Below, in pieces: positions 1 through 64,000 of a DNA stretch of 64,000 bases. Within the stretch, counting starts at the first letter, position 1, and each line of letters begins with the position of its first letter. Below the pieces are notes generated by a model. It ran no database searches. It worked only from the letters and a program-made list of their open reading frames with translations, and had not been told where the DNA came from. A program made the translations under genes and the position numbers. The DNA is from Clostridia bacterium (GTDB lineage Bacteria; Bacillota; Clostridia; Christensenellales; Aristaeellaceae). Where the stretch lies: contig JAFRBK010000011.1 of assembly GCA_017404985.1 (NCBI GenBank), positions 186,001-250,000 on the forward strand. The letters run 5' to 3'.

Positions 1-654
1 GAAGGCAAGTATTACATCACCTGGTGCAACGGGTACCACGGCCCGACCATCGGCGTCGCCTGGACCGAGGATTTCCAGACCTTCCACCAACTGGAAAATG
101 CCTTCCTGCCCTATAACCGCAACGGTGTGCTCTTCCCCCGGAAAATCGGCGGCCTGTATACGATGCTTTCCCGGCCTTCCGATACCGGCCATACGCCCTT
201 CGGGGACATTTACCTGAGCCAGTCCCCGGACCAGGAATTCTGGGGCCGACACCGCTTTGTGTTCGGAACCTATCCGGGAGACGCCTCCGCCTGGCAGTCT
301 ACCAAGGTGGGGCCAGGCCCCGCTCCGATTGAAACAGACGAGGGCTGGCTACTGATCTACCACGGCGTGCTGAACACCTGCAACGGGTTTGTGTACCGGA
401 TGGGCTGCGCCCTGCTGGACCGGGACCAGCCCTGGAAGGTGCTGTACCGCTCCGCGGACTACATCCTCGCCCCGTGGGAGCTGTATGAGTGCGTCGGCGA
501 CGTTCCCAACGTTACCTTCCCCTGCGCCGCCCTGGCGGACGCAGATACCGGCCGCATCGCGATTTATTACGGCTGCGCCGACACGGTGACAGGCCTGGCT
601 TTCACCACGGTGGATGAACTGATTTCCTTCATGAAAGCCCACCCCCTGAAATAA
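1..654 (+). CDS. GH130 glycoside phosphorylase/hydrolase, 3' part only
   Basis: The reading frame is open from the first base, so the 5' part lies outside the window; about 217 C-terminal residues are visible. The segment around [20 protein letters not shown] is the hallmark of GH130 enzymes, five-bladed beta-propellers that cleave beta-mannosides, most by phosphorolysis with release of mannose 1-phosphate. These enzymes are normally cytoplasmic. The start of the visible part ([17 protein letters not shown]) also fits the family. The gene ends just before a strong intrinsic terminator and is followed on the same strand by a sugar ABC importer with its own promoter, so the two may serve the same oligosaccharide without sharing a transcript. 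Which linkage it acts on cannot be decided from this fragment. Confidence 0.85.
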
Positions 655-663
655 GAAAAAACC

Positions 664-696
664 CCGGGCGGAACTCTCCGCCCGGCCTCTTTTTTT
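664..696 (+). terminator. Rho-independent terminator after the GH130 gene
   Basis: A perfect 9-bp stem (664-672 with 677-685, CCGGGCGGA arm) closes a 4-base loop and is followed by a T-rich run up to 696. It lies ten bases after the GH130 stop codon. Confidence 0.9.
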
Positions 697-709
697 GAAA
701 ACGATTACA
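696..709 (+). promoter_or_regulatory. cre-like operator (CcpA or LacI-family site)
   Basis: The 14 bases TGAAAACGATTACA match the catabolite-responsive-element consensus TGWAANCGNTNWCA at every position. The site starts in the T run of the upstream terminator and ends 30 bases before the -35 box of the transporter promoter. Upstream cre sites can activate and sites over the promoter usually repress, so the sign of control is open; a local LacI-family regulator could use the same half-sites. Confidence 0.7.
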
Positions 710-739
710 TGACTAACCAAAAAAAATTACACAAAAATC

Positions 740-768
740 TTGAAACATCCCGGGAAATCGTGTATAAT
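740..768 (+). promoter_or_regulatory. Sigma-A-type promoter of the sugar importer
   Basis: TTGAAA at 740-745 and TATAAT at 763-768 are separated by 17 bases, and the -10 box is preceded by TG. The expected start point is about 115 bases before the first permease gene, leaving a long leader. Confidence 0.8.
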
Positions 769-892
769 TTCCGCAGATGTGGTTTTTGGTGATAAAACCC
801 ATTATTTCAAACAAGCCATCACACGGTACAAAAGCCTTACAGCCAAGGTTCTTCCGGTTTGTTTGCATTTTTTAATGGAGGGGGACTGTCCG

Positions 893-1873
893 GTGAGCAA
901 CTTGTCCGTCAAACAAAAGAAGAAGAAGGGAAAAGGGAGTACCGGGTCGTCGTTTGACAATCTGGAGATTTTCCTGCTTCACCTTCCGACCACGATCTGG
1001 TACCTGCTGTTCTGCTACGCCCCGATGTTCGGTGTCATCATCGCCTTCAAGAACTACAAGCCCCGGCCGGGCAAGAGCTTCCTGTGGGCGCTGTTCAACA
1101 ACAGCAAATGGGTCGGCCTGGACAACTTCAAATTCCTGGTCAATTCCAGCTATTTTGAAACGATGCTGAAAACCACGGTGCTGTACAACATCGTGTTCAT
1201 CATCCTGGGCATCCTGATCCCGGTTACACTGGCAATCCTGTTCAACGAGATTTATTCCAGGAAGCTGGCGAAAACCTGCCAGACCATGATGTTCCTGCCC
1301 CACTTCCTCAGCTGGGTTGTGGTCAGCTATTTCGTTTATGCCTTCCTGGCCACGGACCAGGGCCTGGTCAACAACCTGTTTAAGCAAATAGACCCGGCCA
1401 CGGGGCGATACCATAACTGGTACGCAGATACAAATTTCTGGATGTATTTCCTGGTGTTCCTGAACGTCTGGAAAGGCATGGGCTACAGCATGGTTGTCTA
1501 TATGGCCTCAATCAGCGGCATTGACGGCGAGCTGTACGAGGCCGCACTGATTGACGGCGCCACCAAATGGCAGCAGGTGAAATACATCACTCTGCCCCTG
1601 CTACGGCCTACAATTTCCATCATGTTCATCATGGCCGTCGGCAACATCTTCCGCAGCGACTTCGGCCTGTTCTACCAGGCAACCCGCAATTCCGGCGCGC
1701 TGACCAGCGTCACGCAGACCATCGACGTATACGTTTACAAAGCCCTGCTGGAACAGAGCAACGTGAACCTTTCCTCCGCGGCTGCCTTCCTGCAGTCTGT
1801 AGTGGGCTGCCTCACCATTATCGGCGCCAATGTTCTGGTCAAGAAGATCGACCCCGAAGCGGGCCTGTTCTGA
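893..1873 (+). CDS. ABC sugar transporter permease, LplB/YtcP-type
   Basis: An inner-membrane permease of about 326 residues, one half of the channel of a binding-protein-dependent oligosaccharide importer. A Lys-rich cytoplasmic N terminus is followed by six hydrophobic segments. The EAA loop that contacts the ATPase is seen near YEAALIDGATKWQQVKYITL. A longer reading frame exists upstream, but a strong GGAGGGGG ribosome site at 877-884 sits eight bases before the GTG at 893, which decides the start. The partner permease follows 33 bases later and the binding protein after that. No ATPase gene is present; such importers often share a distant MsmX-type ATPase. The substrate is unknown, and the GH130 neighbour hints at beta-mannosides or related plant glycans. 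Confidence 0.9.
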   Translation: MSNLSVKQKKKKGKGSTGSSFDNLEIFLLHLPTTIWYLLFCYAPMFGVIIAFKNYKPRPGKSFLWALFNNSKWVGLDNFKFLVNSSYFETMLKTTVLYNIVFIILGILIPVTLAILFNEIYSRKLAKTCQTMMFLPHFLSWVVVSYFVYAFLATDQGLVNNLFKQIDPATGRYHNWYADTNFWMYFLVFLNVWKGMGYSMVVYMASISGIDGELYEAALIDGATKWQQVKYITLPLLRPTISIMFIMAVGNIFRSDFGLFYQATRNSGALTSVTQTIDVYVYKALLEQSNVNLSSAAAFLQSVVGCLTIIGANVLVKKIDPEAGLF

Positions 1874-1906
1874 TCCGGATGGCCTGAAGGAAAGGAGAGA
1901 ATCAAA

Positions 1907-2842
1907 GTGTCTGAGAATGTAAAAACAAAAAAGAAAGCCGAAGCAAAACTGAAATATACCAAGGTGAAGCCCGGAACAAACGTGGCCATCAGCGCCCTGT
2001 TCATCTTCCTGGCCCTGATTTGCCTGATGCCGGCCCTGTTGGTGTTGGTGGTCTCCCTGTCCTCGGAGAATTCCATCCGCATCAAGGGATACAGTTATGT
2101 CCCCACGGAGCTGAGCTTAGAAGCCTTTAGGTACCTTCTCCATCAGTCTTCCTATATCGGCCGTGCTTTCCTGAACTCCATCGGCATCACAATCGTCGGT
2201 ACCCTGTTTGGCCTGATTACGACCTCGACCATGGGTTTCGCGCTCAGCCGCCCCAACTACCGGCTGCGCAAATTCTTCACCTGGTTTATTTTCATCCCGA
2301 TGCTGTTCTCCGGCGGTCTGGTCGCCAGCTATATGATCAACGCCCATATTCTGGGCCTGAAGGACACCTACTGGGCCATGATCATTCCAATATGCTGTTC
2401 CAGCTTCTACTGCATCATCATGAGGACCTTCTTCCAGACCACGGTGCCGGACGCGATCATCGAATCGGCCAAGATCGACGGCGCCCGGATGATCCGGATC
2501 TTCGTGCAGATCGTACTGCCGATTTCCCTGCCGGCCATCGCGACCATCGGCCTGTTCCTGACCTTCGCTTACTGGAACGACTGGCTCATGGCCAAGTACT
2601 ATATCTCCGGCAACAAGCATGACCTCTTCCCCCTGCAGTACGTGCTGATTTCTCTGGAAGAAAACATTTCCTTCCTGAGCCGGAACTCCCAGAATATGAC
2701 TCCCGGAACCGCCAACTCCATCCCGTCCGAAACCGTCCGGATGGCCATGGTTGTGGTCTCCGTGGTACCGATCGCCTGCTCCTACCCCTTCTTCCAGAAG
2801 TATTTCGTCTCCGGCCTGACCATCGGCGCCGTGAAGGGATAA
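1907..2842 (+). CDS. ABC sugar transporter permease, LplC/YtcP-type
   Basis: Second membrane subunit of the importer, 311 residues. The N terminus is Lys-rich and cytoplasmic, with hydrophobic segments from about residue 27, and the EAA motif appears near ESAKIDGARMIRIFVQIVLP. The GTG start at 1907 has an AAAGGAGAG ribosome site at 1891-1899. The gene follows its partner at operon spacing. Unlike the usual arrangement with the binding protein co-transcribed at the same level, a separate strong promoter lies between this gene and the binding-protein gene. Confidence 0.9.
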   Translation: MSENVKTKKKAEAKLKYTKVKPGTNVAISALFIFLALICLMPALLVLVVSLSSENSIRIKGYSYVPTELSLEAFRYLLHQSSYIGRAFLNSIGITIVGTLFGLITTSTMGFALSRPNYRLRKFFTWFIFIPMLFSGGLVASYMINAHILGLKDTYWAMIIPICCSSFYCIIMRTFFQTTVPDAIIESAKIDGARMIRIFVQIVLPISLPAIATIGLFLTFAYWNDWLMAKYYISGNKHDLFPLQYVLISLEENISFLSRNSQNMTPGTANSIPSETVRMAMVVVSVVPIACSYPFFQKYFVSGLTIGAVKG

Positions 2843-2872
2843 ATCGGCACCAGTGGAGGTTGCAGAAGAGCA

Positions 2873-2901
2873 TTGACACATTATGTCTGTCATGCTATGA
2901 T
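2873..2901 (+). promoter_or_regulatory. Promoter of the sugar-binding protein gene
   Basis: TTGACA at 2873-2878 and TATGAT at 2896-2901 are 17 bases apart, with TG just before the -10 box. It starts 31 bases after the second permease stop and would raise binding-protein output above that of the permeases. Confidence 0.8.
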
Positions 2902-2927
2902 ATCTCCAGCGGAAAAAATTGGGTTAC

Positions 2928-2951
2928 AACAGCGCAGGCCATTGCGTTGTT
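2928..2951 (+). other. Leader hairpin before the binding-protein gene
   Basis: AACAGCGCA (2928-2936) can pair with TGCGTTGTT (2943-2951) with one G-U pair and a 6-base loop. It lies in the leader between the 2873 promoter and the ribosome site of the 2983 gene and has no T run. It may stabilise the abundant binding-protein mRNA or be an operator; neither is shown. Confidence 0.4.
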
Positions 2952-2982
2952 ATGTAATAAATAAAAAGGAGGGACCCCTGGT

Positions 2983-4536
2983 ATGAAAAAACTGGTATCT
3001 CTGATGTTGGCCCTGGCTATGGTATTGGGCCTGATGAGCTTCACGACGGTCGCTGCTGCGGATGACGTCGTCAAGCTGACCTGGGTACAGGGCAACAGCC
3101 CCGCTCCCAAGGACAACGACAAGGTTCTGGAATACCTGAACAACATTCTCCGTGAACGCATCGGCGTGGAAATCAATATCATCTACATGTCCAGCGACGA
3201 AGTCGGCACCTCCATCGCGGCCGGCGAAGTGTACGATATGTACTTCACCTGCGGCTGGTACAACGAGTTCAACAAGAACGTGGCCGACGGCATCTATGCC
3301 AACCTGTACAAGGATGGCAAGAACCTGGTCAAGGAGTGGGCTCCCAAACTGTGGGAATCCATGCCTGAAAGCGTCTGGGAACTGGCCTGCTCCTCCGGCG
3401 ACAACCTGCCCTACGGCTCCGGCCTGTATGCCATCCCGGTGTACAAGGACATCGCCCCCGAAAACTTCATCGTTTATGACGCGCAGGTCGCCAAGGATGC
3501 CGGCATCGAAGTTCCGGACGTCATTGAGCACTGGGACGAGCTGACCCCCTACCTGGGAGCCCTGAAGGCTGCCATGGAAGCTAACCCCGACCTGGGCACG
3601 TATCCGATCAACATCGGCGGCGCCCCCGCCGGCGTGGAAACCTCCTTCGACTTCATCAGCCGTGAATCCCTGATCGGCGTCATCTTCGGCGACACGAAGG
3701 TTGTCTCCCTGTTCGACGATCCCACCATCATGGAGCGCTACCGGACCATGCACAAGTGGTACGAGCTGGGCTATGTGAATCCCGACTCTCCCCTGCAGAC
3801 CGAAGATTCCATCAACGGCAAGCAGCATCATGTTGGCTGGACCCAGGCTTGGGACGGATATGACTATACTCCGAGCCGCGGCTTCTGGTGCAAGATGACC
3901 CGTTATTCCGGACCGTTCCTCAACTCCGACGGCGTGCAGGGCTCCATGAATGCCTTCTCCGTCACCCTGGAAGATGACGAAGCGAAGTTCAAGAAGGCCA
4001 TGGAATTCCAGGAACTGATCAACACCGACAAGGAAGTCCGCGACATTCTGGCCTTCGGTATCCCCGGAGAGCACTTCGAATACCGCGATGTGAAGGATGA
4101 CGCCGGCAATGTGAAGGGCCAGGCGGTTGTCCGCACCCAGGCCGGCAAGGACGGCTACACTCCGTGGCGGTTCTCCCAGGCCAACTACGCGATCAACTCC
4201 ATCGAAGCGAGCGAAGATACCCTGAACGGCACCTTCCCGCCGCCGGATCTGGATCAGTGGAACCGTTACTTCTCCTACGTGGCGGATGCTCCCGTGTCTG
4301 CCATCAGCGGCTTCACCTTCGACTATCAGAATCCGATCGACTTCTCCACCCAGTATGCTGAAATCAGCGCTCTGAAGGCGGAGTATATGTCCCGCATCCA
4401 GTGCGGCGTCGTGGATCCTGATGATCCCGAGAACGGCGTGCCCGCTCTCCGCGCCAAGATGGAAGCGGCCGGCCTGAACGACATCATTGCTGAAGCACAG
4501 CGTCAGCTGGATGCCTACCTGGCCTCCAAGAAGTAA
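2983..4536 (+). CDS. Extracellular sugar-binding protein (family 1) of the importer
   Basis: A 517-residue secreted solute-binding protein that would deliver a glycan to the two permeases upstream. The N terminus is a standard signal peptide (MKK, hydrophobic core, Ala-rich end) with a likely cleavage before DDVV. No lipobox cysteine is seen, which is unusual for Gram-positive binding proteins, most of which are lipoproteins; this one may be held by its uncleaved leader or by the transporter. The large size and aromatic-rich C-terminal half (WTQAWDGYDYTPSRGFW) fit the LplA/YtcQ group that binds oligosaccharides. A strong AAGGAGGG ribosome site precedes the ATG. Confidence 0.85.
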   Translation: MKKLVSLMLALAMVLGLMSFTTVAAADDVVKLTWVQGNSPAPKDNDKVLEYLNNILRERIGVEINIIYMSSDEVGTSIAAGEVYDMYFTCGWYNEFNKNVADGIYANLYKDGKNLVKEWAPKLWESMPESVWELACSSGDNLPYGSGLYAIPVYKDIAPENFIVYDAQVAKDAGIEVPDVIEHWDELTPYLGALKAAMEANPDLGTYPINIGGAPAGVETSFDFISRESLIGVIFGDTKVVSLFDDPTIMERYRTMHKWYELGYVNPDSPLQTEDSINGKQHHVGWTQAWDGYDYTPSRGFWCKMTRYSGPFLNSDGVQGSMNAFSVTLEDDEAKFKKAMEFQELINTDKEVRDILAFGIPGEHFEYRDVKDDAGNVKGQAVVRTQAGKDGYTPWRFSQANYAINSIEASEDTLNGTFPPPDLDQWNRYFSYVADAPVSAISGFTFDYQNPIDFSTQYAEISALKAEYMSRIQCGVVDPDDPENGVPALRAKMEAAGLNDIIAEAQRQLDAYLASKK

Positions 4537-4563
4537 TTCCTGAAGTATTTCCGGTTTCTACAA

Positions 4564-4593
4564 GGCCGGCCTCCTCGGAGGCCGGCCGATTTT
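4564..4593 (+). terminator. Probable terminator after the binding-protein gene
   Basis: An 11-bp perfect stem (4564-4574 with 4577-4587; the tip pair opens to leave a 4-base loop) is followed by GATTTT. The T run is short, so it may be leaky into the next gene. Confidence 0.7.
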
Positions 4594-4633
4594 CACGAAT
4601 CCCTTTTTTTCGTAATCAAAGGAGCTGAACGCA

Positions 4634-5599
4634 TTGCTGAAACCCATCGAAGGCGCCTGGATCGAGTTCAGGCACCATAGTTCCGTGGAAGGAACGCCTT
4701 ACAATCCGGACCTTTTCCGCTTCACCTGGGAGCAATGGCAAACCATGATCCGGGATATGCACCAGATCGGCCTGGACACGGCGGTCCTGACCTTTACTTC
4801 CCTGGTCACGGAGGACGAGCAGCTAAGCTATGCCCCGGTGGACGTTTTTCCCCCGCCCGCGGGCATGGCCTGTCCGGACGCGCTGGATGCCGTCATGGAA
4901 GAAATGGAAAAGCTCGGGATGCATATCTTTCTCGCCCTGGGCTTTTACGGCCTCTGGCTTGATCCGGAAGGAAACATGGCCAACCGGGAAGTGGACGAAC
5001 GGGCTTTCCGGGCAGCGCACACCCTTTATGCCCGCTACCGGGACTACGCCTGTTTTGAGGGCTGGTACCTGCCGGACGAAACGGAGGCAGGGCCGTATTT
5101 CAAGGAGCTCTTCATCGATTATGTCAACCGCTACGCCCGGGAACTGAGAGCTATAGACTCGGGTAAAAAGATTCTGGTCGCCCCCTACGGCACCAATAAA
5201 ATCCGGCCGGACGGCACCTTCGTGGACCAGCTCCGTCGGCTGGACTGCGATTATATTGCCTACCAGGATGAAGTCGGCGTCCGGAAATCCACGGCAGAGC
5301 AGACGGCGGAATACTTCCGCGGCCTGAAGGAAGCCCATGACCGGGCAGGCCGCGCCAAACTCTGGGCGGACCTGGAGATGTTCGAGTTCGCAGGAGATGC
5401 ATACCGAAGCGCGCTGATTCCCGCCGCGATGGAGCGCATTGAGCACCAGATCGCCTCCGCCGCCCCCTATGTGGACAAACTCCTGTGCTATGCCTATCCC
5501 GGCCTTCTGTACCGTCCTGGATCCGCCGCTGCCTACGGCGGCAGTGAGCCCGCCCGGCTGTACGGAGAATATGAATCCTGGAGAAAAAAGCTGCTGTGA
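4634..5599 (+). CDS. DUF4434 TIM-barrel protein
   Basis: 321 residues with no signal peptide. The pattern of WEQWQTMIRDMHQIGLDTAVL near residue 35 and GKKILVAPYGTNKI near residue 180 fits the DUF4434 family, predicted (beta/alpha)8 barrels related to glycoside hydrolases but without an assigned reaction. Acidic candidates for catalysis include the segment YLPDETEAGPYF and the LWADLEMFEF strand. The start is TTG at 4634, chosen because AAAGGAGC lies at good distance just before it and no ATG with a ribosome site is near. It follows the sugar importer on the same strand and overlaps the remnant of a GH13-like gene at its end. A role in processing the imported glycan is inference from position only. 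Confidence 0.75.
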   Translation: MLKPIEGAWIEFRHHSSVEGTPYNPDLFRFTWEQWQTMIRDMHQIGLDTAVLTFTSLVTEDEQLSYAPVDVFPPPAGMACPDALDAVMEEMEKLGMHIFLALGFYGLWLDPEGNMANREVDERAFRAAHTLYARYRDYACFEGWYLPDETEAGPYFKELFIDYVNRYARELRAIDSGKKILVAPYGTNKIRPDGTFVDQLRRLDCDYIAYQDEVGVRKSTAEQTAEYFRGLKEAHDRAGRAKLWADLEMFEFAGDAYRSALIPAAMERIEHQIASAAPYVDKLLCYAYPGLLYRPGSAAAYGGSEPARLYGEYESWRKKLL

Positions 5600-5603
5600 A
5601 AAC

Positions 5604-5837
5604 GCAGAATATGAAACCCTGTATGCGGAGAAAAGCAAACCTTTTGTTTATCGCCGCGGAAACCTGATTCTGGCGGCCAATCCCTCCGGGGGAACCCACA
5701 CGGTTCCGGTGCAGGCGGACGGCCGGACGCCGATCTTCGCCATCGGCAGCTTTGCCATTGGCAGCTTTGCCATTGGCAGCGCCGAAGCCGTCGGCGACAC
5801 CCTGCGCCTCGGCCCCCAGTCCTTCGTCGTATTATGA
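5604..5837 (+). pseudogene. Remnant of a GH13-type glucosidase C-terminal domain
   Basis: In the +1 frame relative to the DUF4434 gene, about 77 codons read like the beta-sandwich tail of alpha-glucosidase/amylase-type enzymes: PFVYRRGNLILAANPSG, then a segment ending GDTLRLGPQSFVVL and a stop. No start codon with a ribosome site and no catalytic barrel precede it, so it looks like a decayed fragment left after a deletion. Within it a 15-base unit is repeated three times (5742-5780 region), giving FAIGS three times in a row. Alternatively it is a C-terminal extension of the upstream DUF4434 protein reached by a frameshift near an A6 run at 5584-5589. I favour the remnant. Confidence 0.55.
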
Positions 5838-7586
5838 TATTCCCGGAATCCCGTCCATGGCGTCCAGCACGAACCGGACGAACACTCTCACGCCGGTGCT
5901 GAGCCCGGCTTCATCGATGTCCCAGTCCTTCGTATGCGCTGGATGGCAGGCGCCCAGCGCCTCGTTGCGCATCCCCAGGCCGAAAAGCAGCCCCGGACGT
6001 TCCTGTTCGTAATACGCGAAATCCTCCGCCCCGGGGGAAATCGCGAGCTCTTTCACCCGTTCCTTCCCCACCGTGCGGATGGCCGAAGCCCGGAAAGCAC
6101 GGTAGAGGTTTTCATCGTTGACGGCGCAGGGCAGTGGGTCGCCGCTCCAGCTCAGCTCGAAGCCGGTCCCGCTTTCCTCCGCCACCGCACGGGCCAGCGT
6201 TTCCAGCCGTTTCCGGGCCCAGGCCATCGTCCTGTCCCGGGCGCAGCGGATCGTTCCCTCCAGCACGCAGGAATCCGCGTTGGCGGATACAGTGGTACCC
6301 GCATGCATCGTGCATACGCTCATCACGCAGGTGTCAAAGGGATCGACTTCCCGGCTCACCAGCATCTGGATTCCCTGATAAATTTTCACCCCCGCCGCCA
6401 GCGCATCAATCCCCGCATGGGGCGTAGCCGCATGGACCGCTTTTCCGCTCAGCGCGATTTTGAAAGCCACGGAGGAGCAGTTCGTGCAGCCGGCACGGGT
6501 GGAAATTACATGGGTGGCATCCCCGCAGTTCACGTGGCACATGACGATGCAGTCAATATCCTTCATCACCCCGTGCTCGCACATCGTGCGCGCGCCGGAA
6601 GGCCGTCCTTCCTCGCAGGGCTGGAAAATCAGCTTCACGCGGCAGTGCAGCCGGTCCCGGATGGCCCAGAGCGCCCGGGCGGTTCCCAGCATCATGGCCG
6701 TGTGGGCGTCATGGCCGCAGGCGTGCATAATCCCTTCGTGGCGGGAGCGATAGGGTTTGTCCAGGTTGTTTTCCTGAATGGGCAGCGCGTCCATGTCCGC
6801 CCGCAGCCCGATGGTGAATCCTTCCTTCTCTGCATTGACCGTGGCAACCACGGAGTGCTTACCGTAAACGTCCGCTTCATAGGGGATTCCGATTTTGTCC
6901 AGTTCCTCCCGAACCAGGGCAGAGGTCATCGGCAGATCCCATTTCAGCTCCGGATACATATGCAGCTGACGACGGATGCGCACCAGGTCGTCCTGGTCCA
7001 GGGGGAAATCTTCCTTTTTCTCAAACAGGAAAAACGGCCGATCTTTGCAGTCCTGCCGGATGATTTCGAAATCAGCGCTCGCCTCATTGCCGTCCATGGC
7101 GACCTTTCCGGCCCTGCCGGGAATATCATAACGCCCCGGGCGGTACATCGGATCCCAGACCCGGACTGTGTTTCCTTCCGCCCCCGCCAGCACAATATAG
7201 TGCCCGGTGTCGGAAAAAACGCCGATCCATCCGTCCTCCGGACGGTCGCCCTGCGTATTGGCGATCGCCAGCCCCCTGCCTTCCTGCAGGAACCGGAGCG
7301 CTTCGTCGGCATCCTCCGTGCAGGTAACGTTCAGCCCGACCTTCTCCGCAAAGGCGGGGGAAAAGATGTAAAGGTTCGTCCCCGGCTCCTCCCGCGCCCC
7401 GCACTCGATAGCGAGCCTGCAGGCGTCCTGGGGGCTGAACCGGATCCCCAACATGTTTTCCGCCACCATCGCGGCGCAGCAGGGCCCACAGCCGTTATCC
7501 GCAATCGTTCCCCTTCCTGTGCCCCCCTGCGGATAAGGAACATCCGCGTAATCCAGCTGGCAGTAAAATGCAAATTCTTTCTTCAT
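5832..7586 (-). CDS. Peptidase C39-like domain fused to M20 amidohydrolase
   Basis: 584 residues with two enzymes in one chain. Residues 1 to about 190 look like a papain-fold C39-type domain: Cys in DNGCGPCCAAM, His in DTGHYIVLAG and Asp in VWDPMYR form a plausible triad. From about residue 205 the chain is an M20D-type N-acyl-amino-acid amidohydrolase with metal-binding GLRADMDALP (near 259), HACGHDAHT (near 285) and the catalytic acids of PCEEG (near 320), followed by a dimerisation domain. No signal peptide is seen, so it should act in the cytoplasm, probably on acylated amino acids or short peptides. It runs opposite to its neighbours, with a promoter at 7619-7647. Its stop overlaps the end of the GH13 remnant by six bases. 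Confidence 0.85.
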   Translation of the reverse strand: MKKEFAFYCQLDYADVPYPQGGTGRGTIADNGCGPCCAAMVAENMLGIRFSPQDACRLAIECGAREEPGTNLYIFSPAFAEKVGLNVTCTEDADEALRFLQEGRGLAIANTQGDRPEDGWIGVFSDTGHYIVLAGAEGNTVRVWDPMYRPGRYDIPGRAGKVAMDGNEASADFEIIRQDCKDRPFFLFEKKEDFPLDQDDLVRIRRQLHMYPELKWDLPMTSALVREELDKIGIPYEADVYGKHSVVATVNAEKEGFTIGLRADMDALPIQENNLDKPYRSRHEGIMHACGHDAHTAMMLGTARALWAIRDRLHCRVKLIFQPCEEGRPSGARTMCEHGVMKDIDCIVMCHVNCGDATHVISTRAGCTNCSSVAFKIALSGKAVHAATPHAGIDALAAGVKIYQGIQMLVSREVDPFDTCVMSVCTMHAGTTVSANADSCVLEGTIRCARDRTMAWARKRLETLARAVAEESGTGFELSWSGDPLPCAVNDENLYRAFRASAIRTVGKERVKELAISPGAEDFAYYEQERPGLLFGLGMRNEALGACHPAHTKDWDIDEAGLSTGVRVFVRFVLDAMDGIPGIS

Positions 7587-7618
7587 GTTTCCTTCACTCC
7601 CGTATGGTTCCTGCCCAC

Positions 7619-7647
7619 ATCATAAATCCTCCGTGATGGAATTGCAA
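7619..7647 (-). promoter_or_regulatory. Promoter of the C39-M20 fusion gene
   Basis: On the minus strand TTGCAA (7642-7647) and TATGAT (7619-7624) are 17 bases apart, about 33 bases upstream of the start codon. It lies in the 154-base divergent spacer shared with the amino-sugar operon; no clear rightward promoter was seen there. Confidence 0.65.
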
Positions 7648-7740
7648 GCGGTTCCCTTTTCCTCCCGTTTTTCAGCGGGACGTTCTGCGTTCCGCCCAAA
7701 ACATATTTGTTCCAAACAACCAACAGAAAGGAGCTACCCC

Positions 7741-9546
7741 ATGTTCACACAACAGGAAATTGACCACATTCGTTCCACCGTCACCGAAATCACCGGCTTC
7801 CCCTTTGACAGTCTGGAGATTGCCGTGGAGGAAGGCCCCGGCATCGCCGTTACCGAAGAAGGAGGCCGTTTCTTCCTCCGGGCTGAATCCAAGTCCGCCC
7901 TGGCCCGCGCCTTTTTCCGCCTGGCCCAGGAGAAAACCGCCGGCAGGACCCCGGTCTCCGTTCAGGAAACCAAGCACTTCCAGTCCTGCGGATCCTATCT
8001 GGATTTCTCACGGAACGGCGTCATGACCGTCGACGCCTGCAAAAAATATATCGCCTACAGCGCCGTCATCGGGCTGGACACCGTTGTCCTCTACACGGAG
8101 GAAACCTATACCGTTCCTGAATATCCCTATCATGGCTATCTCCGCGGCCGGCTGACCCCGGAGGAATACCGGGAGCTGGATGCCTACGCCGATTCCCTCG
8201 GCCTGGAGATTATCCCCTGCATGCAGACGCTGGCCCATCTGGGAAACTTCCTCCAGTGGAAATCCAGCACACCGATGAAGGACTGCCCCACGATCCTGAT
8301 GTGCGATGTGGAGGAAACCTATGAATATATCGAAGCGGCGATCCGCGCGCTCCGGAGCTACGTCCGGGGCAAGCGCCTTCATATCGGCATGGACGAGGCC
8401 CATTCCGTGGGCCTGGGCCGCTATCTCCAGCGCTTCGGCTTTCAGGACCGTTTCGAGCTCCTCTCCCGCCACCTGAACCGGGTCGTGGAAATCTGTAAAA
8501 AGTATGATTTTCATCCGATTATGTGGAGCGATATGTTCTTCCGCCTGGGTTCCAAAACCGGGGATTACTATGACCTGGACGCGAAAATTCCCCAGAGCGT
8601 GATCGACCAGCTCCCGGACGTGGACCTGTGCTACTGGGATTATTACAACAAGGAGGAAAAATGGTTTGACCATATGCTCTCCGGCCATGCGCAGATGAGC
8701 CCCAACACGGCGTTCGCCGGCGGCATCTGGGTCTGGAGCGGCTTCCTCCCGCACGTGAACCTGACCAAAGAAACCATGGAGGTCGGGCTGCGCTGCTGCG
8801 TGCGCCACCAGACCAAAACCGTCCTCGCCACCACCTGGGGGGATGACGGCAACGAAACCAGCCCCTTCCTGGTGCTGAACCAACTGCCCATCTTCTCCGA
8901 ATTCTGCTGGCGCGGCGAGGCCTGCACCCACGACATCATCGCGGAAACCGGCGCCTTCCTGACCGGCCTTCCCGACCGGGCATACCAGGCCTTCAGCCTC
9001 TTCTATCCGGATGCGACGGACCGGCGCACCGGCAAGGCCCTGATCTGGTGCGACCTGCTCTATCCCCTGGGTCCCGGTGCGGATGAGCTTCCCGCCGCCC
9101 TGGATCGCAGCTGCCAGGCGCTGGAGATTCTGGCGGATTACCAGGACCGGGAGGACTGCCGTTACGCTTCCGCCCTCTTCGAAGTCTGCAGGCAGAAATC
9201 GTCCCTCCTGATGAAGATCCGTCCCCTCTATCAGCAGGGAGACCGGGACCAGCTCCGGAAGATTGCCCAGGAGGAGATTCCGTCCCTTCTCGATGCCTAT
9301 GACCGCCTGCGCCGGCTCCACAAGGCACAGTGGGAAAGCGTCTATAAGCGGAACGGCTGGGAAGTCCTGGCCCTGCGTTATGGCTCGGTCGAAGGCCGCC
9401 TGAAGGATGTTCAGGACGCGATCCTGCGCTGGTGTGACGGCACCCTTCCCACCCTCTGCGAACTGGACGAAACCCCGATGGACCCGACCCGCAAGGATGG
9501 CATGCAGTTCTATCAGGTCTACGTCTCCCCGGTATTCAACTTATGA
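7741..9546 (+). CDS. GH20 beta-N-acetylhexosaminidase
   Basis: About 601 residues. The catalytic Asp-Glu pair of GH20 is visible in HIGMDEAH (near 218-219), where the Asp orients the substrate acetamido group and the Glu protonates the leaving sugar. The barrel strands around YLDFSRNG, IIPCMQTLAHLG and MWSDMFFR also fit. No signal peptide is present, so it would release GlcNAc or GalNAc from imported oligosaccharides in the cytoplasm. The ATG at 7741 has a GAAAGGAG ribosome site; the frame is open further upstream but without one. It is the first gene of an operon: its stop overlaps the next start (ATGA at 9543-9546). Confidence 0.9.
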   Translation: MFTQQEIDHIRSTVTEITGFPFDSLEIAVEEGPGIAVTEEGGRFFLRAESKSALARAFFRLAQEKTAGRTPVSVQETKHFQSCGSYLDFSRNGVMTVDACKKYIAYSAVIGLDTVVLYTEETYTVPEYPYHGYLRGRLTPEEYRELDAYADSLGLEIIPCMQTLAHLGNFLQWKSSTPMKDCPTILMCDVEETYEYIEAAIRALRSYVRGKRLHIGMDEAHSVGLGRYLQRFGFQDRFELLSRHLNRVVEICKKYDFHPIMWSDMFFRLGSKTGDYYDLDAKIPQSVIDQLPDVDLCYWDYYNKEEKWFDHMLSGHAQMSPNTAFAGGIWVWSGFLPHVNLTKETMEVGLRCCVRHQTKTVLATTWGDDGNETSPFLVLNQLPIFSEFCWRGEACTHDIIAETGAFLTGLPDRAYQAFSLFYPDATDRRTGKALIWCDLLYPLGPGADELPAALDRSCQALEILADYQDREDCRYASALFEVCRQKSSLLMKIRPLYQQGDRDQLRKIAQEEIPSLLDAYDRLRRLHKAQWESVYKRNGWEVLALRYGSVEGRLKDVQDAILRWCDGTLPTLCELDETPMDPTRKDGMQFYQVYVSPVFNL

Positions 9547-10478
9547 GTATGCTGTATATCGGCATGGACGGCGGCGGCACCCACACCACGGCTGTCGCCG
9601 CCGCTCCGGACGGCCACGTTCTTTCCCGCGCCTCCGGCCCCGGGCTGAACTGGCTGAACGACGGCCTGGATGCCTGCGTCCGCCGCTTTGGGCATCTTGT
9701 ATCCTCGCTCCTGGAACAAGTAAAGGAACGGGAGGACGGTTCATCTCTCACCGTCTGCGCAGGCCTGGCCGCGCTGGACGGCCCCGCTGATCCGGAGGTT
9801 CTCGCCGCTTTTCAGTCCGTCCTGCCGCCGGGCAGCCGGCTGATTCTGGAAAGTGACCTTTCCGTGGCCCTGGCCGGGTTGACCTCCGGCAAGCCCGGGC
9901 TCATCGCCGTCTGCGGCACAGGCTCCATGGTGCTCTGCCGGAACAATACCGGCCGGGAGCTGTCCGCCGGCGGCTGGGGCTGGAAGGTCGGCGATCCCGG
10001 CAGCGGGTATATGCTGGCCCGGAAAGGGCTTTTTCAGGGGCTCTTCCGCCTGCAGACCGAAGGCCGGGAAACGCCGCTGCTGCAGGCTGCCCTTTCCTAC
10101 TTCTCTGTTCCGGATGCCCAGGCCCTGATTCCCGCCCTTTATGCCACGGATCGGGATACCGCCGCCCTGGCGGCCTTCGGCGCGGAAGTCCTTCGCCTGG
10201 CGGAGCAGGGAGACCCGGACGCTCACGGCATTCTCTCCCGCCAGATGGAGCAGCTGGCGCTTCTGGCCGCTTCCCTGCTGGCATCAACACCCGAAGCCGC
10301 CGGTTGCGTCGGCCTCTTCGGCGGCGTCTTTCAGCACAGCGAATTGGCCCGGTCTCTCTTTTCCGAAGCCCTGGCCGCCCGCTGCCCCGGCGTCTATCCG
10401 CACATTCTCCAAACGCCCCCCGCCGTCGGCGCGGTCATCCTCGCCATGCAGCGGGAGGGAAGAAAGGATATCCTATGA
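9543..10478 (+). CDS. BadF/BadG-type N-acetylglucosamine kinase
   Basis: 311 residues of the BadF/BadG/BcrA/BcrD ATPase fold (ASKHA superfamily). The phosphate-binding loop is GMDGGGTHTTA near the N terminus, and the second loop is AVCGTGSM. Members with this size and N-terminal motif phosphorylate GlcNAc or related amino sugars at O6. Translation is coupled to the hexosaminidase (ATGA overlap at 9543) and to the SIS gene (ATGA at 10475). It would trap the sugar released by the GH20 enzyme. Exact sugar specificity is inferred. Confidence 0.85.
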   Translation: MSMLYIGMDGGGTHTTAVAAAPDGHVLSRASGPGLNWLNDGLDACVRRFGHLVSSLLEQVKEREDGSSLTVCAGLAALDGPADPEVLAAFQSVLPPGSRLILESDLSVALAGLTSGKPGLIAVCGTGSMVLCRNNTGRELSAGGWGWKVGDPGSGYMLARKGLFQGLFRLQTEGRETPLLQAALSYFSVPDAQALIPALYATDRDTAALAAFGAEVLRLAEQGDPDAHGILSRQMEQLALLAASLLASTPEAAGCVGLFGGVFQHSELARSLFSEALAARCPGVYPHILQTPPAVGAVILAMQREGRKDIL

Positions 10479-11212
10479 CTGCCATTGATCAATATTTTGC
10501 TAACCTCGCATCCCTCCTGGCCCGGGTTCAGGAAACCCAGAGCCAGGCTATGGAAGCCGCCGCCCGCCGTATAGCGGATGCCGTTCGCGGCGGCCATATG
10601 CTCTACACCTTCGGCACCGGCCACGGCCACCTGCTGGCGCTGGAGCTTTTCTACCGCGCCGGCGGCCTCGCCCCGGTCTGCCCGATCCTGGATGAAAAGC
10701 TGATGCTCCATGTTTCCGCGGCGGGCAGCACCCTGGAGGAAAGGGATGAATCCTGGGTTCCGCGCCTGCTGGAACGCTATCCCCTGTCCCGGGGCGATGT
10801 GCTCATCATCTCCTCCAATTCCGGCCGGAACGCCGTGCCCGTCCTGCTGGCGCAGGCTGCCCGGGATTGCGGCGCCTATGTGATTGCCCTCACGAGCCTG
10901 GCCCATTCCTCCTCGGTTTCCGGACGCACGAAGTCGGGCCTCCGCCTGTTCGAAGTGGCGGACCTGGTGCTGGATAACGGCGGCATTCCGGGGGACGCGG
11001 CCATTCAGTTCTCCGACCAGTCCTTCACCGGCGCAACTTCCACCGCCGCCGGAGCCGCCATCCTTCAGGCTGTGATCTGCCGGGTTCACGAGATTGCCCT
11101 GGAGGAGGGCTTCCCGGCTGACTTTTTTGTCAGCAGCAATATTGACGGCGGGGACGAAGTCAACAACCGCCTGGTTGAAAAATACAAAGGCCGGATTCCC
11201 GGCCTGGAATGA
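10475..11212 (+). CDS. SIS-domain phosphosugar-binding protein (UPF0309-like)
   Basis: About 245 residues with one SIS (sugar isomerase) domain: phosphosugar contacts are suggested by TFGTGHGHLLA near residue 42 and IISSNSGRNAVP near 110. The family resembles UPF0309 proteins, often encoded near nag genes, whose reaction is not established. The frame extends upstream, but the ATG at 10475 overlaps the kinase stop and has AGAAAGGA before it. In this operon it is the natural candidate to isomerise or bind the amino-sugar 6-phosphate, since no nagB or murQ gene is present. Confidence 0.8.
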   Translation: MTAIDQYFANLASLLARVQETQSQAMEAAARRIADAVRGGHMLYTFGTGHGHLLALELFYRAGGLAPVCPILDEKLMLHVSAAGSTLEERDESWVPRLLERYPLSRGDVLIISSNSGRNAVPVLLAQAARDCGAYVIALTSLAHSSSVSGRTKSGLRLFEVADLVLDNGGIPGDAAIQFSDQSFTGATSTAAGAAILQAVICRVHEIALEEGFPADFFVSSNIDGGDEVNNRLVEKYKGRIPGLE

Positions 11213-11223
11213 GGAGGAAGGAT

Positions 11224-12450
11224 ATGCGCGCAGGGTTAGGAATCATTGATATCACCCCGCCCCTCGGCGTGGAACTGGCGGGCTACGGGTATTATCTGAA
11301 GCGGCAGTGCGATTCCGTCCGCGACCCGCTTTATGCGCGGGCCGTTCTGCTGGAATCCGGCGAAAGCCGCCAGCTCATCGTCTGCTTCGACCTGCTGGGA
11401 ATCAGCCAGGCTGTAACGGACAGCGTGTTCCAGGCCGCCGCTTCCCTGGGTGTTCCCCGGGAACGAACCATGATCGTCAGCATCCATACCCATACCGGCC
11501 CCGCGGTTAAATACCATTTCGGCTGCGGCGAAGTCAGCGAAAGCTACGTAGCCTCGCTGGCGCAAAAGATGGCGCCCCTGCTCCGGGCGGCGGAAGAAGA
11601 CCTGGCGGACGTCACCCGGCTCTCCTTCACCCGCGCTCCCATTCCCGGGGACGACCTCTATAACCGTTCCGTGCCGGACGGCCCCGTGGACCGGGATGCC
11701 CGGGGCTTCCTCCTGGAGCTCCGGGATAAAACCCCGATCCTGCTGGCCAATGCCGCCTGCCACGGGGTGTTCCTCCAGGTGGTAAAAAGCGTCAGCGCCG
11801 ATTTCTCCGGAGAGCTCCACCGGCTTTGCGCTGAAGCGGGCATCCGCTCGGTCTATCTGAACGGCCTGTGCGGGGATATCGATCCCCTGCACCGCACTCC
11901 GGAACGGATGGCGGAATTTGCCGCCCTTCTCTTCCGGATCCTGTCCGGACGCGAGGCTTTCCGGGAGCTGCCCCTGACCCTGTCCGGCGGCCGCCTTCCC
12001 TTCACGCTGCGCCTCGCCCCCCTCTCCGAAGAGGAAATCCACGAAGCCGCCGCCGGCTTCACGGAAAGGGCCGGCGGGCCGGATAAGCCCGCCGCGCAGT
12101 GCGCGCTGGCCTGGAAGGAGGAACTGCTGGGGCAGTTTGGTTCCCGGGTCACGGAGGAACCCGGGGACGCGGCTTACTGCATCCTCGGCGGCATCCCCAT
12201 CCTGGCGCTTCCCTTTGAGGGTTTTACCGCCATCGGCATGGAATTCCGCCGCCTGGCCGGCTGCGAGGACGCGCTGGTCCTGGGCTGCGCCGAACAGCTC
12301 CGGGGCTATCTGCCCACCCGGGATGAATACCTCCGGGAATCCTATGCCGCGAAGGACAGCACCTTCCTCTACCGCCGCCTGCCGCCCCTTCCCGGGGAAG
12401 CGGAACGGCTTGCGGAACAACTGGCCGGCGCTTACGCTGCGATTGGCTGA
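11224..12450 (+). CDS. Neutral/alkaline ceramidase-like hydrolase
   Basis: About 408 residues similar to the N-terminal domain of neutral/alkaline non-lysosomal ceramidases: DITPPLGVELAGYGYY at the start, a metal-site-like IHTHTGPAV near residue 92, and a second conserved AACHGVFLQ near 183. Family members are zinc amidases, though many bacterial relatives of this size lack tested activity. There is no signal peptide. The first ATG (11209) overlaps the SIS stop, but GAGGAGGAAGG ends just before the ATG at 11224, so I use the latter. As last gene of the GH20-kinase-SIS operon, it may remove an acyl group from an amino sugar or glycolipid; that is inference. Confidence 0.8.
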   Translation: MRAGLGIIDITPPLGVELAGYGYYLKRQCDSVRDPLYARAVLLESGESRQLIVCFDLLGISQAVTDSVFQAAASLGVPRERTMIVSIHTHTGPAVKYHFGCGEVSESYVASLAQKMAPLLRAAEEDLADVTRLSFTRAPIPGDDLYNRSVPDGPVDRDARGFLLELRDKTPILLANAACHGVFLQVVKSVSADFSGELHRLCAEAGIRSVYLNGLCGDIDPLHRTPERMAEFAALLFRILSGREAFRELPLTLSGGRLPFTLRLAPLSEEEIHEAAAGFTERAGGPDKPAAQCALAWKEELLGQFGSRVTEEPGDAAYCILGGIPILALPFEGFTAIGMEFRRLAGCEDALVLGCAEQLRGYLPTRDEYLRESYAAKDSTFLYRRLPPLPGEAERLAEQLAGAYAAIG

Positions 12451-12470
12451 GGCAATCGTGCTGCCCCCTC

Positions 12471-12499
12471 TTGTGCCATTTCCCGTTTCATGTTACACT
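12471..12499 (+). promoter_or_regulatory. Possible promoter of the 12537 gene
   Basis: TTGTGC and TACACT, 17 bases apart, with TG before the -10 box. The -35 is weak. It lies between the ceramidase-like gene and the next gene. Confidence 0.4.
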
Positions 12500-12536
12500 T
12501 TTTCCGATCCTAATGGACAGAAAGAGGCAAGCGTTC

Positions 12537-13205
12537 ATGAAAACCCCTGTCACCAAAGCATCCCTGAAACAGCATCTGACCTACAACTGGTGGAAATATC
12601 TGCTGCTGGCCGTCGCCGGGTTCTTTCTCGTGGACCTTTTGTATACCGTCACGGCATACCGTGCCCCGGCGGATAAAGTTGTGGAATTTTATATCTACGG
12701 CTACGCGAACCAGGACGAGCTGGACCGGTATATGGCTAAGGTGAACAAGGAGCGCATGCCTGATATGGAAGTGATGAACTCCCATGTTGTCCTGGATGAC
12801 GAAACCTACGGAGCCATGATGCTGACCACCTATATGGCCGCCGGTGAAGGGGATCTTTATCTCGTGCCCCGGGACCAGTTCCTGAGCCTGGCGGCGCAGG
12901 GCGCCCTTCTTCCCCTGGAGGACAATCAGGAGCTGATGGACTGGTTCTCCGGGCGCGGCCTTTCCCTCCAGAACGGCTGGAGAAAAATAACCGAGACCGG
13001 TGAAAACCATCTCTGCGGTATCCCGCAGGAGAAAGTCCCCGGCCTCATTCAATACGCCTGGGCCCAGGACGGCTATCTCTGCGTCGTGGTCACCGGCGGT
13101 AATGAAGAAAACACCTTGAAGTTCCTGAATTATATGGTTCGGGATATGGCAGAAGCGCCGGAGGAATCTCCGGCGCCCGAGGCGGAAGCTACCGCCGCTC
13201 CGTAA
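12537..13205 (+). CDS. Membrane-anchored protein resembling a solute-binding domain
   Basis: About 222 residues. One hydrophobic segment (YLLLAVAGFFLVDLLYTVTA, near residues 22-41) anchors the protein with the rest outside. The external part has features of a small family-1 binding lobe: VLDDETYGAMMLTTYMAAGEGDLYL and LAAQGALLPLED. The C terminus is Glu/Pro/Ala-rich. It is much shorter than a normal binding protein and may be a single lobe or a sensor. I do not recognise a named family. ATG 12537 is chosen for the AAGAGG ribosome site; ATG 12516 is an alternative. The next gene converges from the opposite strand after 15 bases. Confidence 0.6.
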   Translation: MKTPVTKASLKQHLTYNWWKYLLLAVAGFFLVDLLYTVTAYRAPADKVVEFYIYGYANQDELDRYMAKVNKERMPDMEVMNSHVVLDDETYGAMMLTTYMAAGEGDLYLVPRDQFLSLAAQGALLPLEDNQELMDWFSGRGLSLQNGWRKITETGENHLCGIPQEKVPGLIQYAWAQDGYLCVVVTGGNEENTLKFLNYMVRDMAEAPEESPAPEAEATAAP

Positions 13206-13220
13206 TATTGCTTGTCGGGG

Positions 13221-13886
13221 TTATTCGCCCCGCAGGCCTTTGGACAGTTTTTCCGCCAGTTCCTGTTCCTGGTCCATAAATCGCCGCGCCGGATCGTACC
13301 AGACCGGGGCGGCGACTTTGAATACCCCGTTTTTGTAGTCCACGTGCACCGGATACAGCTTCAGCGCCCTGCCGCTGGCCCGGTACCAGAGTTCTCCCAG
13401 CCGCAGCCAGCTGGTGTTGATCCAATTATGATGGCTCAGCCAGCCGCTGGGCTGCTCCGGAAAAATTACCAGGTACTCGTCCCGCTGCAGCACGCGGATA
13501 CTCTGGCGCATGGTCAGCATAATCCGCTGATCGTGGTACACCGGCACATATTTGACGCTCTTCAGAATAAACGGCATCACCAGTGCCGCGAGATAGGGCA
13601 CCGTCGCGTTTAACAGCGGGGCGAAGAAGCTTCCCGGCTTCCACCAGTAATCCTGGCGGACATAAGCCGGGACTGCCTTTGTCTCCAGCATGCCGTTGTT
13701 GATCCATGGGTTGCATTTATCCCGCAGCGGGAATTTGGTGCAGATGTCCGCCGGTCCAATGGCGCCGGCATGGTTGACCACGAACACGCAGGGTCCTTCT
13801 TCGAAAGGCTCTTCCCATTCGGTTTTCATCCGGCGGGTAAACAGCCGAATCGCTCCCCCTGCCACCTTGTAAAACCGCTTGCCCAT
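13221..13886 (-). CDS. PlsC-like 1-acyl-glycerol-3-phosphate acyltransferase
   Basis: 221 residues resembling the lysophospholipid acyltransferase family, which adds the second acyl chain in phosphatidic acid synthesis at the inner face of the membrane. VFVVNHAGAIGPAD should hold the catalytic His-Asp pair and VIFPEQPSGW corresponds to the FPEG block. Both deviate: seven residues lie between His and the next Asp instead of four, and FPEG reads FPEQ. It may therefore be a divergent acyltransferase with another acceptor. It lies 67 bases downstream of guaB on the same strand and is probably co-transcribed. Confidence 0.75.
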   Translation of the reverse strand: MGKRFYKVAGGAIRLFTRRMKTEWEEPFEEGPCVFVVNHAGAIGPADICTKFPLRDKCNPWINNGMLETKAVPAYVRQDYWWKPGSFFAPLLNATVPYLAALVMPFILKSVKYVPVYHDQRIMLTMRQSIRVLQRDEYLVIFPEQPSGWLSHHNWINTSWLRLGELWYRASGRALKLYPVHVDYKNGVFKVAAPVWYDPARRFMDQEQELAEKLSKGLRGE

Positions 13887-13930
13887 GGCCGTTCATCCCT
13901 TTGCTGCGAAAAATGCTGGTAAGCCCTGCC

Positions 13931-13947
13931 TCCGCCGAAGCGGCGGA
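13931..13947. other. Short hairpin between guaB and the plsC-like gene
   Basis: TCCGCC and GGCGGA pair across a 5-base loop. Neither strand has a T run after it, so it is unlikely to be a full terminator and may only lower read-through. Confidence 0.35.
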
Positions 13948-13953
13948 AACCTT

Positions 13954-15441
<1,488 letters not shown>

Positions 15442-15443
15442 TT

Positions 15444-15472
15444 ATTATATCAAAAGTATTTTCTTCCGTCAA
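15444..15472 (-). promoter_or_regulatory. guaB promoter
   Basis: On the minus strand TTGACG (15467-15472) and TATAAT (15444-15449) are 17 bases apart, in an AT-rich spacer about 33 bases before the start codon. No purine-responsive motif or riboswitch was recognised. Confidence 0.8.
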
Positions 15473-15529
15473 TTTCCAAATTGTGGCATCATCCATAGAC
15501 CAAATTTCATTCACTTCCTTTTATTCATT

Positions 15530-18500
15530 TCACGGAACAAAGACCTTGATCCCGTTTGTCTTTCCAAATTCCGCTCCTGCATTGTCGCTTTCGCAAATCA
15601 AAAGTTCAATGTTGCACCCTTGGAACGCGGAGGAATCGATGGTTGTCACGCTGTCCGGGATATAGACGAACATCAGATTTCTGCAGTTGGCAAAGGCCCT
15701 AGGTCCAATTATGCTGCATTGATCCGGCAGAATCACATATTGAACTCCCGATTCGCTGAATGCTTCTTCCTCGATAATCATCGTGCCGGAAGGCAACATC
15801 ATTGTCGCCAGGCTCTCTGTTTCGGCTGGTTCGTTTTGCGTGCATACCAGGCTTGGTTCATTCTCCTGGACATATGGTCCATGCGCCGGAACATAATGAA
15901 GTTCACCATCTGTATTGAAACTGATTTCTCCCGGGATACCTTCTGTTTTGATTTTATTGTCCCTGATCTGCCAGGTACCGTTCAATTTCCTGCCGCAATA
16001 GTCAACACTGATCGTTCCATCCGGATCTATAATCACTTTGAGGCTAATCCGGTCAGAAACACCGGCAATACTCACGCCTTGATCATTTTCCCCATACGCA
16101 ATTCGGTCAGCATACCATGGTTCAGAATCACTGACAAGATCCGGCGCAAATCCTGCTGGCAGCATCACCATCTGTTTCTCCAGGATTATTCCGCATACCA
16201 AGCAATGCGATCCCTCCGTCCAACCGGAGTCTTTAGCTGTTGCCGGGATCTCCGGATCAACTGCTGCAGTATGCGCTGCCGGGATTTCCTTCACCTCAGA
16301 AAGGACTTCATTGCAGGTATCGCAATGGATTCCGGCTGTATACCCTGGAGTAGTGCAGGTTGGCTCTACCGCTCCGGAATCAACGACCGGAGTATGTCCC
16401 TTGGCCGGAACAGTTCTCTGCTCCACCAATACCTTTCCGCAGACAGAGCACTTTTCCCCTTCTGTCATGCCGCTGTCGGTGCAGGTTGCTTCCACTGCCG
16501 GCAGTATAACAGCCTGATGCCCCGCGGCAGAGCCGAACGCTGCCGTTTTTTCCTGTTTGCTGAACGCAGGATTGCTGAATGGCTTGGTAGTAAAGGTTCC
16601 CTCCCCTGCCGTTTCGCAGTCCGGCTGCCTGATAACAGCAAGAATAGTATCCACCGTATCCGTCTCTTTATGGCTGCTGTCTCGCTTGCATGTACGGGAA
16701 GCGGTGACCGTTGTGTTGTCTTCCGACCAGTTGTATTTCGGCTCATCCCAGTCATGGCCCAAAGCAGGCAGAACGATGTTTTCCTTCGTTTGTTCTTCAA
16801 AAGCACTGTTTGTAAAAGCATGGGAAACATAGTTCATTAACCCTGTTTCCTCACAGGTTGGCATTGTCTGATAAACAGCATCCGCCTCTACAGTCTCAGA
16901 CTGCACATGACCTGGATTGTGTTTGCACGTTCTGGATGCAGTAACATGCAGATTGTCTTCTGACCAGTTGTATTCCGCCTTTTCCCAATCATGGCCCAAA
17001 GCAGGTAGAACAACGTTATCCTTCCTTTGTGCGTTAAATGCACTGTTTACATAAGTGCGAGAAACATAGTTCACCAGCCCCTGGCCCTCACAGGTTGGCC
17101 TGATCTGATACACTGCCTCCGCGTCAGCAGTCTCGGACTGCACGTGCTCCGGGTTGTTTTTGCATATCCTGGATGCAGTAACATGCAGATTGTCTTCCGA
17201 CCAGCTGTATTCCGCCTGATCCCAGTTGTGGCCTAAAGCAGGCAAGCTGACGTTTTCCTTCCTTTGTTCTTCAAAAGCACTGTTTGTGAAAGCATGGGAA
17301 ACATAGTTCGCCAACCCCGTTTCCTCGCAAGTTGGCCTTGTTTGGTAATCAGCCTCCGCATCGACAGTCTCGAACTGCACGTGGTCCGGGTTGTTTTTGC
17401 ATTTTCTGGATGCTGTAACATGCAGATTATCTTCCGACCAGTTGTATTTCGGCTCATCCCAGTCGTGGCCTGAAGCAGGCAAAACAATGTTTTCCTTCCT
17501 TTGCGCTTTAAATGCACTGTTTTCAAAAGAGCGAGAAACATAGTTCACCAGTCCTTGCCCTTCGCAGGTGGGCCTTGTCTGGTATATAATTTCAACGTCA
17601 ACAGTTTCAGACTGCACATGTTCCGGATTGTTTTTACACGTTCTGGATGCGGTAACATGCAGATTGTCTTCCGACCAGTTGTATTCCGGCTCATCCCAAT
17701 CATGGCCTAAAGCAGGCAGAACGACATTTTCTTTCCTTTGTTCTTCAAAAGCATTGTTTGTGAAAGCATGGGAAACATAGTTCACCATCCCCGTTTCCTC
17801 ACAGGTTGGCCTTGTCTGATACACATCCTCCGCGTCAACGGTTTCGAACTGCACGTGCTCCGGGTTGTTTTTGCATTTTCTGGATGCTGTAACCTGCAGA
17901 TTGTCTTCTGCCCATTTGTATTCCGCCTGATCCCAATCATGGCCTAAAGCAGGCAAAACAATATTTTCCTTCCTCTGCACTTCGAAAGCGCTGTTTGTGA
18001 AAGCATGGGAAACATAGTTCACCATCCCCGCCTCTTCACAGGTTGGGTATGCCAGATATTCGGCCTTTGCTTCTACTGTCTCGATAATTGTGTGCTCTGG
18101 ATTATTCCTGCATACCCTGGATGCGGTAACATGCAGATTGTCTTCCGACCAGTTGTATTCCGGCTCATCCCAGTCATGGCCTGAAGCAGGCAGAAAGATG
18201 TTTTCCTTCCTTTGTACTTCAAAAGCACTGTTTATGAAAGCATTGGAAACATAGCTTACCAACCCCGTTTCCTCGCAAGTTGGCCTTTTCAGGTAATCAG
18301 CCTTCGCATCAACGGTCTCGAATTGCACGTGTTCCGGATTGATTTTGCACATTCTGGACGCAGTAACATGCAGATTGCCTTCCGACCAGTTGTATTTCAC
18401 GTCATCCCAATCGTGGCCCAAAGCCGGCAGAACAACGTTATCCTTCCTTTGCGCTTCAAAAATGCTGTTTGTGAAAGCATGGGAAGCATAGTTCACCAAC

Positions 18501-21500
18501 CCCGATTCTTCACAGGTTGGATATGCCAGGTATTCTGCTTCCGCTTTCACGGTCTCGGAGATCGTATGTTCAGGATTATTCTTGCATACTCTGGAGGCAG
18601 TAACTTGCAGATTGTCTTCCGACCAACTGTATCGAATATCTTCCCAGTCATGCGCAGAAGCGTCATAAACCGTTTCCTGCGGAACGATCACATCGCCGCA
18701 GGCGCTGCAATGGGTGCCTTCGGTCAAGCCCGATGTGATGCAGGTCGCTGCTACAGCAGGATCGGTAACGATATTCCTGTGGTGTTCAACAACGCATGGA
18801 TATTCCAGCCGCTTTGCCCACTGGTGTGCATAGGAATTGCAGTTTTCAATCAGGAAATTCGTAATAAGCGTTTCTGTAAACGCGCTGTCCGCGATGCTGG
18901 CCAGGCTGTCCGGGAGCGCAACTTCCTCCAGCTTGCTGCAGTTCATAAATGCATAATTCTCAATGGTTTTCACACTTTCAGGAATGGTGATTTCCTCCAG
19001 TGCCTCACTGTCCTTAAACGCAGAGGCACCAATCACCGTAACGCCTTCCGGAACGGTAAAAGCGGTTGCGGTTTTATTCCCTGTTTTTAGCTTAAGCCCA
19101 ATCATAACATCAGTTTCATACTGATACAGATAATCGCATTGGCTGTCGCGATCTGTGAAAGACAGCCCTTGTTTTCCCAGTGCTTTAGCGCCTTCCGAAC
19201 CCAAATGGGCATATCGAATATATTGATAATCATTTAGATAAGCAGACCCTCTTTCAATCCTTGTCAGGCTGTCCGGAATTGTTATGGTAGCCAGATGGTT
19301 ATCAAGTCTTTCAAATATCCACCCGTCAATGTTGGTTACGCCTTCTGGAATAACAATATCGTTTGCCGTCTGATCCACTGATGTCAGTTTGAGTCCAGTG
19401 ACTGTGTTTCCGCTGAACATATACCTCAGTCCGCATCCGGTTTCCGCATCCTGAAAATCTTTCCCTGCTTTGCTTATCGTTTTTGCGCCGTCTGAACCGA
19501 TTTTTGCCCTCAAAGCAGCATGATATGGGAATGCGTCAGAGCCAATCATCGTCAATGCGTCCGGTAATTCAATAACTTTCAGAAGGCCGCATTCCGCAAA
19601 TGCTTTCGTCCCTATGCTTGTCACCTGTTCCGAAATGCTGACACTGGTAATTCCGCTGCACCCATAAAACGCATAGCATCCGATGCTTGTTACGCCGTTT
19701 TCAATCGAGACAGTGCTGACATTGCCGGATGCCCAGGGCGCCCGCATTTCCTGATTGTCATAATCCGCCATAGCTCCTGTCCCGCGGATGGTCAGCAATC
19801 CATGTTTTTCCAGAATCCATGTCAGGTTTTCGCCGCACGTTCCCCGTGCAACAACACCGGTAGCAGGAATGACTGCTGCCTGATCAATCATCGCCTTTCC
19901 CTCTGAATCGCTGAATAGCGCCTCACATTTGGAGCATCTCCAATATTCACCTGTTCCGTCTTCATAATAGGTAGGTTCTACCCTGTCGTGATGAATCAGC
20001 GAATGGGTAATGGGGATCATCACAGGATCTTCGATCTCGTTCTTTCCTTCTTCATCATCGAACAATTCGCCGCATGTTTCACACATCCAGTACTCTTCCG
20101 CACCAGCTTCCGTACATGTGGCAGCTTTGGCATCAACATGCTTTAGGTCATGGCCCGTTGCTTTTGTAATCCAGGAATTCTCCTCAATCTCCGTTTTCCC
20201 GTCAGCATCACTGAAGAACTTTTTGCAGGTTGAGCAGGTCCAGTAAGCCGTATTGCCCGCTTTTGTGCATGTAGCCACCTCGGCTTCATGAAGTATCATG
20301 TTGTGGCCCGTTGCATGAATAAGCCAGGTATTATCTGTGATCTCATTTGTTCCTTCTTCATCCCTGAATTTTGCCTCACAACCGGAGCATTTCCAGTATT
20401 GAATATTGCCCGGTGCCGTACATGTGGCAGCCTTAGCCTCAACTTTCGATATTATATGGCCGGTTGCTTGAATGATCCAGGAAGCCTTAACAATCTCATT
20501 TGTTCCACCCGCATCACTGAAAGACTTGGCGCAGGTTTTGCAGGTCCAGTAAGCCGTATTGCCCTGCTCAGTACAGGTTGCAGCCGTGGCCATATGGGAT
20601 GTCATATCATGGCCCAATGCAGCAGTATTCCAGGAGTTTTCTTCGATCTCTGTTTCCCCGGCTACATCACTGAATACCTTTTGGCAGGTCAGGCACATCC
20701 AGTATTCAGTATTCCCCGCCTCCGTACATGTCTCATCCCTGGCAATATGATGTTCCATACTGTGGCCCGTTGCAGCAGTAATCCAGGAGCCCTTCTCAAT
20801 CTCCGTTTCCCCCTGTGCGTCACTGAATGGCTTCCCGCAAGTTTCGCAGGTCCAGTAAGCCGTATTGCCCGGTTCAGTGCATGTGGCACCCACAGCTTCA
20901 TGAGCCGTTATGATGTGACCCTTTGCTTGCCTGGCCCAGGAATTCTCCGTGATTTCCGTTTCCCCTTCTTTATCACTGAATGCCTTCCCGCAGTTCGAAC
21001 AACTCCAGTATTTATAATTCCCAGCTTCCGTGCATGTGGGGGCCTTAGGTGGATGATATGTCATATTGTGGCCCGTTGCAGGTCTGTTCCAGGAATCAAT
21101 AGCGACCTCTTTTATTCCGTCTGCGTCACTGAATGCCTTTTGGCAGTTCAGGCACGTCCAGTATTCAGTATTCCCCTCCTCCGTACATGTCTCAGCCTTG
21201 GCAATATGATGTTCCATACTATGGCCCGGAGCAGAAATATTCCAGGAATTATCCGCCATCACATGATTGCCATCTTCATCGCTGAATGCGTTCCCGCAGT
21301 TTGAACACGTCCAGTATTCAGTACTTCCCGCTTCTGTGCAGGTAACTGTAATGGCCGGATGATGGGTCATGCTGTGGTTCAATGCAGGTCTCTTCCATGA
21401 ATCATTCTGTATCACGCTTGTTCCTTGTTGATCCCAGAATGCCTTCCCGCAGTTCGAACACGTCCAGTATTCTTCATTGCCGTCTTCTGTACAGGTGGCG

Positions 21501-24046
21501 GCCTTGGGTGGATGATATGTCATTTTGTGGCCCAATGCAGGTATATTCAGTGAATCGTTCTCTATCGCATTGTTTCCATCTTTATCACTGTATGCTTTTT
21601 GGCAAGTTGAACAGATCCAGTATTCAATATTTCCCGTTGTTGTGCATGTAGCTGCAATGGCTGGATAATGCTTCAGCTTGTGGCCTTGGGCGAGAATGAT
21701 CCAGGACGCCCCCTCAAATTCACTTGTTCCATAAAAATCTCTGAATACCTTATTACAGGCTGAACACTCCCAGTATTCATCGTTGCCCGCTTCTGTGCAT
21801 GTGGCAGCCTTGGCTTCATGATATGCCATGCGATGGCCCAATGCAGCTATTTTCCACGAATTATTTGTTAACTCATTGTTACCATTTACATCACCGAATC
21901 TCTTTATGCAGGCTGTGCAAATCCAGTGTTCAATATTTCCTGCTGTTGTACATGTAGCATCCTTGGCTTCGTGATATTTCATGGTGTGGCCCTTTGCCTT
22001 AAGAATCGAGGAATTCTTCTCTATCTCATTTTCCCCGTTTTCATCACTGAACGACTTCTTGCACTCTGAACAGGTCCAGTATTCAGTATTGCCCGGTTGA
22101 GTACATGTTGGTATCGTAGCTTCACGATATGCCAGAGTATGGCTTGTTTTAGGAATAATCCAGGAAGTCCCTTCATACTCGCTTGTTCCATTTGTATCAC
22201 TGAATATCTTTCCGCAAGCTGAGCAATCCCAGTACTCATAATTTCCTTCTGCCGCACATGTTGCTGTCGTAGCTTCATGGTGTTCCAGGCTATGGCTCGT
22301 TTTAGGAATGATCCACTCATTTCCCTCGATCTCTTTTGTTCCGCCCTCATCTCTGAACTTATTATCACATATACCACAGGTATAGTATTCTATATTTCCT
22401 GTTTCCTGGCATGTAGCTACATGCGCTGCTACTTTCGTCAGGCTGTGTGGCGCTTTAGTAATGATCCAGTCTTCTCCCTCGATTTCTTCTGTTCCGTCTT
22501 CATCTCTGAACTTCTTATTACAGGTTCCACAGGTATAGTATTCTATATTCCCTGTTTCCTCGCATGTCGCTCCATGCGCTGCTACTTTCGTCAGGCTGTG
22601 CTGCGCTTTTGAAATGATCCAGTCTTCTCCCTCGATTTCTTCTGTTCCGTCTTCATCTCTGAACTTCTTATTGCAGGTACCACAAGAATAGTATTCTATA
22701 TTCCCTGTTTCCTGGCATGTCGCTCCATGCGCTGCTACTTTCGTCAGGCTGTGCTGTGTTTTTTGTGTGATCCAGTCTTCTCCCTCGATCTCATCTGTTC
22801 CGTCTTCATCTCTGAACTTCTTGTCGCAGATTCCACAGATATAGTATTCTATATTCCCTGTTTCCTCGCATGTCGCTACATGCGCTGTTACTTTCGTCAG
22901 ATTGTGTCTTACAGGAATAATCCAAGCATTATCCTCTAGCTCTGTTGCTCCAGTTGCATCACTGAACGCCTTCCCGCAGGCGGAGCAAGTCCAATACTCA
23001 CCATTGCCCTCTTCTGTACAGGTTGCAGCGGTGGCTTCAATATGCGTCAGACAGTGACTGTTAGGAAGAATCCAGGAATTCTCAGCAATCTCCGTTTCCC
23101 CGTTTGCATCGCTGAATGTTTTTCCACAGATATTACAGATCCAATAGCCACTGTTTCCTTCTTTCTCACAAGTTGCGGGCTGTTCGGGAATTGATATCAT
23201 ATTATGGTTCGATACAGATATAACTGTAAAGCCAATATAATTATCTCGAGAATAAATATAAGCTGCGCTTCCGTCAACAACAATCAGGTTGATATTATTT
23301 GGAAAAGCATTTTTCACCAGTGAGTTGACTGATATAGGGATAGCAAGAGAAGATAGTTTCCTGCATTCCAAAAAAGCATTGCTTTCTATGGTCTGAAGTC
23401 CATACATCAAAGTCACACTCTCTAGTTTTAGGCAATTTTCAAAAGCATTTTTCCCAATTTTCTTTACGCTTCCCGGAACATATATACTCTCCAGGTAACT
23501 GCAATCTTTAAACAAATAGCTACTGACTTCTTCCAACTGACGGGAAAGGCTAACACTTTGTAGTTGAGTACAACCTTGAAAAACCGATCCTGCCATCGTT
23601 GTTACGCTGTCAGGAATAGATACCGATGTCAAACCTGTTGTCATGAACGCGCTGGCTTTGATCGTCTCCAACGAGTCAGGAAGCGTAATCGTTCTCAATG
23701 AAGAACATCCATAAAATGCATACGCCTCGATTGATACAACACCTTGTGGAATATTAATAGATGAAAACTTACAACGAGTATTATTAAATGCTCGTTTTCC
23801 GATCGTTGTAACCCCATTCTCAATCTGGATGGACTTTATATATCTTTCTGCATTGAACCACGGTGCGGAGCCTGTCTCGTAATCATCCATCGCTCCCGAC
23901 CCGGAAATGGTCAACAATCCATTGTCATCCAGAGTCCATATCAGATTATCCCCGCATGTCCCGCTGACTGTATCCGCCCCGGCGGATGCCGCGAGGCATA
24001 GGATAAACAGTCCAATCATCACTGACAAAACCCATTTTTTTGCCAT
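15530..24046 (-). CDS. Giant secreted repeat protein with BspA-type LRRs and Cys/His repeats
   Basis: About 2,838 residues with a signal peptide ending at ASAGA. A BspA-type LRR_5 block (roughly residues 25-270; units like SIEAYAFYGCSSLRTITLPDSL) is followed by 22 units of about 51 residues, a second LRR block, nine units of exactly 79 residues, three of 41 residues, and a short final LRR block. The 51-residue units carry TC...GN.EYW.C..C.K.F.D and start with His. LRR_5 proteins of this type serve in adhesion in gut bacteria and protists; the other families have no known function. No LPXTG, choline or S-layer anchor is seen. A longer frame begins with TTG at 24064, but that codon lies inside the AAGGAGGA ribosome site, so ATG 24046 is the start. 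Confidence 0.85.
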   Translation of the reverse strand: MAKKWVLSVMIGLFILCLAASAGADTVSGTCGDNLIWTLDDNGLLTISGSGAMDDYETGSAPWFNAERYIKSIQIENGVTTIGKRAFNNTRCKFSSINIPQGVVSIEAYAFYGCSSLRTITLPDSLETIKASAFMTTGLTSVSIPDSVTTMAGSVFQGCTQLQSVSLSRQLEEVSSYLFKDCSYLESIYVPGSVKKIGKNAFENCLKLESVTLMYGLQTIESNAFLECRKLSSLAIPISVNSLVKNAFPNNINLIVVDGSAAYIYSRDNYIGFTVISVSNHNMISIPEQPATCEKEGNSGYWICNICGKTFSDANGETEIAENSWILPNSHCLTHIEATAATCTEEGNGEYWTCSACGKAFSDATGATELEDNAWIIPVRHNLTKVTAHVATCEETGNIEYYICGICDKKFRDEDGTDEIEGEDWITQKTQHSLTKVAAHGATCQETGNIEYYSCGTCNKKFRDEDGTEEIEGEDWIISKAQHSLTKVAAHGATCEETGNIEYYTCGTCNKKFRDEDGTEEIEGEDWIITKAPHSLTKVAAHVATCQETGNIEYYTCGICDNKFRDEGGTKEIEGNEWIIPKTSHSLEHHEATTATCAAEGNYEYWDCSACGKIFSDTNGTSEYEGTSWIIPKTSHTLAYREATIPTCTQPGNTEYWTCSECKKSFSDENGENEIEKNSSILKAKGHTMKYHEAKDATCTTAGNIEHWICTACIKRFGDVNGNNELTNNSWKIAALGHRMAYHEAKAATCTEAGNDEYWECSACNKVFRDFYGTSEFEGASWIILAQGHKLKHYPAIAATCTTTGNIEYWICSTCQKAYSDKDGNNAIENDSLNIPALGHKMTYHPPKAATCTEDGNEEYWTCSNCGKAFWDQQGTSVIQNDSWKRPALNHSMTHHPAITVTCTEAGSTEYWTCSNCGNAFSDEDGNHVMADNSWNISAPGHSMEHHIAKAETCTEEGNTEYWTCLNCQKAFSDADGIKEVAIDSWNRPATGHNMTYHPPKAPTCTEAGNYKYWSCSNCGKAFSDKEGETEITENSWARQAKGHIITAHEAVGATCTEPGNTAYWTCETCGKPFSDAQGETEIEKGSWITAATGHSMEHHIARDETCTEAGNTEYWMCLTCQKVFSDVAGETEIEENSWNTAALGHDMTSHMATAATCTEQGNTAYWTCKTCAKSFSDAGGTNEIVKASWIIQATGHIISKVEAKAATCTAPGNIQYWKCSGCEAKFRDEEGTNEITDNTWLIHATGHNMILHEAEVATCTKAGNTAYWTCSTCKKFFSDADGKTEIEENSWITKATGHDLKHVDAKAATCTEAGAEEYWMCETCGELFDDEEGKNEIEDPVMIPITHSLIHHDRVEPTYYEDGTGEYWRCSKCEALFSDSEGKAMIDQAAVIPATGVVARGTCGENLTWILEKHGLLTIRGTGAMADYDNQEMRAPWASGNVSTVSIENGVTSIGCYAFYGCSGITSVSISEQVTSIGTKAFAECGLLKVIELPDALTMIGSDAFPYHAALRAKIGSDGAKTISKAGKDFQDAETGCGLRYMFSGNTVTGLKLTSVDQTANDIVIPEGVTNIDGWIFERLDNHLATITIPDSLTRIERGSAYLNDYQYIRYAHLGSEGAKALGKQGLSFTDRDSQCDYLYQYETDVMIGLKLKTGNKTATAFTVPEGVTVIGASAFKDSEALEEITIPESVKTIENYAFMNCSKLEEVALPDSLASIADSAFTETLITNFLIENCNSYAHQWAKRLEYPCVVEHHRNIVTDPAVAATCITSGLTEGTHCSACGDVIVPQETVYDASAHDWEDIRYSWSEDNLQVTASRVCKNNPEHTISETVKAEAEYLAYPTCEESGLVNYASHAFTNSIFEAQRKDNVVLPALGHDWDDVKYNWSEGNLHVTASRMCKINPEHVQFETVDAKADYLKRPTCEETGLVSYVSNAFINSAFEVQRKENIFLPASGHDWDEPEYNWSEDNLHVTASRVCRNNPEHTIIETVEAKAEYLAYPTCEEAGMVNYVSHAFTNSAFEVQRKENIVLPALGHDWDQAEYKWAEDNLQVTASRKCKNNPEHVQFETVDAEDVYQTRPTCEETGMVNYVSHAFTNNAFEEQRKENVVLPALGHDWDEPEYNWSEDNLHVTASRTCKNNPEHVQSETVDVEIIYQTRPTCEGQGLVNYVSRSFENSAFKAQRKENIVLPASGHDWDEPKYNWSEDNLHVTASRKCKNNPDHVQFETVDAEADYQTRPTCEETGLANYVSHAFTNSAFEEQRKENVSLPALGHNWDQAEYSWSEDNLHVTASRICKNNPEHVQSETADAEAVYQIRPTCEGQGLVNYVSRTYVNSAFNAQRKDNVVLPALGHDWEKAEYNWSEDNLHVTASRTCKHNPGHVQSETVEADAVYQTMPTCEETGLMNYVSHAFTNSAFEEQTKENIVLPALGHDWDEPKYNWSEDNTTVTASRTCKRDSSHKETDTVDTILAVIRQPDCETAGEGTFTTKPFSNPAFSKQEKTAAFGSAAGHQAVILPAVEATCTDSGMTEGEKCSVCGKVLVEQRTVPAKGHTPVVDSGAVEPTCTTPGYTAGIHCDTCNEVLSEVKEIPAAHTAAVDPEIPATAKDSGWTEGSHCLVCGIILEKQMVMLPAGFAPDLVSDSEPWYADRIAYGENDQGVSIAGVSDRISLKVIIDPDGTISVDYCGRKLNGTWQIRDNKIKTEGIPGEISFNTDGELHYVPAHGPYVQENEPSLVCTQNEPAETESLATMMLPSGTMIIEEEAFSESGVQYVILPDQCSIIGPRAFANCRNLMFVYIPDSVTTIDSSAFQGCNIELLICESDNAGAEFGKTNGIKVFVP
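16151..16519 (-). repeat. Three 41-codon repeats (type C) in the giant protein
   Basis: Three units of 123 bases. The first two follow AT[CA]...G.TEG..C..C..VL.E....PA.GH, a short Cys-Cys repeat also seen in other Clostridia surface proteins; the third has lost the first Cys. Confidence 0.75.
16520..18652 (-). repeat. Nine tandem 79-codon repeats (type B)
   Basis: 2,133 bases divide exactly into nine units of 237 bases. Each begins H[DN]W and carries NWSEDNLHVTASR.CKNNPEH, PTCE..G and an F.NSAF..Q.K stretch. The unit length does not vary, and the last copy is the most divergent. Confidence 0.9.
19856..23206 (-). repeat. 22 tandem ~51-codon Cys/His repeats (type A)
   Basis: 3,351 bases encode 22 units. 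Consensus: H.[LM]......A.C....GN.EYW.C..C.K.F.D..G..EI....W. Units 3-6 are nearly identical to each other, which suggests recent local amplification; the rest are more diverged. The last unit has lost the first Cys (TYYEDG). Confidence 0.9.
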
Positions 24047-24111
24047 TTTGGCATCCTCCTTCAATCTCTATCATAACTATATTCCGACTGAGAACCCCAG
24101 TTTTTCCCCCA

Positions 24112-27100
24112 TCACACCTGGTCCTTCCGTGTCAGCACAAGGTCCGGCAGAATGATCATAATTTCCCCCGGATATTCGTCGTCCGGTTTCCAGAAAACCA
24201 TCGCCCGGATCCTGGCGGACGTAATCTGATACCCCCTGTTCTCGAAGCGCTTCACCCGGCCTGCGCAGGCCGCGGAAAGCTGCGCAACCGCCCTGTCTCC
24301 CTTCCCCTTCTTCCAGAGTTTGTTTTCCCGCCAGGCCAGCTCCTCTCCGCAGCGCATTTCCCGAATCTCGATCTGTCGGGTCCTGAAGAAGCCAAGCGCC
24401 ACATCCCTGTGCGTCAGCGGCAGCAGGATCTCCTCAGGCAGCCCGTATGTTTCCTTCACCTTTTTCATTTCAGTTGTTTGGGATCCTAATTGTACCATAA
24501 ACCGGGTGTTCGTGTGAATCCTTAATTCATGTTTTGCCCGGGTCAAAGCGACATATACCGTCCTTTTTGCTTCGTCAGAACCGAAATCATACCCGTCCAG
24601 CATCAGAAACACCTGATCAAATTCCCGCCCTTTGGCCTTATGCATCGTCGAAACCATCACAGCCTGCCCATCCGTCTGCTCAAAATCCTCCATCCTGGAT
24701 TCATGCAGAAAGGCTTCCCAGTCGGACCTGTAAAGGTTCCTGTTCAGTTTTTGGAATGTGTCAATGATATTCAGGCACAGGGGCAGCATGCTGCTCTCCC
24801 CGTAGTTTTCCTTCAGTTCATTCCGTGCCTTTTCCCAGTCCTCTGCCCGGATAAGCGTTCTCCCGTCCCCGAGCCGCGCCAGGAAATACCGGATTTCCGC
24901 CAGATGGTACAGGTCGAACCCGTCGTTAGACTGAATCAGCGATGCCCGAATTCCTTTCCGGTTCAGAAGCCCTGCCACCCTGGCCGCCTCCTCATTGGTC
25001 GCCGTCAGCACGCACCGGCTGCCTTCCCGCGGATTCCCGGCCACGTCCTCCGCCACCGGGGTTTCCAGATGCCCGCCCGTATAGGAAAGCAGGCGCACGC
25101 TGCCGTCTTCCGTGCTTACCGCCCGGATCGGCGTTTTCTTCATTCTCTGGTGGATCGTCCCGGCGAATGCGTTCGCAAAATCGACAATTCTGCGGTCGCT
25201 CCGGTAATTGTCCGTCATTTCGATGCATCTGCAGCCTTCCCCGTCCGCCAGTTTCTTCATGAATCGGGAATCGGCTCCGCGGAAGGTGAAAATATTCTGG
25301 TCGTCGTCCCCGACGGCAATGATCCGCATGCCCTCGTTTTTCTGCTTCAGGGCGCAGACCAGTTCATATTCCTTTTCGTCCATGTCCTGTGCTTCATCGA
25401 TCACGAGCACCGTTTTGGTGATCCGCCCCGGTTCAACCCTGTCCTCCAGTATCAGCCTCGTCGCATCCTCGACCACATGGCCGCTTTCGTCCAGGTTTCC
25501 GATTTTCCCCAGCAAATCAAAGCAATAGGAATGGAACGTCTTGATCTCCACGAAGTACGCGGCGTTTCCGATCAGGTCCATCAGCCGCGTTTTGAACTCG
25601 GTCGCCGCCGCCCGGGAAAAGGTCAGCATCAGCAGCTGCTCATGCTTGATGTCCTCCATGGTCAGAAGCGAAGCCAGCTTATGGACCAGCACCCTCGTTT
25701 TCCCGCTCCCCGGCCCGGCCGCGACCAGAATTCCCGGAGCCGTGTTCTCGTTGATAATCTCCATCTGGAGTTCCGAAAGCCCGCCGAAAAGCCGCCCATA
25801 CCGCTCCGGCGTCATGTTCCTGTCAATTTCCATCCTGCGCTGCATGTCCGGAAAATACTTCTCCAGAAAAGCAGGATACTCCATATGGAAATAGTCGCTG
25901 ACAAACTGCAGCGCCTTCTGTGTGTTTTTGTCCATCAGATGGGCATATTCGCCCACGATATGGATCTGCTGCATCTTCTGCTGGTAGTATTCCTTCAGCT
26001 GCTGGTAATCCTTTGCCTTGTACTGGATCCGGTTGTTCTGCTCCTTGCGCTGGATCTGGATCGCGTTGTAGGATACCAGGAAGCCGCCTTCGATCCGCAG
26101 CGCCTGGATCCGGCTGAGGTAAAGGAGTGCCTGCTGCACTTCCTCCCCGCTCACAGCCGTAAAGCCGTCGAACCGGAGCCTGGCTTTTCTGTTGAAGGCA
26201 TCCTCCAGTTCCTTGACCGAGAAGGATACGGCAGCCTCCTGCCCTTCCTGCTTCAGGATGCCTTCTTCGTGCGAAAATAAATACCGCACGATAAAAGCTG
26301 CCAGCTCGGACCGCCGGTCCAGGCTCTCCCGCTGCCGGCTCCTCTCCTGCGTTCGATACAGCACGGATCGCTCGCCGGCCTCCGGAATCCCCTTGCGCAG
26401 CTGGTTGCTGATAATCCAGTAAAGCACGATGGTCTTCAGATCCTTCACGCAGCAGTCCGCCATCCCGGACCGCAGCGCTGTATCGTTCAGTTCCCGGTAG
26501 TCCGGCGCTTCCCCGTCCTCCAGATGGTACAGCAGAAACCGCTCCAGCGCCAGAAAGTGCTGCAGGATTTTCTCGGACCGGTTTTCCGTGTCTGTGCGCC
26601 GCAGAATGGCCGTCAGGTCCTGTTCATCCGCCAGCAGCCCTTCCTCCCGCATCATCAGGATGGAATCCACGACTTCCTTCCGGCTGAGCCCCAGCCGGTC
26701 CGCAAGGTAATCCACCCGTGATTCCGCCGTCTCCGACGTTCCTCGGTACGTATTCTTTCGGGAAATCAGAAAGCTTAGAATTCTCCGCGCGGTCATCTTC
26801 TGGTCCTCGGTCATGCGCCCGCAGCCTTCCAGAATTCGGGATGCCGCCGCCATATTCGGCGCCTGTATGCTGTTTGCATAGATATGGGGCACGTTCCGTC
26901 CGCGTTCGATGTATCCGGCGTCCTCCAGCGCGGCGATGGCCGTTTTGATGCGGGTTTCCAGCTCGGTCACGGTGTCGTCCCACCCGGCCTGCCTGCCGAT
27001 TTCCAGCACGGAGCAGCTGACCCGTCCGTGCCGCCCCGTCTGCTCCTTGATCGCGCGCCATACCTGCTGGATCTCGTTCATGCTCAGCCGGGTCTGGTTC

Positions 27101-29001
27101 AGCAGCACAAAGTGCTTGTCCAGGTCCTCTTCGTTGAAGAGCACGTAGCATTCCGCCTGGAGCGATTCGTCGCGTCCCGCCCGGCCGGCCTCCTGCGTGT
27201 AGCTTTCCAGGGAATCGGAAATGTCGTGGTGGATCACGAGCCCCACATTGGGCTTGTCGACGCCCATGCCGAAGGCGGACGTGGCCACGATCACCTGCAC
27301 CTCGTCCTGCAGGAAGGCGTTCTGGATCCGGATTTTCTCCTGGCTGTCCATCCGCCCGTTGTACGGTTCCGCCGCGAATCCGTCCTTCCTCAGCCGCTCA
27401 GCGAGCTGCTGCGTCCTCCGGACCCGGGAAACATAGATGATCGCCGGGCAGTTCCGGGCCTGCAGCAGGTTGCGGATCTCGTTGTATTTTTCTTCGTCGT
27501 TCCGCATGAACAGCACAACATACTGCAGGTTTTTGCGGCTGGCTTTCGAGGTGAAAAGCTTCAGCTCCAGCCCCAGCTTCTGGCGGAAATATTCCTGAAT
27601 ATCCCGGATCACCTGCTGCTTGGCAGTAGCCGTAAAGCAGGATACCGGAATAGCCTGTCCGTTGTTCTTCCTCTCCTGCAGCTTCCGCAGGAAGTCCCCG
27701 ATATACAGGTAATCGACCCGGAAATCATGCCCCCAGGAGGAAAAGCAGTGGGCCTCGTCGATCACAAACCGAACGACATTCCGGGAGGCCAGCAGGTTCT
27801 CGATGGTGGCGGACCGCAGCGATTCCGGGGAGATATACAGAATGGAAGCCCGCCCGTTGGCTACCCGGTCGATGGCTTCCTTCCGTTCGAGCGGGTCCAG
27901 CAGGCCGTTGATCGTAACAGCGTCCGGAATTCCTTTTTCCTCCAGGTGGTCCACCTGGTCCTTCATCAGGGATTGCAGCGGGGAAATAACCACCGTCAGA
28001 CCGCGCACGGCCTCCCCCGCAACCAGCGCCGGCAGCTGAAAAGTCAGGGATTTCCCGCCTCCCGTCGGAAAAACAGCCAGCAGCGATTCCCCCGCAATCG
28101 CGGCCCGGACGGCTTTCTCCTGCAGCGATTCTCCCTCGTAAACCCGAAAAGAGTCGAAGCCAAAGATCTCCTTCAGCCGGACGCCGGCATCCAGCCGTCG
28201 TGCGCAGAAACGGCAGTCCTTCTGTCCGCAGATGGTTCCCCGCAGCTGCCGGATGGTTTTCTCCACCCCGGGAAACCGGCGGATCACCCAGGGCGGGGTG
28301 ATGGAATATTTGTCCTCGATATTAACTAAAGCCAGCGTGTAGGCCAGTTCCGCCGGATTATCCCGGATCATGGGCCCCAGCTTGGCATATTCGCAGATTT
28401 TTCCCTGAAACAGGCGTTGGATCAGCTGTATCCTGGATTCCTGAATGGCTTCCCCGGCACCGGCTGGCCCTTCCGGTTGCACTCTGGATTCCTGAATAGC
28501 TCCCCCGGCTTCGGCCGGTCCTCCCGGCTGCATCTCCTGGATCAGCGAAAAAAACCCGGCAAAGCCTTCCCGCTCTTCCAGCAGCCCCTGGTATACTTTT
28601 TGCATCTCCTCCGGGAGATTCAGAAAGGCGGCAACCTCGTCGTCGAACAGCTCCCTGCATTTCATCGCGTCGTTCAGGGGATTGTTCAGCTCTTCGGTCT
28701 GCAGCTTGTCATCTTTCAGCAGCCGGTGGTATGGCTTCGCCGGAAAAAGCAGCGCGGAAAGGTAAAGCGTGTCGATGGCCTGCGCTCCCGGGCATGCCTG
28801 TTCCGCCAGCCCCCGGATGTATTTCAGGTCGAAGTCCACGATGTTATGGCCGGCCAGATACCGGGCTCCGCGCAAAAAAGCAGAGAACTCTGCCGGAGAG
28901 TTTGTATGAAGGACCGTCCCGTCCTGCCTCACAGCACCGAAATCCCTGATTTGTCCGTTCGTGGGGTTAGCTTCCACATCCAGAAAAATCAAATCGTTCA
29001 C
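24112..29001 (-). CDS. DEDDh exonuclease-RecQ helicase-UvrD/PcrA helicase fusion
   Basis: 1,629 residues. Residues 1 to about 115 look like a DnaQ-type 3'-5' exonuclease (FLDVEANP, GHNIVDFDLK). A CxxxxCxxC cluster (near 253-264) precedes a RecQ-type SF2 helicase with Walker A FPTGGGKS near 311 and DEAH box VIDEAHCFSSWGHDF near 411, plus QEAGRAGRD. The C-terminal half is an SF1A UvrD/PcrA-type helicase: Walker A AAGPGSGKT near 1092, VIDEAQD near 1198, VSTMHKAKGREFD and VALTRAKHEL. A short tail ends IMIILPDLVLTRKDQV. It should unwind and trim DNA in repair or defence. The GTG start has GGAG nine bases upstream. A short duplicated segment (IQESR twice) links the exonuclease and helicase. Confidence 0.9.
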   Translation of the reverse strand: MNDLIFLDVEANPTNGQIRDFGAVRQDGTVLHTNSPAEFSAFLRGARYLAGHNIVDFDLKYIRGLAEQACPGAQAIDTLYLSALLFPAKPYHRLLKDDKLQTEELNNPLNDAMKCRELFDDEVAAFLNLPEEMQKVYQGLLEEREGFAGFFSLIQEMQPGGPAEAGGAIQESRVQPEGPAGAGEAIQESRIQLIQRLFQGKICEYAKLGPMIRDNPAELAYTLALVNIEDKYSITPPWVIRRFPGVEKTIRQLRGTICGQKDCRFCARRLDAGVRLKEIFGFDSFRVYEGESLQEKAVRAAIAGESLLAVFPTGGGKSLTFQLPALVAGEAVRGLTVVISPLQSLMKDQVDHLEEKGIPDAVTINGLLDPLERKEAIDRVANGRASILYISPESLRSATIENLLASRNVVRFVIDEAHCFSSWGHDFRVDYLYIGDFLRKLQERKNNGQAIPVSCFTATAKQQVIRDIQEYFRQKLGLELKLFTSKASRKNLQYVVLFMRNDEEKYNEIRNLLQARNCPAIIYVSRVRRTQQLAERLRKDGFAAEPYNGRMDSQEKIRIQNAFLQDEVQVIVATSAFGMGVDKPNVGLVIHHDISDSLESYTQEAGRAGRDESLQAECYVLFNEEDLDKHFVLLNQTRLSMNEIQQVWRAIKEQTGRHGRVSCSVLEIGRQAGWDDTVTELETRIKTAIAALEDAGYIERGRNVPHIYANSIQAPNMAAASRILEGCGRMTEDQKMTARRILSFLISRKNTYRGTSETAESRVDYLADRLGLSRKEVVDSILMMREEGLLADEQDLTAILRRTDTENRSEKILQHFLALERFLLYHLEDGEAPDYRELNDTALRSGMADCCVKDLKTIVLYWIISNQLRKGIPEAGERSVLYRTQERSRQRESLDRRSELAAFIVRYLFSHEEGILKQEGQEAAVSFSVKELEDAFNRKARLRFDGFTAVSGEEVQQALLYLSRIQALRIEGGFLVSYNAIQIQRKEQNNRIQYKAKDYQQLKEYYQQKMQQIHIVGEYAHLMDKNTQKALQFVSDYFHMEYPAFLEKYFPDMQRRMEIDRNMTPERYGRLFGGLSELQMEIINENTAPGILVAAGPGSGKTRVLVHKLASLLTMEDIKHEQLLMLTFSRAAATEFKTRLMDLIGNAAYFVEIKTFHSYCFDLLGKIGNLDESGHVVEDATRLILEDRVEPGRITKTVLVIDEAQDMDEKEYELVCALKQKNEGMRIIAVGDDDQNIFTFRGADSRFMKKLADGEGCRCIEMTDNYRSDRRIVDFANAFAGTIHQRMKKTPIRAVSTEDGSVRLLSYTGGHLETPVAEDVAGNPREGSRCVLTATNEEAARVAGLLNRKGIRASLIQSNDGFDLYHLAEIRYFLARLGDGRTLIRAEDWEKARNELKENYGESSMLPLCLNIIDTFQKLNRNLYRSDWEAFLHESRMEDFEQTDGQAVMVSTMHKAKGREFDQVFLMLDGYDFGSDEAKRTVYVALTRAKHELRIHTNTRFMVQLGSQTTEMKKVKETYGLPEEILLPLTHRDVALGFFRTRQIEIREMRCGEELAWRENKLWKKGKGDRAVAQLSAACAGRVKRFENRGYQITSARIRAMVFWKPDDEYPGEIMIILPDLVLTRKDQV

Positions 29002-29060
29002 GATCCTGTTCTCCGTTCATGCAAACTCATCCGGATTGTTTCTCTGCTTTTTGTGTGCCT

Positions 29061-30596
29061 TTACGGTACCTCTTTGTCGAAATAGTCGTATTTGGTAACC
29101 TTGGTTACATTGCCGCTGTCGTCGTATTCATACCGGCGGGAAACCGCTCCGTCCTCCAGCATGATTGCGAACCCGTCCGTATCGTAGTATTTCTCGTAGA
29201 CCACATGCCCGGCCGCGTCATACTCCCGGTAAATGATCGCATAGCCCGCGGCGCACCGGATCGGATTGCCGTCTGTGTCGTAATACTTTTCGCGGTTGAT
29301 GTTCCCCAGCTTATCGTAAGTATAATCCACCCGGTGGTACGTGTCGCCCGCCAACGCAACGGGATTCATCTCCGCGTCATAATACCTTTCGCTGATAACC
29401 TGGTTCTTGGCCATCTCCCGGATGCGGATCACGAAACCGTTTTCACCCATGACCGGCTTGCCTTCGGCATCTGTCCAGGTATCCTGGAACATCCGCTCGT
29501 CTTCCATCTGTTCGCTCTTCATCACCGGCCCTGGTACCGGCGTCGGTTCAGGCGTCGGTGTTGGTTCGGGCGTCGGCGTAGGCGTGGGTTCCGGCGTCGG
29601 GGTGGGCGTGGGTTCCGGCGTCGGCGTCGCCGTAGGTTCAGGAGACGGCGTAGAAGACGGCGTCGGGGTTGGTGTAGGTGTAGGCGTCGGTGTCGGTGTT
29701 GGCGTCGGGGTTGGTGTGGGTGTAGGAGTCGGAGTTGGTGTCGGAGTCGGCGTCGCCGTAGCAGTAGCCATCGGCGTTGGCGTCGGTGTTGGCGTTGGTG
29801 TCGGGGTTGGTGTGGGTGTAGGAGTTGGCGTCGGGGTTGATGTCGGAGTAGGCGTTGGAGTTGCCGTAACCGTTGGTGTAGGAGTCGGCGTTGGTGTCGC
29901 CGTAGGTGTTGCGGTCGGCGTTGGTGTTGCCGTAGGTGTCGCAGTCGGTGTTTCCGCCCCTTCTGTCACTTCATTCCCTTCGCTTCCAGCCTCTTCCGTC
30001 GGTTCCGGTGTTTCCTTCTCCCCGGCTGGCCCGGCAGAACCTTCTTCAAACGGGTTCAGCCCATCTGCCATGTCCGCCAGGTGGTAGGGCAGCAGCGGTT
30101 TTCCATCCTCGCGCAGCCACTGCCGGACATTCTCCGGATATCCTTCTTCCCCTCCGGTCTTCTTGTTCTTCTCATTGTAATAATATACGCCGGAAACAGT
30201 CCTGTCCTCATAAACCACAGTCACCTTGGCATATTCCTGTTTTGTCTCCTTTAGGTTTCCGTCCCGGCCGTAGAAGTCAGCTTCTTTGATCTGATTGTTG
30301 CCGTTGTAGAGGAAGCGGATCACTGCATATCCATTTGCATTTTCCTTCCGGTATCCGTTCCGGTCCGTAAAGCGGATTTTGCTCAGGGTCTTCCGTCCTC
30401 CATCCGCGTATTCGCATTCCACGATGGCATATTCTTCAGGGCCGCTGGCCGCACGGCCATTCTCGTCTATAAAGGTATATGTGACCTTTTTCCCGTCCGT
30501 TTCCTTCATGACCCGCAAGCTGCCTTCCGCTTCCGCGCCAATCATGCACAGCAGCCCCATTGCTGCTGCCAGAATCCCCGCCAGCCATCGCTTCAT
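29061..30596 (-). CDS. Secreted YD-like repeat protein with Pro-Thr stalk
   Basis: About 511 residues. A signal peptide ([16 protein letters not shown], ending AEA) is followed by a region of YD-like units ([11 protein letters not shown]), then roughly 140 residues of almost pure Pro-Thr repeat with some Ala/Val/Glu, then more YD-like units ([17 protein letters not shown]). The units resemble those of the two larger neighbours at 31432 and 57974 and recall RHS/YD-repeat folds, but no toxin domain is present. The Pro-Thr stretch is a typical extended cell-surface spacer. A longer frame starts with TTG at 30629; ATG 30596 has GGGGAG before it and begins the signal peptide. Confidence 0.75.
29527..29950 (-). 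repeat. Low-complexity Pro-Thr coding microsatellite
   Basis: Long run of near-identical hexanucleotide units (GTCGGN/GTTGGN on the plus strand) that encode Pro-Thr pairs. Prone to slippage, so its length probably differs between strains. Confidence 0.85.
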
Positions 30597-30627
30597 GCCG
30601 TTTCTCCCCGTCTTTTCGTTCTTTGAC

Positions 30628-30660
30628 AAAAAAACCCCCGAACCATTCCGATCCGGGGGA
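30628..30660 (-). terminator. Terminator of the 30685 gene
   Basis: On the minus strand CCCCCGGA pairs with TTCGGGGG across a short loop and is followed by seven T residues (plus-strand A run 30628-30634). It separates the 30685 gene from the Pro-Thr protein gene. Confidence 0.85.
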
Positions 30661-30684
30661 AATTTTTCGTTTGCCTGCGTTGCC

Positions 30685-31260
30685 TTACTTGGTCTCGCTC
30701 ACAGCCACAGCCAGGAAGGTCTTGGTGCCGATCTTCTGCAGGATATCAGCCGTCAGAACAATAACCACATCACCGTTGGCGTTCGCCTGGCCCGCCACCT
30801 TAATCCACTGGGTGTCTGCCACAGTCGCCCCGGGAATGCCGATCATGATGTACACAACTTCTTGCTGGGCATACTTAGTGGGGAAAGTCAGCGTCACGCT
30901 CAGGGCCGTGAACTGGGTGGGATCAGAGGCGAATTTAAAGGGCTGGGCTTCATTCACCGTCGTATAATTCGCGGGCAGAACGTCATTCCCAGCAAGGCCG
31001 AAGAAAGCGTTCAGCGCATCAGGGCCCTGGATGCTCCCCAGCGAAGCAATGATCTGGTTGATGATATCATTCGCTTCGGCCTTTCCCAGAGCCGGAGCCG
31101 TAGCCGCAGCCGTAGCCGCGTTATTGTTATTGTTATTGTTATTGTTCGTCACAGCCGCGTTGGTTTTGTCGTCAACTTTTACGGAACCAGTAGCAGCCAG
31201 AGCGCTCACAGCGCACAGAACCAAAGCCAGGGCAAGAACCAGAGCAGTCAGTTTCTTCAT
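30685..31260 (-). CDS. Small secreted protein with a poly-Asn run
   Basis: 191 residues, unknown family. A clear signal peptide ([15 protein letters not shown], cleaved after ALA) is followed by a short linker with nine consecutive Asn residues, an Ala/Thr stretch, and a compact domain of about 140 residues ([43 protein letters not shown]) that reads as mostly beta. No Cys and no cell-wall anchor. It has its own promoter and terminator, which suggests a monocistronic, possibly abundant product. An AAGGAGA site precedes the ATG. Confidence 0.75.
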
Positions 31261-31284
31261 AAGTAAAATCTCCTTCCTGATTTA

Positions 31285-31304
31285 AAGATTCCTTTCAGAA
31301 TCTT
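31285..31304. other. Leader hairpin of the 30685 gene
   Basis: AAGATTC (31285-31291) and GAATCTT (31298-31304) form a 7-bp stem with a 6-base loop between the promoter and the ribosome site. Role unknown. Confidence 0.35.
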
Positions 31305-31327
31305 GGTGGCAAAAACCTTTCTTAACT

Positions 31328-31356
31328 CTTATACCACATTTGGACCCGGTTGTAAA
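31328..31356 (-). promoter_or_regulatory. Promoter of the 30685 gene
   Basis: Minus strand TTTACA (31351-31356) and TATAAG (31328-31333) 17 bases apart. The same TTTACA-type -35 precedes the YD-repeat gene at 62065. Confidence 0.65.
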
Positions 31357-31431
31357 GATGTGTACACGGTTTTTTTCATAACCTTTATTCCATATTTTCA
31401 CAAAGTCGGTTTTTTCTCTTCATGCCCTTCT

Positions 31432-34400
31432 TTACACCTTTTCCCCGTTCAGGTTCAGCCGTTCCTCCCCGGCCAGGCTGCCGTCCTCCCCGTAGGTGCG
31501 GATCACCCGCGCCGCGCCGTCCCTGGTTTCCATTGGGCTTCCGTCCGCGTTGAAGTACTGCTCCTGGGTCACCTTTCCGGCGTCATTGTAGTCGTATGCC
31601 GTCTGGTAAACCCCGTTCGCGTTGGCCATGGGGCTGCTGGTGTGGTCCATGTAGCTCTCGTAAATCACCCGCTTCTTGTCGTCGAAGCGCCGCCACACCA
31701 TCTCGTATCCGGCCCGGCAGACCGTATACTGCCCGTTCCCGTCCAGGAACCGAAGCACATGCGCGTTCCCGTTCTCGTCGTATTCCCGCTCAATGGCATA
31801 GTAAATGTCCCGGTTCATCGCCATGGGCGCGCCTGCCGGATCGAACCATGCTTCATAAATAACCTGCTTCTTCTCGTTGTATTTTTTTTGTATCCCGCCG
31901 AACCCGGATTTGCAGGCCACCGGTTCCCCGTTCCCATCGTAATACTTCTCCAGCGCGATATTCCCCGCCGCGTCGTATTCCCTGGTATGGGCCGCGTATC
32001 CGTTCCCGGTCGTAAAGGGCGCTCCCGCCAGCCAGTAGCTGATTCGGCTCGCCTGGTTCTTCTCATTAAACTCCCGGCGGATTTCATCGTATCCGGCCTT
32101 CCGTGCAATCATCTCCCCATCCGGGCCGTAAGTCCGCTCGCAGACGGTATTGCCTTTTTTGTCGAAATCCCGGTCGATCCGCACATAGGTGTCCCCGACC
32201 GTCATTGGCTGGCCTTCGGTGTCAAACCAGGCTTCCCTCGTGGCGTGCTTGCTGTCAAGCCATTCCCGTTCAATCCGGTGGTATTTGTTCTTGCCGTGGA
32301 TCACGGGCTCCCCTTCCGCGCCGTAGTAGCTCTCCGCGGCCACCAGCCCCTGCCGGTCATAGCTGCGCGTAATTGCCGCCACGTCGTTAAGCGGGAACGG
32401 TTCCCCATTCAGCCAGTAGCTGATCCGGATCACCTGGTTCTTCCGGTTGAATTCCTGCCGTGTCTCGTCGTATCCGGCTTTTCGGGCGATGCGTGCGCCG
32501 TCTGCCCCGTAAGTCACTTCGGAAATGGTATTCCCCTGGATATCAAACTCCCGTTCGATCCGCACAAAGGTATCGTTGGGCGCCAGCGGCTTCCCTTCCG
32601 TGTCAAACCATTCCTCCCGGCTCACGTGTTTCGTGTCTGCCCACACCCGCTTGATCTTGTGGTATTTGTTTCCGGTATGGATGGCCGGTGTCCCGTCCGT
32701 ACCATAGTAGGCCTCCTCGGCCACGCATCCCTTCTCGTCGTATGCGCGCTCAATCACCGCCGCGCCGCTGACGGCAAAGGGAGCCCCGTCCAGCCAGTAG
32801 CTGATCCGCACCACCCGGTTGTTCTCATCGAAGACCTGCCGCATCTCGTCATATCCGGCCTTCCGGGCGATGAGGCTGCCGTCTGGCTGTTTCGTCTTCT
32901 CAGCGGTCATGTTGCCCCGCTCGTCGTATTCCCGCACGATGGCGCAGTAGGTGTCGCCCGGCGCCACAGGGTTTTCCTCCGTGTCAAACCAGGCCTCGCC
33001 GGACATATGTTTCGCGTCCAGCCAGGTCCGCTCCAGTCGGTGGTACTTCTTGGAGATGCTCATCGCCGGTTCGCCGTCCGCCCCGTAATAGGCTTCCGAA
33101 AGGATGCACCCGTTTCCGTCATATTCCCTCGTCAGGCTCGCGATTCCATCCGTGTTCGCCGCCGATTCCCCATGTATATAATAGGAAATCCGAATAACGC
33201 GGTCTCTGTCGTCGAATTCCTGTCGTAATTCATCATATCCGGCATTCCGGGTGATAGGTTCCCCGTCTGCGCCGTAAGTCCGCTCCGCAACTGTATTCTT
33301 CCGCTGGTCGAATTCACGTTCAATCTTTACGAAGGTATCACTCGGCACGACCGGCTTTCCTGCCGCATCAAACCATGCTTCTGACATTGCATGTTTGCTG
33401 TCCAGCCAGGTACGTTCGATCCTGTGGTATTTTGTACTGATATTGACCGCTGGTTCCCCATTTGCGTCGAAATACGCCAGCCGCAGGGGATTTCCGTTCA
33501 GGTCGTTTTCCCGCTCAAAGCTATGGTATCCCTGGTCCAGCGTCACCCGGTTCCCGTTCCGGTCGTAGTAGCTTTCCCGGCTCAGGTTGCCGTATGCATC
33601 GTATTCCCGCTCGATCTGGGAATACCCCGCTGCCAGCTCCGTCTCCGCCCCGTCCCGGTCGTAGTAGGTTTCCCGCGTCACCTTTCCGCCCGCGTTCATT
33701 TCCCGTACGATGTAGGCGTATCCGGCCTTCAGGTTCATCAGTTTCCCGTCCAGCCCGTAGTATTCGGTCACCGTTCCGTTGTCCTGGCTCCCGTTTTCCG
33801 TCCCGCCTTCGCCGTCTGCCCCGGAATCCTCAGTGTCCTCGTCATCTCCGCCGTCTGAATCGTCTGAATCATCCGAATCGCCCTCCGCTGCTTCGGTCCC
33901 GACCAGTTTCATGTCCTTGAAGAGCACGGTCCGCACATAGGCGTATTCCTGCCCGGCAGCGTTAATCAGTTCCCCGTCCTCATTGTAGAAGCGGGTGCAC
34001 ATCACAGCGCCCTTGCTGTTGTATTCGTATTCGGCCCGGTGGTATCCGTTCTTCCCGGCCACCGGTTCGCCCTCCGTCCAGTAGCTCTCGCTCAGCTTGT
34101 TTCCCCCGGCCCAGGTATTCCGGACCTCATCCGCGTGCTGGTCAGTCAGGCAGGGTTTCCCGTCCGCATCGTAGTATTTGGTGCTCAGCGGCTTTCCGTT
34201 CTCATCGTTCTCATACCGCGCCTCCGCATATCCCGCGTTGCACACCATAGGCGTCTTCTGGTCGCCCCTGAAATATTTGATACCGGTCAGCACCCGGTCG
34301 GTATAGATCCGCTTCACCGCCTCGTATCCGTCCTTACAGGCGGCGGGCTTGCCTTTTTCGTCGTTATATGTGGTCCAGATCAGGGTCTTCCCGTTCTGGT

Positions 34401-35463
34401 AGGTGTTCGTCACCTCGGCGTATCCCAGGCTGGCCACAGTCACCGGCTTGTTATTTTCATCGTAGTATTTCTGCTTGCTCACCTTGCCGGTCTTGGTGTA
34501 TGTGATGGCAATCCGGGTGTATCCGTCCTTGTTGTTCCCCTTCTTGCCCTCCCCGATGTAGTAGATTCGTTCCGTCTCCCGGTTCCGGACACCCAGCTTC
34601 CGCTTCACGCCGCAGGTCCCGTCCCCGAGGTAGTACAGGCTCCCGTCCGCGTTGTAGTACATGGCCAGCCGGCTGTCCTCCGGATAGGTATACAGCACGT
34701 AGGCATATCCCTGGGGGCCGGGAATCGGCTCCCCGTCCGCGTCGTAGTACCGGGTTTCCCGGATTTTCCCTCCCTTGTATTTGCTGATCATGGTCGCGTA
34801 GTGGTCCCTCGTGCTGTACCAGGGCTTCCCGTCCTCCCCAAAGTAGGCAATCCGGGTCTTCTGCTTTCCGCTCCAGTCGTATTCCACCCGGGCATATCCG
34901 TTGGGCCCGGCAGCCAGGTTGTTCTCCGCGTCGTACCAGCTGTCGCTGCTGACCCGTTCATATTGCCCGACCTGCTCATATTCGGTGATCTGGTGCGTCC
35001 CGATGGGATTCCCCGCCGTGTCGTAACGCCAGGTGGACTTGTGTTTCCCGTTCTGGTATTTGGTCACCTGCCTGCTGTAACCCTCAGGCCCGATCACCGG
35101 CTTTCCGGCCGCGTCGAAGTAGCTCTGCTCCGCCAGCCGCCGGTCGGTGTAGACCTTGGTGCATACGGCGTAGCCTTCTGCCCCAGTCACCGGCTTTCCC
35201 TTCTCGTCCAGCAGCTCGATCTTGGAAACCAGGTTGTATGTCGTATAGGTGTAGCGGATCGTCGCGTATCCCTTGTCGGAGGCAACCACCGCGTTTCCGT
35301 CATCGTCGACATAGGTTTTCGCCTCCACCAGTTTCCGGTTCTTCGGATTGTAGTCCGTCCGCACCTTCAGGTTGGAGGCCAGCTCCGCCGAAGCGCTGCC
35401 AAAAAGCAAAAAGAGAAGCGCCGCCGCGCATCCCAAAATCAAAATCAGTTTTCTTCTGCGCAT
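31432..35463 (-). CDS. Large secreted YD-like repeat protein (paralogue 1)
   Basis: 1,343 residues with a signal peptide ending SASA. Apart from an acidic spacer near residues 525-560 (Asp/Ser/Glu-rich) the chain is built of YD-like units such as YYDADGEPIPGPQGYAYV. In the C-terminal half about four super-repeats of some 127 residues occur, each with four different sub-units (EAYYGADGEP, EAWFDTEG, GADG..I.RKAGYDE, RISYWLNGEPF). The whole layout matches the protein at 57974, including the last 100 residues (ESYMDHTS.PMAN). No RHS-type core hydrolase or toxin end is seen. It starts 48 bases after CpsB with a GGGAGG ribosome site, so it probably belongs to the surface-polysaccharide operon. Function unknown; likely a long surface fibre. 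Confidence 0.8.
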   Translation of the reverse strand: MRRRKLILILGCAAALLFLLFGSASAELASNLKVRTDYNPKNRKLVEAKTYVDDDGNAVVASDKGYATIRYTYTTYNLVSKIELLDEKGKPVTGAEGYAVCTKVYTDRRLAEQSYFDAAGKPVIGPEGYSRQVTKYQNGKHKSTWRYDTAGNPIGTHQITEYEQVGQYERVSSDSWYDAENNLAAGPNGYARVEYDWSGKQKTRIAYFGEDGKPWYSTRDHYATMISKYKGGKIRETRYYDADGEPIPGPQGYAYVLYTYPEDSRLAMYYNADGSLYYLGDGTCGVKRKLGVRNRETERIYYIGEGKKGNNKDGYTRIAITYTKTGKVSKQKYYDENNKPVTVASLGYAEVTNTYQNGKTLIWTTYNDEKGKPAACKDGYEAVKRIYTDRVLTGIKYFRGDQKTPMVCNAGYAEARYENDENGKPLSTKYYDADGKPCLTDQHADEVRNTWAGGNKLSESYWTEGEPVAGKNGYHRAEYEYNSKGAVMCTRFYNEDGELINAAGQEYAYVRTVLFKDMKLVGTEAAEGDSDDSDDSDGGDDEDTEDSGADGEGGTENGSQDNGTVTEYYGLDGKLMNLKAGYAYIVREMNAGGKVTRETYYDRDGAETELAAGYSQIEREYDAYGNLSRESYYDRNGNRVTLDQGYHSFERENDLNGNPLRLAYFDANGEPAVNISTKYHRIERTWLDSKHAMSEAWFDAAGKPVVPSDTFVKIEREFDQRKNTVAERTYGADGEPITRNAGYDELRQEFDDRDRVIRISYYIHGESAANTDGIASLTREYDGNGCILSEAYYGADGEPAMSISKKYHRLERTWLDAKHMSGEAWFDTEENPVAPGDTYCAIVREYDERGNMTAEKTKQPDGSLIARKAGYDEMRQVFDENNRVVRISYWLDGAPFAVSGAAVIERAYDEKGCVAEEAYYGTDGTPAIHTGNKYHKIKRVWADTKHVSREEWFDTEGKPLAPNDTFVRIEREFDIQGNTISEVTYGADGARIARKAGYDETRQEFNRKNQVIRISYWLNGEPFPLNDVAAITRSYDRQGLVAAESYYGAEGEPVIHGKNKYHRIEREWLDSKHATREAWFDTEGQPMTVGDTYVRIDRDFDKKGNTVCERTYGPDGEMIARKAGYDEIRREFNEKNQASRISYWLAGAPFTTGNGYAAHTREYDAAGNIALEKYYDGNGEPVACKSGFGGIQKKYNEKKQVIYEAWFDPAGAPMAMNRDIYYAIEREYDENGNAHVLRFLDGNGQYTVCRAGYEMVWRRFDDKKRVIYESYMDHTSSPMANANGVYQTAYDYNDAGKVTQEQYFNADGSPMETRDGAARVIRTYGEDGSLAGEERLNLNGEKV

Positions 35464-35511
35464 TGAAAACGCCTCCCACTCATATCATCCCGGCCAAAGC
35501 CGCAATCCTTA

Positions 35512-36213
35512 TCAGAACAGAATATCCGGCATCCCGGCGATCCGTTTCGCCGCCGCCGCGCCGTATTTCTCCTCCAGTGCCGCCATCCCCCGGGTCATGC
35601 AGGTCTCCCGCCCGGCCATGCAGTGCGTGTCCGTCGCGATGAAGTCCACCAGTTCCTCCCGGAAAAGCCGATCGAAGAACCCCCGCCGCAAAAGCGGCTG
35701 CTTCCGCAGCAGCGACCGGGCGTTAATCTGCACCATCGCCCGAAACCGGGTTTTCAGCTCCTTCACCTGTTCAATCTTCCCGATGGCCGGATACCGCTCC
35801 ATGTGCGCGATCACCGGAATCGCCCCGGCTCCGGCCACCTTCTGCAGCGCGTCCGTAATATGCTCCCGGGAATCCGTCGGGCTGAATTCGACCAGCGCAC
35901 AGTTGCTGTTCGCCAGCAGCGGCACCCGCTTTTCCCGGATCATCCGCGGCGTATTGTCGGTATAGAGCAGCTCCGCACCGCGGTACAGGGCCAGCTTCAG
36001 CCCTTCCTCCCGGATAATTTCCCCGGCCCGCTGAAAATGCATCTCGAAGACGTCGTAGGGAAACTCGTAGACCCCCGGTGTTACGTGCGGAGTGCAGATA
36101 ATCCTGTGGATTCCGTCCTCCGCCGCCTCCCGCAGCATCTTTCGGGTTTCCTCTTCTGTTTCTCCCCCGTCATCCACGCCCCAGATCACGTGGCTGTGCA
36201 TATCCGTATACAA
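35512..36213 (-). CDS. CpsB/YwqE-type PHP tyrosine-protein phosphatase
   Basis: About 233 residues of the PHP metallophosphatase family that dephosphorylates the partner tyrosine kinase CpsD in Gram-positive polysaccharide systems. MHSHVIWGVDDG at the start supplies the first metal ligands, CTPHVTPG and AHMERYP further ones, and FIATDTHC near the C terminus the last. The start is TTG at 36213: AAGGAGA lies seven bases upstream and the codon begins two bases past the LCP gene stop. A longer frame to 36252 would overlap the LCP gene and lacks a ribosome site. Confidence 0.88.
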   Translation of the reverse strand: MYTDMHSHVIWGVDDGGETEEETRKMLREAAEDGIHRIICTPHVTPGVYEFPYDVFEMHFQRAGEIIREEGLKLALYRGAELLYTDNTPRMIREKRVPLLANSNCALVEFSPTDSREHITDALQKVAGAGAIPVIAHMERYPAIGKIEQVKELKTRFRAMVQINARSLLRKQPLLRRGFFDRLFREELVDFIATDTHCMAGRETCMTRGMAALEEKYGAAAAKRIAGMPDILF

Positions 36214-36215
36214 AA

Positions 36216-37220
36216 TCAGCTCTCCTTGGTGTAGAGGTGCTCCAGCACCCATTCTGTCGCCGCGCCATCCCGCATGTGGAATTCCACGAATCCGTCTTCC
36301 CCGAACCCGTATTCTCCCTCGGGATGGTCCACCGCCAGAATCTGGTAGCTGTGGGATTTCACCAGTTCCTCCGCCAGCCGCTTCACAGTCATATTGCTGA
36401 CAGCCAGCTCCCCGATGGTGTTCAGCACGGTCTCGCCGAACTTGTTGTCCGCGGAGATCCGCTTGTTCATCTGTTTGATAGCCTTTTCCATGAACTCATT
36501 CTGACGCACCATGCGCTCTTCATTGGTGCCGGCGCCGATGGTCATACGGCTGCGGACGAAGGTCTCGGCCTCTTTTCCGTGCAGCGTCACCGTGCTGCCC
36601 TTTGTCCAGGCCGGGTTCACGCTGGTCATATCGAATTCCACGTTCACGGTCACGCCGCCCAGCGCGTCGTTCAGCACCGGCACCGCGGTGTAGTCGACCA
36701 TGTAGTATCCGTCTATCTCGATCCCATCCAGCAGGTTCTGCACGGCCTTCACGGTGTATTTCGCGTTGTCCTGCGGCGTCGCGCCGAAGCTGTGGGCCAG
36801 ACAGATCTGCATCACCCGGGTCCCGACCTCGTTGCCGAAGATGCCCAGAATCTGCACGTCGGTCATAGTGTCGCGTTCGATCTGCAGCTGGTGAATCACC
36901 TTGTCTGTGTGGTCAATGGCGATCAGCATCAGGAAGTCTGCCTGCCCGCCGTCCCGGTAGTTGTTCGCCGTCACGTTATGGGCCGCGCCTTCCTTGTCGA
37001 CGCCGGCAATCAGCATGGTCGTCACAGCCGGCTTCTCCCGGTATGTCGCCCCTTTGTATTCCACGGTCCGCAGCTGGCCGAATCCCTCGCTCATGCTGCC
37101 CCGCCGCTCTGCGTACTGCGCTTCGTCGCTGTTGCGCAGCAAAATCAGCACGGCAGCCAGCACCGCCGCGGCAGCTATCACGATGATCCCCGCCCGGATC
37201 CATATCTGCTTCTTTTTCAT
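36216..37220 (-). CDS. LytR-CpsA-Psr (LCP) family glycopolymer transferase
   Basis: 334 residues: short cytoplasmic N terminus, one membrane segment (residues 8-28), and an extracellular LCP domain. Family enzymes move undecaprenyl-linked glycopolymers to peptidoglycan. The conserved region includes MLIAIDHTDKVIHQLQIERD and the Arg of FVRSRMT. The gene sits directly between CpsD and CpsB, its start adjacent to the kinase stop at 37221. The order CpsC-CpsD-LCP-CpsB supports a role in attaching the polysaccharide built by this locus. Confidence 0.9.
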   Translation of the reverse strand: MKKKQIWIRAGIIVIAAAAVLAAVLILLRNSDEAQYAERRGSMSEGFGQLRTVEYKGATYREKPAVTTMLIAGVDKEGAAHNVTANNYRDGGQADFLMLIAIDHTDKVIHQLQIERDTMTDVQILGIFGNEVGTRVMQICLAHSFGATPQDNAKYTVKAVQNLLDGIEIDGYYMVDYTAVPVLNDALGGVTVNVEFDMTSVNPAWTKGSTVTLHGKEAETFVRSRMTIGAGTNEERMVRQNEFMEKAIKQMNKRISADNKFGETVLNTIGELAVSNMTVKRLAEELVKSHSYQILAVDHPEGEYGFGEDGFVEFHMRDGAATEWVLEHLYTKES

Positions 37221-37985
37221 TTATTTCTTCTCTCTTCTGTAGTACCCCTCGTTACTGTACTTCCCGTATTTCCCGTATTTTCCGTATTTTCCGTATTTTC
37301 CGTATCCGTAGTGCCCGCCGTAGCTGTAGTATTTCTTCGTGCTCAGCCGATCCATGCTGACCTTGTTCAGAATGCATCCCAGAATCGGGGTACCCGTGCG
37401 TTCCATCTGCTGCTTGGTTTCCGCCAGGGCCCGCCGATGGGTCTTCGCGTACTCAAGCACCAGCACGCTCCCGTCGCAGCTCTTGGCGATTTCGGCCGCA
37501 TCGATCACCAGGCCGATGGGCGGTGCGTCGATCACCACGAAGTCAAAGCTCTCCCCGACAGCCTGGATCAGGTGGTCGAAGTCCGGTGTGGAAATCAGGC
37601 TCAGAGGGGTCTGTACATCCGTCCCGATCGGGATCAGGTATACGTTCTGGATGCTGGTCTCGTAGATTGCGTCTTCCAGCTGGCATTGCCCGCTCAGATA
37701 GTGGGCCAGCCCCAGGCCGGCGCCGGTCAGCTGAATGCCGTAGTGCGCGTTCATCACGCTCAGCCGCAGGTCCGCGTCCACCAGCAGCACGCGCTTGCCG
37801 CGCTGGGCCATATTAACGGCGATCTGGATCGACACAAAGCTCTTCCCGTCGTTCGGCTCGCAGCTGGTGATGACGATTTTCTTCACGTTCTTCCCGGAGA
37901 AGGAAAGGTTGGAGCAGATGGTGTTCAGCGCCTCCGCCCCGGCGTAGTCCAGTGTCAGGTTTCCGCTGATCAGGGCCCGTTGCAT
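37221..37985 (-). CDS. CpsD-type bacterial tyrosine kinase
   Basis: 254 residues. A BY-kinase works with the CpsC membrane protein to control polysaccharide length. Walker A is variant (CEPNDGKS instead of EPGEGKS), Walker A' is VLLVDADLR and Walker B is FVVIDAPP. The C-terminal tail holds a cluster of about ten Tyr residues, with GKY repeated five times, encoded by 9-base tandem units (about 37252-37310). This cluster is the expected autophosphorylation site. It begins six bases from the end of CpsC. Confidence 0.92.
   Translation of the reverse strand: MQRALISGNLTLDYAGAEALNTICSNLSFSGKNVKKIVITSCEPNDGKSFVSIQIAVNMAQRGKRVLLVDADLRLSVMNAHYGIQLTGAGLGLAHYLSGQCQLEDAIYETSIQNVYLIPIGTDVQTPLSLISTPDFDHLIQAVGESFDFVVIDAPPIGLVIDAAEIAKSCDGSVLVLEYAKTHRRALAETKQQMERTGTPILGCILNKVSMDRLSTKKYYSYGGHYGYGKYGKYGKYGKYGKYSNEGYYRREKK
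37252..37310 (-). repeat. 9-base tandem repeat encoding GKY in the kinase tail
   Basis: Five near-identical 9-base units encode Gly-Lys-Tyr. Copy number changes would alter the number of phosphorylatable tyrosines without a frameshift. Confidence 0.8.
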
Positions 37986-37991
37986 CCGTCC

Positions 37992-38792
37992 TCACTCTCC
38001 TTTCTTTTCTTTCCGCCGCCCGTAAGCGGAGGAGGGAGTTCCGTTCTTTTCGTTCTCGTCCATGTGCTGCAGCGGGATCATGCCCAGCGTCGCCAGATTC
38101 CCGACCTTGGCGATGTCCTCTCCGGTCATAACCCGGTCATCGGACAGGAAGCGGATTGTGATGATCGCCATCGCCAGCAGTGCCCCGGCCAGGAACCCGA
38201 TGATCACGTCCCGGGTCTTCTGGGGGGTCACCGGCTTGTCCGGCAGCTTCGCCTCTTCAAAGATGTTCGGCTCCCGCATGTCCATCTTGGCCGCGATAAA
38301 CTCCCGGGCCACCTGGGCATAGGTGTCCGCAATGATCTTGGCCTCCGACGGATCCGGGGATTTCGCCTTTACGTACAGCACATGGGTGTTGGCCGGGTTC
38401 GAAACGCTGATCATCCCTGCCAGCTTGGAATAGCTGTAATTCAGGTTCAGCCGCTTGTCCACCAGCTCGTGCACGTGCCAGTTTTTGAATACTTCCTGGT
38501 AGTCCGCCGCCAGGTTGGAACCGATCTGCAGGTCGGTCAGGCTGATGGTCGTGTCCGACCCGACGATGTAGATTTTGGCCGTCGCCTCATAAATCGGTGT
38601 CACCAGGAACATCACGACCGCCGCGGTAATCCCCGCCGCAACAAAAGCCGCAATCAGAATCCAGTGGATCTTCTCCAGAAAACGGTAGAACAACGCCGCC
38701 AGGTCAATTTCCTGTTCGTTTTCCTCGATTTCTGCTTCCGTCCGGACCACCGGGGCTGTCGGCTTCTGCTCGATGTTAGTTGTCTTGTCCAT
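37992..38792 (-). CDS. CpsC/Wzz-type polysaccharide co-polymerase
   Basis: About 266 residues. Two membrane segments (near residues 44-64 and 205-225) flank an extracellular chain-length domain, with Pro-rich PDKPVTPQKTR before the second segment. The cytoplasmic end activates the separate CpsD kinase. ATG 38792 is used because a GAGAG-type site lies before it; ATG 38816 in frame has no ribosome site. Gene order CpsC-CpsD matches other Gram-positive loci in which membrane and kinase parts are split. Confidence 0.88.
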   Translation of the reverse strand: MDKTTNIEQKPTAPVVRTEAEIEENEQEIDLAALFYRFLEKIHWILIAAFVAAGITAAVVMFLVTPIYEATAKIYIVGSDTTISLTDLQIGSNLAADYQEVFKNWHVHELVDKRLNLNYSYSKLAGMISVSNPANTHVLYVKAKSPDPSEAKIIADTYAQVAREFIAAKMDMREPNIFEEAKLPDKPVTPQKTRDVIIGFLAGALLAMAIITIRFLSDDRVMTGEDIAKVGNLATLGMIPLQHMDENEKNGTPSSAYGRRKEKKGE

Positions 38793-38833
38793 CGCTGTTC
38801 TCTCAAACCCTTCCATGTTCAGTTCAATCCATT

Positions 38834-38971
38834 TTAATAAATTTCTGTCTTTTTTTCAAGCACTTCCAATATATTGTGTCCGCTGCCTGCCCTCCTGGTG
38901 AGCATCATGACCTCGGCCTGGATGTAGAGAAGCATGCCCTGGCTGATGTCTCCCGCTATATGTTGTTCCGG
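38834..38971 (-). other. In-frame open tail after the transglutaminase stop
   Basis: Past the TAG at 38972 the same frame stays open for about 45 codons and reads a plausible helical peptide (MLLYIQAEVMMLTRR) before TAA at 38834-38836. It may be a former C terminus cut off by the TAG, a small separate peptide starting at the internal ATG, or chance. It fills most of the 155-base gap before CpsC. Confidence 0.3.
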
Positions 38972-40753
38972 CTAAGTACCGTCAGCAAAAAGGAAATGGA
39001 CTCCGTCCATCCAGTCAGCTCCTTCATCAAGGCCAACAACCACGCTATCTTCAAATGCGCCGGGTTCAACCGTGCATTCCCCCGTCAGCCGCGCCAGCAC
39101 CACCGGGCTGCCCGCAAAGGCCCCTGCCCGGAACACACAGCCTTCCGCTTCAATCCGGACCAGGCTCTCGTTCCCGGCAAAAGCCTCCGCCTGGATTTCC
39201 GCTCCTGCCGGCAGATGCAGGATCGGTCCTTCCGGCAATTCGTCGGCAGCCAGAGTCACCGGCTCCGTCGACGGAGATTCCACGCCATCCCGAATCATAG
39301 TGAAGGTATAAGTTCCCGCGTCGAAAATCAGTCCGATGCCGTTTTCCAGGGGCAGTTCCTCCGCGCTTTCCTCCCCGTCTTCCCCTGCATCGCCTCCGGA
39401 AACGCGATGAATCATCAGCGTTGCGTCCGGAAATACCGGGTTTTCGTTCATCACCCGCACGCCGGCGGCGTACCCCGGAAAAAGAACCCCGCTGCTCATC
39501 TGTACCTCCGGTGCCTTTTCCACCGCGGCCTTCCATTCCGCGTAGTCCATCGGATACAGCGTCAGGTCCTCCTCCGTCCAGCTCTGGCCTTCGTTGTAGA
39601 TATACTTCACGGTTCCTTTGTCGAAACGGATCGTATATCCTGTTGCTGCGTCGCCGTCCGTATATCCTTTCATGAACAGGTCGTATCCCAGGTCATAATT
39701 CGTCAGGTCCACCAGGTAATGGTGCCCGCCGATGGATACCACATTCCACATGTGTGGGCCGTTGGTCTGGCCCTGTACGCTGATGGCCGTGGCCGCTTTT
39801 GTTCCCTGGTCACACAGGTATTGGAACGCCTTGGCGTATCCTTCGCAGACCACTTTGGTGTTCGGTTTTCCGTCGAACACCCACACCAGCTGCCACGGAT
39901 CTCCGTACGGGTCGCTTTCAGATGCATCGTTATTGTAGTCCGCCAGTCCGCAGATTGCATCCCGGTAGGAAGCCAGTTTCTCTTCGTCGCTCTTGTTCCG
40001 GTTTTCTTCCAGAATTGCCGCCGCGTTTTCCGCCGCCGCCTGCACGCCGGCGCCATAGCTCGTGTCCATCTCGTATTCGCTGTATACGATTTCCCCGCCA
40101 GCTATCTCGGACTGCATGGCATAGTCCCGGCTGACGCTCATCCTGACCAGAATATTTCCCTTCACCGTAATTGTGGTGCTGGAAGCAGCATATGATTTTG
40201 ATTCATAGCCGACTTTGGTCCCATGCCCTTCCGATTTGTCATACCAGTAAAGTTCATAAGGTGAATCGGCAATCAGGCAGATCACTGCGTCGCTGGGATG
40301 AAGCTGGCTCCGGTTCTGGAGCATCGCAGCCATCGCCGCCGATTTTGCCTCCTGCGTAATGCTGCCGTCCTCGATAATCGTGGTGACTCCCAGTTCCTCC
40401 GCGGTGAATGAGTTTTTGAATACCTCTCCGTATGGAATGGCGAAATCCGTACTCCCTTTTTCTCCCGCAGCCACTTCGCTGACAAGCGTCCTCAGCGCAA
40501 CATACAGGCTGCGGTCCGGTTCAGGCAGGCGAAGCCCGGAAGGCAAAGAGATCCGAAGGATCCGGCGGTGAGGCATGGCATTCATGATATAGGCCGAAGC
40601 CAGGTCTGCTTCCCCTCCTGTTTCGGAAATGCCGATGATCATCTCGTCTGTTGTCTCTGCCTCTGTCGCTTCAGTAACGATCTCCTCCGCCGAAGCCGAA
40701 AAGAAAAGCAGGCAGAAGCAGAACAAAACGAAAATCGGAACTATTCTTTTCAA
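38972..40753 (-). CDS. Secreted transglutaminase-like protein
   Basis: About 593 residues. A signal peptide (LKRIVPIFVLFCFCLLFF, ending SASA) leads to a transglutaminase-like cysteine-protease fold: Cys in KVVCEGYAKAF, His in GPHMWNVV, Asp in LVDLTNYD. The C-terminal third has LRR_5-like units (AEAFAGNESLVRIEAEG). It may process or cross-link surface proteins. The start is TTG at 40753: it overlaps the TGA of the epimerase gene (TTGA), and GGAGG lies seven bases before it. A longer frame to ATG 40798 would overlap the epimerase gene by 49 bases. Its place inside a polysaccharide operon is unusual. Confidence 0.8.
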   Translation of the reverse strand: MKRIVPIFVLFCFCLLFFSASAEEIVTEATEAETTDEMIIGISETGGEADLASAYIMNAMPHRRILRISLPSGLRLPEPDRSLYVALRTLVSEVAAGEKGSTDFAIPYGEVFKNSFTAEELGVTTIIEDGSITQEAKSAAMAAMLQNRSQLHPSDAVICLIADSPYELYWYDKSEGHGTKVGYESKSYAASSTTITVKGNILVRMSVSRDYAMQSEIAGGEIVYSEYEMDTSYGAGVQAAAENAAAILEENRNKSDEEKLASYRDAICGLADYNNDASESDPYGDPWQLVWVFDGKPNTKVVCEGYAKAFQYLCDQGTKAATAISVQGQTNGPHMWNVVSIGGHHYLVDLTNYDLGYDLFMKGYTDGDAATGYTIRFDKGTVKYIYNEGQSWTEEDLTLYPMDYAEWKAAVEKAPEVQMSSGVLFPGYAAGVRVMNENPVFPDATLMIHRVSGGDAGEDGEESAEELPLENGIGLIFDAGTYTFTMIRDGVESPSTEPVTLAADELPEGPILHLPAGAEIQAEAFAGNESLVRIEAEGCVFRAGAFAGSPVVLARLTGECTVEPGAFEDSVVVGLDEGADWMDGVHFLFADGT

Positions 40754-41865
40754 ACCCGTCCTCCTTCTTTTGCGGGGCCGTAATATTTCATGTGCCATTC
40801 ACAGTAGCCGCGGAGAGTGTCCCGGAGGGGAATTTGGGGCGTGAAGCCGTAGTCACGTTCGAGGGCTTCGGAATCGGCATAGGTCACGGGAACGTCCCCC
40901 GGCTGCATCGGAACCAGTTCGCGATGGGCTTCGAAGTCATAGTCCTCCGGCAGGACGCCCGCCCGCACCAGTTCCTCCTGCAGGATGCTTACGAATTCCA
41001 GCAGGTTCTCCGGCTTGCCGCCGCCGATGTTGTACACCGCATAGGGTGGAATCGGCAGCCCGTCTTCCCCGGTTTCCCTCGCCGGAGCGCCGCGCATCAC
41101 CCGGATCAGGCCTTCACAGATATCGTCCACGTCGGTGAAGTCCCGCTTCATCTTGCCATAGTTGAAGATTTTGATGGTCTGCCCTTTGCAGAGCTTGTCC
41201 GCGAAGCCCATCATCGCCATGTCGGGTCGCGAAGGGCCTTTGCCGATCACGGTGAAGAAACGGAGTCCCGTCGAGGGGATGTTGTAGAGCTTGGAATAGG
41301 CGTGTGCCAGCAGCTCGTTGGATTTCTTTGTGGCTGCATAGAGCGAAACCGGATGGTCCACTTTGTCATCCGTGCTGAACGGCACCTTCCTGTTCCCGCC
41401 GTACACGGAGGAGCTGCTGGCATATACCAGGTGCTCGATGCCTGTCGCTCCCCCGTCGTAGCTGTGCCTGCAGGCTTCCAGGATGTTATAGAAGCCGATG
41501 ATGTTCGATTGGATGTAGGCGTCGGGATGGTCAATGCTGTACCGAACGCCGGCCTGGGCCGCCAGCGCCGCCAGCACGGAAGGTTTGTATTCCGCGAAGA
41601 CCCGGTCCACCAGTTCCTTGTCCGCGATATCTCCCTTGATAAAGATGTGTCTGGCCGGGGATTTCTCCGCCGCTTCTTCGATGAGGGACAGGCGGTACTC
41701 CTTCAGCTTCGGATCGTAGTAATCGTTCATGTTGTCCAGGCTGATGATGGTGCCGCCTGTCATTTCGGAGAGCAGTCGGATCACCAGCGTCGCGCCGATG
41801 AACCCTGGGCTGCCGGTCACCAGAATTGTTTTGCCGTTCAGGTCAATATGTTCTTTCATATGCAT
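40750..41865 (-). CDS. UDP-glucuronate 4-epimerase-like NAD-dependent epimerase
   Basis: 371 residues of the extended SDR fold. NAD-binding GSPGFIG near residue 18, catalytic YAATK near 178, and DNMNDYYDPKLKEYR near 45, a signature of UDP-glucuronate 4-epimerases that interconvert UDP-GlcA and UDP-GalA. One deviation: the usual FFTVYGPWGRPDMA reads FFTVIGKGPSRPDMA, so the substrate loop differs. It follows the nucleotidyltransferase after 51 bases and overlaps the next start. ATG 41865 and 41859 are both possible; an AAGGA site precedes them. Confidence 0.85.
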   Translation of the reverse strand: MHMKEHIDLNGKTILVTGSPGFIGATLVIRLLSEMTGGTIISLDNMNDYYDPKLKEYRLSLIEEAAEKSPARHIFIKGDIADKELVDRVFAEYKPSVLAALAAQAGVRYSIDHPDAYIQSNIIGFYNILEACRHSYDGGATGIEHLVYASSSSVYGGNRKVPFSTDDKVDHPVSLYAATKKSNELLAHAYSKLYNIPSTGLRFFTVIGKGPSRPDMAMMGFADKLCKGQTIKIFNYGKMKRDFTDVDDICEGLIRVMRGAPARETGEDGLPIPPYAVYNIGGGKPENLLEFVSILQEELVRAGVLPEDYDFEAHRELVPMQPGDVPVTYADSEALERDYGFTPQIPLRDTLRGYCEWHMKYYGPAKEGGRV

Positions 41866-41916
41866 CCATTCCTTTTCATCCTGTCTCCAAATGCTGCTGG
41901 TACGGGCCTCTTTGTA

Positions 41917-42657
41917 TTATTGTTCAGGTCCGCGGTATGCCGATTTCACTGCCAGATAGGAAGCCATGTCCCCGATGTCCCATCTTCTCCCCGCCATCCT
42001 CCATGCATGCATGGGAACAGCCCTGCTCAGCCATGCCGCGAAGGATCCGGGTGCGTCCGCGCTGCATCCTGCGCCCAGGGCCTCCGGAATCCGGGCGATA
42101 TCCGCGGAAGTATAGCAGTAGAACGGTGGAACAGCCAGGTTCCCTTTGGGTTCACGGGGTTTCTCCTCATAGGAGGTGATCAGGGAATTGGGATTGACGG
42201 TAATCACAGCGGTCCGCTGGAGCGCCGGCAGGCTGTTCTCCTCGTGGCACATGACGCAGGATGTCCCCTTCTCCCGGGCGAAAGCGAGGAAGGGCTGGAG
42301 CGAAAAGTCCAGCACGTTGTCCCCGGCCATCACCAGGTAGTCGGAAGCGCCGGCCATTTCCGCCGCGAGCTGGATGTCCTTCACGGCGCCGAGGCGGGTT
42401 TCATTGGTGGATGTGCCGTCGTCGATCACCTGGATCCGCTTCCCGATGCGCTGGATGTTGCCCATCGCCCACTCATTGAACCGGTCCGCAAACTTGTGAT
42501 TGCTCACAACGATGATCTCATCAACTTCGGATTGTATGTCCTCTGTAAGCCATGTGATGATTGGCTTCCCGCCGACGTCGAGCAGCGGCTTCGGGAAGTT
42601 TTCCGTCAGGGGATAGAGGCGGGTGGCGTAGCCTGCGGCAAGAATAATTGCTTTCAT
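41917..42657 (-). CDS. Sugar-1-phosphate nucleotidyltransferase
   Basis: 246 residues. The N terminus KAIILAAGYATRLYPLTENFPKPLLDVGGKPI is the nucleotide-binding signature of sugar-phosphate nucleotidyltransferases, and DYLVMAGDNVLDF holds the metal-binding Asp. The short length without a C-terminal beta-helix fits simple pyrophosphorylases. The ATG at 42657 overlaps the stop of the kinase gene (ATGA), so kinase and transferase are coupled, probably making a sugar 1-phosphate and then its NDP-sugar. UDP-GalA as product is inference. Confidence 0.85.
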   Translation of the reverse strand: MKAIILAAGYATRLYPLTENFPKPLLDVGGKPIITWLTEDIQSEVDEIIVVSNHKFADRFNEWAMGNIQRIGKRIQVIDDGTSTNETRLGAVKDIQLAAEMAGASDYLVMAGDNVLDFSLQPFLAFAREKGTSCVMCHEENSLPALQRTAVITVNPNSLITSYEEKPREPKGNLAVPPFYCYTSADIARIPEALGAGCSADAPGSFAAWLSRAVPMHAWRMAGRRWDIGDMASYLAVKSAYRGPEQ

Positions 42658-43841
42658 CTGGTCAGCCCTCCGCCCAGGTCCGCTCCGTCTGCGCTCCCGC
42701 AGGCAGCGCCGAAGTACTTGCCCTCCAGTTGGGGATAGGCCCGAAGGTATGCCCGCCCGACCTTTGCCAGAATCTCCTCCGCCTTCCCGGGATCCATCAG
42801 CGCCATGCAGCATCCCTTGAACCCGGCTCCGGAGAACCGCCCGCCGTAGACGCCGTCGGTTTCTGTCAGAATCCCGTAAAGGGTAATCAGTTCCGGGCAG
42901 CCGCACTCATAGTTTTCAATGCTGCTCCGTCCGGATTCGAAGATCAGCCTTCCATAAGCTTCGATGTCGCCCTTCTTCCACGCCTCGGAACCTTTCTGCG
43001 TCCGCTCAAGCTCGGTGAAGTAGTGCGTAGCGCGGCATTTGAACGGGCCCGGAAGCCGGTCCTTGTATTCTTCATAGACTGGGCGGGGAACATCCCGCAG
43101 CACCGTATCCCTGAATTTCCCGTATGGAAGCCCGGCGTAGGCGAGCAGGCTCAGCCCGGCCGCCTTGCATTCATCCTGGCGAAGGTTGTAGGCGCTCGTC
43201 GCCAGGCTCCGCTCGAGGCCGCTGAAAAACACACCGATCACGAACGGCTTCCCTGTCCATGCGATGGTTTGGTAGCTGTCGTCAGCGCAGTCGAGGCAGA
43301 GCAGATGGTTGGCCTTGCTCAGCACTTCCGCGCACTGGTCAAGTTTTCCGCAGTTCACGCCGACATACTTGTTCTCCGCGGCCTTAGCCATTTTGATGGT
43401 TTCCCATTGTTCCAGCCGAATCCCGTTCACTTTTGCCAGCGCCGTCAGGAACGCGATAATCACGGCGGCTGAGGAAGACAGGCCGCCAATCGCCAGCTCG
43501 CCGTCAATCACGCAGCTGACGCCGTAACGGAGGGGATATTTCTCGCCCAGCTCCTTCGCTGCCCCGCGAAGGTGGTCGGCAAAGTCGTTCTGCTTTTCTT
43601 GCGGGATAGAAGAAACATGGAACTGCGCCCGCTTTTCCGGGAACTGCAGGCTGTAAATCTCGCAGATGCCGCTCATCTTCCTGCTGTATGCGATATAGAT
43701 TCCCTTATCGAGGGCCATGGCATGGACGACGCCGTTCTGGTGGTCGATGTGGGCGCCGAGCGGGGCCACGCGCAGGGGGCAGAAGGCGATCGCCTCCGGC
43801 TCCTTGTGATAGAGCTGAAAATAGAGATCGGTGCATTTCAT
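42654..43841 (-). CDS. GHMP kinase, galacturonokinase-like
   Basis: 395 residues of the GHMP sugar kinase family. The ATP loop is GGLSSSAAV near residue 115, and the third motif is GGRFSGAGFKGCC. The first motif reads RVAPLGAHIDHQNG, not the GEHTDYNGG form of galactokinase; PLGAHIDHQGG is the form I know from plant galacturonic-acid kinases. It would phosphorylate a uronic acid at C1. The frame continues to a GTG at 43877 without a ribosome site; ATG 43841 has AAAGGA upstream at somewhat long distance. It is the first gene of the long leftward operon, with a promoter at 43882-43911. Confidence 0.85.
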   Translation of the reverse strand: MKCTDLYFQLYHKEPEAIAFCPLRVAPLGAHIDHQNGVVHAMALDKGIYIAYSRKMSGICEIYSLQFPEKRAQFHVSSIPQEKQNDFADHLRGAAKELGEKYPLRYGVSCVIDGELAIGGLSSSAAVIIAFLTALAKVNGIRLEQWETIKMAKAAENKYVGVNCGKLDQCAEVLSKANHLLCLDCADDSYQTIAWTGKPFVIGVFFSGLERSLATSAYNLRQDECKAAGLSLLAYAGLPYGKFRDTVLRDVPRPVYEEYKDRLPGPFKCRATHYFTELERTQKGSEAWKKGDIEAYGRLIFESGRSSIENYECGCPELITLYGILTETDGVYGGRFSGAGFKGCCMALMDPGKAEEILAKVGRAYLRAYPQLEGKYFGAACGSADGADLGGGLTR

Positions 43842-43881
43842 CAGGGTTTCTGTTTCCTTTCCCGTTTCTGTTCTCACCCGT

Positions 43882-43911
43882 AGTGTAGCACAAAAATCCC
43901 TTCTCTATCAA
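43882..43911 (-). promoter_or_regulatory. Promoter of the uronate/polysaccharide operon
   Basis: Minus strand TTGATA (43906-43911) and TACACT (43882-43887) are 18 bases apart with a TG-type extension. It lies about 40 bases before the kinase start, and no other convincing promoter was seen until the end of the CpsB gene region. Confidence 0.65.
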
Positions 43912-44043
43912 TGGCTCCTGCCGATGTCTGCTGTCCCGGTCCATGGCTTCCCGGCACTTCGAGCTTCACCCCTGTCCAAACGTCAACCCGACCAACGAAT
44001 ACCTGCCACGCACGGAAAAAATGGCTTCCCCCCTGACGATGCA

Positions 44044-47000
44044 TCACTGTACATAATAGCCTATGCATTCATCGCTCAGCGAATAATCAAGGTACGTTCT
44101 CATCATTGCTGCCAAACTCTCACAGTTTCTGGCTGCGTTGGCGTTCTTTTCGTCGTGGGTAAACCAGTTGGAAATCTGATTGACCCAGGCATTGTCCAGC
44201 TCCTGATAAACCTTGGCAAATGCACTGTATGTCGCGCCTGTCAGCTCTGTGTAGATGAAGGCGGCGTTCTGCATTTCTCCGCGCTTGCCGGCCGGGTCAT
44301 TGTTGAATGCTTCGGCCTTCCTGACAAACACATGATGATAGAATTGTTCTGCCGCGTTTGCGCACCACTGTGTCTTGTATGCTGCCTGATAGATACCGTC
44401 AATGTTGAGGAATGTGTTGTTCACCGTTGTCCCAACTTTCGCGCCGATATCGCACCCGACCAGGAATGCCGCAAAGGGGCCGCTTCCGGCGACTTCGATC
44501 AGTTTATTCATTGCGTATTCCTTCAGTCCATTTTCTATCAGATCAATCGCCACATCCTGCCCACCGATGCTGATCGTCAGGAACGCGATTTTTCCAAACG
44601 TGCTCTTCATTTCACTCATGTAGCCGGCGGCCTTTTGCAGCGGTGCATAGCCGGATGCTTGCAGCAGCGGAACAATTCTATCAATATCCGCATTGCTCAC
44701 GCTGCTGTAAACGATCATTGCGTCGATAATCTTCGCCATGGCATCCAGTACACTCAGCGCCGTTCCGATTTTTCCCATTGTATTCCCGTATTTTTGCACC
44801 GCAGCCTTATCCTCCTCGAGGATCTTCAGTGACTTTTTGTACGCATTCCTGCTCCATTGCATCCTGATTTTTCCGTCGCCTCCGATGACTTTGATGACGC
44901 CATCAGCCTCGAGGAAATAATCATAAATCATTTCAGCAACATCCGACTCCACCTGCAGATACTCCAGCAAGTCCTTTATTACTTCAAGATCGATCAGATT
45001 GCTTCTTGCGCCTTCGTTGCCCAGCCTGCGCATGAACAGGTCAGCCAGGTAAATGCCTTCCACAACTGTCAGATCGCAATTCTCTGCTGCTTTCCCTGTT
45101 GCGATTGCTACCAGAGCTCTGATTTCTCCGTTGGTCAGGCTTTCGATTTCAACCTTCTGAATCGTGCCGTCATCCATAACGCCGCCCACAGTGAATATCG
45201 CCTGATTTTGTCTGACAACATTGGCCGCGTAATTGAACAAGGCTTTATAATCGTCCAGCGGATTGTAATTCATCGCCTGCTGGTAGGATGCATAATCCGG
45301 ATAGAGTGTAAAGAATACGCTGTCAGACCAGGTATAGACGATATTCTCATTTTCCGCGTTTACAATGGATACGTTGATTGCGTAATCATCCGCCGGTAAG
45401 GCATCTGACGGAATGCCGCCAACCTTGTTCTGCCCCAGGTCAAAGTGATAGTTGGTCTGGTCTCCGGCATACCGTGGCACTACGCTCACAATATATTTCA
45501 TGCTCGCGGGCAGATCATAGTCTGTATCGATCCTCACGGAAATCATATGCCCTGACTGTTTGAATTCCAATCCGTTGTCAGCAGGGTTAATCAGGCGGAT
45601 ATAGACATTGTTCAGCTTTGTCACCTGGGTGCTTCTCAGCTCTGTCTTTTTTACAAAGCCTTTGTCATTGCCCAGCTGTACGTAGTAGTACTCACCCAGC
45701 TTGCCCCAGACATCGACTTTGTCAGAAATATAAAGTGTACGAATAACCAAGCTGCCTGTCGTAATCCCGTCACGCATTTCCACCCCATCATGCTTGGGGT
45801 AAATATCATTGCATGTATATTCATTGATGGCATAAAAGCCGAATTTTCGTTCAGCTTCAGTGTTGCTGTCCGTATCATATGCCTTAAAAACATACCTGTG
45901 GAAACCTTCTGAAGGCATCTCTGCCTGTCCGGTAAAGATTCGTTTGTAATTCTCCTCCTCATACGCCAGCGTGTCCAGCAGTGTATCGCCTTCATATACT
46001 TCAACCCGATCCACAGCGTTATTGGTGGTCGCTTTCAGTAGCCTCGCATCGTTGCAGAACTGATAAGCCATGCCGTCGCCAACCCGCACGTTGCTTACTG
46101 TCGCCCCATCCACATAAATCGTGATCGGCTGGCTCTCTGACCTGGCATATTCAGGAACAAACCGGTAATTGGTCGGGCTGGCGTACGCCTTTACGGTGAA
46201 TGTGCCATGCTTCGGCACTGCGTAGTACACTTCGCAGATTTCGCCACTCAGCACGCCCTCCTCCGGCAAAACTGTCACTCCGCCGTCCTCATCCGTCAGT
46301 GTCAGGATTACGTAGCCTAGCTGCGGGTTCTCCACCTTAAAGTACAACGTGTCGCCCATGATGAACCGGTCGTTCTTTTTGGGCGTTTGAATCGTCAGCG
46401 GGTAATCCTTGCTGCTGACCGTGAAGCACAGCCCGCTGGTGGATTGGCTGTATCCCGGACCAACAGCAATCACGTCGATGCTGTAATTGCCTGTTGTCTG
46501 GATCACATTCTGCGGAATCTGAATAAACTCATCGGTAATCAGCTCTTCAGGCTCCCACCAGTGAACGCCTTCATAATATACGTCAATAGCATATCCGGTA
46601 GCATGAGGTACCGGCTGCCATGCGATGGTCACATTGTCCGTGATGTCAAATACGGCATCTTTCTCTGTGATAAATGTGGCCTTCTGAAGGTTTTCCGCTG
46701 CCTTTACCGTCAGATATTTCGTCTCGCTCAGCGTGCCCCATCCGTTGCCATTTCCTGCCTGGAACTGAATCGCACGGTTCACGCCCGCCTTGTTGAACGT
46801 TCTGTAAATCTCCGCTGCTCTGCCGTTGGCAGGCATAGGCGTAGTTTCGTAAGGGATCCCGTCAACCACCAGGCGTACATAGTCCGCCTCCGGCGCTGTC
46901 ACCGTAAACAGCACGGCCTCACCCGTGTTGGTCTCGGTCACGTTCCGCCCGTTTTGCTTCATCGTGAAGCTGATATCCAGCTCTTCCTCTGTGTCCGAGA

Positions 47001-50000
47001 GGATAGTGGCCTGGATATTGTTCAGGTCCGTGTCTTCCGTCAGTGTGATCTCTTTACGGGCAGGGCTGACTGTGTAAATAGAGGAGACAAATTCCAGAAT
47101 ATAGGCTTTTCCGATCGGAATCCCGCTCAGCTGCCATTCACCATTCGCGTTTGTCTGCGTGAAGGTCGTCACCTGGTCCGGATTGTTTCCGGGCGAGGCA
47201 TATACGCTGATTCCCTGCGCCGATTCGCCCTCTCCTGTCCGAATCACGCCGCCGATGGAGGCAGTAGTTTCCGTTGGCTCTTCCCCTTCTGTGTAAGCAA
47301 TGATGTCGCCCACATCTCTTCCGTTTACCTGAGGATAGAACCTGTACTGATCCTCGCTGAAGCTGTATCCGGTTTTCTGGAAGCAGGTTACATAGTCTTC
47401 TGCCAGCAGGATGTTTTCAATGCTCCATGTCCCGTCTGTTCCGGTCTGCGTGCTGTATTTCAGTGTTTCGGATCCATAGGAATACATCTTCACAGACACG
47501 CCTGGCACAGGATTGCCGTTCGTGCCTGTTACCCTGCCGCTCAGTCTTCCGTATCCATCGTCCAGCTGATGCGTCTGGCTCTCATATTCCACCTGCGTGC
47601 CTGTGCTGTCCTTTACAAACACCTTTACCCTGTAGTCGCCGGGTTCCTGTGCCTGGAAGGTATAATAGCTGTCAGACATCCATGTGGTTTCATCAACCTT
47701 CGTAGTTCCGCGATAGATGATATAGGCATATTTGTATCCGGTACCCGATCCGCCGCTGGCGGAAGCATGGATATATGCACACGGATTTCCCTGCATTTCA
47801 CCCCATTCCACGCTGGCGCTTGCAGTCAGCATGTTTTCATATCCAACTGTGAAGTAGTACCTGTTGCCGTATATATCGTCCTCGCCCGTCGCCTCTGTTC
47901 CCAGGAACAGTCTGTATTGTCCGCCTTCCTTCAGCACGGATTTCGGAATCGTCACGTTCCGTCCGGTCAGCGTTCTGCTCCAGACCAGGCCTTCGTCGTT
48001 TTCCTTCAGTGTAATCTCATAGCTGCCGGTTCCGCCCTCGCCCGCTGTCCAACTCAGATACAGATCCTTGTATGGCAGCAGTGTATACGTGCTAGACGTC
48101 TGGCTCAGGGACACATTTGTTATTTCCGCGTAGGAATACTTTACGTTCTGTTTCACGGTCACCGTTGCTGTCTTTCCGTTGCATCGCAGTGTCACTGTGC
48201 CCGTGCGCGGATACCCGGTATTGTTCGTCGTCGCGGAGATGCAGAGGCTTCCGCTGTTAGTGGCGGACAAATAGTCCTCATAATCCGCCGGCGTCAGTTC
48301 TTCCTCCTCAAGATAAGACTCCTTGACCCGGTTTTTAAATACCATCAGCCAGTCTACGTTGCTCTTCGCGGACCATGCGCCGCTGGCATTCACACCCACA
48401 TAGCTGTAGTCATTCGTTCCGTCCAGCCAGATATTCTCATCCCCGTCATCGATAGTGATGTAGGCATTGTTGTCTCCGATGCAGAAATAATACCAGGTCT
48501 CGTAATCCGGCCACCGCTCCGTCTGTCTCATGATGGCAAGAACATAGACTTTTCCCGTTTCCATGGTCAGCCCGTTGAATGTATAGCTGCCATTACCATC
48601 CCGCAGCCGTTTGGAACTGCTCAGCGTCACGCAGGTATTGTCGCTTCGCATCTCCTTGATGCTCAGCTGATAATATTCCGCCTGCGGTTTGTAATCCCAT
48701 GTGACTGTCATATTTTTTGTCCCGGCTGGCAGGATAGTCGGATTGATTCGGTTTCCGGACAGCGTCGGGCTGCTGATCACCGGATATGGCTTTGCCAGAT
48801 AAGCTTCCTGCTGAATCGTCAGTGTAGTGCTCGCATTGCCGCATGTCACGGTTACTGTGCCCGTGCGTGTCTCTCCCCGGTTCTCGGCAACCTGTACTTC
48901 CAGCGTTGACCCTGCTGCGCCGCTTGTCCTGTTCAGCGTAATCCAGTTGCTGTTCTTCGTCGCTGTCCAGTTACCGGAGCATTGTACCGCATAGCTGAAC
49001 GTCTTTCCCAGATCGTTCACATGGTCTTCCCTCGGATTGCTTTGTCCGCTCAGCATCACAGATCCGTCGTTAATCATCATGAAAGTCTGCGTTTCGCCGC
49101 CGGTATAGTTATCGTAGCTGTCGTACGTGTACAGCATGATACTGTATGTGCCGTTCAGCTCCAGCATTGACTGAGGAATATCCCATTCCGTGACGGATGG
49201 GTTCAGTGACACGGATGTGATCAGTGTCGAACTGCCTGTATTCCGTTTTCTCAGCTTAATCCTATAATGATCCGCATCTGGCACCTGGTTCCAGGTCAGG
49301 TGCATCGGGCCATACTGAATCAGGGTCGGATTACTCTGATCCGTGGACAGGCTATGGCTTGTCAGCGTTGCCGTCCCGATCGGCAGCCCCTGATGGACTG
49401 TCATTGTTACAGTCTTGCCGTTCAGTGTAAAGGTAAACGTTCCCGTCCTCGCAGCCCCGCTGTTGTTCTGGTCAATATAGATCGTGCTGCTCTGCGTGCC
49501 CATGGAGCTCAGCGTGATCCAGCTGTAGGATGACGCAAACGTGCTTTTCTCACTCTGGCACATATTGATGCTGTAACTGTCGCCCATTCCGGATGCTTCC
49601 AGCGTATCCGTGCCCGAAGCCTCAAACGAGGCACTCAAAAGATTATCTGCTGCCTGCTCCACGGTGTAATATGCCGTATAGTAGTTCCCGCGCTTGAATG
49701 TTACCGTTCCCCTGCGCGTGTTGCCGGTCGTATTGGCTGTCACCTTGAAGGTCACAGTCGTTCCGCTTCCTGTATTCTTGCTGCCGCTCGTAGGAGTCAC
49801 CGTCAGCCAGCTTGCGTCAGAAGACGCTGTCCATGTGCCGCTCGCGGTAATCTTCTGTTCCTTGCTTCCCGCCGATGCCGGAGCGTACCACACCCGGCTT
49901 CCCATGTTGTTGATCAGAACGTAATCGGAGATGCTCGTACTGGTCTTAAAGTAATAATTGGCTTCCTGTCCGCCATGGCCGACAGTAACCCGGTATGTGG

Positions 50001-52080
50001 TGCTCGCAGTCAGATCACTCTGCAGTACTTCCCATCTTTCTGTCTCGAAAGAGCTTCCGGAGTATTCGTCGATCTGGGTATAACCGCTGCTGGTTTTCTT
50101 GGCAATAGAGATATCACTGCCTCTGAAAACCATATTGACGTCTGCCAGTTTCAGACTGGTCGGACTTCCGGAGTTCGTGGAAAGCTGCGGCTGCAGCAGC
50201 ACGGGAAGCATGCTCGCCTGAATCACTGTGATCGTCGCACTTTTGTTGTTGCATGTCAGCGTCAGGTGCCCTGTGCGTTCTTCCGCCGTCATGTTGTCAT
50301 CCGCCCAGACGTAATAATTGCTTAGTCCGATATCAGGGTCCCGGTTCAGCTCCAGCCAGTCCACGTCAGCTGTAACTGTGAACCGGCCTGTAGCATAGAT
50401 CATAATCATCGGAGAATCTGAATCCACAATGTGTACCGTTTCAGCTGCTTTGTTGTTGACCTTGATGTCTGTTGCGCTGTCCTGTGCAGTCACATAGTAG
50501 TCCGTATACTGCAGCATCTCTGTCTGTTCATAGGTGCTGAAGTTCTTATCCCATATGCCCATGATCCTGATCCTGTAGTTTTTGCCGTTCTCCAGCTTAA
50601 ATCGTGTCGGATCGTTGAATGAATAGAATGACTTGCTGGTATTCACATAGAATCTCGACACCCAGCTGCTTCCGGATTTTTCGTATACCGTAATACGCAC
50701 CATCGGGGCATCGCTCTTGTCAAATTCGAAAGAAGGATTGCCTGTCGGAAACGCAGATGGCGCACCTGAATCATTGGACATCGCCGGCCAGGAAATCTCT
50801 GGTGCTGCGTAGGCCTTCCCCTGGTTGATTGTCAGCGTGGCGGTCGTCGAATTGTTCTCCAGATTCACGGTAGCCTGCCTGTTGGCGCCGGTCGCATTCA
50901 GACCCATGCTGACTGTCAGGGTATCCACACCCTGCTCTATAGTAATCCAGTCGCTGTCTGTCGTTGCATCCCACGGGGTGGACGATGTAATGTCGAATAT
51001 CCTCGTTCCCGCCTTCTGGCTGGCCTGGTTCCATGTCACCGCCGTTGCATTGTTCAGATAGATCTGCGGATCCTTCACCACTGGCGAAGCCGTGAAATAG
51101 TAGGTATTCGGTTCTCCGTCTTCCAGATTCCTGCTGTATAGTTCTACCCGGAACAATGTCTTTTCGGCCGTGTTCAGGAGGGCTGCATCAAATGAATAGC
51201 TCAATTCCGTCAGTCCCTGCTCCGCAACGATCGTTTCCCATTTTGTTCCGTTCTGCCTAGCCAGCGTCAGCCCATAGGAAACCGCGTCTTCCGACGCATC
51301 CCATGAAATTTCTAGCCCGTCCGGCTTCTCGTAGTCCGGTGCGGTTTCCGCGTCGGTGCCCAGATTGCCGCTGTTCAGAACCGGAGCCTCCGGGAACAGC
51401 ATCCTCCGTGCATGTTCCGAGTATTCCCCGTAATAGCTGACCTCCGCATTGATCAGGCTGCTCAGTGCCATCGGCAGGCATACCGCCGATCTTGGAATGC
51501 GTACGCTCTGCAGCTGCCCGCAGTTTTCAAACGCATCTGCGCTGATATATGCCACCGGCTCCCCTCCCACTGTTTCGGGAACCGTAACGCTGTTTCCCAA
51601 CGCTTCCGGGTCTATCGCACACAGCAGGGATGCGCCTTCATCGCTCTGCTGATAATAGAATAAGCCATCTGTCAGCAGGTCTCCGAGCGCCACAAAGTGT
51701 TCCGCTCCCGCGCCTGCTATGTTTGTATTGTCCCGGCCAAAGGCGTACTTTACGCCTTGCAGAGAGTCTTCCCGGTATACTGTACCGGTACCTGTGGCAT
51801 ATACATAAACCGCTCCGGATGCAATCCTGCTCCCGACGCTTGCCACCTTATTCCCCAGCTTCAGCCCGTGGAGCCCTGCCCCGCTGAAAGCCCTGTCGCC
51901 AATGGATTCAACCTCAGAAGGCAGCGACACCAGCCCCGTCACCGACCGGTCTCCGTAAAAGGCTTCCTCCTCTATTCTCTTCAGTCCGCCCGGCAGCATC
52001 AAACCTGCTGACAGGGCCTGCACATCCACAGCGCAGAACAGAAAAGCAACCACCAGGATCATTGAAACCAGACGCCTCAT
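44044..52080 (-). CDS. Giant secreted protein with BspA LRRs, BACON-like and CarboxypepD-regulatory domains
   Basis: About 2,678 residues. Signal peptide MRRLVSMILVVAFLF; LRR_5 units (residues 25-210); then at least six BACON-like beta-sandwiches (near 345, 541, 722, 817, 1003, 1207; typical SD.DWITI...TG..R.GTVTL) that alternate with fibronectin-III-like modules; two carboxypeptidase-regulatory-like domains near 1510 and 1607 (GRVTGTNGNPVPGVSV); further beta modules; an SH3-like unit near 2103-2150 (VWGKLGEYYYVQLG); and a C-terminal helical region of about 400 residues with no recognised family. BACON domains are best known from Bacteroidota, where they bind glycans or mucin. ATG 52080 has GGAGGGG before it; ATG 52137 in frame does not begin the signal peptide. 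Confidence 0.85.
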   Translation of the reverse strand: MRRLVSMILVVAFLFCAVDVQALSAGLMLPGGLKRIEEEAFYGDRSVTGLVSLPSEVESIGDRAFSGAGLHGLKLGNKVASVGSRIASGAVYVYATGTGTVYREDSLQGVKYAFGRDNTNIAGAGAEHFVALGDLLTDGLFYYQQSDEGASLLCAIDPEALGNSVTVPETVGGEPVAYISADAFENCGQLQSVRIPRSAVCLPMALSSLINAEVSYYGEYSEHARRMLFPEAPVLNSGNLGTDAETAPDYEKPDGLEISWDASEDAVSYGLTLARQNGTKWETIVAEQGLTELSYSFDAALLNTAEKTLFRVELYSRNLEDGEPNTYYFTASPVVKDPQIYLNNATAVTWNQASQKAGTRIFDITSSTPWDATTDSDWITIEQGVDTLTVSMGLNATGANRQATVNLENNSTTATLTINQGKAYAAPEISWPAMSNDSGAPSAFPTGNPSFEFDKSDAPMVRITVYEKSGSSWVSRFYVNTSKSFYSFNDPTRFKLENGKNYRIRIMGIWDKNFSTYEQTEMLQYTDYYVTAQDSATDIKVNNKAAETVHIVDSDSPMIMIYATGRFTVTADVDWLELNRDPDIGLSNYYVWADDNMTAEERTGHLTLTCNNKSATITVIQASMLPVLLQPQLSTNSGSPTSLKLADVNMVFRGSDISIAKKTSSGYTQIDEYSGSSFETERWEVLQSDLTASTTYRVTVGHGGQEANYYFKTSTSISDYVLINNMGSRVWYAPASAGSKEQKITASGTWTASSDASWLTVTPTSGSKNTGSGTTVTFKVTANTTGNTRRGTVTFKRGNYYTAYYTVEQAADNLLSASFEASGTDTLEASGMGDSYSINMCQSEKSTFASSYSWITLSSMGTQSSTIYIDQNNSGAARTGTFTFTLNGKTVTMTVHQGLPIGTATLTSHSLSTDQSNPTLIQYGPMHLTWNQVPDADHYRIKLRKRNTGSSTLITSVSLNPSVTEWDIPQSMLELNGTYSIMLYTYDSYDNYTGGETQTFMMINDGSVMLSGQSNPREDHVNDLGKTFSYAVQCSGNWTATKNSNWITLNRTSGAAGSTLEVQVAENRGETRTGTVTVTCGNASTTLTIQQEAYLAKPYPVISSPTLSGNRINPTILPAGTKNMTVTWDYKPQAEYYQLSIKEMRSDNTCVTLSSSKRLRDGNGSYTFNGLTMETGKVYVLAIMRQTERWPDYETWYYFCIGDNNAYITIDDGDENIWLDGTNDYSYVGVNASGAWSAKSNVDWLMVFKNRVKESYLEEEELTPADYEDYLSATNSGSLCISATTNNTGYPRTGTVTLRCNGKTATVTVKQNVKYSYAEITNVSLSQTSSTYTLLPYKDLYLSWTAGEGGTGSYEITLKENDEGLVWSRTLTGRNVTIPKSVLKEGGQYRLFLGTEATGEDDIYGNRYYFTVGYENMLTASASVEWGEMQGNPCAYIHASASGGSGTGYKYAYIIYRGTTKVDETTWMSDSYYTFQAQEPGDYRVKVFVKDSTGTQVEYESQTHQLDDGYGRLSGRVTGTNGNPVPGVSVKMYSYGSETLKYSTQTGTDGTWSIENILLAEDYVTCFQKTGYSFSEDQYRFYPQVNGRDVGDIIAYTEGEEPTETTASIGGVIRTGEGESAQGISVYASPGNNPDQVTTFTQTNANGEWQLSGIPIGKAYILEFVSSIYTVSPARKEITLTEDTDLNNIQATILSDTEEELDISFTMKQNGRNVTETNTGEAVLFTVTAPEADYVRLVVDGIPYETTPMPANGRAAEIYRTFNKAGVNRAIQFQAGNGNGWGTLSETKYLTVKAAENLQKATFITEKDAVFDITDNVTIAWQPVPHATGYAIDVYYEGVHWWEPEELITDEFIQIPQNVIQTTGNYSIDVIAVGPGYSQSTSGLCFTVSSKDYPLTIQTPKKNDRFIMGDTLYFKVENPQLGYVILTLTDEDGGVTVLPEEGVLSGEICEVYYAVPKHGTFTVKAYASPTNYRFVPEYARSESQPITIYVDGATVSNVRVGDGMAYQFCNDARLLKATTNNAVDRVEVYEGDTLLDTLAYEEENYKRIFTGQAEMPSEGFHRYVFKAYDTDSNTEAERKFGFYAINEYTCNDIYPKHDGVEMRDGITTGSLVIRTLYISDKVDVWGKLGEYYYVQLGNDKGFVKKTELRSTQVTKLNNVYIRLINPADNGLEFKQSGHMISVRIDTDYDLPASMKYIVSVVPRYAGDQTNYHFDLGQNKVGGIPSDALPADDYAINVSIVNAENENIVYTWSDSVFFTLYPDYASYQQAMNYNPLDDYKALFNYAANVVRQNQAIFTVGGVMDDGTIQKVEIESLTNGEIRALVAIATGKAAENCDLTVVEGIYLADLFMRRLGNEGARSNLIDLEVIKDLLEYLQVESDVAEMIYDYFLEADGVIKVIGGDGKIRMQWSRNAYKKSLKILEEDKAAVQKYGNTMGKIGTALSVLDAMAKIIDAMIVYSSVSNADIDRIVPLLQASGYAPLQKAAGYMSEMKSTFGKIAFLTISIGGQDVAIDLIENGLKEYAMNKLIEVAGSGPFAAFLVGCDIGAKVGTTVNNTFLNIDGIYQAAYKTQWCANAAEQFYHHVFVRKAEAFNNDPAGKRGEMQNAAFIYTELTGATYSAFAKVYQELDNAWVNQISNWFTHDEKNANAARNCESLAAMMRTYLDYSLSDECIGYYVQ

Positions 52081-52157
52081 TCTCTTTTTTCCCCTCCACG
52101 AATTTCTTCCAGACTGTTCAGTTATCCGGCAATCCATCTTTGCATTATTATGGAAAT

Positions 52158-52186
52158 ATTATTGCGTATTTGAAGCCATTTGTCAA
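52158..52186 (-). promoter_or_regulatory. Promoter of the BACON giant gene
   Basis: Minus strand TTGACA (52181-52186) and AATAAT (52158-52163) 17 bases apart, in an AT-rich patch about 80 bases before the start. The rest of the 273-base spacer up to 52353 shows no gene or clear terminator. Confidence 0.7.
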
Positions 52187-52353
52187 TAATCTTCCAGCCC
52201 TTCAAGCATCCGCCCTCTTCAGGCGAGCCCGGCAAATCCAAAATCCCCCCGGAAAATCGTGTTGAACCGTGCCGGAGGATCTAAGGAGGCCATATCGTCT
52301 GAATTTTCAATCTGTTTTAAGAAATGAATTGCCATCATCAACGCACTCTTCAA

Positions 52354-54912
52354 TTATCCGCTATATGACTCGTAGCCAGGGTATTTTGCATAGCTCCCAT
52401 CCGCGGCAATCAGCTCAATAAAATTGTCAATCTCAATGATGTCCGCCTTGTGGCATTTCCGGATCTCGATCTGGTAATTCTTCCGGCAGATCTTCAGCGG
52501 AACCTGTTCCCACAGGTTCTCCTTCCCGGCCCGGCTGTTGTATACTTTCATCAAATCCGCCTTCAGTTTCTCCGCGTCCTCCCCGTCCCAGTATGAAATC
52601 CCGAAGGCCTGGTAGCAGTCCGTCCCGCCCCGCTGGTAGTCGCACGCAAACCCGTTCCGCTTCCTGAAGCACCAATCGTCCGTCTCGTCCACCTTCGCCC
52701 CCAGGTAATTGGTCCGATACTCGTATTTGTTGATCACATCCGGATTGCTGATGTACAGATCCGCCTCGCAGATATAGCACCGGTCGATCAGTTCCGCCGC
52801 GCACACCGCCGAACTGATATTGTTCGCCAGGTTGAATTCCGGGTTGTCAATGAACCGGATCGTCGGGTACTTCTCCAGCAGCGCATCGAACTGCTCCTTC
52901 TTGTACCCTCTCACAATCGTGATGTTCGTAATCTCCTTCGCATACAGCGCGTCCAGCAGCGTATCCAGGATCCGGACGCCGTTCACCTTCACCAGCGGCT
53001 TCGGCGTGTCCAGCGTCACCGGCGCCAGCCGCTGCCCGAATCCCGCCGCCAGGATGATCGCCTTCCGCACCCGGTATGGCTCCAGCGCCTTTTTCCCCTT
53101 CTCGCTGATCTCGATGCTCCCGTCCGCCAGCTGGTTGATGTAGTCGCGCTCCGCCAGCTCCGCCGTCAGCTTCTCCGTGCTCGCCAGGGGAATCCTCAGG
53201 TCGTCCGCCAATGTCCGCTGGCGGTAGATCCCCCGCCCGTTTTTCTCCAGATAGGCCAGCAGGTTGAATTCATACCGGCTCAGCCCGATGCCCCCGTCGT
53301 TTTCCCGGCTGTCCTTCCTGTTGATGATGCCGGTAATCGTCGTGAAAATCACCCTTGCCCCCACGTTCAGCACCAGGATGATCAGCGAAATCACGCTCTG
53401 CATCTCGTAGTTGCTGTTCTTCTCGTAGGTAGTAATCAGGATGGAAAGCGGCTGGTTGTCGTATGTGCACAGGAAAGCCACCGCGGAGATAGTGATCATG
53501 CTGTTCAGGAAGAAGTAGGAGAGCATCTCCACCAGCGTCGATACCGAGGAAGGAATCAGCACCTTCCGGATGATCCGCCCTTTGCTGATCCCCAATGTCT
53601 CCCCGATCACTTCGTATTCGCTGTTGATCTTGTTCAGGCAGTTCTTCGCCAGCAGGTACGGCGACCCCAGGAAGTGGAAAATATTCACCACGACCAGAAT
53701 CAGGATCGTCCCGTAGAACGTCCCGTTCGTATCCTTAAATAAAAAGATATATCCAATCCCCAGCACCAGCCCGGGAATGGCGATCGTGGACAGCGCCAGC
53801 AGGTCCACCGCCTTCGCCATCCGACCCGCCTTCCGCACGGAAAAATATCCCAGAAGATAAGCAAAGCATGTCCCCACCACAGCCGTCAGCAAAGCCAGCG
53901 CCAGCGAATTCGCGATATACTGCGTCAGCCCGACGCCGTGCGTGTTCGAGAAGATATTGCCGATGTGGTCCAGCGTGAACCCCAGGTCGTTCGGAAAAGC
54001 CTTCGTGAAGCTCAGGCTGATGAAAGCGATCTGCGGCAGAAAAAGCACGAGGCACAGCAGGATGATCACGCAGGCCGTCCCCCGGTTGTATCCCTTCCCC
54101 GCCTCAATCAGCCGCTTCTGTTTCTCGCTCACGCTCTGGTCCCGGAAAATCAGGTCAAACCCAAAGGAAACCACCGCCGGAATCAGCAGCACGAACCCGG
54201 CGATGCTCCCCCGCCCGTACTGGAAGGAGCTCATGAACTGGTCGTACAGGTACATCGGCAGGGTCTTCACCTTCCCTGCGATCTCCATCGGCATCCCGTA
54301 GTCGGAGAAAATCAGCGTGAAGCATGCGCAGAAAGCGGAAATCAGCGCGATCCGCAGATACGGAATCGTCAGGTGGAAGAAGGTGCTGGCCCGGGAAACG
54401 CCCATGATGTTCGCCGCGTCGTAGGGCCCCTTGTCCTCGTATTTCAGCGCGTCGTAGAGAATCAGGAAAGTCGCCGGGAAGGATGTCATCACCGATCCCA
54501 TGATCAGCCCGGGAAATCCCCGGATCTCAATTTCCCATCCGAAAAGCAGGTCGATGAAGCCGTTCTTCCCGAAAAGGATCCGCAGTCCCAGCCCGACGGA
54601 GATCGTCGGCACCAGCATCCCCAGCGTCAGCAGGACCACGAAAACATTCTTCCGCCGGATGCTCGCCGTGTTCAGCAGGTATGCCGCCCCCAGCGCCAGC
54701 CCCGTGGTGATGGCCGCTGCGGCGCCGGTGTAGATTAGCGAATTCACCACGGCCTGCTGGAAGCCCTTGTTTCCGGCAATCTTCTCCCAGTCCTTCGCCG
54801 TCACGTTGAACGCCAGCGTAATCAGCGGCAGAATGGCAAAAAGGATGATGCACCCGATCGCGATCACCCGCAGCGTTTCATGCCGGAAAGCGCCGATGAT
54901 TTTCTTGATCAT
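52354..54912 (-). CDS. ABC importer permease fused to winged helix and LicC-like cytidylyltransferase
   Basis: 852 residues in one open frame. Residues 1 to about 540 are a double permease of the Fe3+/thiamine/2-aminoethylphosphonate importer group, with two EAA loops (YDAANIMGVSRASTFFHLTI and YEVIGETLGISKGRIIRKVL). About 550-612 is a winged helix (LSRYEFNLLAYLEKNG, STEKLTAELAERDYI). From about 615 to the end is a nucleotidyltransferase like phosphocholine/aminoethylphosphonate cytidylyltransferases: AIILAAGFGQRLAPVTLDTP, KPLVKVNG, ICEADLYISN, ISYWDGEDAEKL. Its start overlaps the ATPase stop (ATGA). The C-terminal part should lie in the cytoplasm at the membrane. Import coupled to CDP activation is inference. 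Confidence 0.85.
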   Translation of the reverse strand: MIKKIIGAFRHETLRVIAIGCIILFAILPLITLAFNVTAKDWEKIAGNKGFQQAVVNSLIYTGAAAAITTGLALGAAYLLNTASIRRKNVFVVLLTLGMLVPTISVGLGLRILFGKNGFIDLLFGWEIEIRGFPGLIMGSVMTSFPATFLILYDALKYEDKGPYDAANIMGVSRASTFFHLTIPYLRIALISAFCACFTLIFSDYGMPMEIAGKVKTLPMYLYDQFMSSFQYGRGSIAGFVLLIPAVVSFGFDLIFRDQSVSEKQKRLIEAGKGYNRGTACVIILLCLVLFLPQIAFISLSFTKAFPNDLGFTLDHIGNIFSNTHGVGLTQYIANSLALALLTAVVGTCFAYLLGYFSVRKAGRMAKAVDLLALSTIAIPGLVLGIGYIFLFKDTNGTFYGTILILVVVNIFHFLGSPYLLAKNCLNKINSEYEVIGETLGISKGRIIRKVLIPSSVSTLVEMLSYFFLNSMITISAVAFLCTYDNQPLSILITTYEKNSNYEMQSVISLIILVLNVGARVIFTTITGIINRKDSRENDGGIGLSRYEFNLLAYLEKNGRGIYRQRTLADDLRIPLASTEKLTAELAERDYINQLADGSIEISEKGKKALEPYRVRKAIILAAGFGQRLAPVTLDTPKPLVKVNGVRILDTLLDALYAKEITNITIVRGYKKEQFDALLEKYPTIRFIDNPEFNLANNISSAVCAAELIDRCYICEADLYISNPDVINKYEYRTNYLGAKVDETDDWCFRKRNGFACDYQRGGTDCYQAFGISYWDGEDAEKLKADLMKVYNSRAGKENLWEQVPLKICRKNYQIEIRKCHKADIIEIDNFIELIAADGSYAKYPGYESYSG

Positions 54913-55670
54913 TGGATGCTGTCCTCGATGCTCTTCACTTTCATGTCCAGGTGGTCGACCACGAACCGCTTCACGAAGGCGTCCGCCGGATGGTGATAGA
55001 TCTGGTAGGGCGTGTCCAGCTGGGCAATCCGCATGTCGTTGATCACCATGATCCGGTCGGACAGGGCAAAAGCCTCCTCCTGGTCGTGGGTCACGTAGAC
55101 CATCGTGATCTTCAGCTTCTTCTGGATCTCCTTCAGCTGCCCCCGCAGCGTGATCTTGATCTCCGCGTCCAGTGCGGACATCGGCTCGTCAAACAGGATG
55201 ATGTCCGGGTTCAGCACCAGCGTCCGCGCGATCGCGACCCGTTGCTGCTGCCCGCCGGAAAGCTGTTTCGGTTTTTTGTAGATGTGCTCCTCGAGCCCCA
55301 CCGTCTCGATCATCTCCCGAACCTTCCGGTCCGTCTCTGCCTTCCCCGCCTTCCGGCTCTGCAGCGCGTAGGAGATGTTGTGGTATACGTCCATGTTCGG
55401 AAAAAGGGAATAGTTCTGAAAAACGATCCCGATGTTCCGGTCCTTCGGCGGGGCGTCGGTGATGTCGATGCCGTCTTTGAGGATCTTCCCGCCGGTAGGC
55501 TTCTCGATCCCGATCAGCATCCGCAGAATGGTCGTCTTCCCGCATCCGGAGGGCCCCAGCAGAGACAGGAACTCGCCCCGCGCCACGTCGAAGGATACGT
55601 CCTCCAGCACGGTCTTCGCCTTGAATTTCTTGCTGATGCCCTGCGCCTGTATAATGGGTTCCGCTCCCAT
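54909..55670 (-). CDS. ABC transporter ATPase (PotA/FbpC-type)
   Basis: 253 residues. Walker A GPSGCGKT, Q-loop FQNYSLFPN, signature LSGGQQQRVAIARTL, Walker B IILFDEP and H-loop VTHDQ are all intact. It lacks the extra C-terminal domain of PotA-like ATPases. It powers the fused permease that follows with an overlapping start, and the binding protein is the gene before it. ATG 55670 has GGAGG seven bases upstream; the frame extends to a TTG at 55694 without support. Confidence 0.93.
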   Translation of the reverse strand: MGAEPIIQAQGISKKFKAKTVLEDVSFDVARGEFLSLLGPSGCGKTTILRMLIGIEKPTGGKILKDGIDITDAPPKDRNIGIVFQNYSLFPNMDVYHNISYALQSRKAGKAETDRKVREMIETVGLEEHIYKKPKQLSGGQQQRVAIARTLVLNPDIILFDEPMSALDAEIKITLRGQLKEIQKKLKITMVYVTHDQEEAFALSDRIMVINDMRIAQLDTPYQIYHHPADAFVKRFVVDHLDMKVKSIEDSIQ

Positions 55671-55691
55671 GCCCTTCCTCCAAAACGCAGG

Positions 55692-55720
55692 CAAAAGAAC
55701 AGCAGTTTCCCGCTGTTCCC
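55692..55720 (-). terminator. Hairpin between binding protein and ATPase genes
   Basis: GAACAGC and GCTGTTC (55712-55718 and 55697-55703) form a 7-bp stem, followed on the minus strand by CTTTTG-type bases. Probably a partial terminator or 3'-end stabiliser that keeps binding-protein mRNA more abundant than the downstream genes. Confidence 0.5.
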
Positions 55721-55736
55721 TGCCCTTATGCCTTCA

Positions 55737-56741
55737 TTAATATTCCCACTGGTCAAGCAAATCCTGCTTGTATTCGAAGTCAAACATGCCCGCCATGGTG
55801 ATCTCCCCGAATCCCGTCGGATAGTTCGGAATCTCCGCCGCCGGCATGTCGGTGTAGATGATGTCCGGGTTGAACAGCGCGCACTGCGGCTTGTTCAGCT
55901 CGTTGTAAAGGTACGTGAACACGTCCTTCACCGCGGGCTTTTCCTCGTGCCCGCTGATCATCCCCATGGTGAACAGGTCGTACGCCAGCCCCTGCTCGGG
56001 AACAATCACCGCCAGCCCCTCGTTCTCGTTGGCATAGTTCACGCACTGCCACAAAAGCCCGTATGCGATCGCCACGTCCCCGCGCACGGCGGCCTTCGCC
56101 GGGGCGGACCCGGAGGTGGTATATTCCTTGATGTTCGGGTTCAGCGCTTCGAAGTAGGCCAGTCCCTCGTCCTGCCCCATCATCGTCACCATCCCGTTGT
56201 AGTAGCTGTATCCGGTCCCGGAGCTCTTCGGGTTCGGCATGGAAATCAGCTCGGCGTATTCCGGCTTCAGCATGTCCTCGTAGGTGGCGGGAACGTCCAG
56301 CCCCTTCTCCTCCAGGATCTTCGTGTTCACCAGGAAGGCTCCGTAGGTCTTGCCGTTCACCGCGTATTTATGGTGCCGTTCGGTGTACCCGGTCACGGAG
56401 GCGTCGTATATGGAGAAGTCGTAGTCGCTCAGCTCGACGAACAGGTCCGGGTCAGCGTTCAAAATGATCTCCGCGTTCACAACCTCCAGGTCGTAGAAGA
56501 TGTCGCAGTCAGAGCTGCGCCCCTCCGCCTGCAGCTTGCTCAGCATCTGCCCGGTTCCGAGGCTCTGGATGACGATTTCAACGTCCGGAAACTGTGCGTC
56601 CAGCTTCTCCTGCAGGTAAGCGATCCGCTCGTCCTCCGCCGCGGTATAAATCACCACCCGCTCAGAAGCCGCAAAAGCCGATCCAATCCCCAGCACCCCC
56701 AGCAGAAAAACCACTAAAATCAGAAAAGCACCCTTCTTCAT
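55737..56741 (-). CDS. Secreted solute-binding protein of the Fe3+/AEP importer group
   Basis: About 334 residues. The signal peptide (MKKGAFLILVVFLLGVLG) is cleaved after SAFA. The mature start ASERVVIYTAAEDERI, then FPDVEIVIQSLGTGQML and SDCDIFYDLE, fits class-II binding proteins related to iron (FbpA) and 2-aminoethylphosphonate (PhnS) carriers. No lipobox Cys. The paired tyrosines that bind iron in FbpA are not obvious, which speaks for an organic ligand. ATG 56741 has GGAGGAGA seven bases before it. It is the first gene of a three-gene importer operon with a consensus promoter. Confidence 0.85.
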   Translation of the reverse strand: MKKGAFLILVVFLLGVLGIGSAFAASERVVIYTAAEDERIAYLQEKLDAQFPDVEIVIQSLGTGQMLSKLQAEGRSSDCDIFYDLEVVNAEIILNADPDLFVELSDYDFSIYDASVTGYTERHHKYAVNGKTYGAFLVNTKILEEKGLDVPATYEDMLKPEYAELISMPNPKSSGTGYSYYNGMVTMMGQDEGLAYFEALNPNIKEYTTSGSAPAKAAVRGDVAIAYGLLWQCVNYANENEGLAVIVPEQGLAYDLFTMGMISGHEEKPAVKDVFTYLYNELNKPQCALFNPDIIYTDMPAAEIPNYPTGFGEITMAGMFDFEYKQDLLDQWEY

Positions 56742-56873
56742 ACGAAATCTCCTCCCTGCGCCCTCATTCAAGCCCAACCCCGACCTGAAAGGGATAAACC
56801 CCATTGAAGCCTGAGTCCGTTCGAGGGCTTTCCGGTTCAATCAAAGCATCGCCGCTCCGACGAACTGAACAGT

Positions 56874-56902
56874 ATTATAGAAAGAGCCACCCCCATTGTC
56901 AA
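56874..56902 (-). promoter_or_regulatory. Consensus promoter of the importer operon
   Basis: Minus strand TTGACA (56897-56902) and TATAAT (56874-56879), exact consensus at both boxes with a 17-base spacer. The leader to the start codon is about 125 bases. Confidence 0.85.
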
Positions 56903-56950
56903 GATTTTTCCGTTCATTTCCTATTTCCTTTTTTCTTCTTTTGAACAAGC

Positions 56951-56996
56951 CGAAACGGAGGGACGGTCTTTTTCGTTTCGCCGTCCCTCCGTTTCG
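56951..56996. terminator. 16-bp perfect inverted repeat downstream of the cytidylyltransferase
   Basis: CGAAACGGAGGGACGG (56951-56966) pairs perfectly with 56981-56996 around a 14-base loop, 14 bases after the stop of the 57010 gene. The minus-strand downstream bases are only mildly T-rich, so termination is probable but not certain. Confidence 0.6.
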
Positions 56997-57009
56997 CCCG
57001 TTCCCCCCG

Positions 57010-57915
57010 TCAAACATCATAAGTCTTATCAATCGCCTTCAACTCTTTAAAAGTATCAATCTCCACAATATCCTCCTCCCTGCACTCCCGCACCTCAACC
57101 TGGTAGTGCTCCTTTCGGTATACCAGCGGCACCTGTTCCCAGTACCGTTCCTTCCCGCCGGGAGCATTGTAAACCTCCTGAATATCCTGCGATAACTTAT
57201 GCCCGTCCGCGTCATTCCAGTAGCTGATGCCGACCATCTGCCAGATATCGTCCCCTTCCCCGCCAACCTTCTCCTCAATAATCACGCCGTCCCTCACCCG
57301 GAAGCACCAGTCATCGCTCCGCTCCTTCCGAATCCCAAGGAAATCGGAAGTATAGTGGTATTTTCGGATGATTGCGGGATTGGAAATCAGCAGGTCCGCT
57401 TCGAACACATAGGCGTTGCTCAGCATGTATCGCGCAACCAGCGCGCTGGAGATGTTGTTCGCCTCGTTGTATACCGGATTCTCCAAAAACTTCACCATCG
57501 GGTATTTATAAAGCAGCTGGTCAAAAAGCTCTCCCAAATACCCCCGTACGATGTAGATCTCGTCGATCCCCGCTTCCAGGCATGCGTCAATCAGCCGGTC
57601 GATGATCCGTGTCCCGTGCACGCGCACCAGCGGCTTCGGCGTGTTGAACGTGATCGGCACCAGCCGCGTCCCGAACCCGGCTGCGATGAAAATCGCCCGC
57701 CTGGCCCGGTAGGGTTCCAGCGCGGTCAGTCCCTCGCTGGTGATCCGTGAATTGTCCACCAGCCCCCGGTCCCCCAGTTCCTTCATCACCTTGTTGATGG
57801 TCCCCAGCGAGTGCCCGGTCATGCCCTCCAGCTTCCGCTGGGTCAAAGGCGCCAGCGAAGTCGCCAACGCCTCCAGCACGTCAAATTGTTTTCTCGTCAG
57901 TCCCGCATTCTCCAT
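57010..57915 (-). CDS. Winged helix-LicC-like cytidylyltransferase
   Basis: 301 residues. Residues 1 to about 75 form a MarR-like winged helix (LTRKQFDVLEALATS, LGTINKVMKELGDRGLV). The rest is a nucleotidyltransferase close to the C-terminal part of the fused permease: RAIFIAAGFGTRLVPITFNTPKPL, VFEADLLISN, DDWCFRVRDG, GISYWNDADG. Such enzymes make CDP-choline-like or CMP-aminoethylphosphonate intermediates used to decorate surface glycans. The winged helix may bind DNA or nucleotides. A GGAGGGG site lies ten bases before the ATG. It stands just upstream of the importer operon on the same strand, apparently with its own transcript. Confidence 0.85.
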   Translation of the reverse strand: MENAGLTRKQFDVLEALATSLAPLTQRKLEGMTGHSLGTINKVMKELGDRGLVDNSRITSEGLTALEPYRARRAIFIAAGFGTRLVPITFNTPKPLVRVHGTRIIDRLIDACLEAGIDEIYIVRGYLGELFDQLLYKYPMVKFLENPVYNEANNISSALVARYMLSNAYVFEADLLISNPAIIRKYHYTSDFLGIRKERSDDWCFRVRDGVIIEEKVGGEGDDIWQMVGISYWNDADGHKLSQDIQEVYNAPGGKERYWEQVPLVYRKEHYQVEVRECREEDIVEIDTFKELKAIDKTYDV

Positions 57916-57973
57916 CCGCGCTCATCCCCTCCGCCGTTTTTCCACCTTTCTGTACTACAAACCTCCGCATCCA

Positions 57974-60900
57974 TCAACTTACTTTTTCCCCATCCAGTCC
58001 ATAATAGATTTCCTCGCTGACTTTCCCGTCTTCGCCGTATTTTCTTTCCACCCGGCAGTACCCATCCTTGCAAAGCATGGGTTTGCCATCTGCATCGTAA
58101 TACTGCTCCTGGATCACTCTGTTCTTCTCGTCGTAATCATACGCCGTCTGGTAAACGCCTTTCCCGTTAGCCATCGGAGCACTCGTGTGATCCATATAGC
58201 TCTCGTAGTTCACCCGCTTCTTTTCATCGTACCGCAGCCATACCATTTCGTATCCGGCGTTGCATTTCGTGGGATTCCCTTCGCCGTCAAAGAATTTCAG
58301 TACGTTCGCGTTTCCGTTCTCATCAAATTCCCGTTCAACAGCACAATAGGTATCCTTCGGCGCCATCGGCTTGTCATCTTCATCGAACCACGCTTCATAT
58401 TCAGCATGATTCTTGTCCAGCCATCTGCGCACAATACTGTGATACCCGTCTGAGCTCCTGACTGCTTCGCCGGACGTCCCCCAGTATGCTTCATTCGCCA
58501 CGAGGTTCTTGTCGTCGTATTCCCGTGTAATGGCAGCAATTTTCTTGTTATTCAGCACGGGAGAACCATCCAGCCAGTACTCCAGCCGAATCACCAGCTT
58601 GTTTTCATTGAATTCCTGCCGCAGCTCGTCATATCCGGCCTTGCAGGCAATGGGCACTCCTTCCGCGCCATAATACCGTACCCGAATGTTGTTTTTGTTT
58701 TCGTCGAATTCCCGCTCAACAGCGCAATAGGTATCCTTCAGCGCCATCGGCTTGTCATCTTCATCGAACCAGGCTTCGCGCAGGATGTGGTCCTTATCCA
58801 GATAAATCCGGTCGATCCGATGATACCCGTCCGTGCTCTTTATCGGTTCCCCATCTGTCCCGAAATATGCCTCAGAAGCCACCAATCCTTTCTCATCATA
58901 TTCGCGAACCAGCGATGCATAACCTTTTTCCCGCAGAACAGGCTTTTCTCCCAGCCAATAGCTGATCCTTACCGCCTGTTTTTTCTCATTGAACTCCTGC
59001 CGCACCTCATCATATCCGGCCTTGCAGGCGATCGACTCTCCTTCCGTGCCATAATACCGTATCCGAATATTGTTTTTGTTTTCATCGAATTCCCGCTCAA
59101 CAGCGCAATAGGTATCTTTCAGCGCTATCGGCTTGTCATCTTCATCGAACCAGGCTTCGCGCAGGATGTGGTCCTTATCCAGATAAATCCGGACGATCCG
59201 GTGATACCCGTCCGTGCTCTTCAGGGCTGCGCCAAACGTTCCCCAGTATGCCTCATCCGCCACCAGGTTTTTGTCGTCATATTCCCGTGTGATGACGGCT
59301 ATTCCCTTGTTGTTCAGCACCAGGGAATGATTCAGCCAGTATTCAATCCGAACCACCAGGTTTTTCTCATTGAATTCCTGCCGCAATTCGCCGTATCCGG
59401 CTTTGCAGGCGATGGGCTGGCCGTCTGCCCCGAAATACCGTTCTTTCGTCAGGTTCTTTTTCTCGTCGAATTCCCGTTCAACCCGAACAAAGGTGTTTCC
59501 TTTGGTCACGGGCTGCTCGTTTTCATCGAACCAGGCTTCACTCAGGATATGGTCCTTATCCAGATAGGTCCTCTCAAACCGGTGATACCCGTCCGTGCTC
59601 TTCAGGGCTTCATTCGACGTTCCCCAATAAGCCTCTTCCGAAACCAGGTTCTTGTCGTCATATTTCCGCGTGATGATTGCAATTCCCTTGTTATTCAGCA
59701 CCGGGCTTTTCTTCAGATAATACTCAATCCGAACCAGCAGGTTTTTCTCATTGAACTCCTGCCGAATCTCATCATATCCGGCATTGCAGGCAATCACAGT
59801 CCCGTCTGCATCGTAATACAGCACCCGGATATTATTCTTTTTGTCATCAAACTCCCGCTCAATCCGGACATACGTATCCCCGACCGTCATCGGGGCACCG
59901 TTTGTATCGAACCAGGCCTCGCTGGTTACATGGCTCGCATCCAGACTGGTCTTCTGAATTTGGTGATACTTGTTCTTCGTGTGATAGACAGGCTCTCCAT
60001 CCACGCCGAAATAGCTTTCTTCGTTCAAAATATTCTTGTCATCGTATCCCCTTATAGTCACGGCAACCCCGAATTCGTTCACCACCAAATGATTATCCCG
60101 GTCGTAATAGGAGATTTTGATAGTATTCCCTTTGGTATCTGCATCATTGACGATATACGCGTATCCCGCTGCCAGGTTCATCAGTTTCCCGTCTGTCCCG
60201 TAATATTCCTGAATATATCCGGCTTTCTCCTGTTCCGAAGGTTCAGGTTCCTCCGCCGAAGCATCTTCCTCAGCATCGAAGGCATTCCCGGCTTCCGCTT
60301 CTTCCCCTTCTTCCTCCTCAGCCTCTTCCTCCGACGCAGCCTCCGGCTCGTCCTCCTTGCCCAGGTACTGCAGGTCTTTGAACGAGATCGTCCTCACATA
60401 GGCATATTCTTTCCCAGGCGTAAACACCAGGTTCCCGTCCACGCCATAGTATTTCGTCGCCATCGCCTTTTCGCTGCTGTTGTATTCCGTTTCAACGGCA
60501 GCGTACCCATCCGTGCAGGCAACGGGCTGTCCCTCCGTGTCAAAGAAGCTCTTCCGAACCACTTTCCCGTTCCCGTTGTATTCGAATTTCACCAGATGGT
60601 ATCCATCCCTGCCGTCCACCGGTTCCCCGTCCAGCCAGTAGCTCTCCGTTGTCTTGTTGTTCCCTTCCCAGGTGTTCCGGACCTCATCCGCATGCTGCTC
60701 CCCGGCATACGGATTTCCTTCCGTATCATAATACCGGGTAGACACTACTTTTTTATCCTGGTATTCATTTTCGGCGCTGGCATACCCCTCCGCGCAGTTC
60801 ACCGGGGTTTTCCCGTCCGTCCCGAAGTAAGCCGTCCGGACCACCAGGTTCTGCTTGTTAAAGGTATAGTTCACCACCGCGTATCCTTTGGGCCCGATCA

Positions 60901-62065
60901 TCAGCTTCCCGTTTTCATCGTAATACTCGGTTCGGGCCAGATTCTTCTTGTCCCGGTATTCATTTTTGATCGCCGCATATCCAAGGGATTCCACCACGAT
61001 TGGCTGGTCATTCTCGTCGAAATACCGCTGATAGGACACCTGGCCCTGCATGGTGAAAACCCGTGTCGTCCGGCTGTAGCCGTCTGTGCTCTTTCCCCGG
61101 ATCCCTTCGCCGATATAATACCGTTCTTCAACGATCCGGTCCCTGGTTCCCAGCCACCGCTGGAGCCCGCAGATTCCCTTCTTATTAAAATATAGGCTCC
61201 CGTCCGCGTTATAGTACATGGCGAGCCGCACTCTCCCGCCCCCGCTGTAGCTGTAAAGCACGTATGCATATCCTTCCGGGCCGGCAATCAGGCTGCCGGC
61301 TTCATCCTCCGGGGACGCCTTCTCGCCGTAATACCGGGTTTCCCGGAGCGCTGCATTTTCATAAATGGATTCCATGGTGGCATACCCGGCTTTGGCATAA
61401 TAATACGGTTGCCCGTCTGCCCCAATATAGGCCGTCCGGCTCTTGTTCTTCCCGACATAGCTGTATTCCACCCGGGCATAGCCGTCCGGCCCCGCCGTCA
61501 GATTGCCGTCCGCGTCATACCAGGTATCGCTCGTCACCATCTGGAAGGTGCTGATCTGGGCATATTCCGTGATCCGATGCCAGCCTACGGGATTCCCGTC
61601 CGGATCATACCGCCAGGTGCTGGCATGTTTTCCGTTCAGGTACCTGGTTTTCATCCAGGCGTATCCGTCCGGGCCCGTCACCAGCTTCCCGTCGGCATCG
61701 TAGAAATACTGTTCCTCCAGTTTCTTGGACCGGTAGATATCTTTCCGGACTGCATATCCCTCAGCACTGTTGATCGGTTTTCCCTTCGTGTCCAGATACT
61801 CAATCTGGCTCACTTTATTCCCGGAGGTATAGCTGTACCGAATCATCGCGTATCCCTTGTCGGAGGCAATCACCGGATTCCCGTCCGCATCCACATAGGT
61901 CTTCGATTCCACCAGCTTCCTGTTGCGGGCATTGTAAACCACCACCTGGTTCAGATTGGTGGATAACTCTGCCACACCGGCATTCACCGGCAGAAGTGAA
62001 AAAAGGATGCATGTGATCACCGCAATCACAGATAGCAAAACAGACAAACGCCCCTGTTTCCTCAT
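57974..62065 (-). CDS. Large secreted YD-like repeat protein (paralogue 2)
   Basis: About 1,363 residues. Signal peptide (LLSVIAVITCILFSLLPVNA), then YD-like units, an acidic spacer near residues 560-610 (Glu/Ala-rich), and five super-repeats of about 127 residues in the C-terminal half. Each super-repeat holds four sub-units marked by EAYWGT, EAWFDEDDKP, ACKAGYDE and RIEYWL. It matches the 31432 protein over the full length in order of parts. No toxin, hydrolase or wall anchor is seen. The ATG at 62065 (second codon of a frame that starts with TTG) has AAGGTGG upstream. It starts a separate transcript from a TTTACA-type promoter and ends 58 bases before the 57915 start. Confidence 0.8.
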   Translation of the reverse strand: MRKQGRLSVLLSVIAVITCILFSLLPVNAGVAELSTNLNQVVVYNARNRKLVESKTYVDADGNPVIASDKGYAMIRYSYTSGNKVSQIEYLDTKGKPINSAEGYAVRKDIYRSKKLEEQYFYDADGKLVTGPDGYAWMKTRYLNGKHASTWRYDPDGNPVGWHRITEYAQISTFQMVTSDTWYDADGNLTAGPDGYARVEYSYVGKNKSRTAYIGADGQPYYYAKAGYATMESIYENAALRETRYYGEKASPEDEAGSLIAGPEGYAYVLYSYSGGGRVRLAMYYNADGSLYFNKKGICGLQRWLGTRDRIVEERYYIGEGIRGKSTDGYSRTTRVFTMQGQVSYQRYFDENDQPIVVESLGYAAIKNEYRDKKNLARTEYYDENGKLMIGPKGYAVVNYTFNKQNLVVRTAYFGTDGKTPVNCAEGYASAENEYQDKKVVSTRYYDTEGNPYAGEQHADEVRNTWEGNNKTTESYWLDGEPVDGRDGYHLVKFEYNGNGKVVRKSFFDTEGQPVACTDGYAAVETEYNSSEKAMATKYYGVDGNLVFTPGKEYAYVRTISFKDLQYLGKEDEPEAASEEEAEEEEGEEAEAGNAFDAEEDASAEEPEPSEQEKAGYIQEYYGTDGKLMNLAAGYAYIVNDADTKGNTIKISYYDRDNHLVVNEFGVAVTIRGYDDKNILNEESYFGVDGEPVYHTKNKYHQIQKTSLDASHVTSEAWFDTNGAPMTVGDTYVRIEREFDDKKNNIRVLYYDADGTVIACNAGYDEIRQEFNEKNLLVRIEYYLKKSPVLNNKGIAIITRKYDDKNLVSEEAYWGTSNEALKSTDGYHRFERTYLDKDHILSEAWFDENEQPVTKGNTFVRVEREFDEKKNLTKERYFGADGQPIACKAGYGELRQEFNEKNLVVRIEYWLNHSLVLNNKGIAVITREYDDKNLVADEAYWGTFGAALKSTDGYHRIVRIYLDKDHILREAWFDEDDKPIALKDTYCAVEREFDENKNNIRIRYYGTEGESIACKAGYDEVRQEFNEKKQAVRISYWLGEKPVLREKGYASLVREYDEKGLVASEAYFGTDGEPIKSTDGYHRIDRIYLDKDHILREAWFDEDDKPMALKDTYCAVEREFDENKNNIRVRYYGAEGVPIACKAGYDELRQEFNENKLVIRLEYWLDGSPVLNNKKIAAITREYDDKNLVANEAYWGTSGEAVRSSDGYHSIVRRWLDKNHAEYEAWFDEDDKPMAPKDTYCAVEREFDENGNANVLKFFDGEGNPTKCNAGYEMVWLRYDEKKRVNYESYMDHTSAPMANGKGVYQTAYDYDEKNRVIQEQYYDADGKPMLCKDGYCRVERKYGEDGKVSEEIYYGLDGEKVS

Positions 62066-62104
62066 CAATTTCCACCTTCCCTTCGGAACCGAAGATTTAT
62101 GAAT

Positions 62105-62133
62105 ATTTTACCAAAAATGCTCAGAATTGTAAA
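62105..62133 (-). promoter_or_regulatory. Promoter of the second YD-repeat gene
   Basis: Minus strand TTTACA (62128-62133) and TAAAAT (62105-62110) 17 bases apart, 40 bases before the start codon. Confidence 0.6.
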
Positions 62134-62262
62134 CAAAACGCGCCCTCTCCTTCACCCTTTGATTTAATCTCTGACTTGGTACCCAATACAAGGCTTTTGT
62201 TCCAAATGAAGCCTGCCGATAATTTAGCGTTTTAAATTGTTAAATCGTCAAGCCCTTAATAA

Positions 62263-62436
62263 AGCCCGGAGTCTGAATCTCCGGGCTATGAATCCCAGAC
62301 TTGTGGTCCGGAGGGGACGGTTCTTTCCGGACCATCTTCAGTCAACTCTATTGTTTAGCCTGTTGGCCAACTATGCTGCCATGGCATTTTTCTGAAATAA
62401 TGAAATTGCCATGGCAGCAAAGCTAACCAACCGGCT
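62263..62436. repeat. Three consecutive inverted repeats in the 459-base gap
   Basis: The gap 62066-62524 has no gene. It holds a 9-bp perfect hairpin (62263-62271 with 62279-62287), a second 9-bp one (62304-62312 with 62326-62334), and a 30-base imperfect inverted repeat (62357-62386 with 62407-62436, 25 of 30 matched, inner 13 perfect, 20-base loop). They could terminate the toxin transcript from the right or be remains of a small mobile repeat. Confidence 0.6.
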
Positions 62437-62524
62437 TGATCCCCGGACAGATTGCTGTTCTCTTCGATCTCTTTCTCATCCCCATCAATGAAAAACAGAC
62501 ATCTTTAGTACTAATCATCTTTTC

Positions 62525-62827
62525 TTATCTTTTGAACAGGTCGCTGTGCGTTCCGGTTCTGGCCAGGGACAAGACTAAAACATCATCTTCAAGATAGTAG
62601 ATCAAAAGCCAGTCTGAAAGAACATGCAATTCCCTGTGGCCCCTCCAGTCTCCACTTAATTCATGATCATCATAATCTTCAATCAGTCTTTCCTGCTGAT
62701 CTCCTTTAGCGATGAGACGAATCACATCATCCAATAGGCTGATATTGTATCCCCGTTTAATGGCAAGCTTGTAATCCTTTTTGAATCGGGTTGACCACTT
62801 AACTTTGTATTTATCCACATTACTCAC
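62525..62827 (-). CDS. yafQ: YafQ-type mRNA interferase toxin
   Basis: 100 residues of the RelE superfamily. The YafQ signature is intact: DHELSGDWRGHRELHV, DWLLIYY and the end RTGTHSDLF, with the His/Asp residues used for ribosome-dependent mRNA cleavage. The start overlaps the antitoxin stop (ATGA at 62824-62827), the usual layout with the antitoxin first. Confidence 0.93.
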   Translation of the reverse strand: MSNVDKYKVKWSTRFKKDYKLAIKRGYNISLLDDVIRLIAKGDQQERLIEDYDDHELSGDWRGHRELHVLSDWLLIYYLEDDVLVLSLARTGTHSDLFKR

Positions 62828-63093
62828 CGCTTAAGCTCCTCCAGCGCATCTTCAACGCTGAGTGCTTCAACCTTGGAATCCTTCGCAATTTTCTCAGCCT
62901 CAAGCATAGCTTCAAGAGTCTCTCTTGTAGGAACATCCAAACGGACATCAAAAGGAAATCCGCCCACAGCCACGGATTTTCTCAGGAAAACATTAATCGC
63001 CGTTCCAAGCGTCATTCCCAAGGCTGCGTAAATAGCCTCGCTCTGTGTTCTGAGTTCTGAATCGATGCGGTGGGTATAAGATGTTGTAGCCAT
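62824..63093 (-). CDS. dinJ: DinJ/RelB-family antitoxin
   Basis: 89 residues. The N terminus (ATTSYTHRIDSELRTQSEAIYAALGMTLGTAINVFLRK) is a ribbon-helix-helix DNA-binding domain and the C-terminal half (residues 55-89) is a toxin-wrapping helix rich in Glu and Lys. It neutralises the overlapping YafQ toxin and should repress the pair through the operator at 63141-63169. GGAGG lies before the ATG. Confidence 0.92.
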   Translation of the reverse strand: MATTSYTHRIDSELRTQSEAIYAALGMTLGTAINVFLRKSVAVGGFPFDVRLDVPTRETLEAMLEAEKIAKDSKVEALSVEDALEELKR

Positions 63094-63133
63094 AACGATC
63101 CTCCTTGCAAAACAGTCACGCTATTTAGCATTA

Positions 63134-63169
63134 ATATTATATCATTTGTATTACAAAGTCAATCATTTG
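63134..63169 (-). promoter_or_regulatory. Promoter/operator of dinJ-yafQ
   Basis: Minus strand TTGACT (63157-63162) with TAATAT (63134-63139) at 17 bases. A 13-base palindrome TTTGTATTACAAA (63145-63157) lies between the boxes and is flanked by two ATCATTTG copies (63141-63148, 63162-63169) 21 bases apart, two helical turns, as expected for paired ribbon-helix-helix dimers. The rest of the 310-base gap 63094-63403 shows nothing else. Confidence 0.7.
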
Positions 63170-63403
63170 CATTTTTTATAATCTTTCCGGGTAGCATTCC
63201 CGGCTGCTTATTTGTCCCATCCTTTGCTGGACACACCATTGCATTACCTTGCCCATTACAACGTGAATTTCCTGAGTTTTAACCCGCTAACGTCAAATTT
63301 GATCATTTCACAACCGTATCTCTGGTATCGATTTTTCCGTTGTATTTATTTCGGTATTCCGATATAATGCTTTTCGGAGAACCTTTCTTTGGCCATTCTT
63401 ATT

Positions 63404-64000
63404 CTATGCTCGGTATAATTTGTGTTTGGCAGATCGGCATTTCCCTGCTCCAGCGAGAAAATTGATTATGGCTCCTATCGTTCCGCCCAGCGTATTGGAA
63501 ATCAAATCATCGACTTCAGCCAATCCAATCCCGAACTTCCACTGGACCGCTTCGATGACGACACTGCAGCCCATACAAATCAACACACTTATTATGGTTG
63601 CCTTTCCGGTGGGTAGTTTGGAAGAAATCAAATTCGAAAGGATCGTGCCGAGGGGGATGAAGAGCAAGATGTTGTTTATGACCTGTTGTCTCAACCCATC
63701 ATCTGTGAGCATCCGGCGGTAGCTGTAGAACAGTTCCAATCTGTTCCTGCTTCCCTGGGGTTCCCTGTAGTACATCGTCATGTACACAATGAATAACAGA
63801 TAAGCAAACAAGAACACCCACCGGACCCGACCACGCAAAAACAACGACAGGACGGTAAGAACCGTACCGATTACAAGCACCCACACCGGATGCCTCATCA
63901 GGACGTTGTCCAGACGGTGAACAATCTCCCCATCTTCATTCAGATAGATTCTTTGCTCGCCGGTATCGAGGACACCATATTGGCTGTTTCCTCCGGTGAC
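63404..64000 (-). CDS. VanZ-family membrane protein, 5' end outside the window
   Basis: At least 199 residues; the frame is open to the right edge. Four hydrophobic segments and the conserved VanZ blocks NNILLFIPLGTILSNL and GLAEVDDLISNTLGGTIGA are present. VanZ-like proteins are integral membrane proteins; the founding member gives low teicoplanin resistance, while the others have no known reaction. An internal ATG at 63898 exists but has no ribosome site, and about 34 codons of protein-like sequence precede it (GEQRIYLNEDGEIVHRLDN), so the true start is probably beyond the edge. Confidence 0.85.
   Translation of the reverse strand, partial: VTGGNSQYGVLDTGEQRIYLNEDGEIVHRLDNVLMRHPVWVLVIGTVLTVLSLFLRGRVRWVFLFAYLLFIVYMTMYYREPQGSRNRLELFYSYRRMLTDDGLRQQVINNILLFIPLGTILSNLISSKLPTGKATIISVLICMGCSVVIEAVQWKFGIGLAEVDDLISNTLGGTIGAIINFLAGAGKCRSAKHKLYRA

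Follow-up and report, generated by a model that had tools for sequence, protein, structure and literature searches.

Why should the channel of an ABC importer carry, in one polypeptide, a winged helix (WH) and a cytidylyltransferase, next to a gene for another enzyme of the same family? This question is raised by a 64,000-nucleotide stretch of contig JAFRBK010000011.1 from a Clostridia bacterium (the window). Our answer is that the operon, on balance, appears to be a module that imports and activates a head group for phosphonyl decoration of the cell surface. Its features are listed in Table 1.

Table 1. Features of the operon and of its upstream region, in window coordinates.
Feature	Position	Strand	Evidence or score
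Fused protein, 852 aa: double ABC permease, WH, LicC/PntC-like cytidylyltransferase	52354..54912	-	
Cytidylyltransferase part of the fusion, residues 616-841	52390..53067	-	structure and residue alignments
WH part of the fusion, residues ~543-613	53074..53286	-	alignment to free copy
Permease part, PhnU2-like, residues 1-534	53311..54912	-	TIGR03262 308.7 bits, cut-off 593
ABC transporter ATPase, PhnT2-like; 4-base overlap with fusion start	54909..55694	-	TIGR03265 331 bits, cut-off 457.7
Substrate-binding protein, PhnS2-like, signal peptide	55737..56741	-	SBP_bac_6; TIGR03261 156 bits, cut-off 392.75
Candidate operator copy 2: TGTTCA-N26-TGAACC, 2 bases past the -10 box	56834..56871	.	matrix score 14.5
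Promoter TTGACA-17-TATAAT, 12/12 consensus	56874..56902	-	
Candidate operator copy 1: TGTTCA-N25-TGAACG, immediately upstream of the -35 box	56911..56947	.	matrix score 18.4
Strong hairpin between free enzyme gene and importer operon	56943..57003	-	MFE -41.7 kcal/mol, z -6.5
Free WH-cytidylyltransferase, 301 aa, PntC clade	57010..57915	-	domain searches, trees, residue table

The fused reading frame contains no internal stop. Residues 25-534 have PhnU2 (TIGR03262) as their best NCBIfam match, at a score below the cut-off, and contain BPD_transp_1 twice. Residues 617-704 match NTP_transferase and 618-728 match NTP_transf_3, while residues 613-830 align with LicC (PDB 1jyk, E 1.6e-22), and the LicC/PntC fold extends over the entire domain. 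The reading frame and these matches, with the comparative evidence below, bear out a preliminary description of the locus, which had seen a double permease, a WH and a nucleotidyltransferase of the LicC/PntC family in one open frame. Pfam finds the WH (MarR_2, E 1e-6) in the free copy only; in the fusion, the linker was recognised by alignment to that copy, and its SLGTxN recognition-helix motif is gone. The predicted model gives the WH block of the fusion pLDDT values of 64-86, the rest of the model being weak (mean pLDDT 61, pTM 0.41).

Since the metagenome-assembled genome (MAG) is 85% complete and divided into 52 contigs, an assembly chimera had to be considered. A genome-wide search for proteins combining permease and nucleotidyltransferase, together with their neighbours, had been proposed as a check; the fusion is present in 27 of the 36 loci from the genome-contig scan (L014-L040), besides the window (n = 28 in total). 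The same junction is present in all of these, and 22 full-length relatives are 54-81% identical across the entire protein. The fusion is therefore neither a chance event nor an assembly error, and a chimera can hardly be entertained. Four loci (L029, L035, L036, and L040) are interrupted by contig ends, and L081, on the same contig as L027, was excluded from the counts. Open reading frames of the loci were chosen by a greedy script; context labels denote similarity, above score thresholds that we set, to reference proteins that were picked among the loci and had mostly been annotated with Pfam/NCBIfam. Absence from close relatives had been named as a possible refutation; the fusion occurs in the window genome and in G311 but not in the other six of eight same-genus genomes, and is thus patchy within the genus. 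In 13 more loci, a binding protein, an ATPase, a permease, and a WH-enzyme adjoin one another unfused, so that the suggested tie between import and cytidylyl activation recurs in 28 fused and 13 adjacent arrangements. Ruminant guts are the origin of 17 of the 27 related MAGs, judging by record titles (6 name a ruminant host and 11 bear the label RUG, presumably for rumen genomes). The source organism of the window is itself a gut bacterium.

The importer proteins resemble PhnS2, PhnT2, and PhnU2, but none reaches its NCBIfam equivalog cut-off for 2-aminoethylphosphonate (AEP) transport (156/393, 331/458, and 309/593 bits); hence, the importer is a relative, not a member, of the AEP importer family. 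The start of the binding protein is most likely the ATG at 56741, with GGAGG ahead of it, the frame being listed to 56840. Comparison with relatives shows that the transporter is kin of likely AEP importers, and two of three relatives scoring above the cut-off adjoin phosphonatase and PhnW. At locus L123, the same transporter type adjoins a WH-LicC-kinase fusion. In a permease tree without outgroup, the fused (28) and separate (13) permeases form two long-separated groups, which implies at least two origins or rearrangements of the link between permease and enzyme. Derivation of the fused permease, at a late stage, from an adjacent four-gene operon is unsupported by this division.

Neighbours such as phosphonatase and PhnW would suit uptake of AEP as a source of phosphorus or nitrogen, the enzyme having been joined by chance, and the AEP importers in the available part of the published account are catabolic (PMC8316502). 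This explanation is nevertheless very improbable. At importer loci, no gene less than 6.5 kb from the enzymes is labelled an AEP transaminase, and the association with the enzyme recurs in separate permease clades. Phosphonatase gave no match in any of 30 genomes that carry the module, fused or adjacent, an absence that is weak because 14 control genomes were equally silent.

Over 301 columns, the free enzyme and the fused C-terminus share 47% identity. The free enzyme had been described as a second copy; it is indeed a WH-cytidylyltransferase of the same family, but the trees identify it as a paralogue from another clade. Clade and genome context in common with AEP synthesis are true of the free copy, whose clade includes eight longer WH-PntCs adjoining AEP-synthesis genes, and false of the fused copy. 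The fused domain lies outside the AEP clade and groups (support 99/92) with enzymes adjoining WH-LicC-kinase fusions, the kinase of which matches Choline/ethanolamine kinase. A quick tree places all 27 fused rows in one clade (94), whereas the 19 fused rows retained in a careful tree require two changes, because the kinase-side clade sits among them. The careful tree comprises 64 of 111 rows. Excluded were the choline-side group, the WH-less synthesis group, the group "other", three single rows (the fused one of L036, and L046 and L047), and ten more rows; the accompanying helix table holds only rows spanning the entire WH domain. L029, which is too short, and the aminotransferase-fused nucleotidyltransferases L097 and L099 were removed from the enzyme tree and the residue table. 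That the free gene was simply duplicated into the permease is unsupported, since the two enzymes fall in different clades.

By sequence and by fold, the latter comparison barely testing the WH, LicC is the nearest solved structure, nearer than Treponema denticola PntC. This proximity, the grouping of the fused clade beside the kinase fusions, and the L123 operon, which pairs transporter with kinase fusion, would fit a cargo of phosphocholine, phosphoethanolamine or their phosphodiester, converted to CDP-choline or CDP-ethanolamine in a kinase-less Lic-type salvage. We regard such a cargo as unlikely. The position of LicC Asp105 is Glu in 55 of 55 full WH-enzymes examined from the module, the longer AEP-synthesis enzymes share the clade of the free enzyme, the transporter is related to likely AEP importers, and the genome has no choline kinase match. 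Moreover, the aromatic residue at the position of LicC Tyr190 is missing from most fused rows (Leu in 24 of 26), in contrast to the Tyr of the free enzyme clade. The pocket Glu alone is no proof of AEP, because five of six partners of kinase fusions carry it too. Both positions corresponding to E104 and E196 of T. denticola PntC are Glu in the window enzymes (E172 and E260 in the free, E716 and E802 in the fused one); the E196 position is less telling, as Glu is frequent there in kinase-linked enzymes and, among the 28 free enzymes on the importer side, 11 carry Asp instead. As far as sequences can tell, AEP is favoured over choline for the free enzyme, and less strictly so for the importer and the fused enzyme. 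The substrate of the latter is less certain, because its domain groups with neighbours of choline/ethanolamine-type kinases.

The presence of two enzyme clades in one operon would also fit a fused domain that serves the transporter as sensor or flux regulator, or that is a duplicate in decay, the CMP conjugate then coming from the free enzyme only. The GXG(T/S)RX4-8PK motif is complete in the free copy (GFGTR...PK); the window fusion reads GFGQR...PK, retaining Arg and Lys, with Gln in place of Thr/Ser in this CTP-site loop, an exchange seen in 18 of 27 fused rows. In addition, the head-group pocket is altered, and 18 of 28 fused loci have a separate kinase-less enzyme of the family no more than 6.5 kb away (without a WH at L033, L034, and L039). 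We nevertheless judge this explanation quite improbable. The equivalents of Arg84, Lys94, Asp174, Trp203, Glu285, and Asp287 are kept in all fused rows covering them, and the window fusion itself retains E716, D718, W747, W801, E802, and E827. Mean identity is higher in the enzyme part (78%) than in the WH (59%), and no second such enzyme was found near the fusions of L016, L028, L030, and L037. The metal-binding Asp, which we take to be D107 of LicC, occurs in 27 of 27 fused rows and the metal-binding Glu in 26 of 26 covered ones; both are present in 28 of 28 full WH-enzymes near an importer. This Glu is E216 of LicC in the available part of the PntC report (PMC6697681).

The gene content of the genomes agrees with a salvage system, as had been suggested, rather than with synthesis. 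At 85% completeness, the window genome yielded no match to PEP mutase and none to Choline_kinase, hence no candidate for LicA, and 21 of 28 fused-importer genomes lack PEP mutase; these absences are soft because MAGs are incomplete. LicD is encoded in 24 of 28 fused-importer genomes, in line with the proposed surface destination; no transferase gene lies within the operon, the sole LicD of the window genome being on another contig. Altogether, comparative evidence supports the preliminary interpretation as to family, coupling of import to activation, salvage, and surface destination, but its range of head groups has narrowed, and it foresaw neither the two clades nor the probable role of the WH discussed below.

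Comparison across loci revealed an inverted repeat, TGTTCA-N25/26-TGAACA, upstream of many WH-enzyme operons, which is a new observation. Two copies in the window flank a promoter of perfect consensus. Within the window the pattern is unremarkable (seven one-mismatch matches, six of them elsewhere), so its case rests on the cross-locus comparison. The training set of a matrix comprised 11 pairs, taken from the window and from even-numbered loci; 22 of 24 of its matches in held-out loci stand ahead of these operons, "held-out" referring to the matrix only, since motif and spacing were first noticed across all loci. By our measure, 6 of 48 matrix matches (spacing 31-32) are away from target genes, among them sites of L032, L042, and L094 that have no target-type gene start near. 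Of the 13 adjacent loci, 8 have no repeat at a score of 14; the same is true of 5 among the 25 fused loci that could be judged (L029, L035, and L040 are without an importer upstream region; L019 was counted via the site between its enzyme genes, at 24.6, with only 12.2 ahead of the importer), and the repeat is absent from L105, an AEP-synthesis locus. The hairpin downstream of the free gene has a terminator-like stem, yet was unflagged by a terminator scan; the leader gave no riboswitch match in Rfam.

Import, AEP-synthesis, APC-permease, and kinase loci all include WH-enzyme operons with the repeat, and the gene family that these share is the WH-enzyme. Among AEP clusters, the repeat accompanies two of three full-length WHs and none of eight that are shortened, partial or absent. 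Likewise, of 34 loci in which the free enzyme retains a G-x-x-N recognition helix, 19 have the repeat at a score of 14, counted by eye, against 0 of 5 in which the free enzyme has lost that helix. The WH is thus probably the DNA-reading part for the putative operator, and the WH-enzymes may be NadR-like autoregulators of their own operons. It is possible, though doubtful given the shared gene family and both correlations, that an unrelated regulator reads the repeat, the WH being a structural or dimerisation module. Such a role would be compatible with the drift of the WH in the rumen fused subclade, its shortening or loss in some PntCs, a domain net charge that is on average not positive, and missing repeats at several loci with the usual helix, e.g., L088-L091.

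In a deeper branch of the fused proteins (L033, L034, and L036-L040), the tethered WH retains the SLGTxN helix. At L033, L034, and L039, the fused protein is the only WH-enzyme on the fetched stretch, and the importer-promoter repeats score 22.8-27.0. A single polypeptide could there unite import channel, activating enzyme, and transcription factor, a speculative and rather unlikely arrangement. If true, a membrane-bound importer would signal its own flux straight to its promoter, and in the subclade of the window the regulatory role would have moved to the free enzyme. In L036, the motif persists alongside a free copy; the helix pattern may therefore simply follow descent, and decay of the helix caused by a free partner is not upheld.

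For the phosphonyl decoration module, the following course is proposed. The binding protein and ABC importer would take in AEP or a close analogue, which already carries its phosphorus, so that no kinase would be needed. In the cytosol, the PntC-type cytidylyltransferases, free and permease-fused, would use CTP to make the CMP conjugate at or near the channel exit, and the cargo would thereby be trapped. A transferase encoded elsewhere, LicD or another, would then attach the head group to a polymer of capsule or teichoic-acid-like type. By reading the inverted repeat at the promoter of the operon, the WH of these enzymes would let the enzyme regulate uptake as well, as NadR does. Counting against AEP are the importer scores below the cut-offs, the position of the fused domain outside the AEP clade, and the kinase pairing at L123. 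Horiguchi and Kandatsu are said to have first found AEP in rumen protozoa in 1959, and a source would therefore be at hand for bacteria of the ruminant gut.

To date, reported AEP uptake feeds catabolism (PMC8316502) and reported AEP decoration begins with PEP mutase (PMC6697681), as far as the available parts of these sources go. If the module works as proposed, it would represent a third route, the capture of AEP made by others to be worn on the surface, and PEP-mutase-based surveys would miss such bacteria. PntC resembles the window enzymes in its LicC-type fold, its Glu at the AEP-amine position, and WH relatives in AEP-synthesis clusters, and LicD is found in most genomes with the fused importer; the window enzymes differ in serving an importer instead of PEP mutase, in carrying a WH, and in that one is fused to a permease, the fusions reported in the available part of the PntC account being nucleotidyltransferase-PEP mutase and PntC-AEP transaminase (PMC6697681). 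The importers PhnSTU2 and AepXVW/AepSTU, with SBP_bac_6 proteins, share the families of binding protein, ATPase, and permease, as described in the accessible text (PMC8316502), whereas the window proteins score below the equivalog cut-offs, have no catabolic genes seen nearby, and include the permease-cytidylyltransferase fusion. Neither this fusion nor a WH-LicC regulator was described in the titles and abstract openings of the open-licence papers that were listed. The Lic pathway (choline uptake, LicA, LicC, and LicD) follows the same order from import through cytidylyl activation to surface glycans, and LicC has the nearest fold; the window module differs in its lack of a kinase, its ABC importer in place of a choline carrier, and its phosphonate-type pocket residue.

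Two further systems combine transport with conversion of the cargo. NadR, which regulates nicotinamide riboside uptake, joins a DNA-binding domain to a nucleotidyltransferase with kinase and is paired with the transporter PnuC, the cargo being trapped by activation. The window module would be comparable in these respects, the kinase occurring in its sister family, but folds and substrates are unrelated, and its putative regulatory role is suggested only by the repeat, which predicts a cytidylyltransferase family that regulates its own supply. In LplT-Aas, an MFS transporter is fused to the acyltransferase that converts its cargo; the window protein likewise unites transporter and putative cargo-converting enzyme, but with an ABC permease and a cytidylyltransferase, and offers a direct test case for import-coupled activation.

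The preliminary description proposed that a double ABC permease, a winged helix (WH) and a cytidylyltransferase share one frame beside a free-standing enzyme of the same family, and both points are borne out (see table). The fused frame, uninterrupted by stop codons, consists of a PhnU2-like double permease, a WH and an enzyme resembling LicC (phosphocholine-type cytidylyltransferase) and PntC (2-aminoethylphosphonate (AEP) cytidylyltransferase). It overlaps the ATPase gene by 4 bases, a binding-protein gene precedes, and all lie on the minus strand.

Features in and around the fused locus of the window
Feature	Position	Strand	Description
Helicase frame	24115-29001		1629 aa; DEAD/Helicase_C and UvrD-type helicase domains together
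Large protein	31435-35463		1343 aa; no Pfam match
Capsule export cluster	35515-43877 (~35.5-44 kb)		CpsB, LytR-CpsA-Psr, AAA_31 ATPase, Wzz, epimerase, NTP transferase, GHMP kinase
Repeat protein	44047-52137		2697 aa; BACON repeats and BspA-type repeat; directly downstream of fusion
Fused gene	52354-54912	(-)	Open for 852 codons
Hairpin	56943-57003		~24 pairs, MFE -41.7 kcal/mol, z -6.5; gap between free gene and importer promoter; overlaps edge of candidate operator copy 1
Free WH-cytidylyltransferase gene	57010-57915	(-)	WH and enzyme as in fusion, 47% identical
Large protein	57977-62068		1364 aa; no Pfam match; visibly repetitive
Toxin gene	62528-62827		RelE/YafQ-type

Peptide patterns taken from the fusion, searched in one genome per species, returned 36 loci, 27 of which (L014-L040, loci from other genomes) carry the fusion, four of them truncated by contig ends. 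In two others, L041 and L042, this gene set is also present, the permease and the enzyme being encoded by separate, adjoining genes; in the remaining seven, which hold related enzymes, no such permease was found. Across the entire length, 22 full-length fused relatives share 54-81% identity with the window protein. The fusion is real and recurrent: rather than being an assembly error or absent from relatives, it is present in 27 other loci.

A TIGR03262 scan of 396 genomes of the same order, with at most three candidates scored per genome, yielded 64 permeases in 43 genomes. A WH-enzyme lies within 6 kb of 13 of the 16 permeases scoring 293-402 bits and of 0/48 others; at one of the 13 (L123), the transporter is adjoined by a WH-LicC-kinase fusion. 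Three permeases exceed the TIGR03262 cut-off; two (L127, L128) adjoin phosphonatase and PhnW, both above their cut-offs, and the third (L129) is not beside these genes. The enzyme-linked permeases are thus kin to likely AEP importers, and the enzyme takes the place of the catabolic genes. The 41 permeases placed in a tree fall into two groups, one of fused and one of separate forms.

A profile (A1) built from 34 WH-enzymes was searched in 396 order, 398 phylum and 391 class genomes (overlapping draws, at most five candidates scored per genome), with matches at E 1e-20 in 33, 17 and 42 genomes, respectively. Around profile matches, 40 regions were fetched and their genes labelled by similarity to annotated references. 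Five settings recur: fused importer, unfused importer with the enzyme gene adjoining (13 loci), AEP synthesis, APC-type permease and kinase loci; the enzymes of L082, L096, L098, L099, L110 and L113 lie outside all five. The AEP-synthesis setting has eight longer enzymes (L044, L045, L047, L103, L104, L105, L108 and L111), of which L044, L045, L104 and L111 have a shortened WH and L047 is a partial frame; the enzymes of three further loci (L107, L120, L121) are WH-less. At L103, PEP mutase, phosphonopyruvate decarboxylase and AEP aminotransferase each score above their own NCBIfam cut-off. The APC-type permease occurs without a kinase label nearby at L083, L085 and L087 and also adjoins the free copy at L015, L018, L021 and L024; together with WH-PntC, it is perhaps a second kinase-less import route. 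An ornithine cyclodeaminase/mu-crystallin homologue is also found at L087 and L015. In the kinase loci, a WH-LicC-kinase fusion adjoins another cytidylyltransferase. Six such fusions adjoining a second WH-enzyme (L097, L112, L114, L038, L043, L046) represent an uncharacterised head-group system; an amidohydrolase is nearby in four, and L038 joins enzyme, kinase and enzyme within one 895-aa frame. In a same-genus genome, a 748-aa fusion of NTP_transf_3, CTP_transf_like and iron alcohol dehydrogenase (L094:6275-8521) adjoins an unfused importer module. A YidC-type insertase fused to a Glyphos_transf domain, candidate transfer machinery, recurs near enzymes at L019, L024, L042, L083, L092, L097 and L099 (Pfam-checked in L024, elsewhere by similarity), accompanied in several loci by sulfatase-fold proteins.

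The recognition helix of the WH is SLGTxN or a near form in most free copies (G-x-x-N in 34/39 shown); it is kept by the deeper fused rows (L033, L034, L036-L040) and lost in the fused subclade containing the window. The WH diverges faster than the enzyme domain in every group. We read it from these sequences as a DNA-binding part, probably working in free copies and fading in the fused copy of the window. A candidate operator, the inverted repeat TGTTCA-N25/26-TGAACA, was present, in a count by eye, in 19/34 loci with the helix motif and in 0/5 without it (L094, L098, L099, L105, L110).

GTTCAA or its complement occurs in 21/25 regions upstream of importer genes in fused loci, where shuffles give an expectation of 4.9. 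Over 1.24 Mb, TGTTC[AG]...[CT]GAACA pairs prefer start-to-start distances of 31 (14 matches) and 32 (6), with 0-8 matches at each other distance. A matrix trained on 11 pairs (even-numbered loci plus the window) gave 48 matches at these two distances. Zones around the starts of genes for binding proteins, WH-enzymes, LicC-like proteins or kinases, which make up no more than 5.4% of bases, account for 42 of them; for the odd-numbered loci, unused in the matrix, 22 of 24 matches were near target gene starts. At 43 other distances, the mean was 5.5 matches (maximum 14), or 1.2 near target genes (maximum 5); distance 30, excluded from the 43, had 7 matches, 6 near target genes. At score 14, the repeat is present in 20/25 fused, 5/13 adjacent and 1/3 APC-linked loci and, among AEP-synthesis loci, in 2/3 with a full-length WH and 0/8 with a shortened, partial or absent one. 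In the window, one copy ends right before the -35 box of a 12-of-12 promoter and the other begins 2 bases past the -10 box. Copies 74-76 bases apart also occur in L014, L015, L021, L024 (second copy scoring 13.7) and L027. In seven fused loci, among them that of the window, TGTTCA begins 1-2 bases past the -10 box. This placement would suit a repressor, perhaps with looping.

The proposal of a salvage system agrees with the window genome (2.98 Mb, 52 contigs, the window being part of C42) so far as this 85% complete assembly has no PEP mutase or choline kinase match. PEP mutase occurs in 7/28 fused-importer genomes. Among the seven regions fetched, five (L131-L134, L136; Pfam-checked for L133 and L136) have it within a triple fusion with NTP_transf_3 and CTP_transf_like, in genomes that also hold the fused importer. 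Two of the seven regions contain a Pfam-confirmed iron alcohol dehydrogenase and none an AEP transaminase, the L132 region spanning only 4.6 kb; hydroxyethylphosphonate rather than AEP would fit this pattern. Phosphonatase was found in 0/30 genomes, control genomes being equally silent. LicD, a candidate head-group transferase, occurs in 24/28 fused-importer genomes versus 2/14 control genomes; the window genome has one, on a different contig. The polymer of the window's capsule cluster is a possible target of the head group.

In the reading that fits most of the computed features (fusion, recurrence, contexts, residues and repeat), the importer would take up a phosphorus-bearing head group, which would be cytidylylated at the membrane and passed to surface polymers, with feedback on the operon through the WH. 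Such permeases usually have a cytosolic C-terminus, and we infer this topology for the fusion, along with inward direction, substrate, coupling of uptake to activation, and regulation.

Active-site residues were compared by alignment to LicC, at positions that PMC6697681 treats for LicC and the PntC of T. denticola. The amine-side residue is Glu, as in PntC, in enzymes near the importer (28/28 full WH-enzymes, 5/5 WH-less), fused enzymes (27/27) and synthesis-linked enzymes (8/8 and 3/3). In choline-kinase loci, Glu is found in 0/8 kinase-fused and 3/11 other enzymes, and in the other kinase-fused group in 0/6, with 5/6 among partner enzymes. Fused rows are set apart from free rows by Leu at the position of LicC Tyr190 (24/26) and by Gln in the CTP-loop (18/27). 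According to PMC6697681, A. rimae PntC retains aromatic residues, so these alone cannot decide the substrate. In a quick tree of 111 enzyme domains, the window free copy falls in a 44-row set (27 importer-, 8 synthesis-, 3 APC-linked, 6 other), the smallest starred set holding it having 14 rows, L103 among them, and the fused domains cluster with enzymes adjoining WH-LicC-kinase fusions. Both groupings recur when 64 rows are placed in a careful tree, at 99/92 for the fused together with the kinase-side enzymes and at 89/96 for the free group, from which L019 is absent. Clade and context therefore identify the free enzyme as a predicted PntC; the fused enzyme is a close relation, its substrate less certain than that of the free enzyme.
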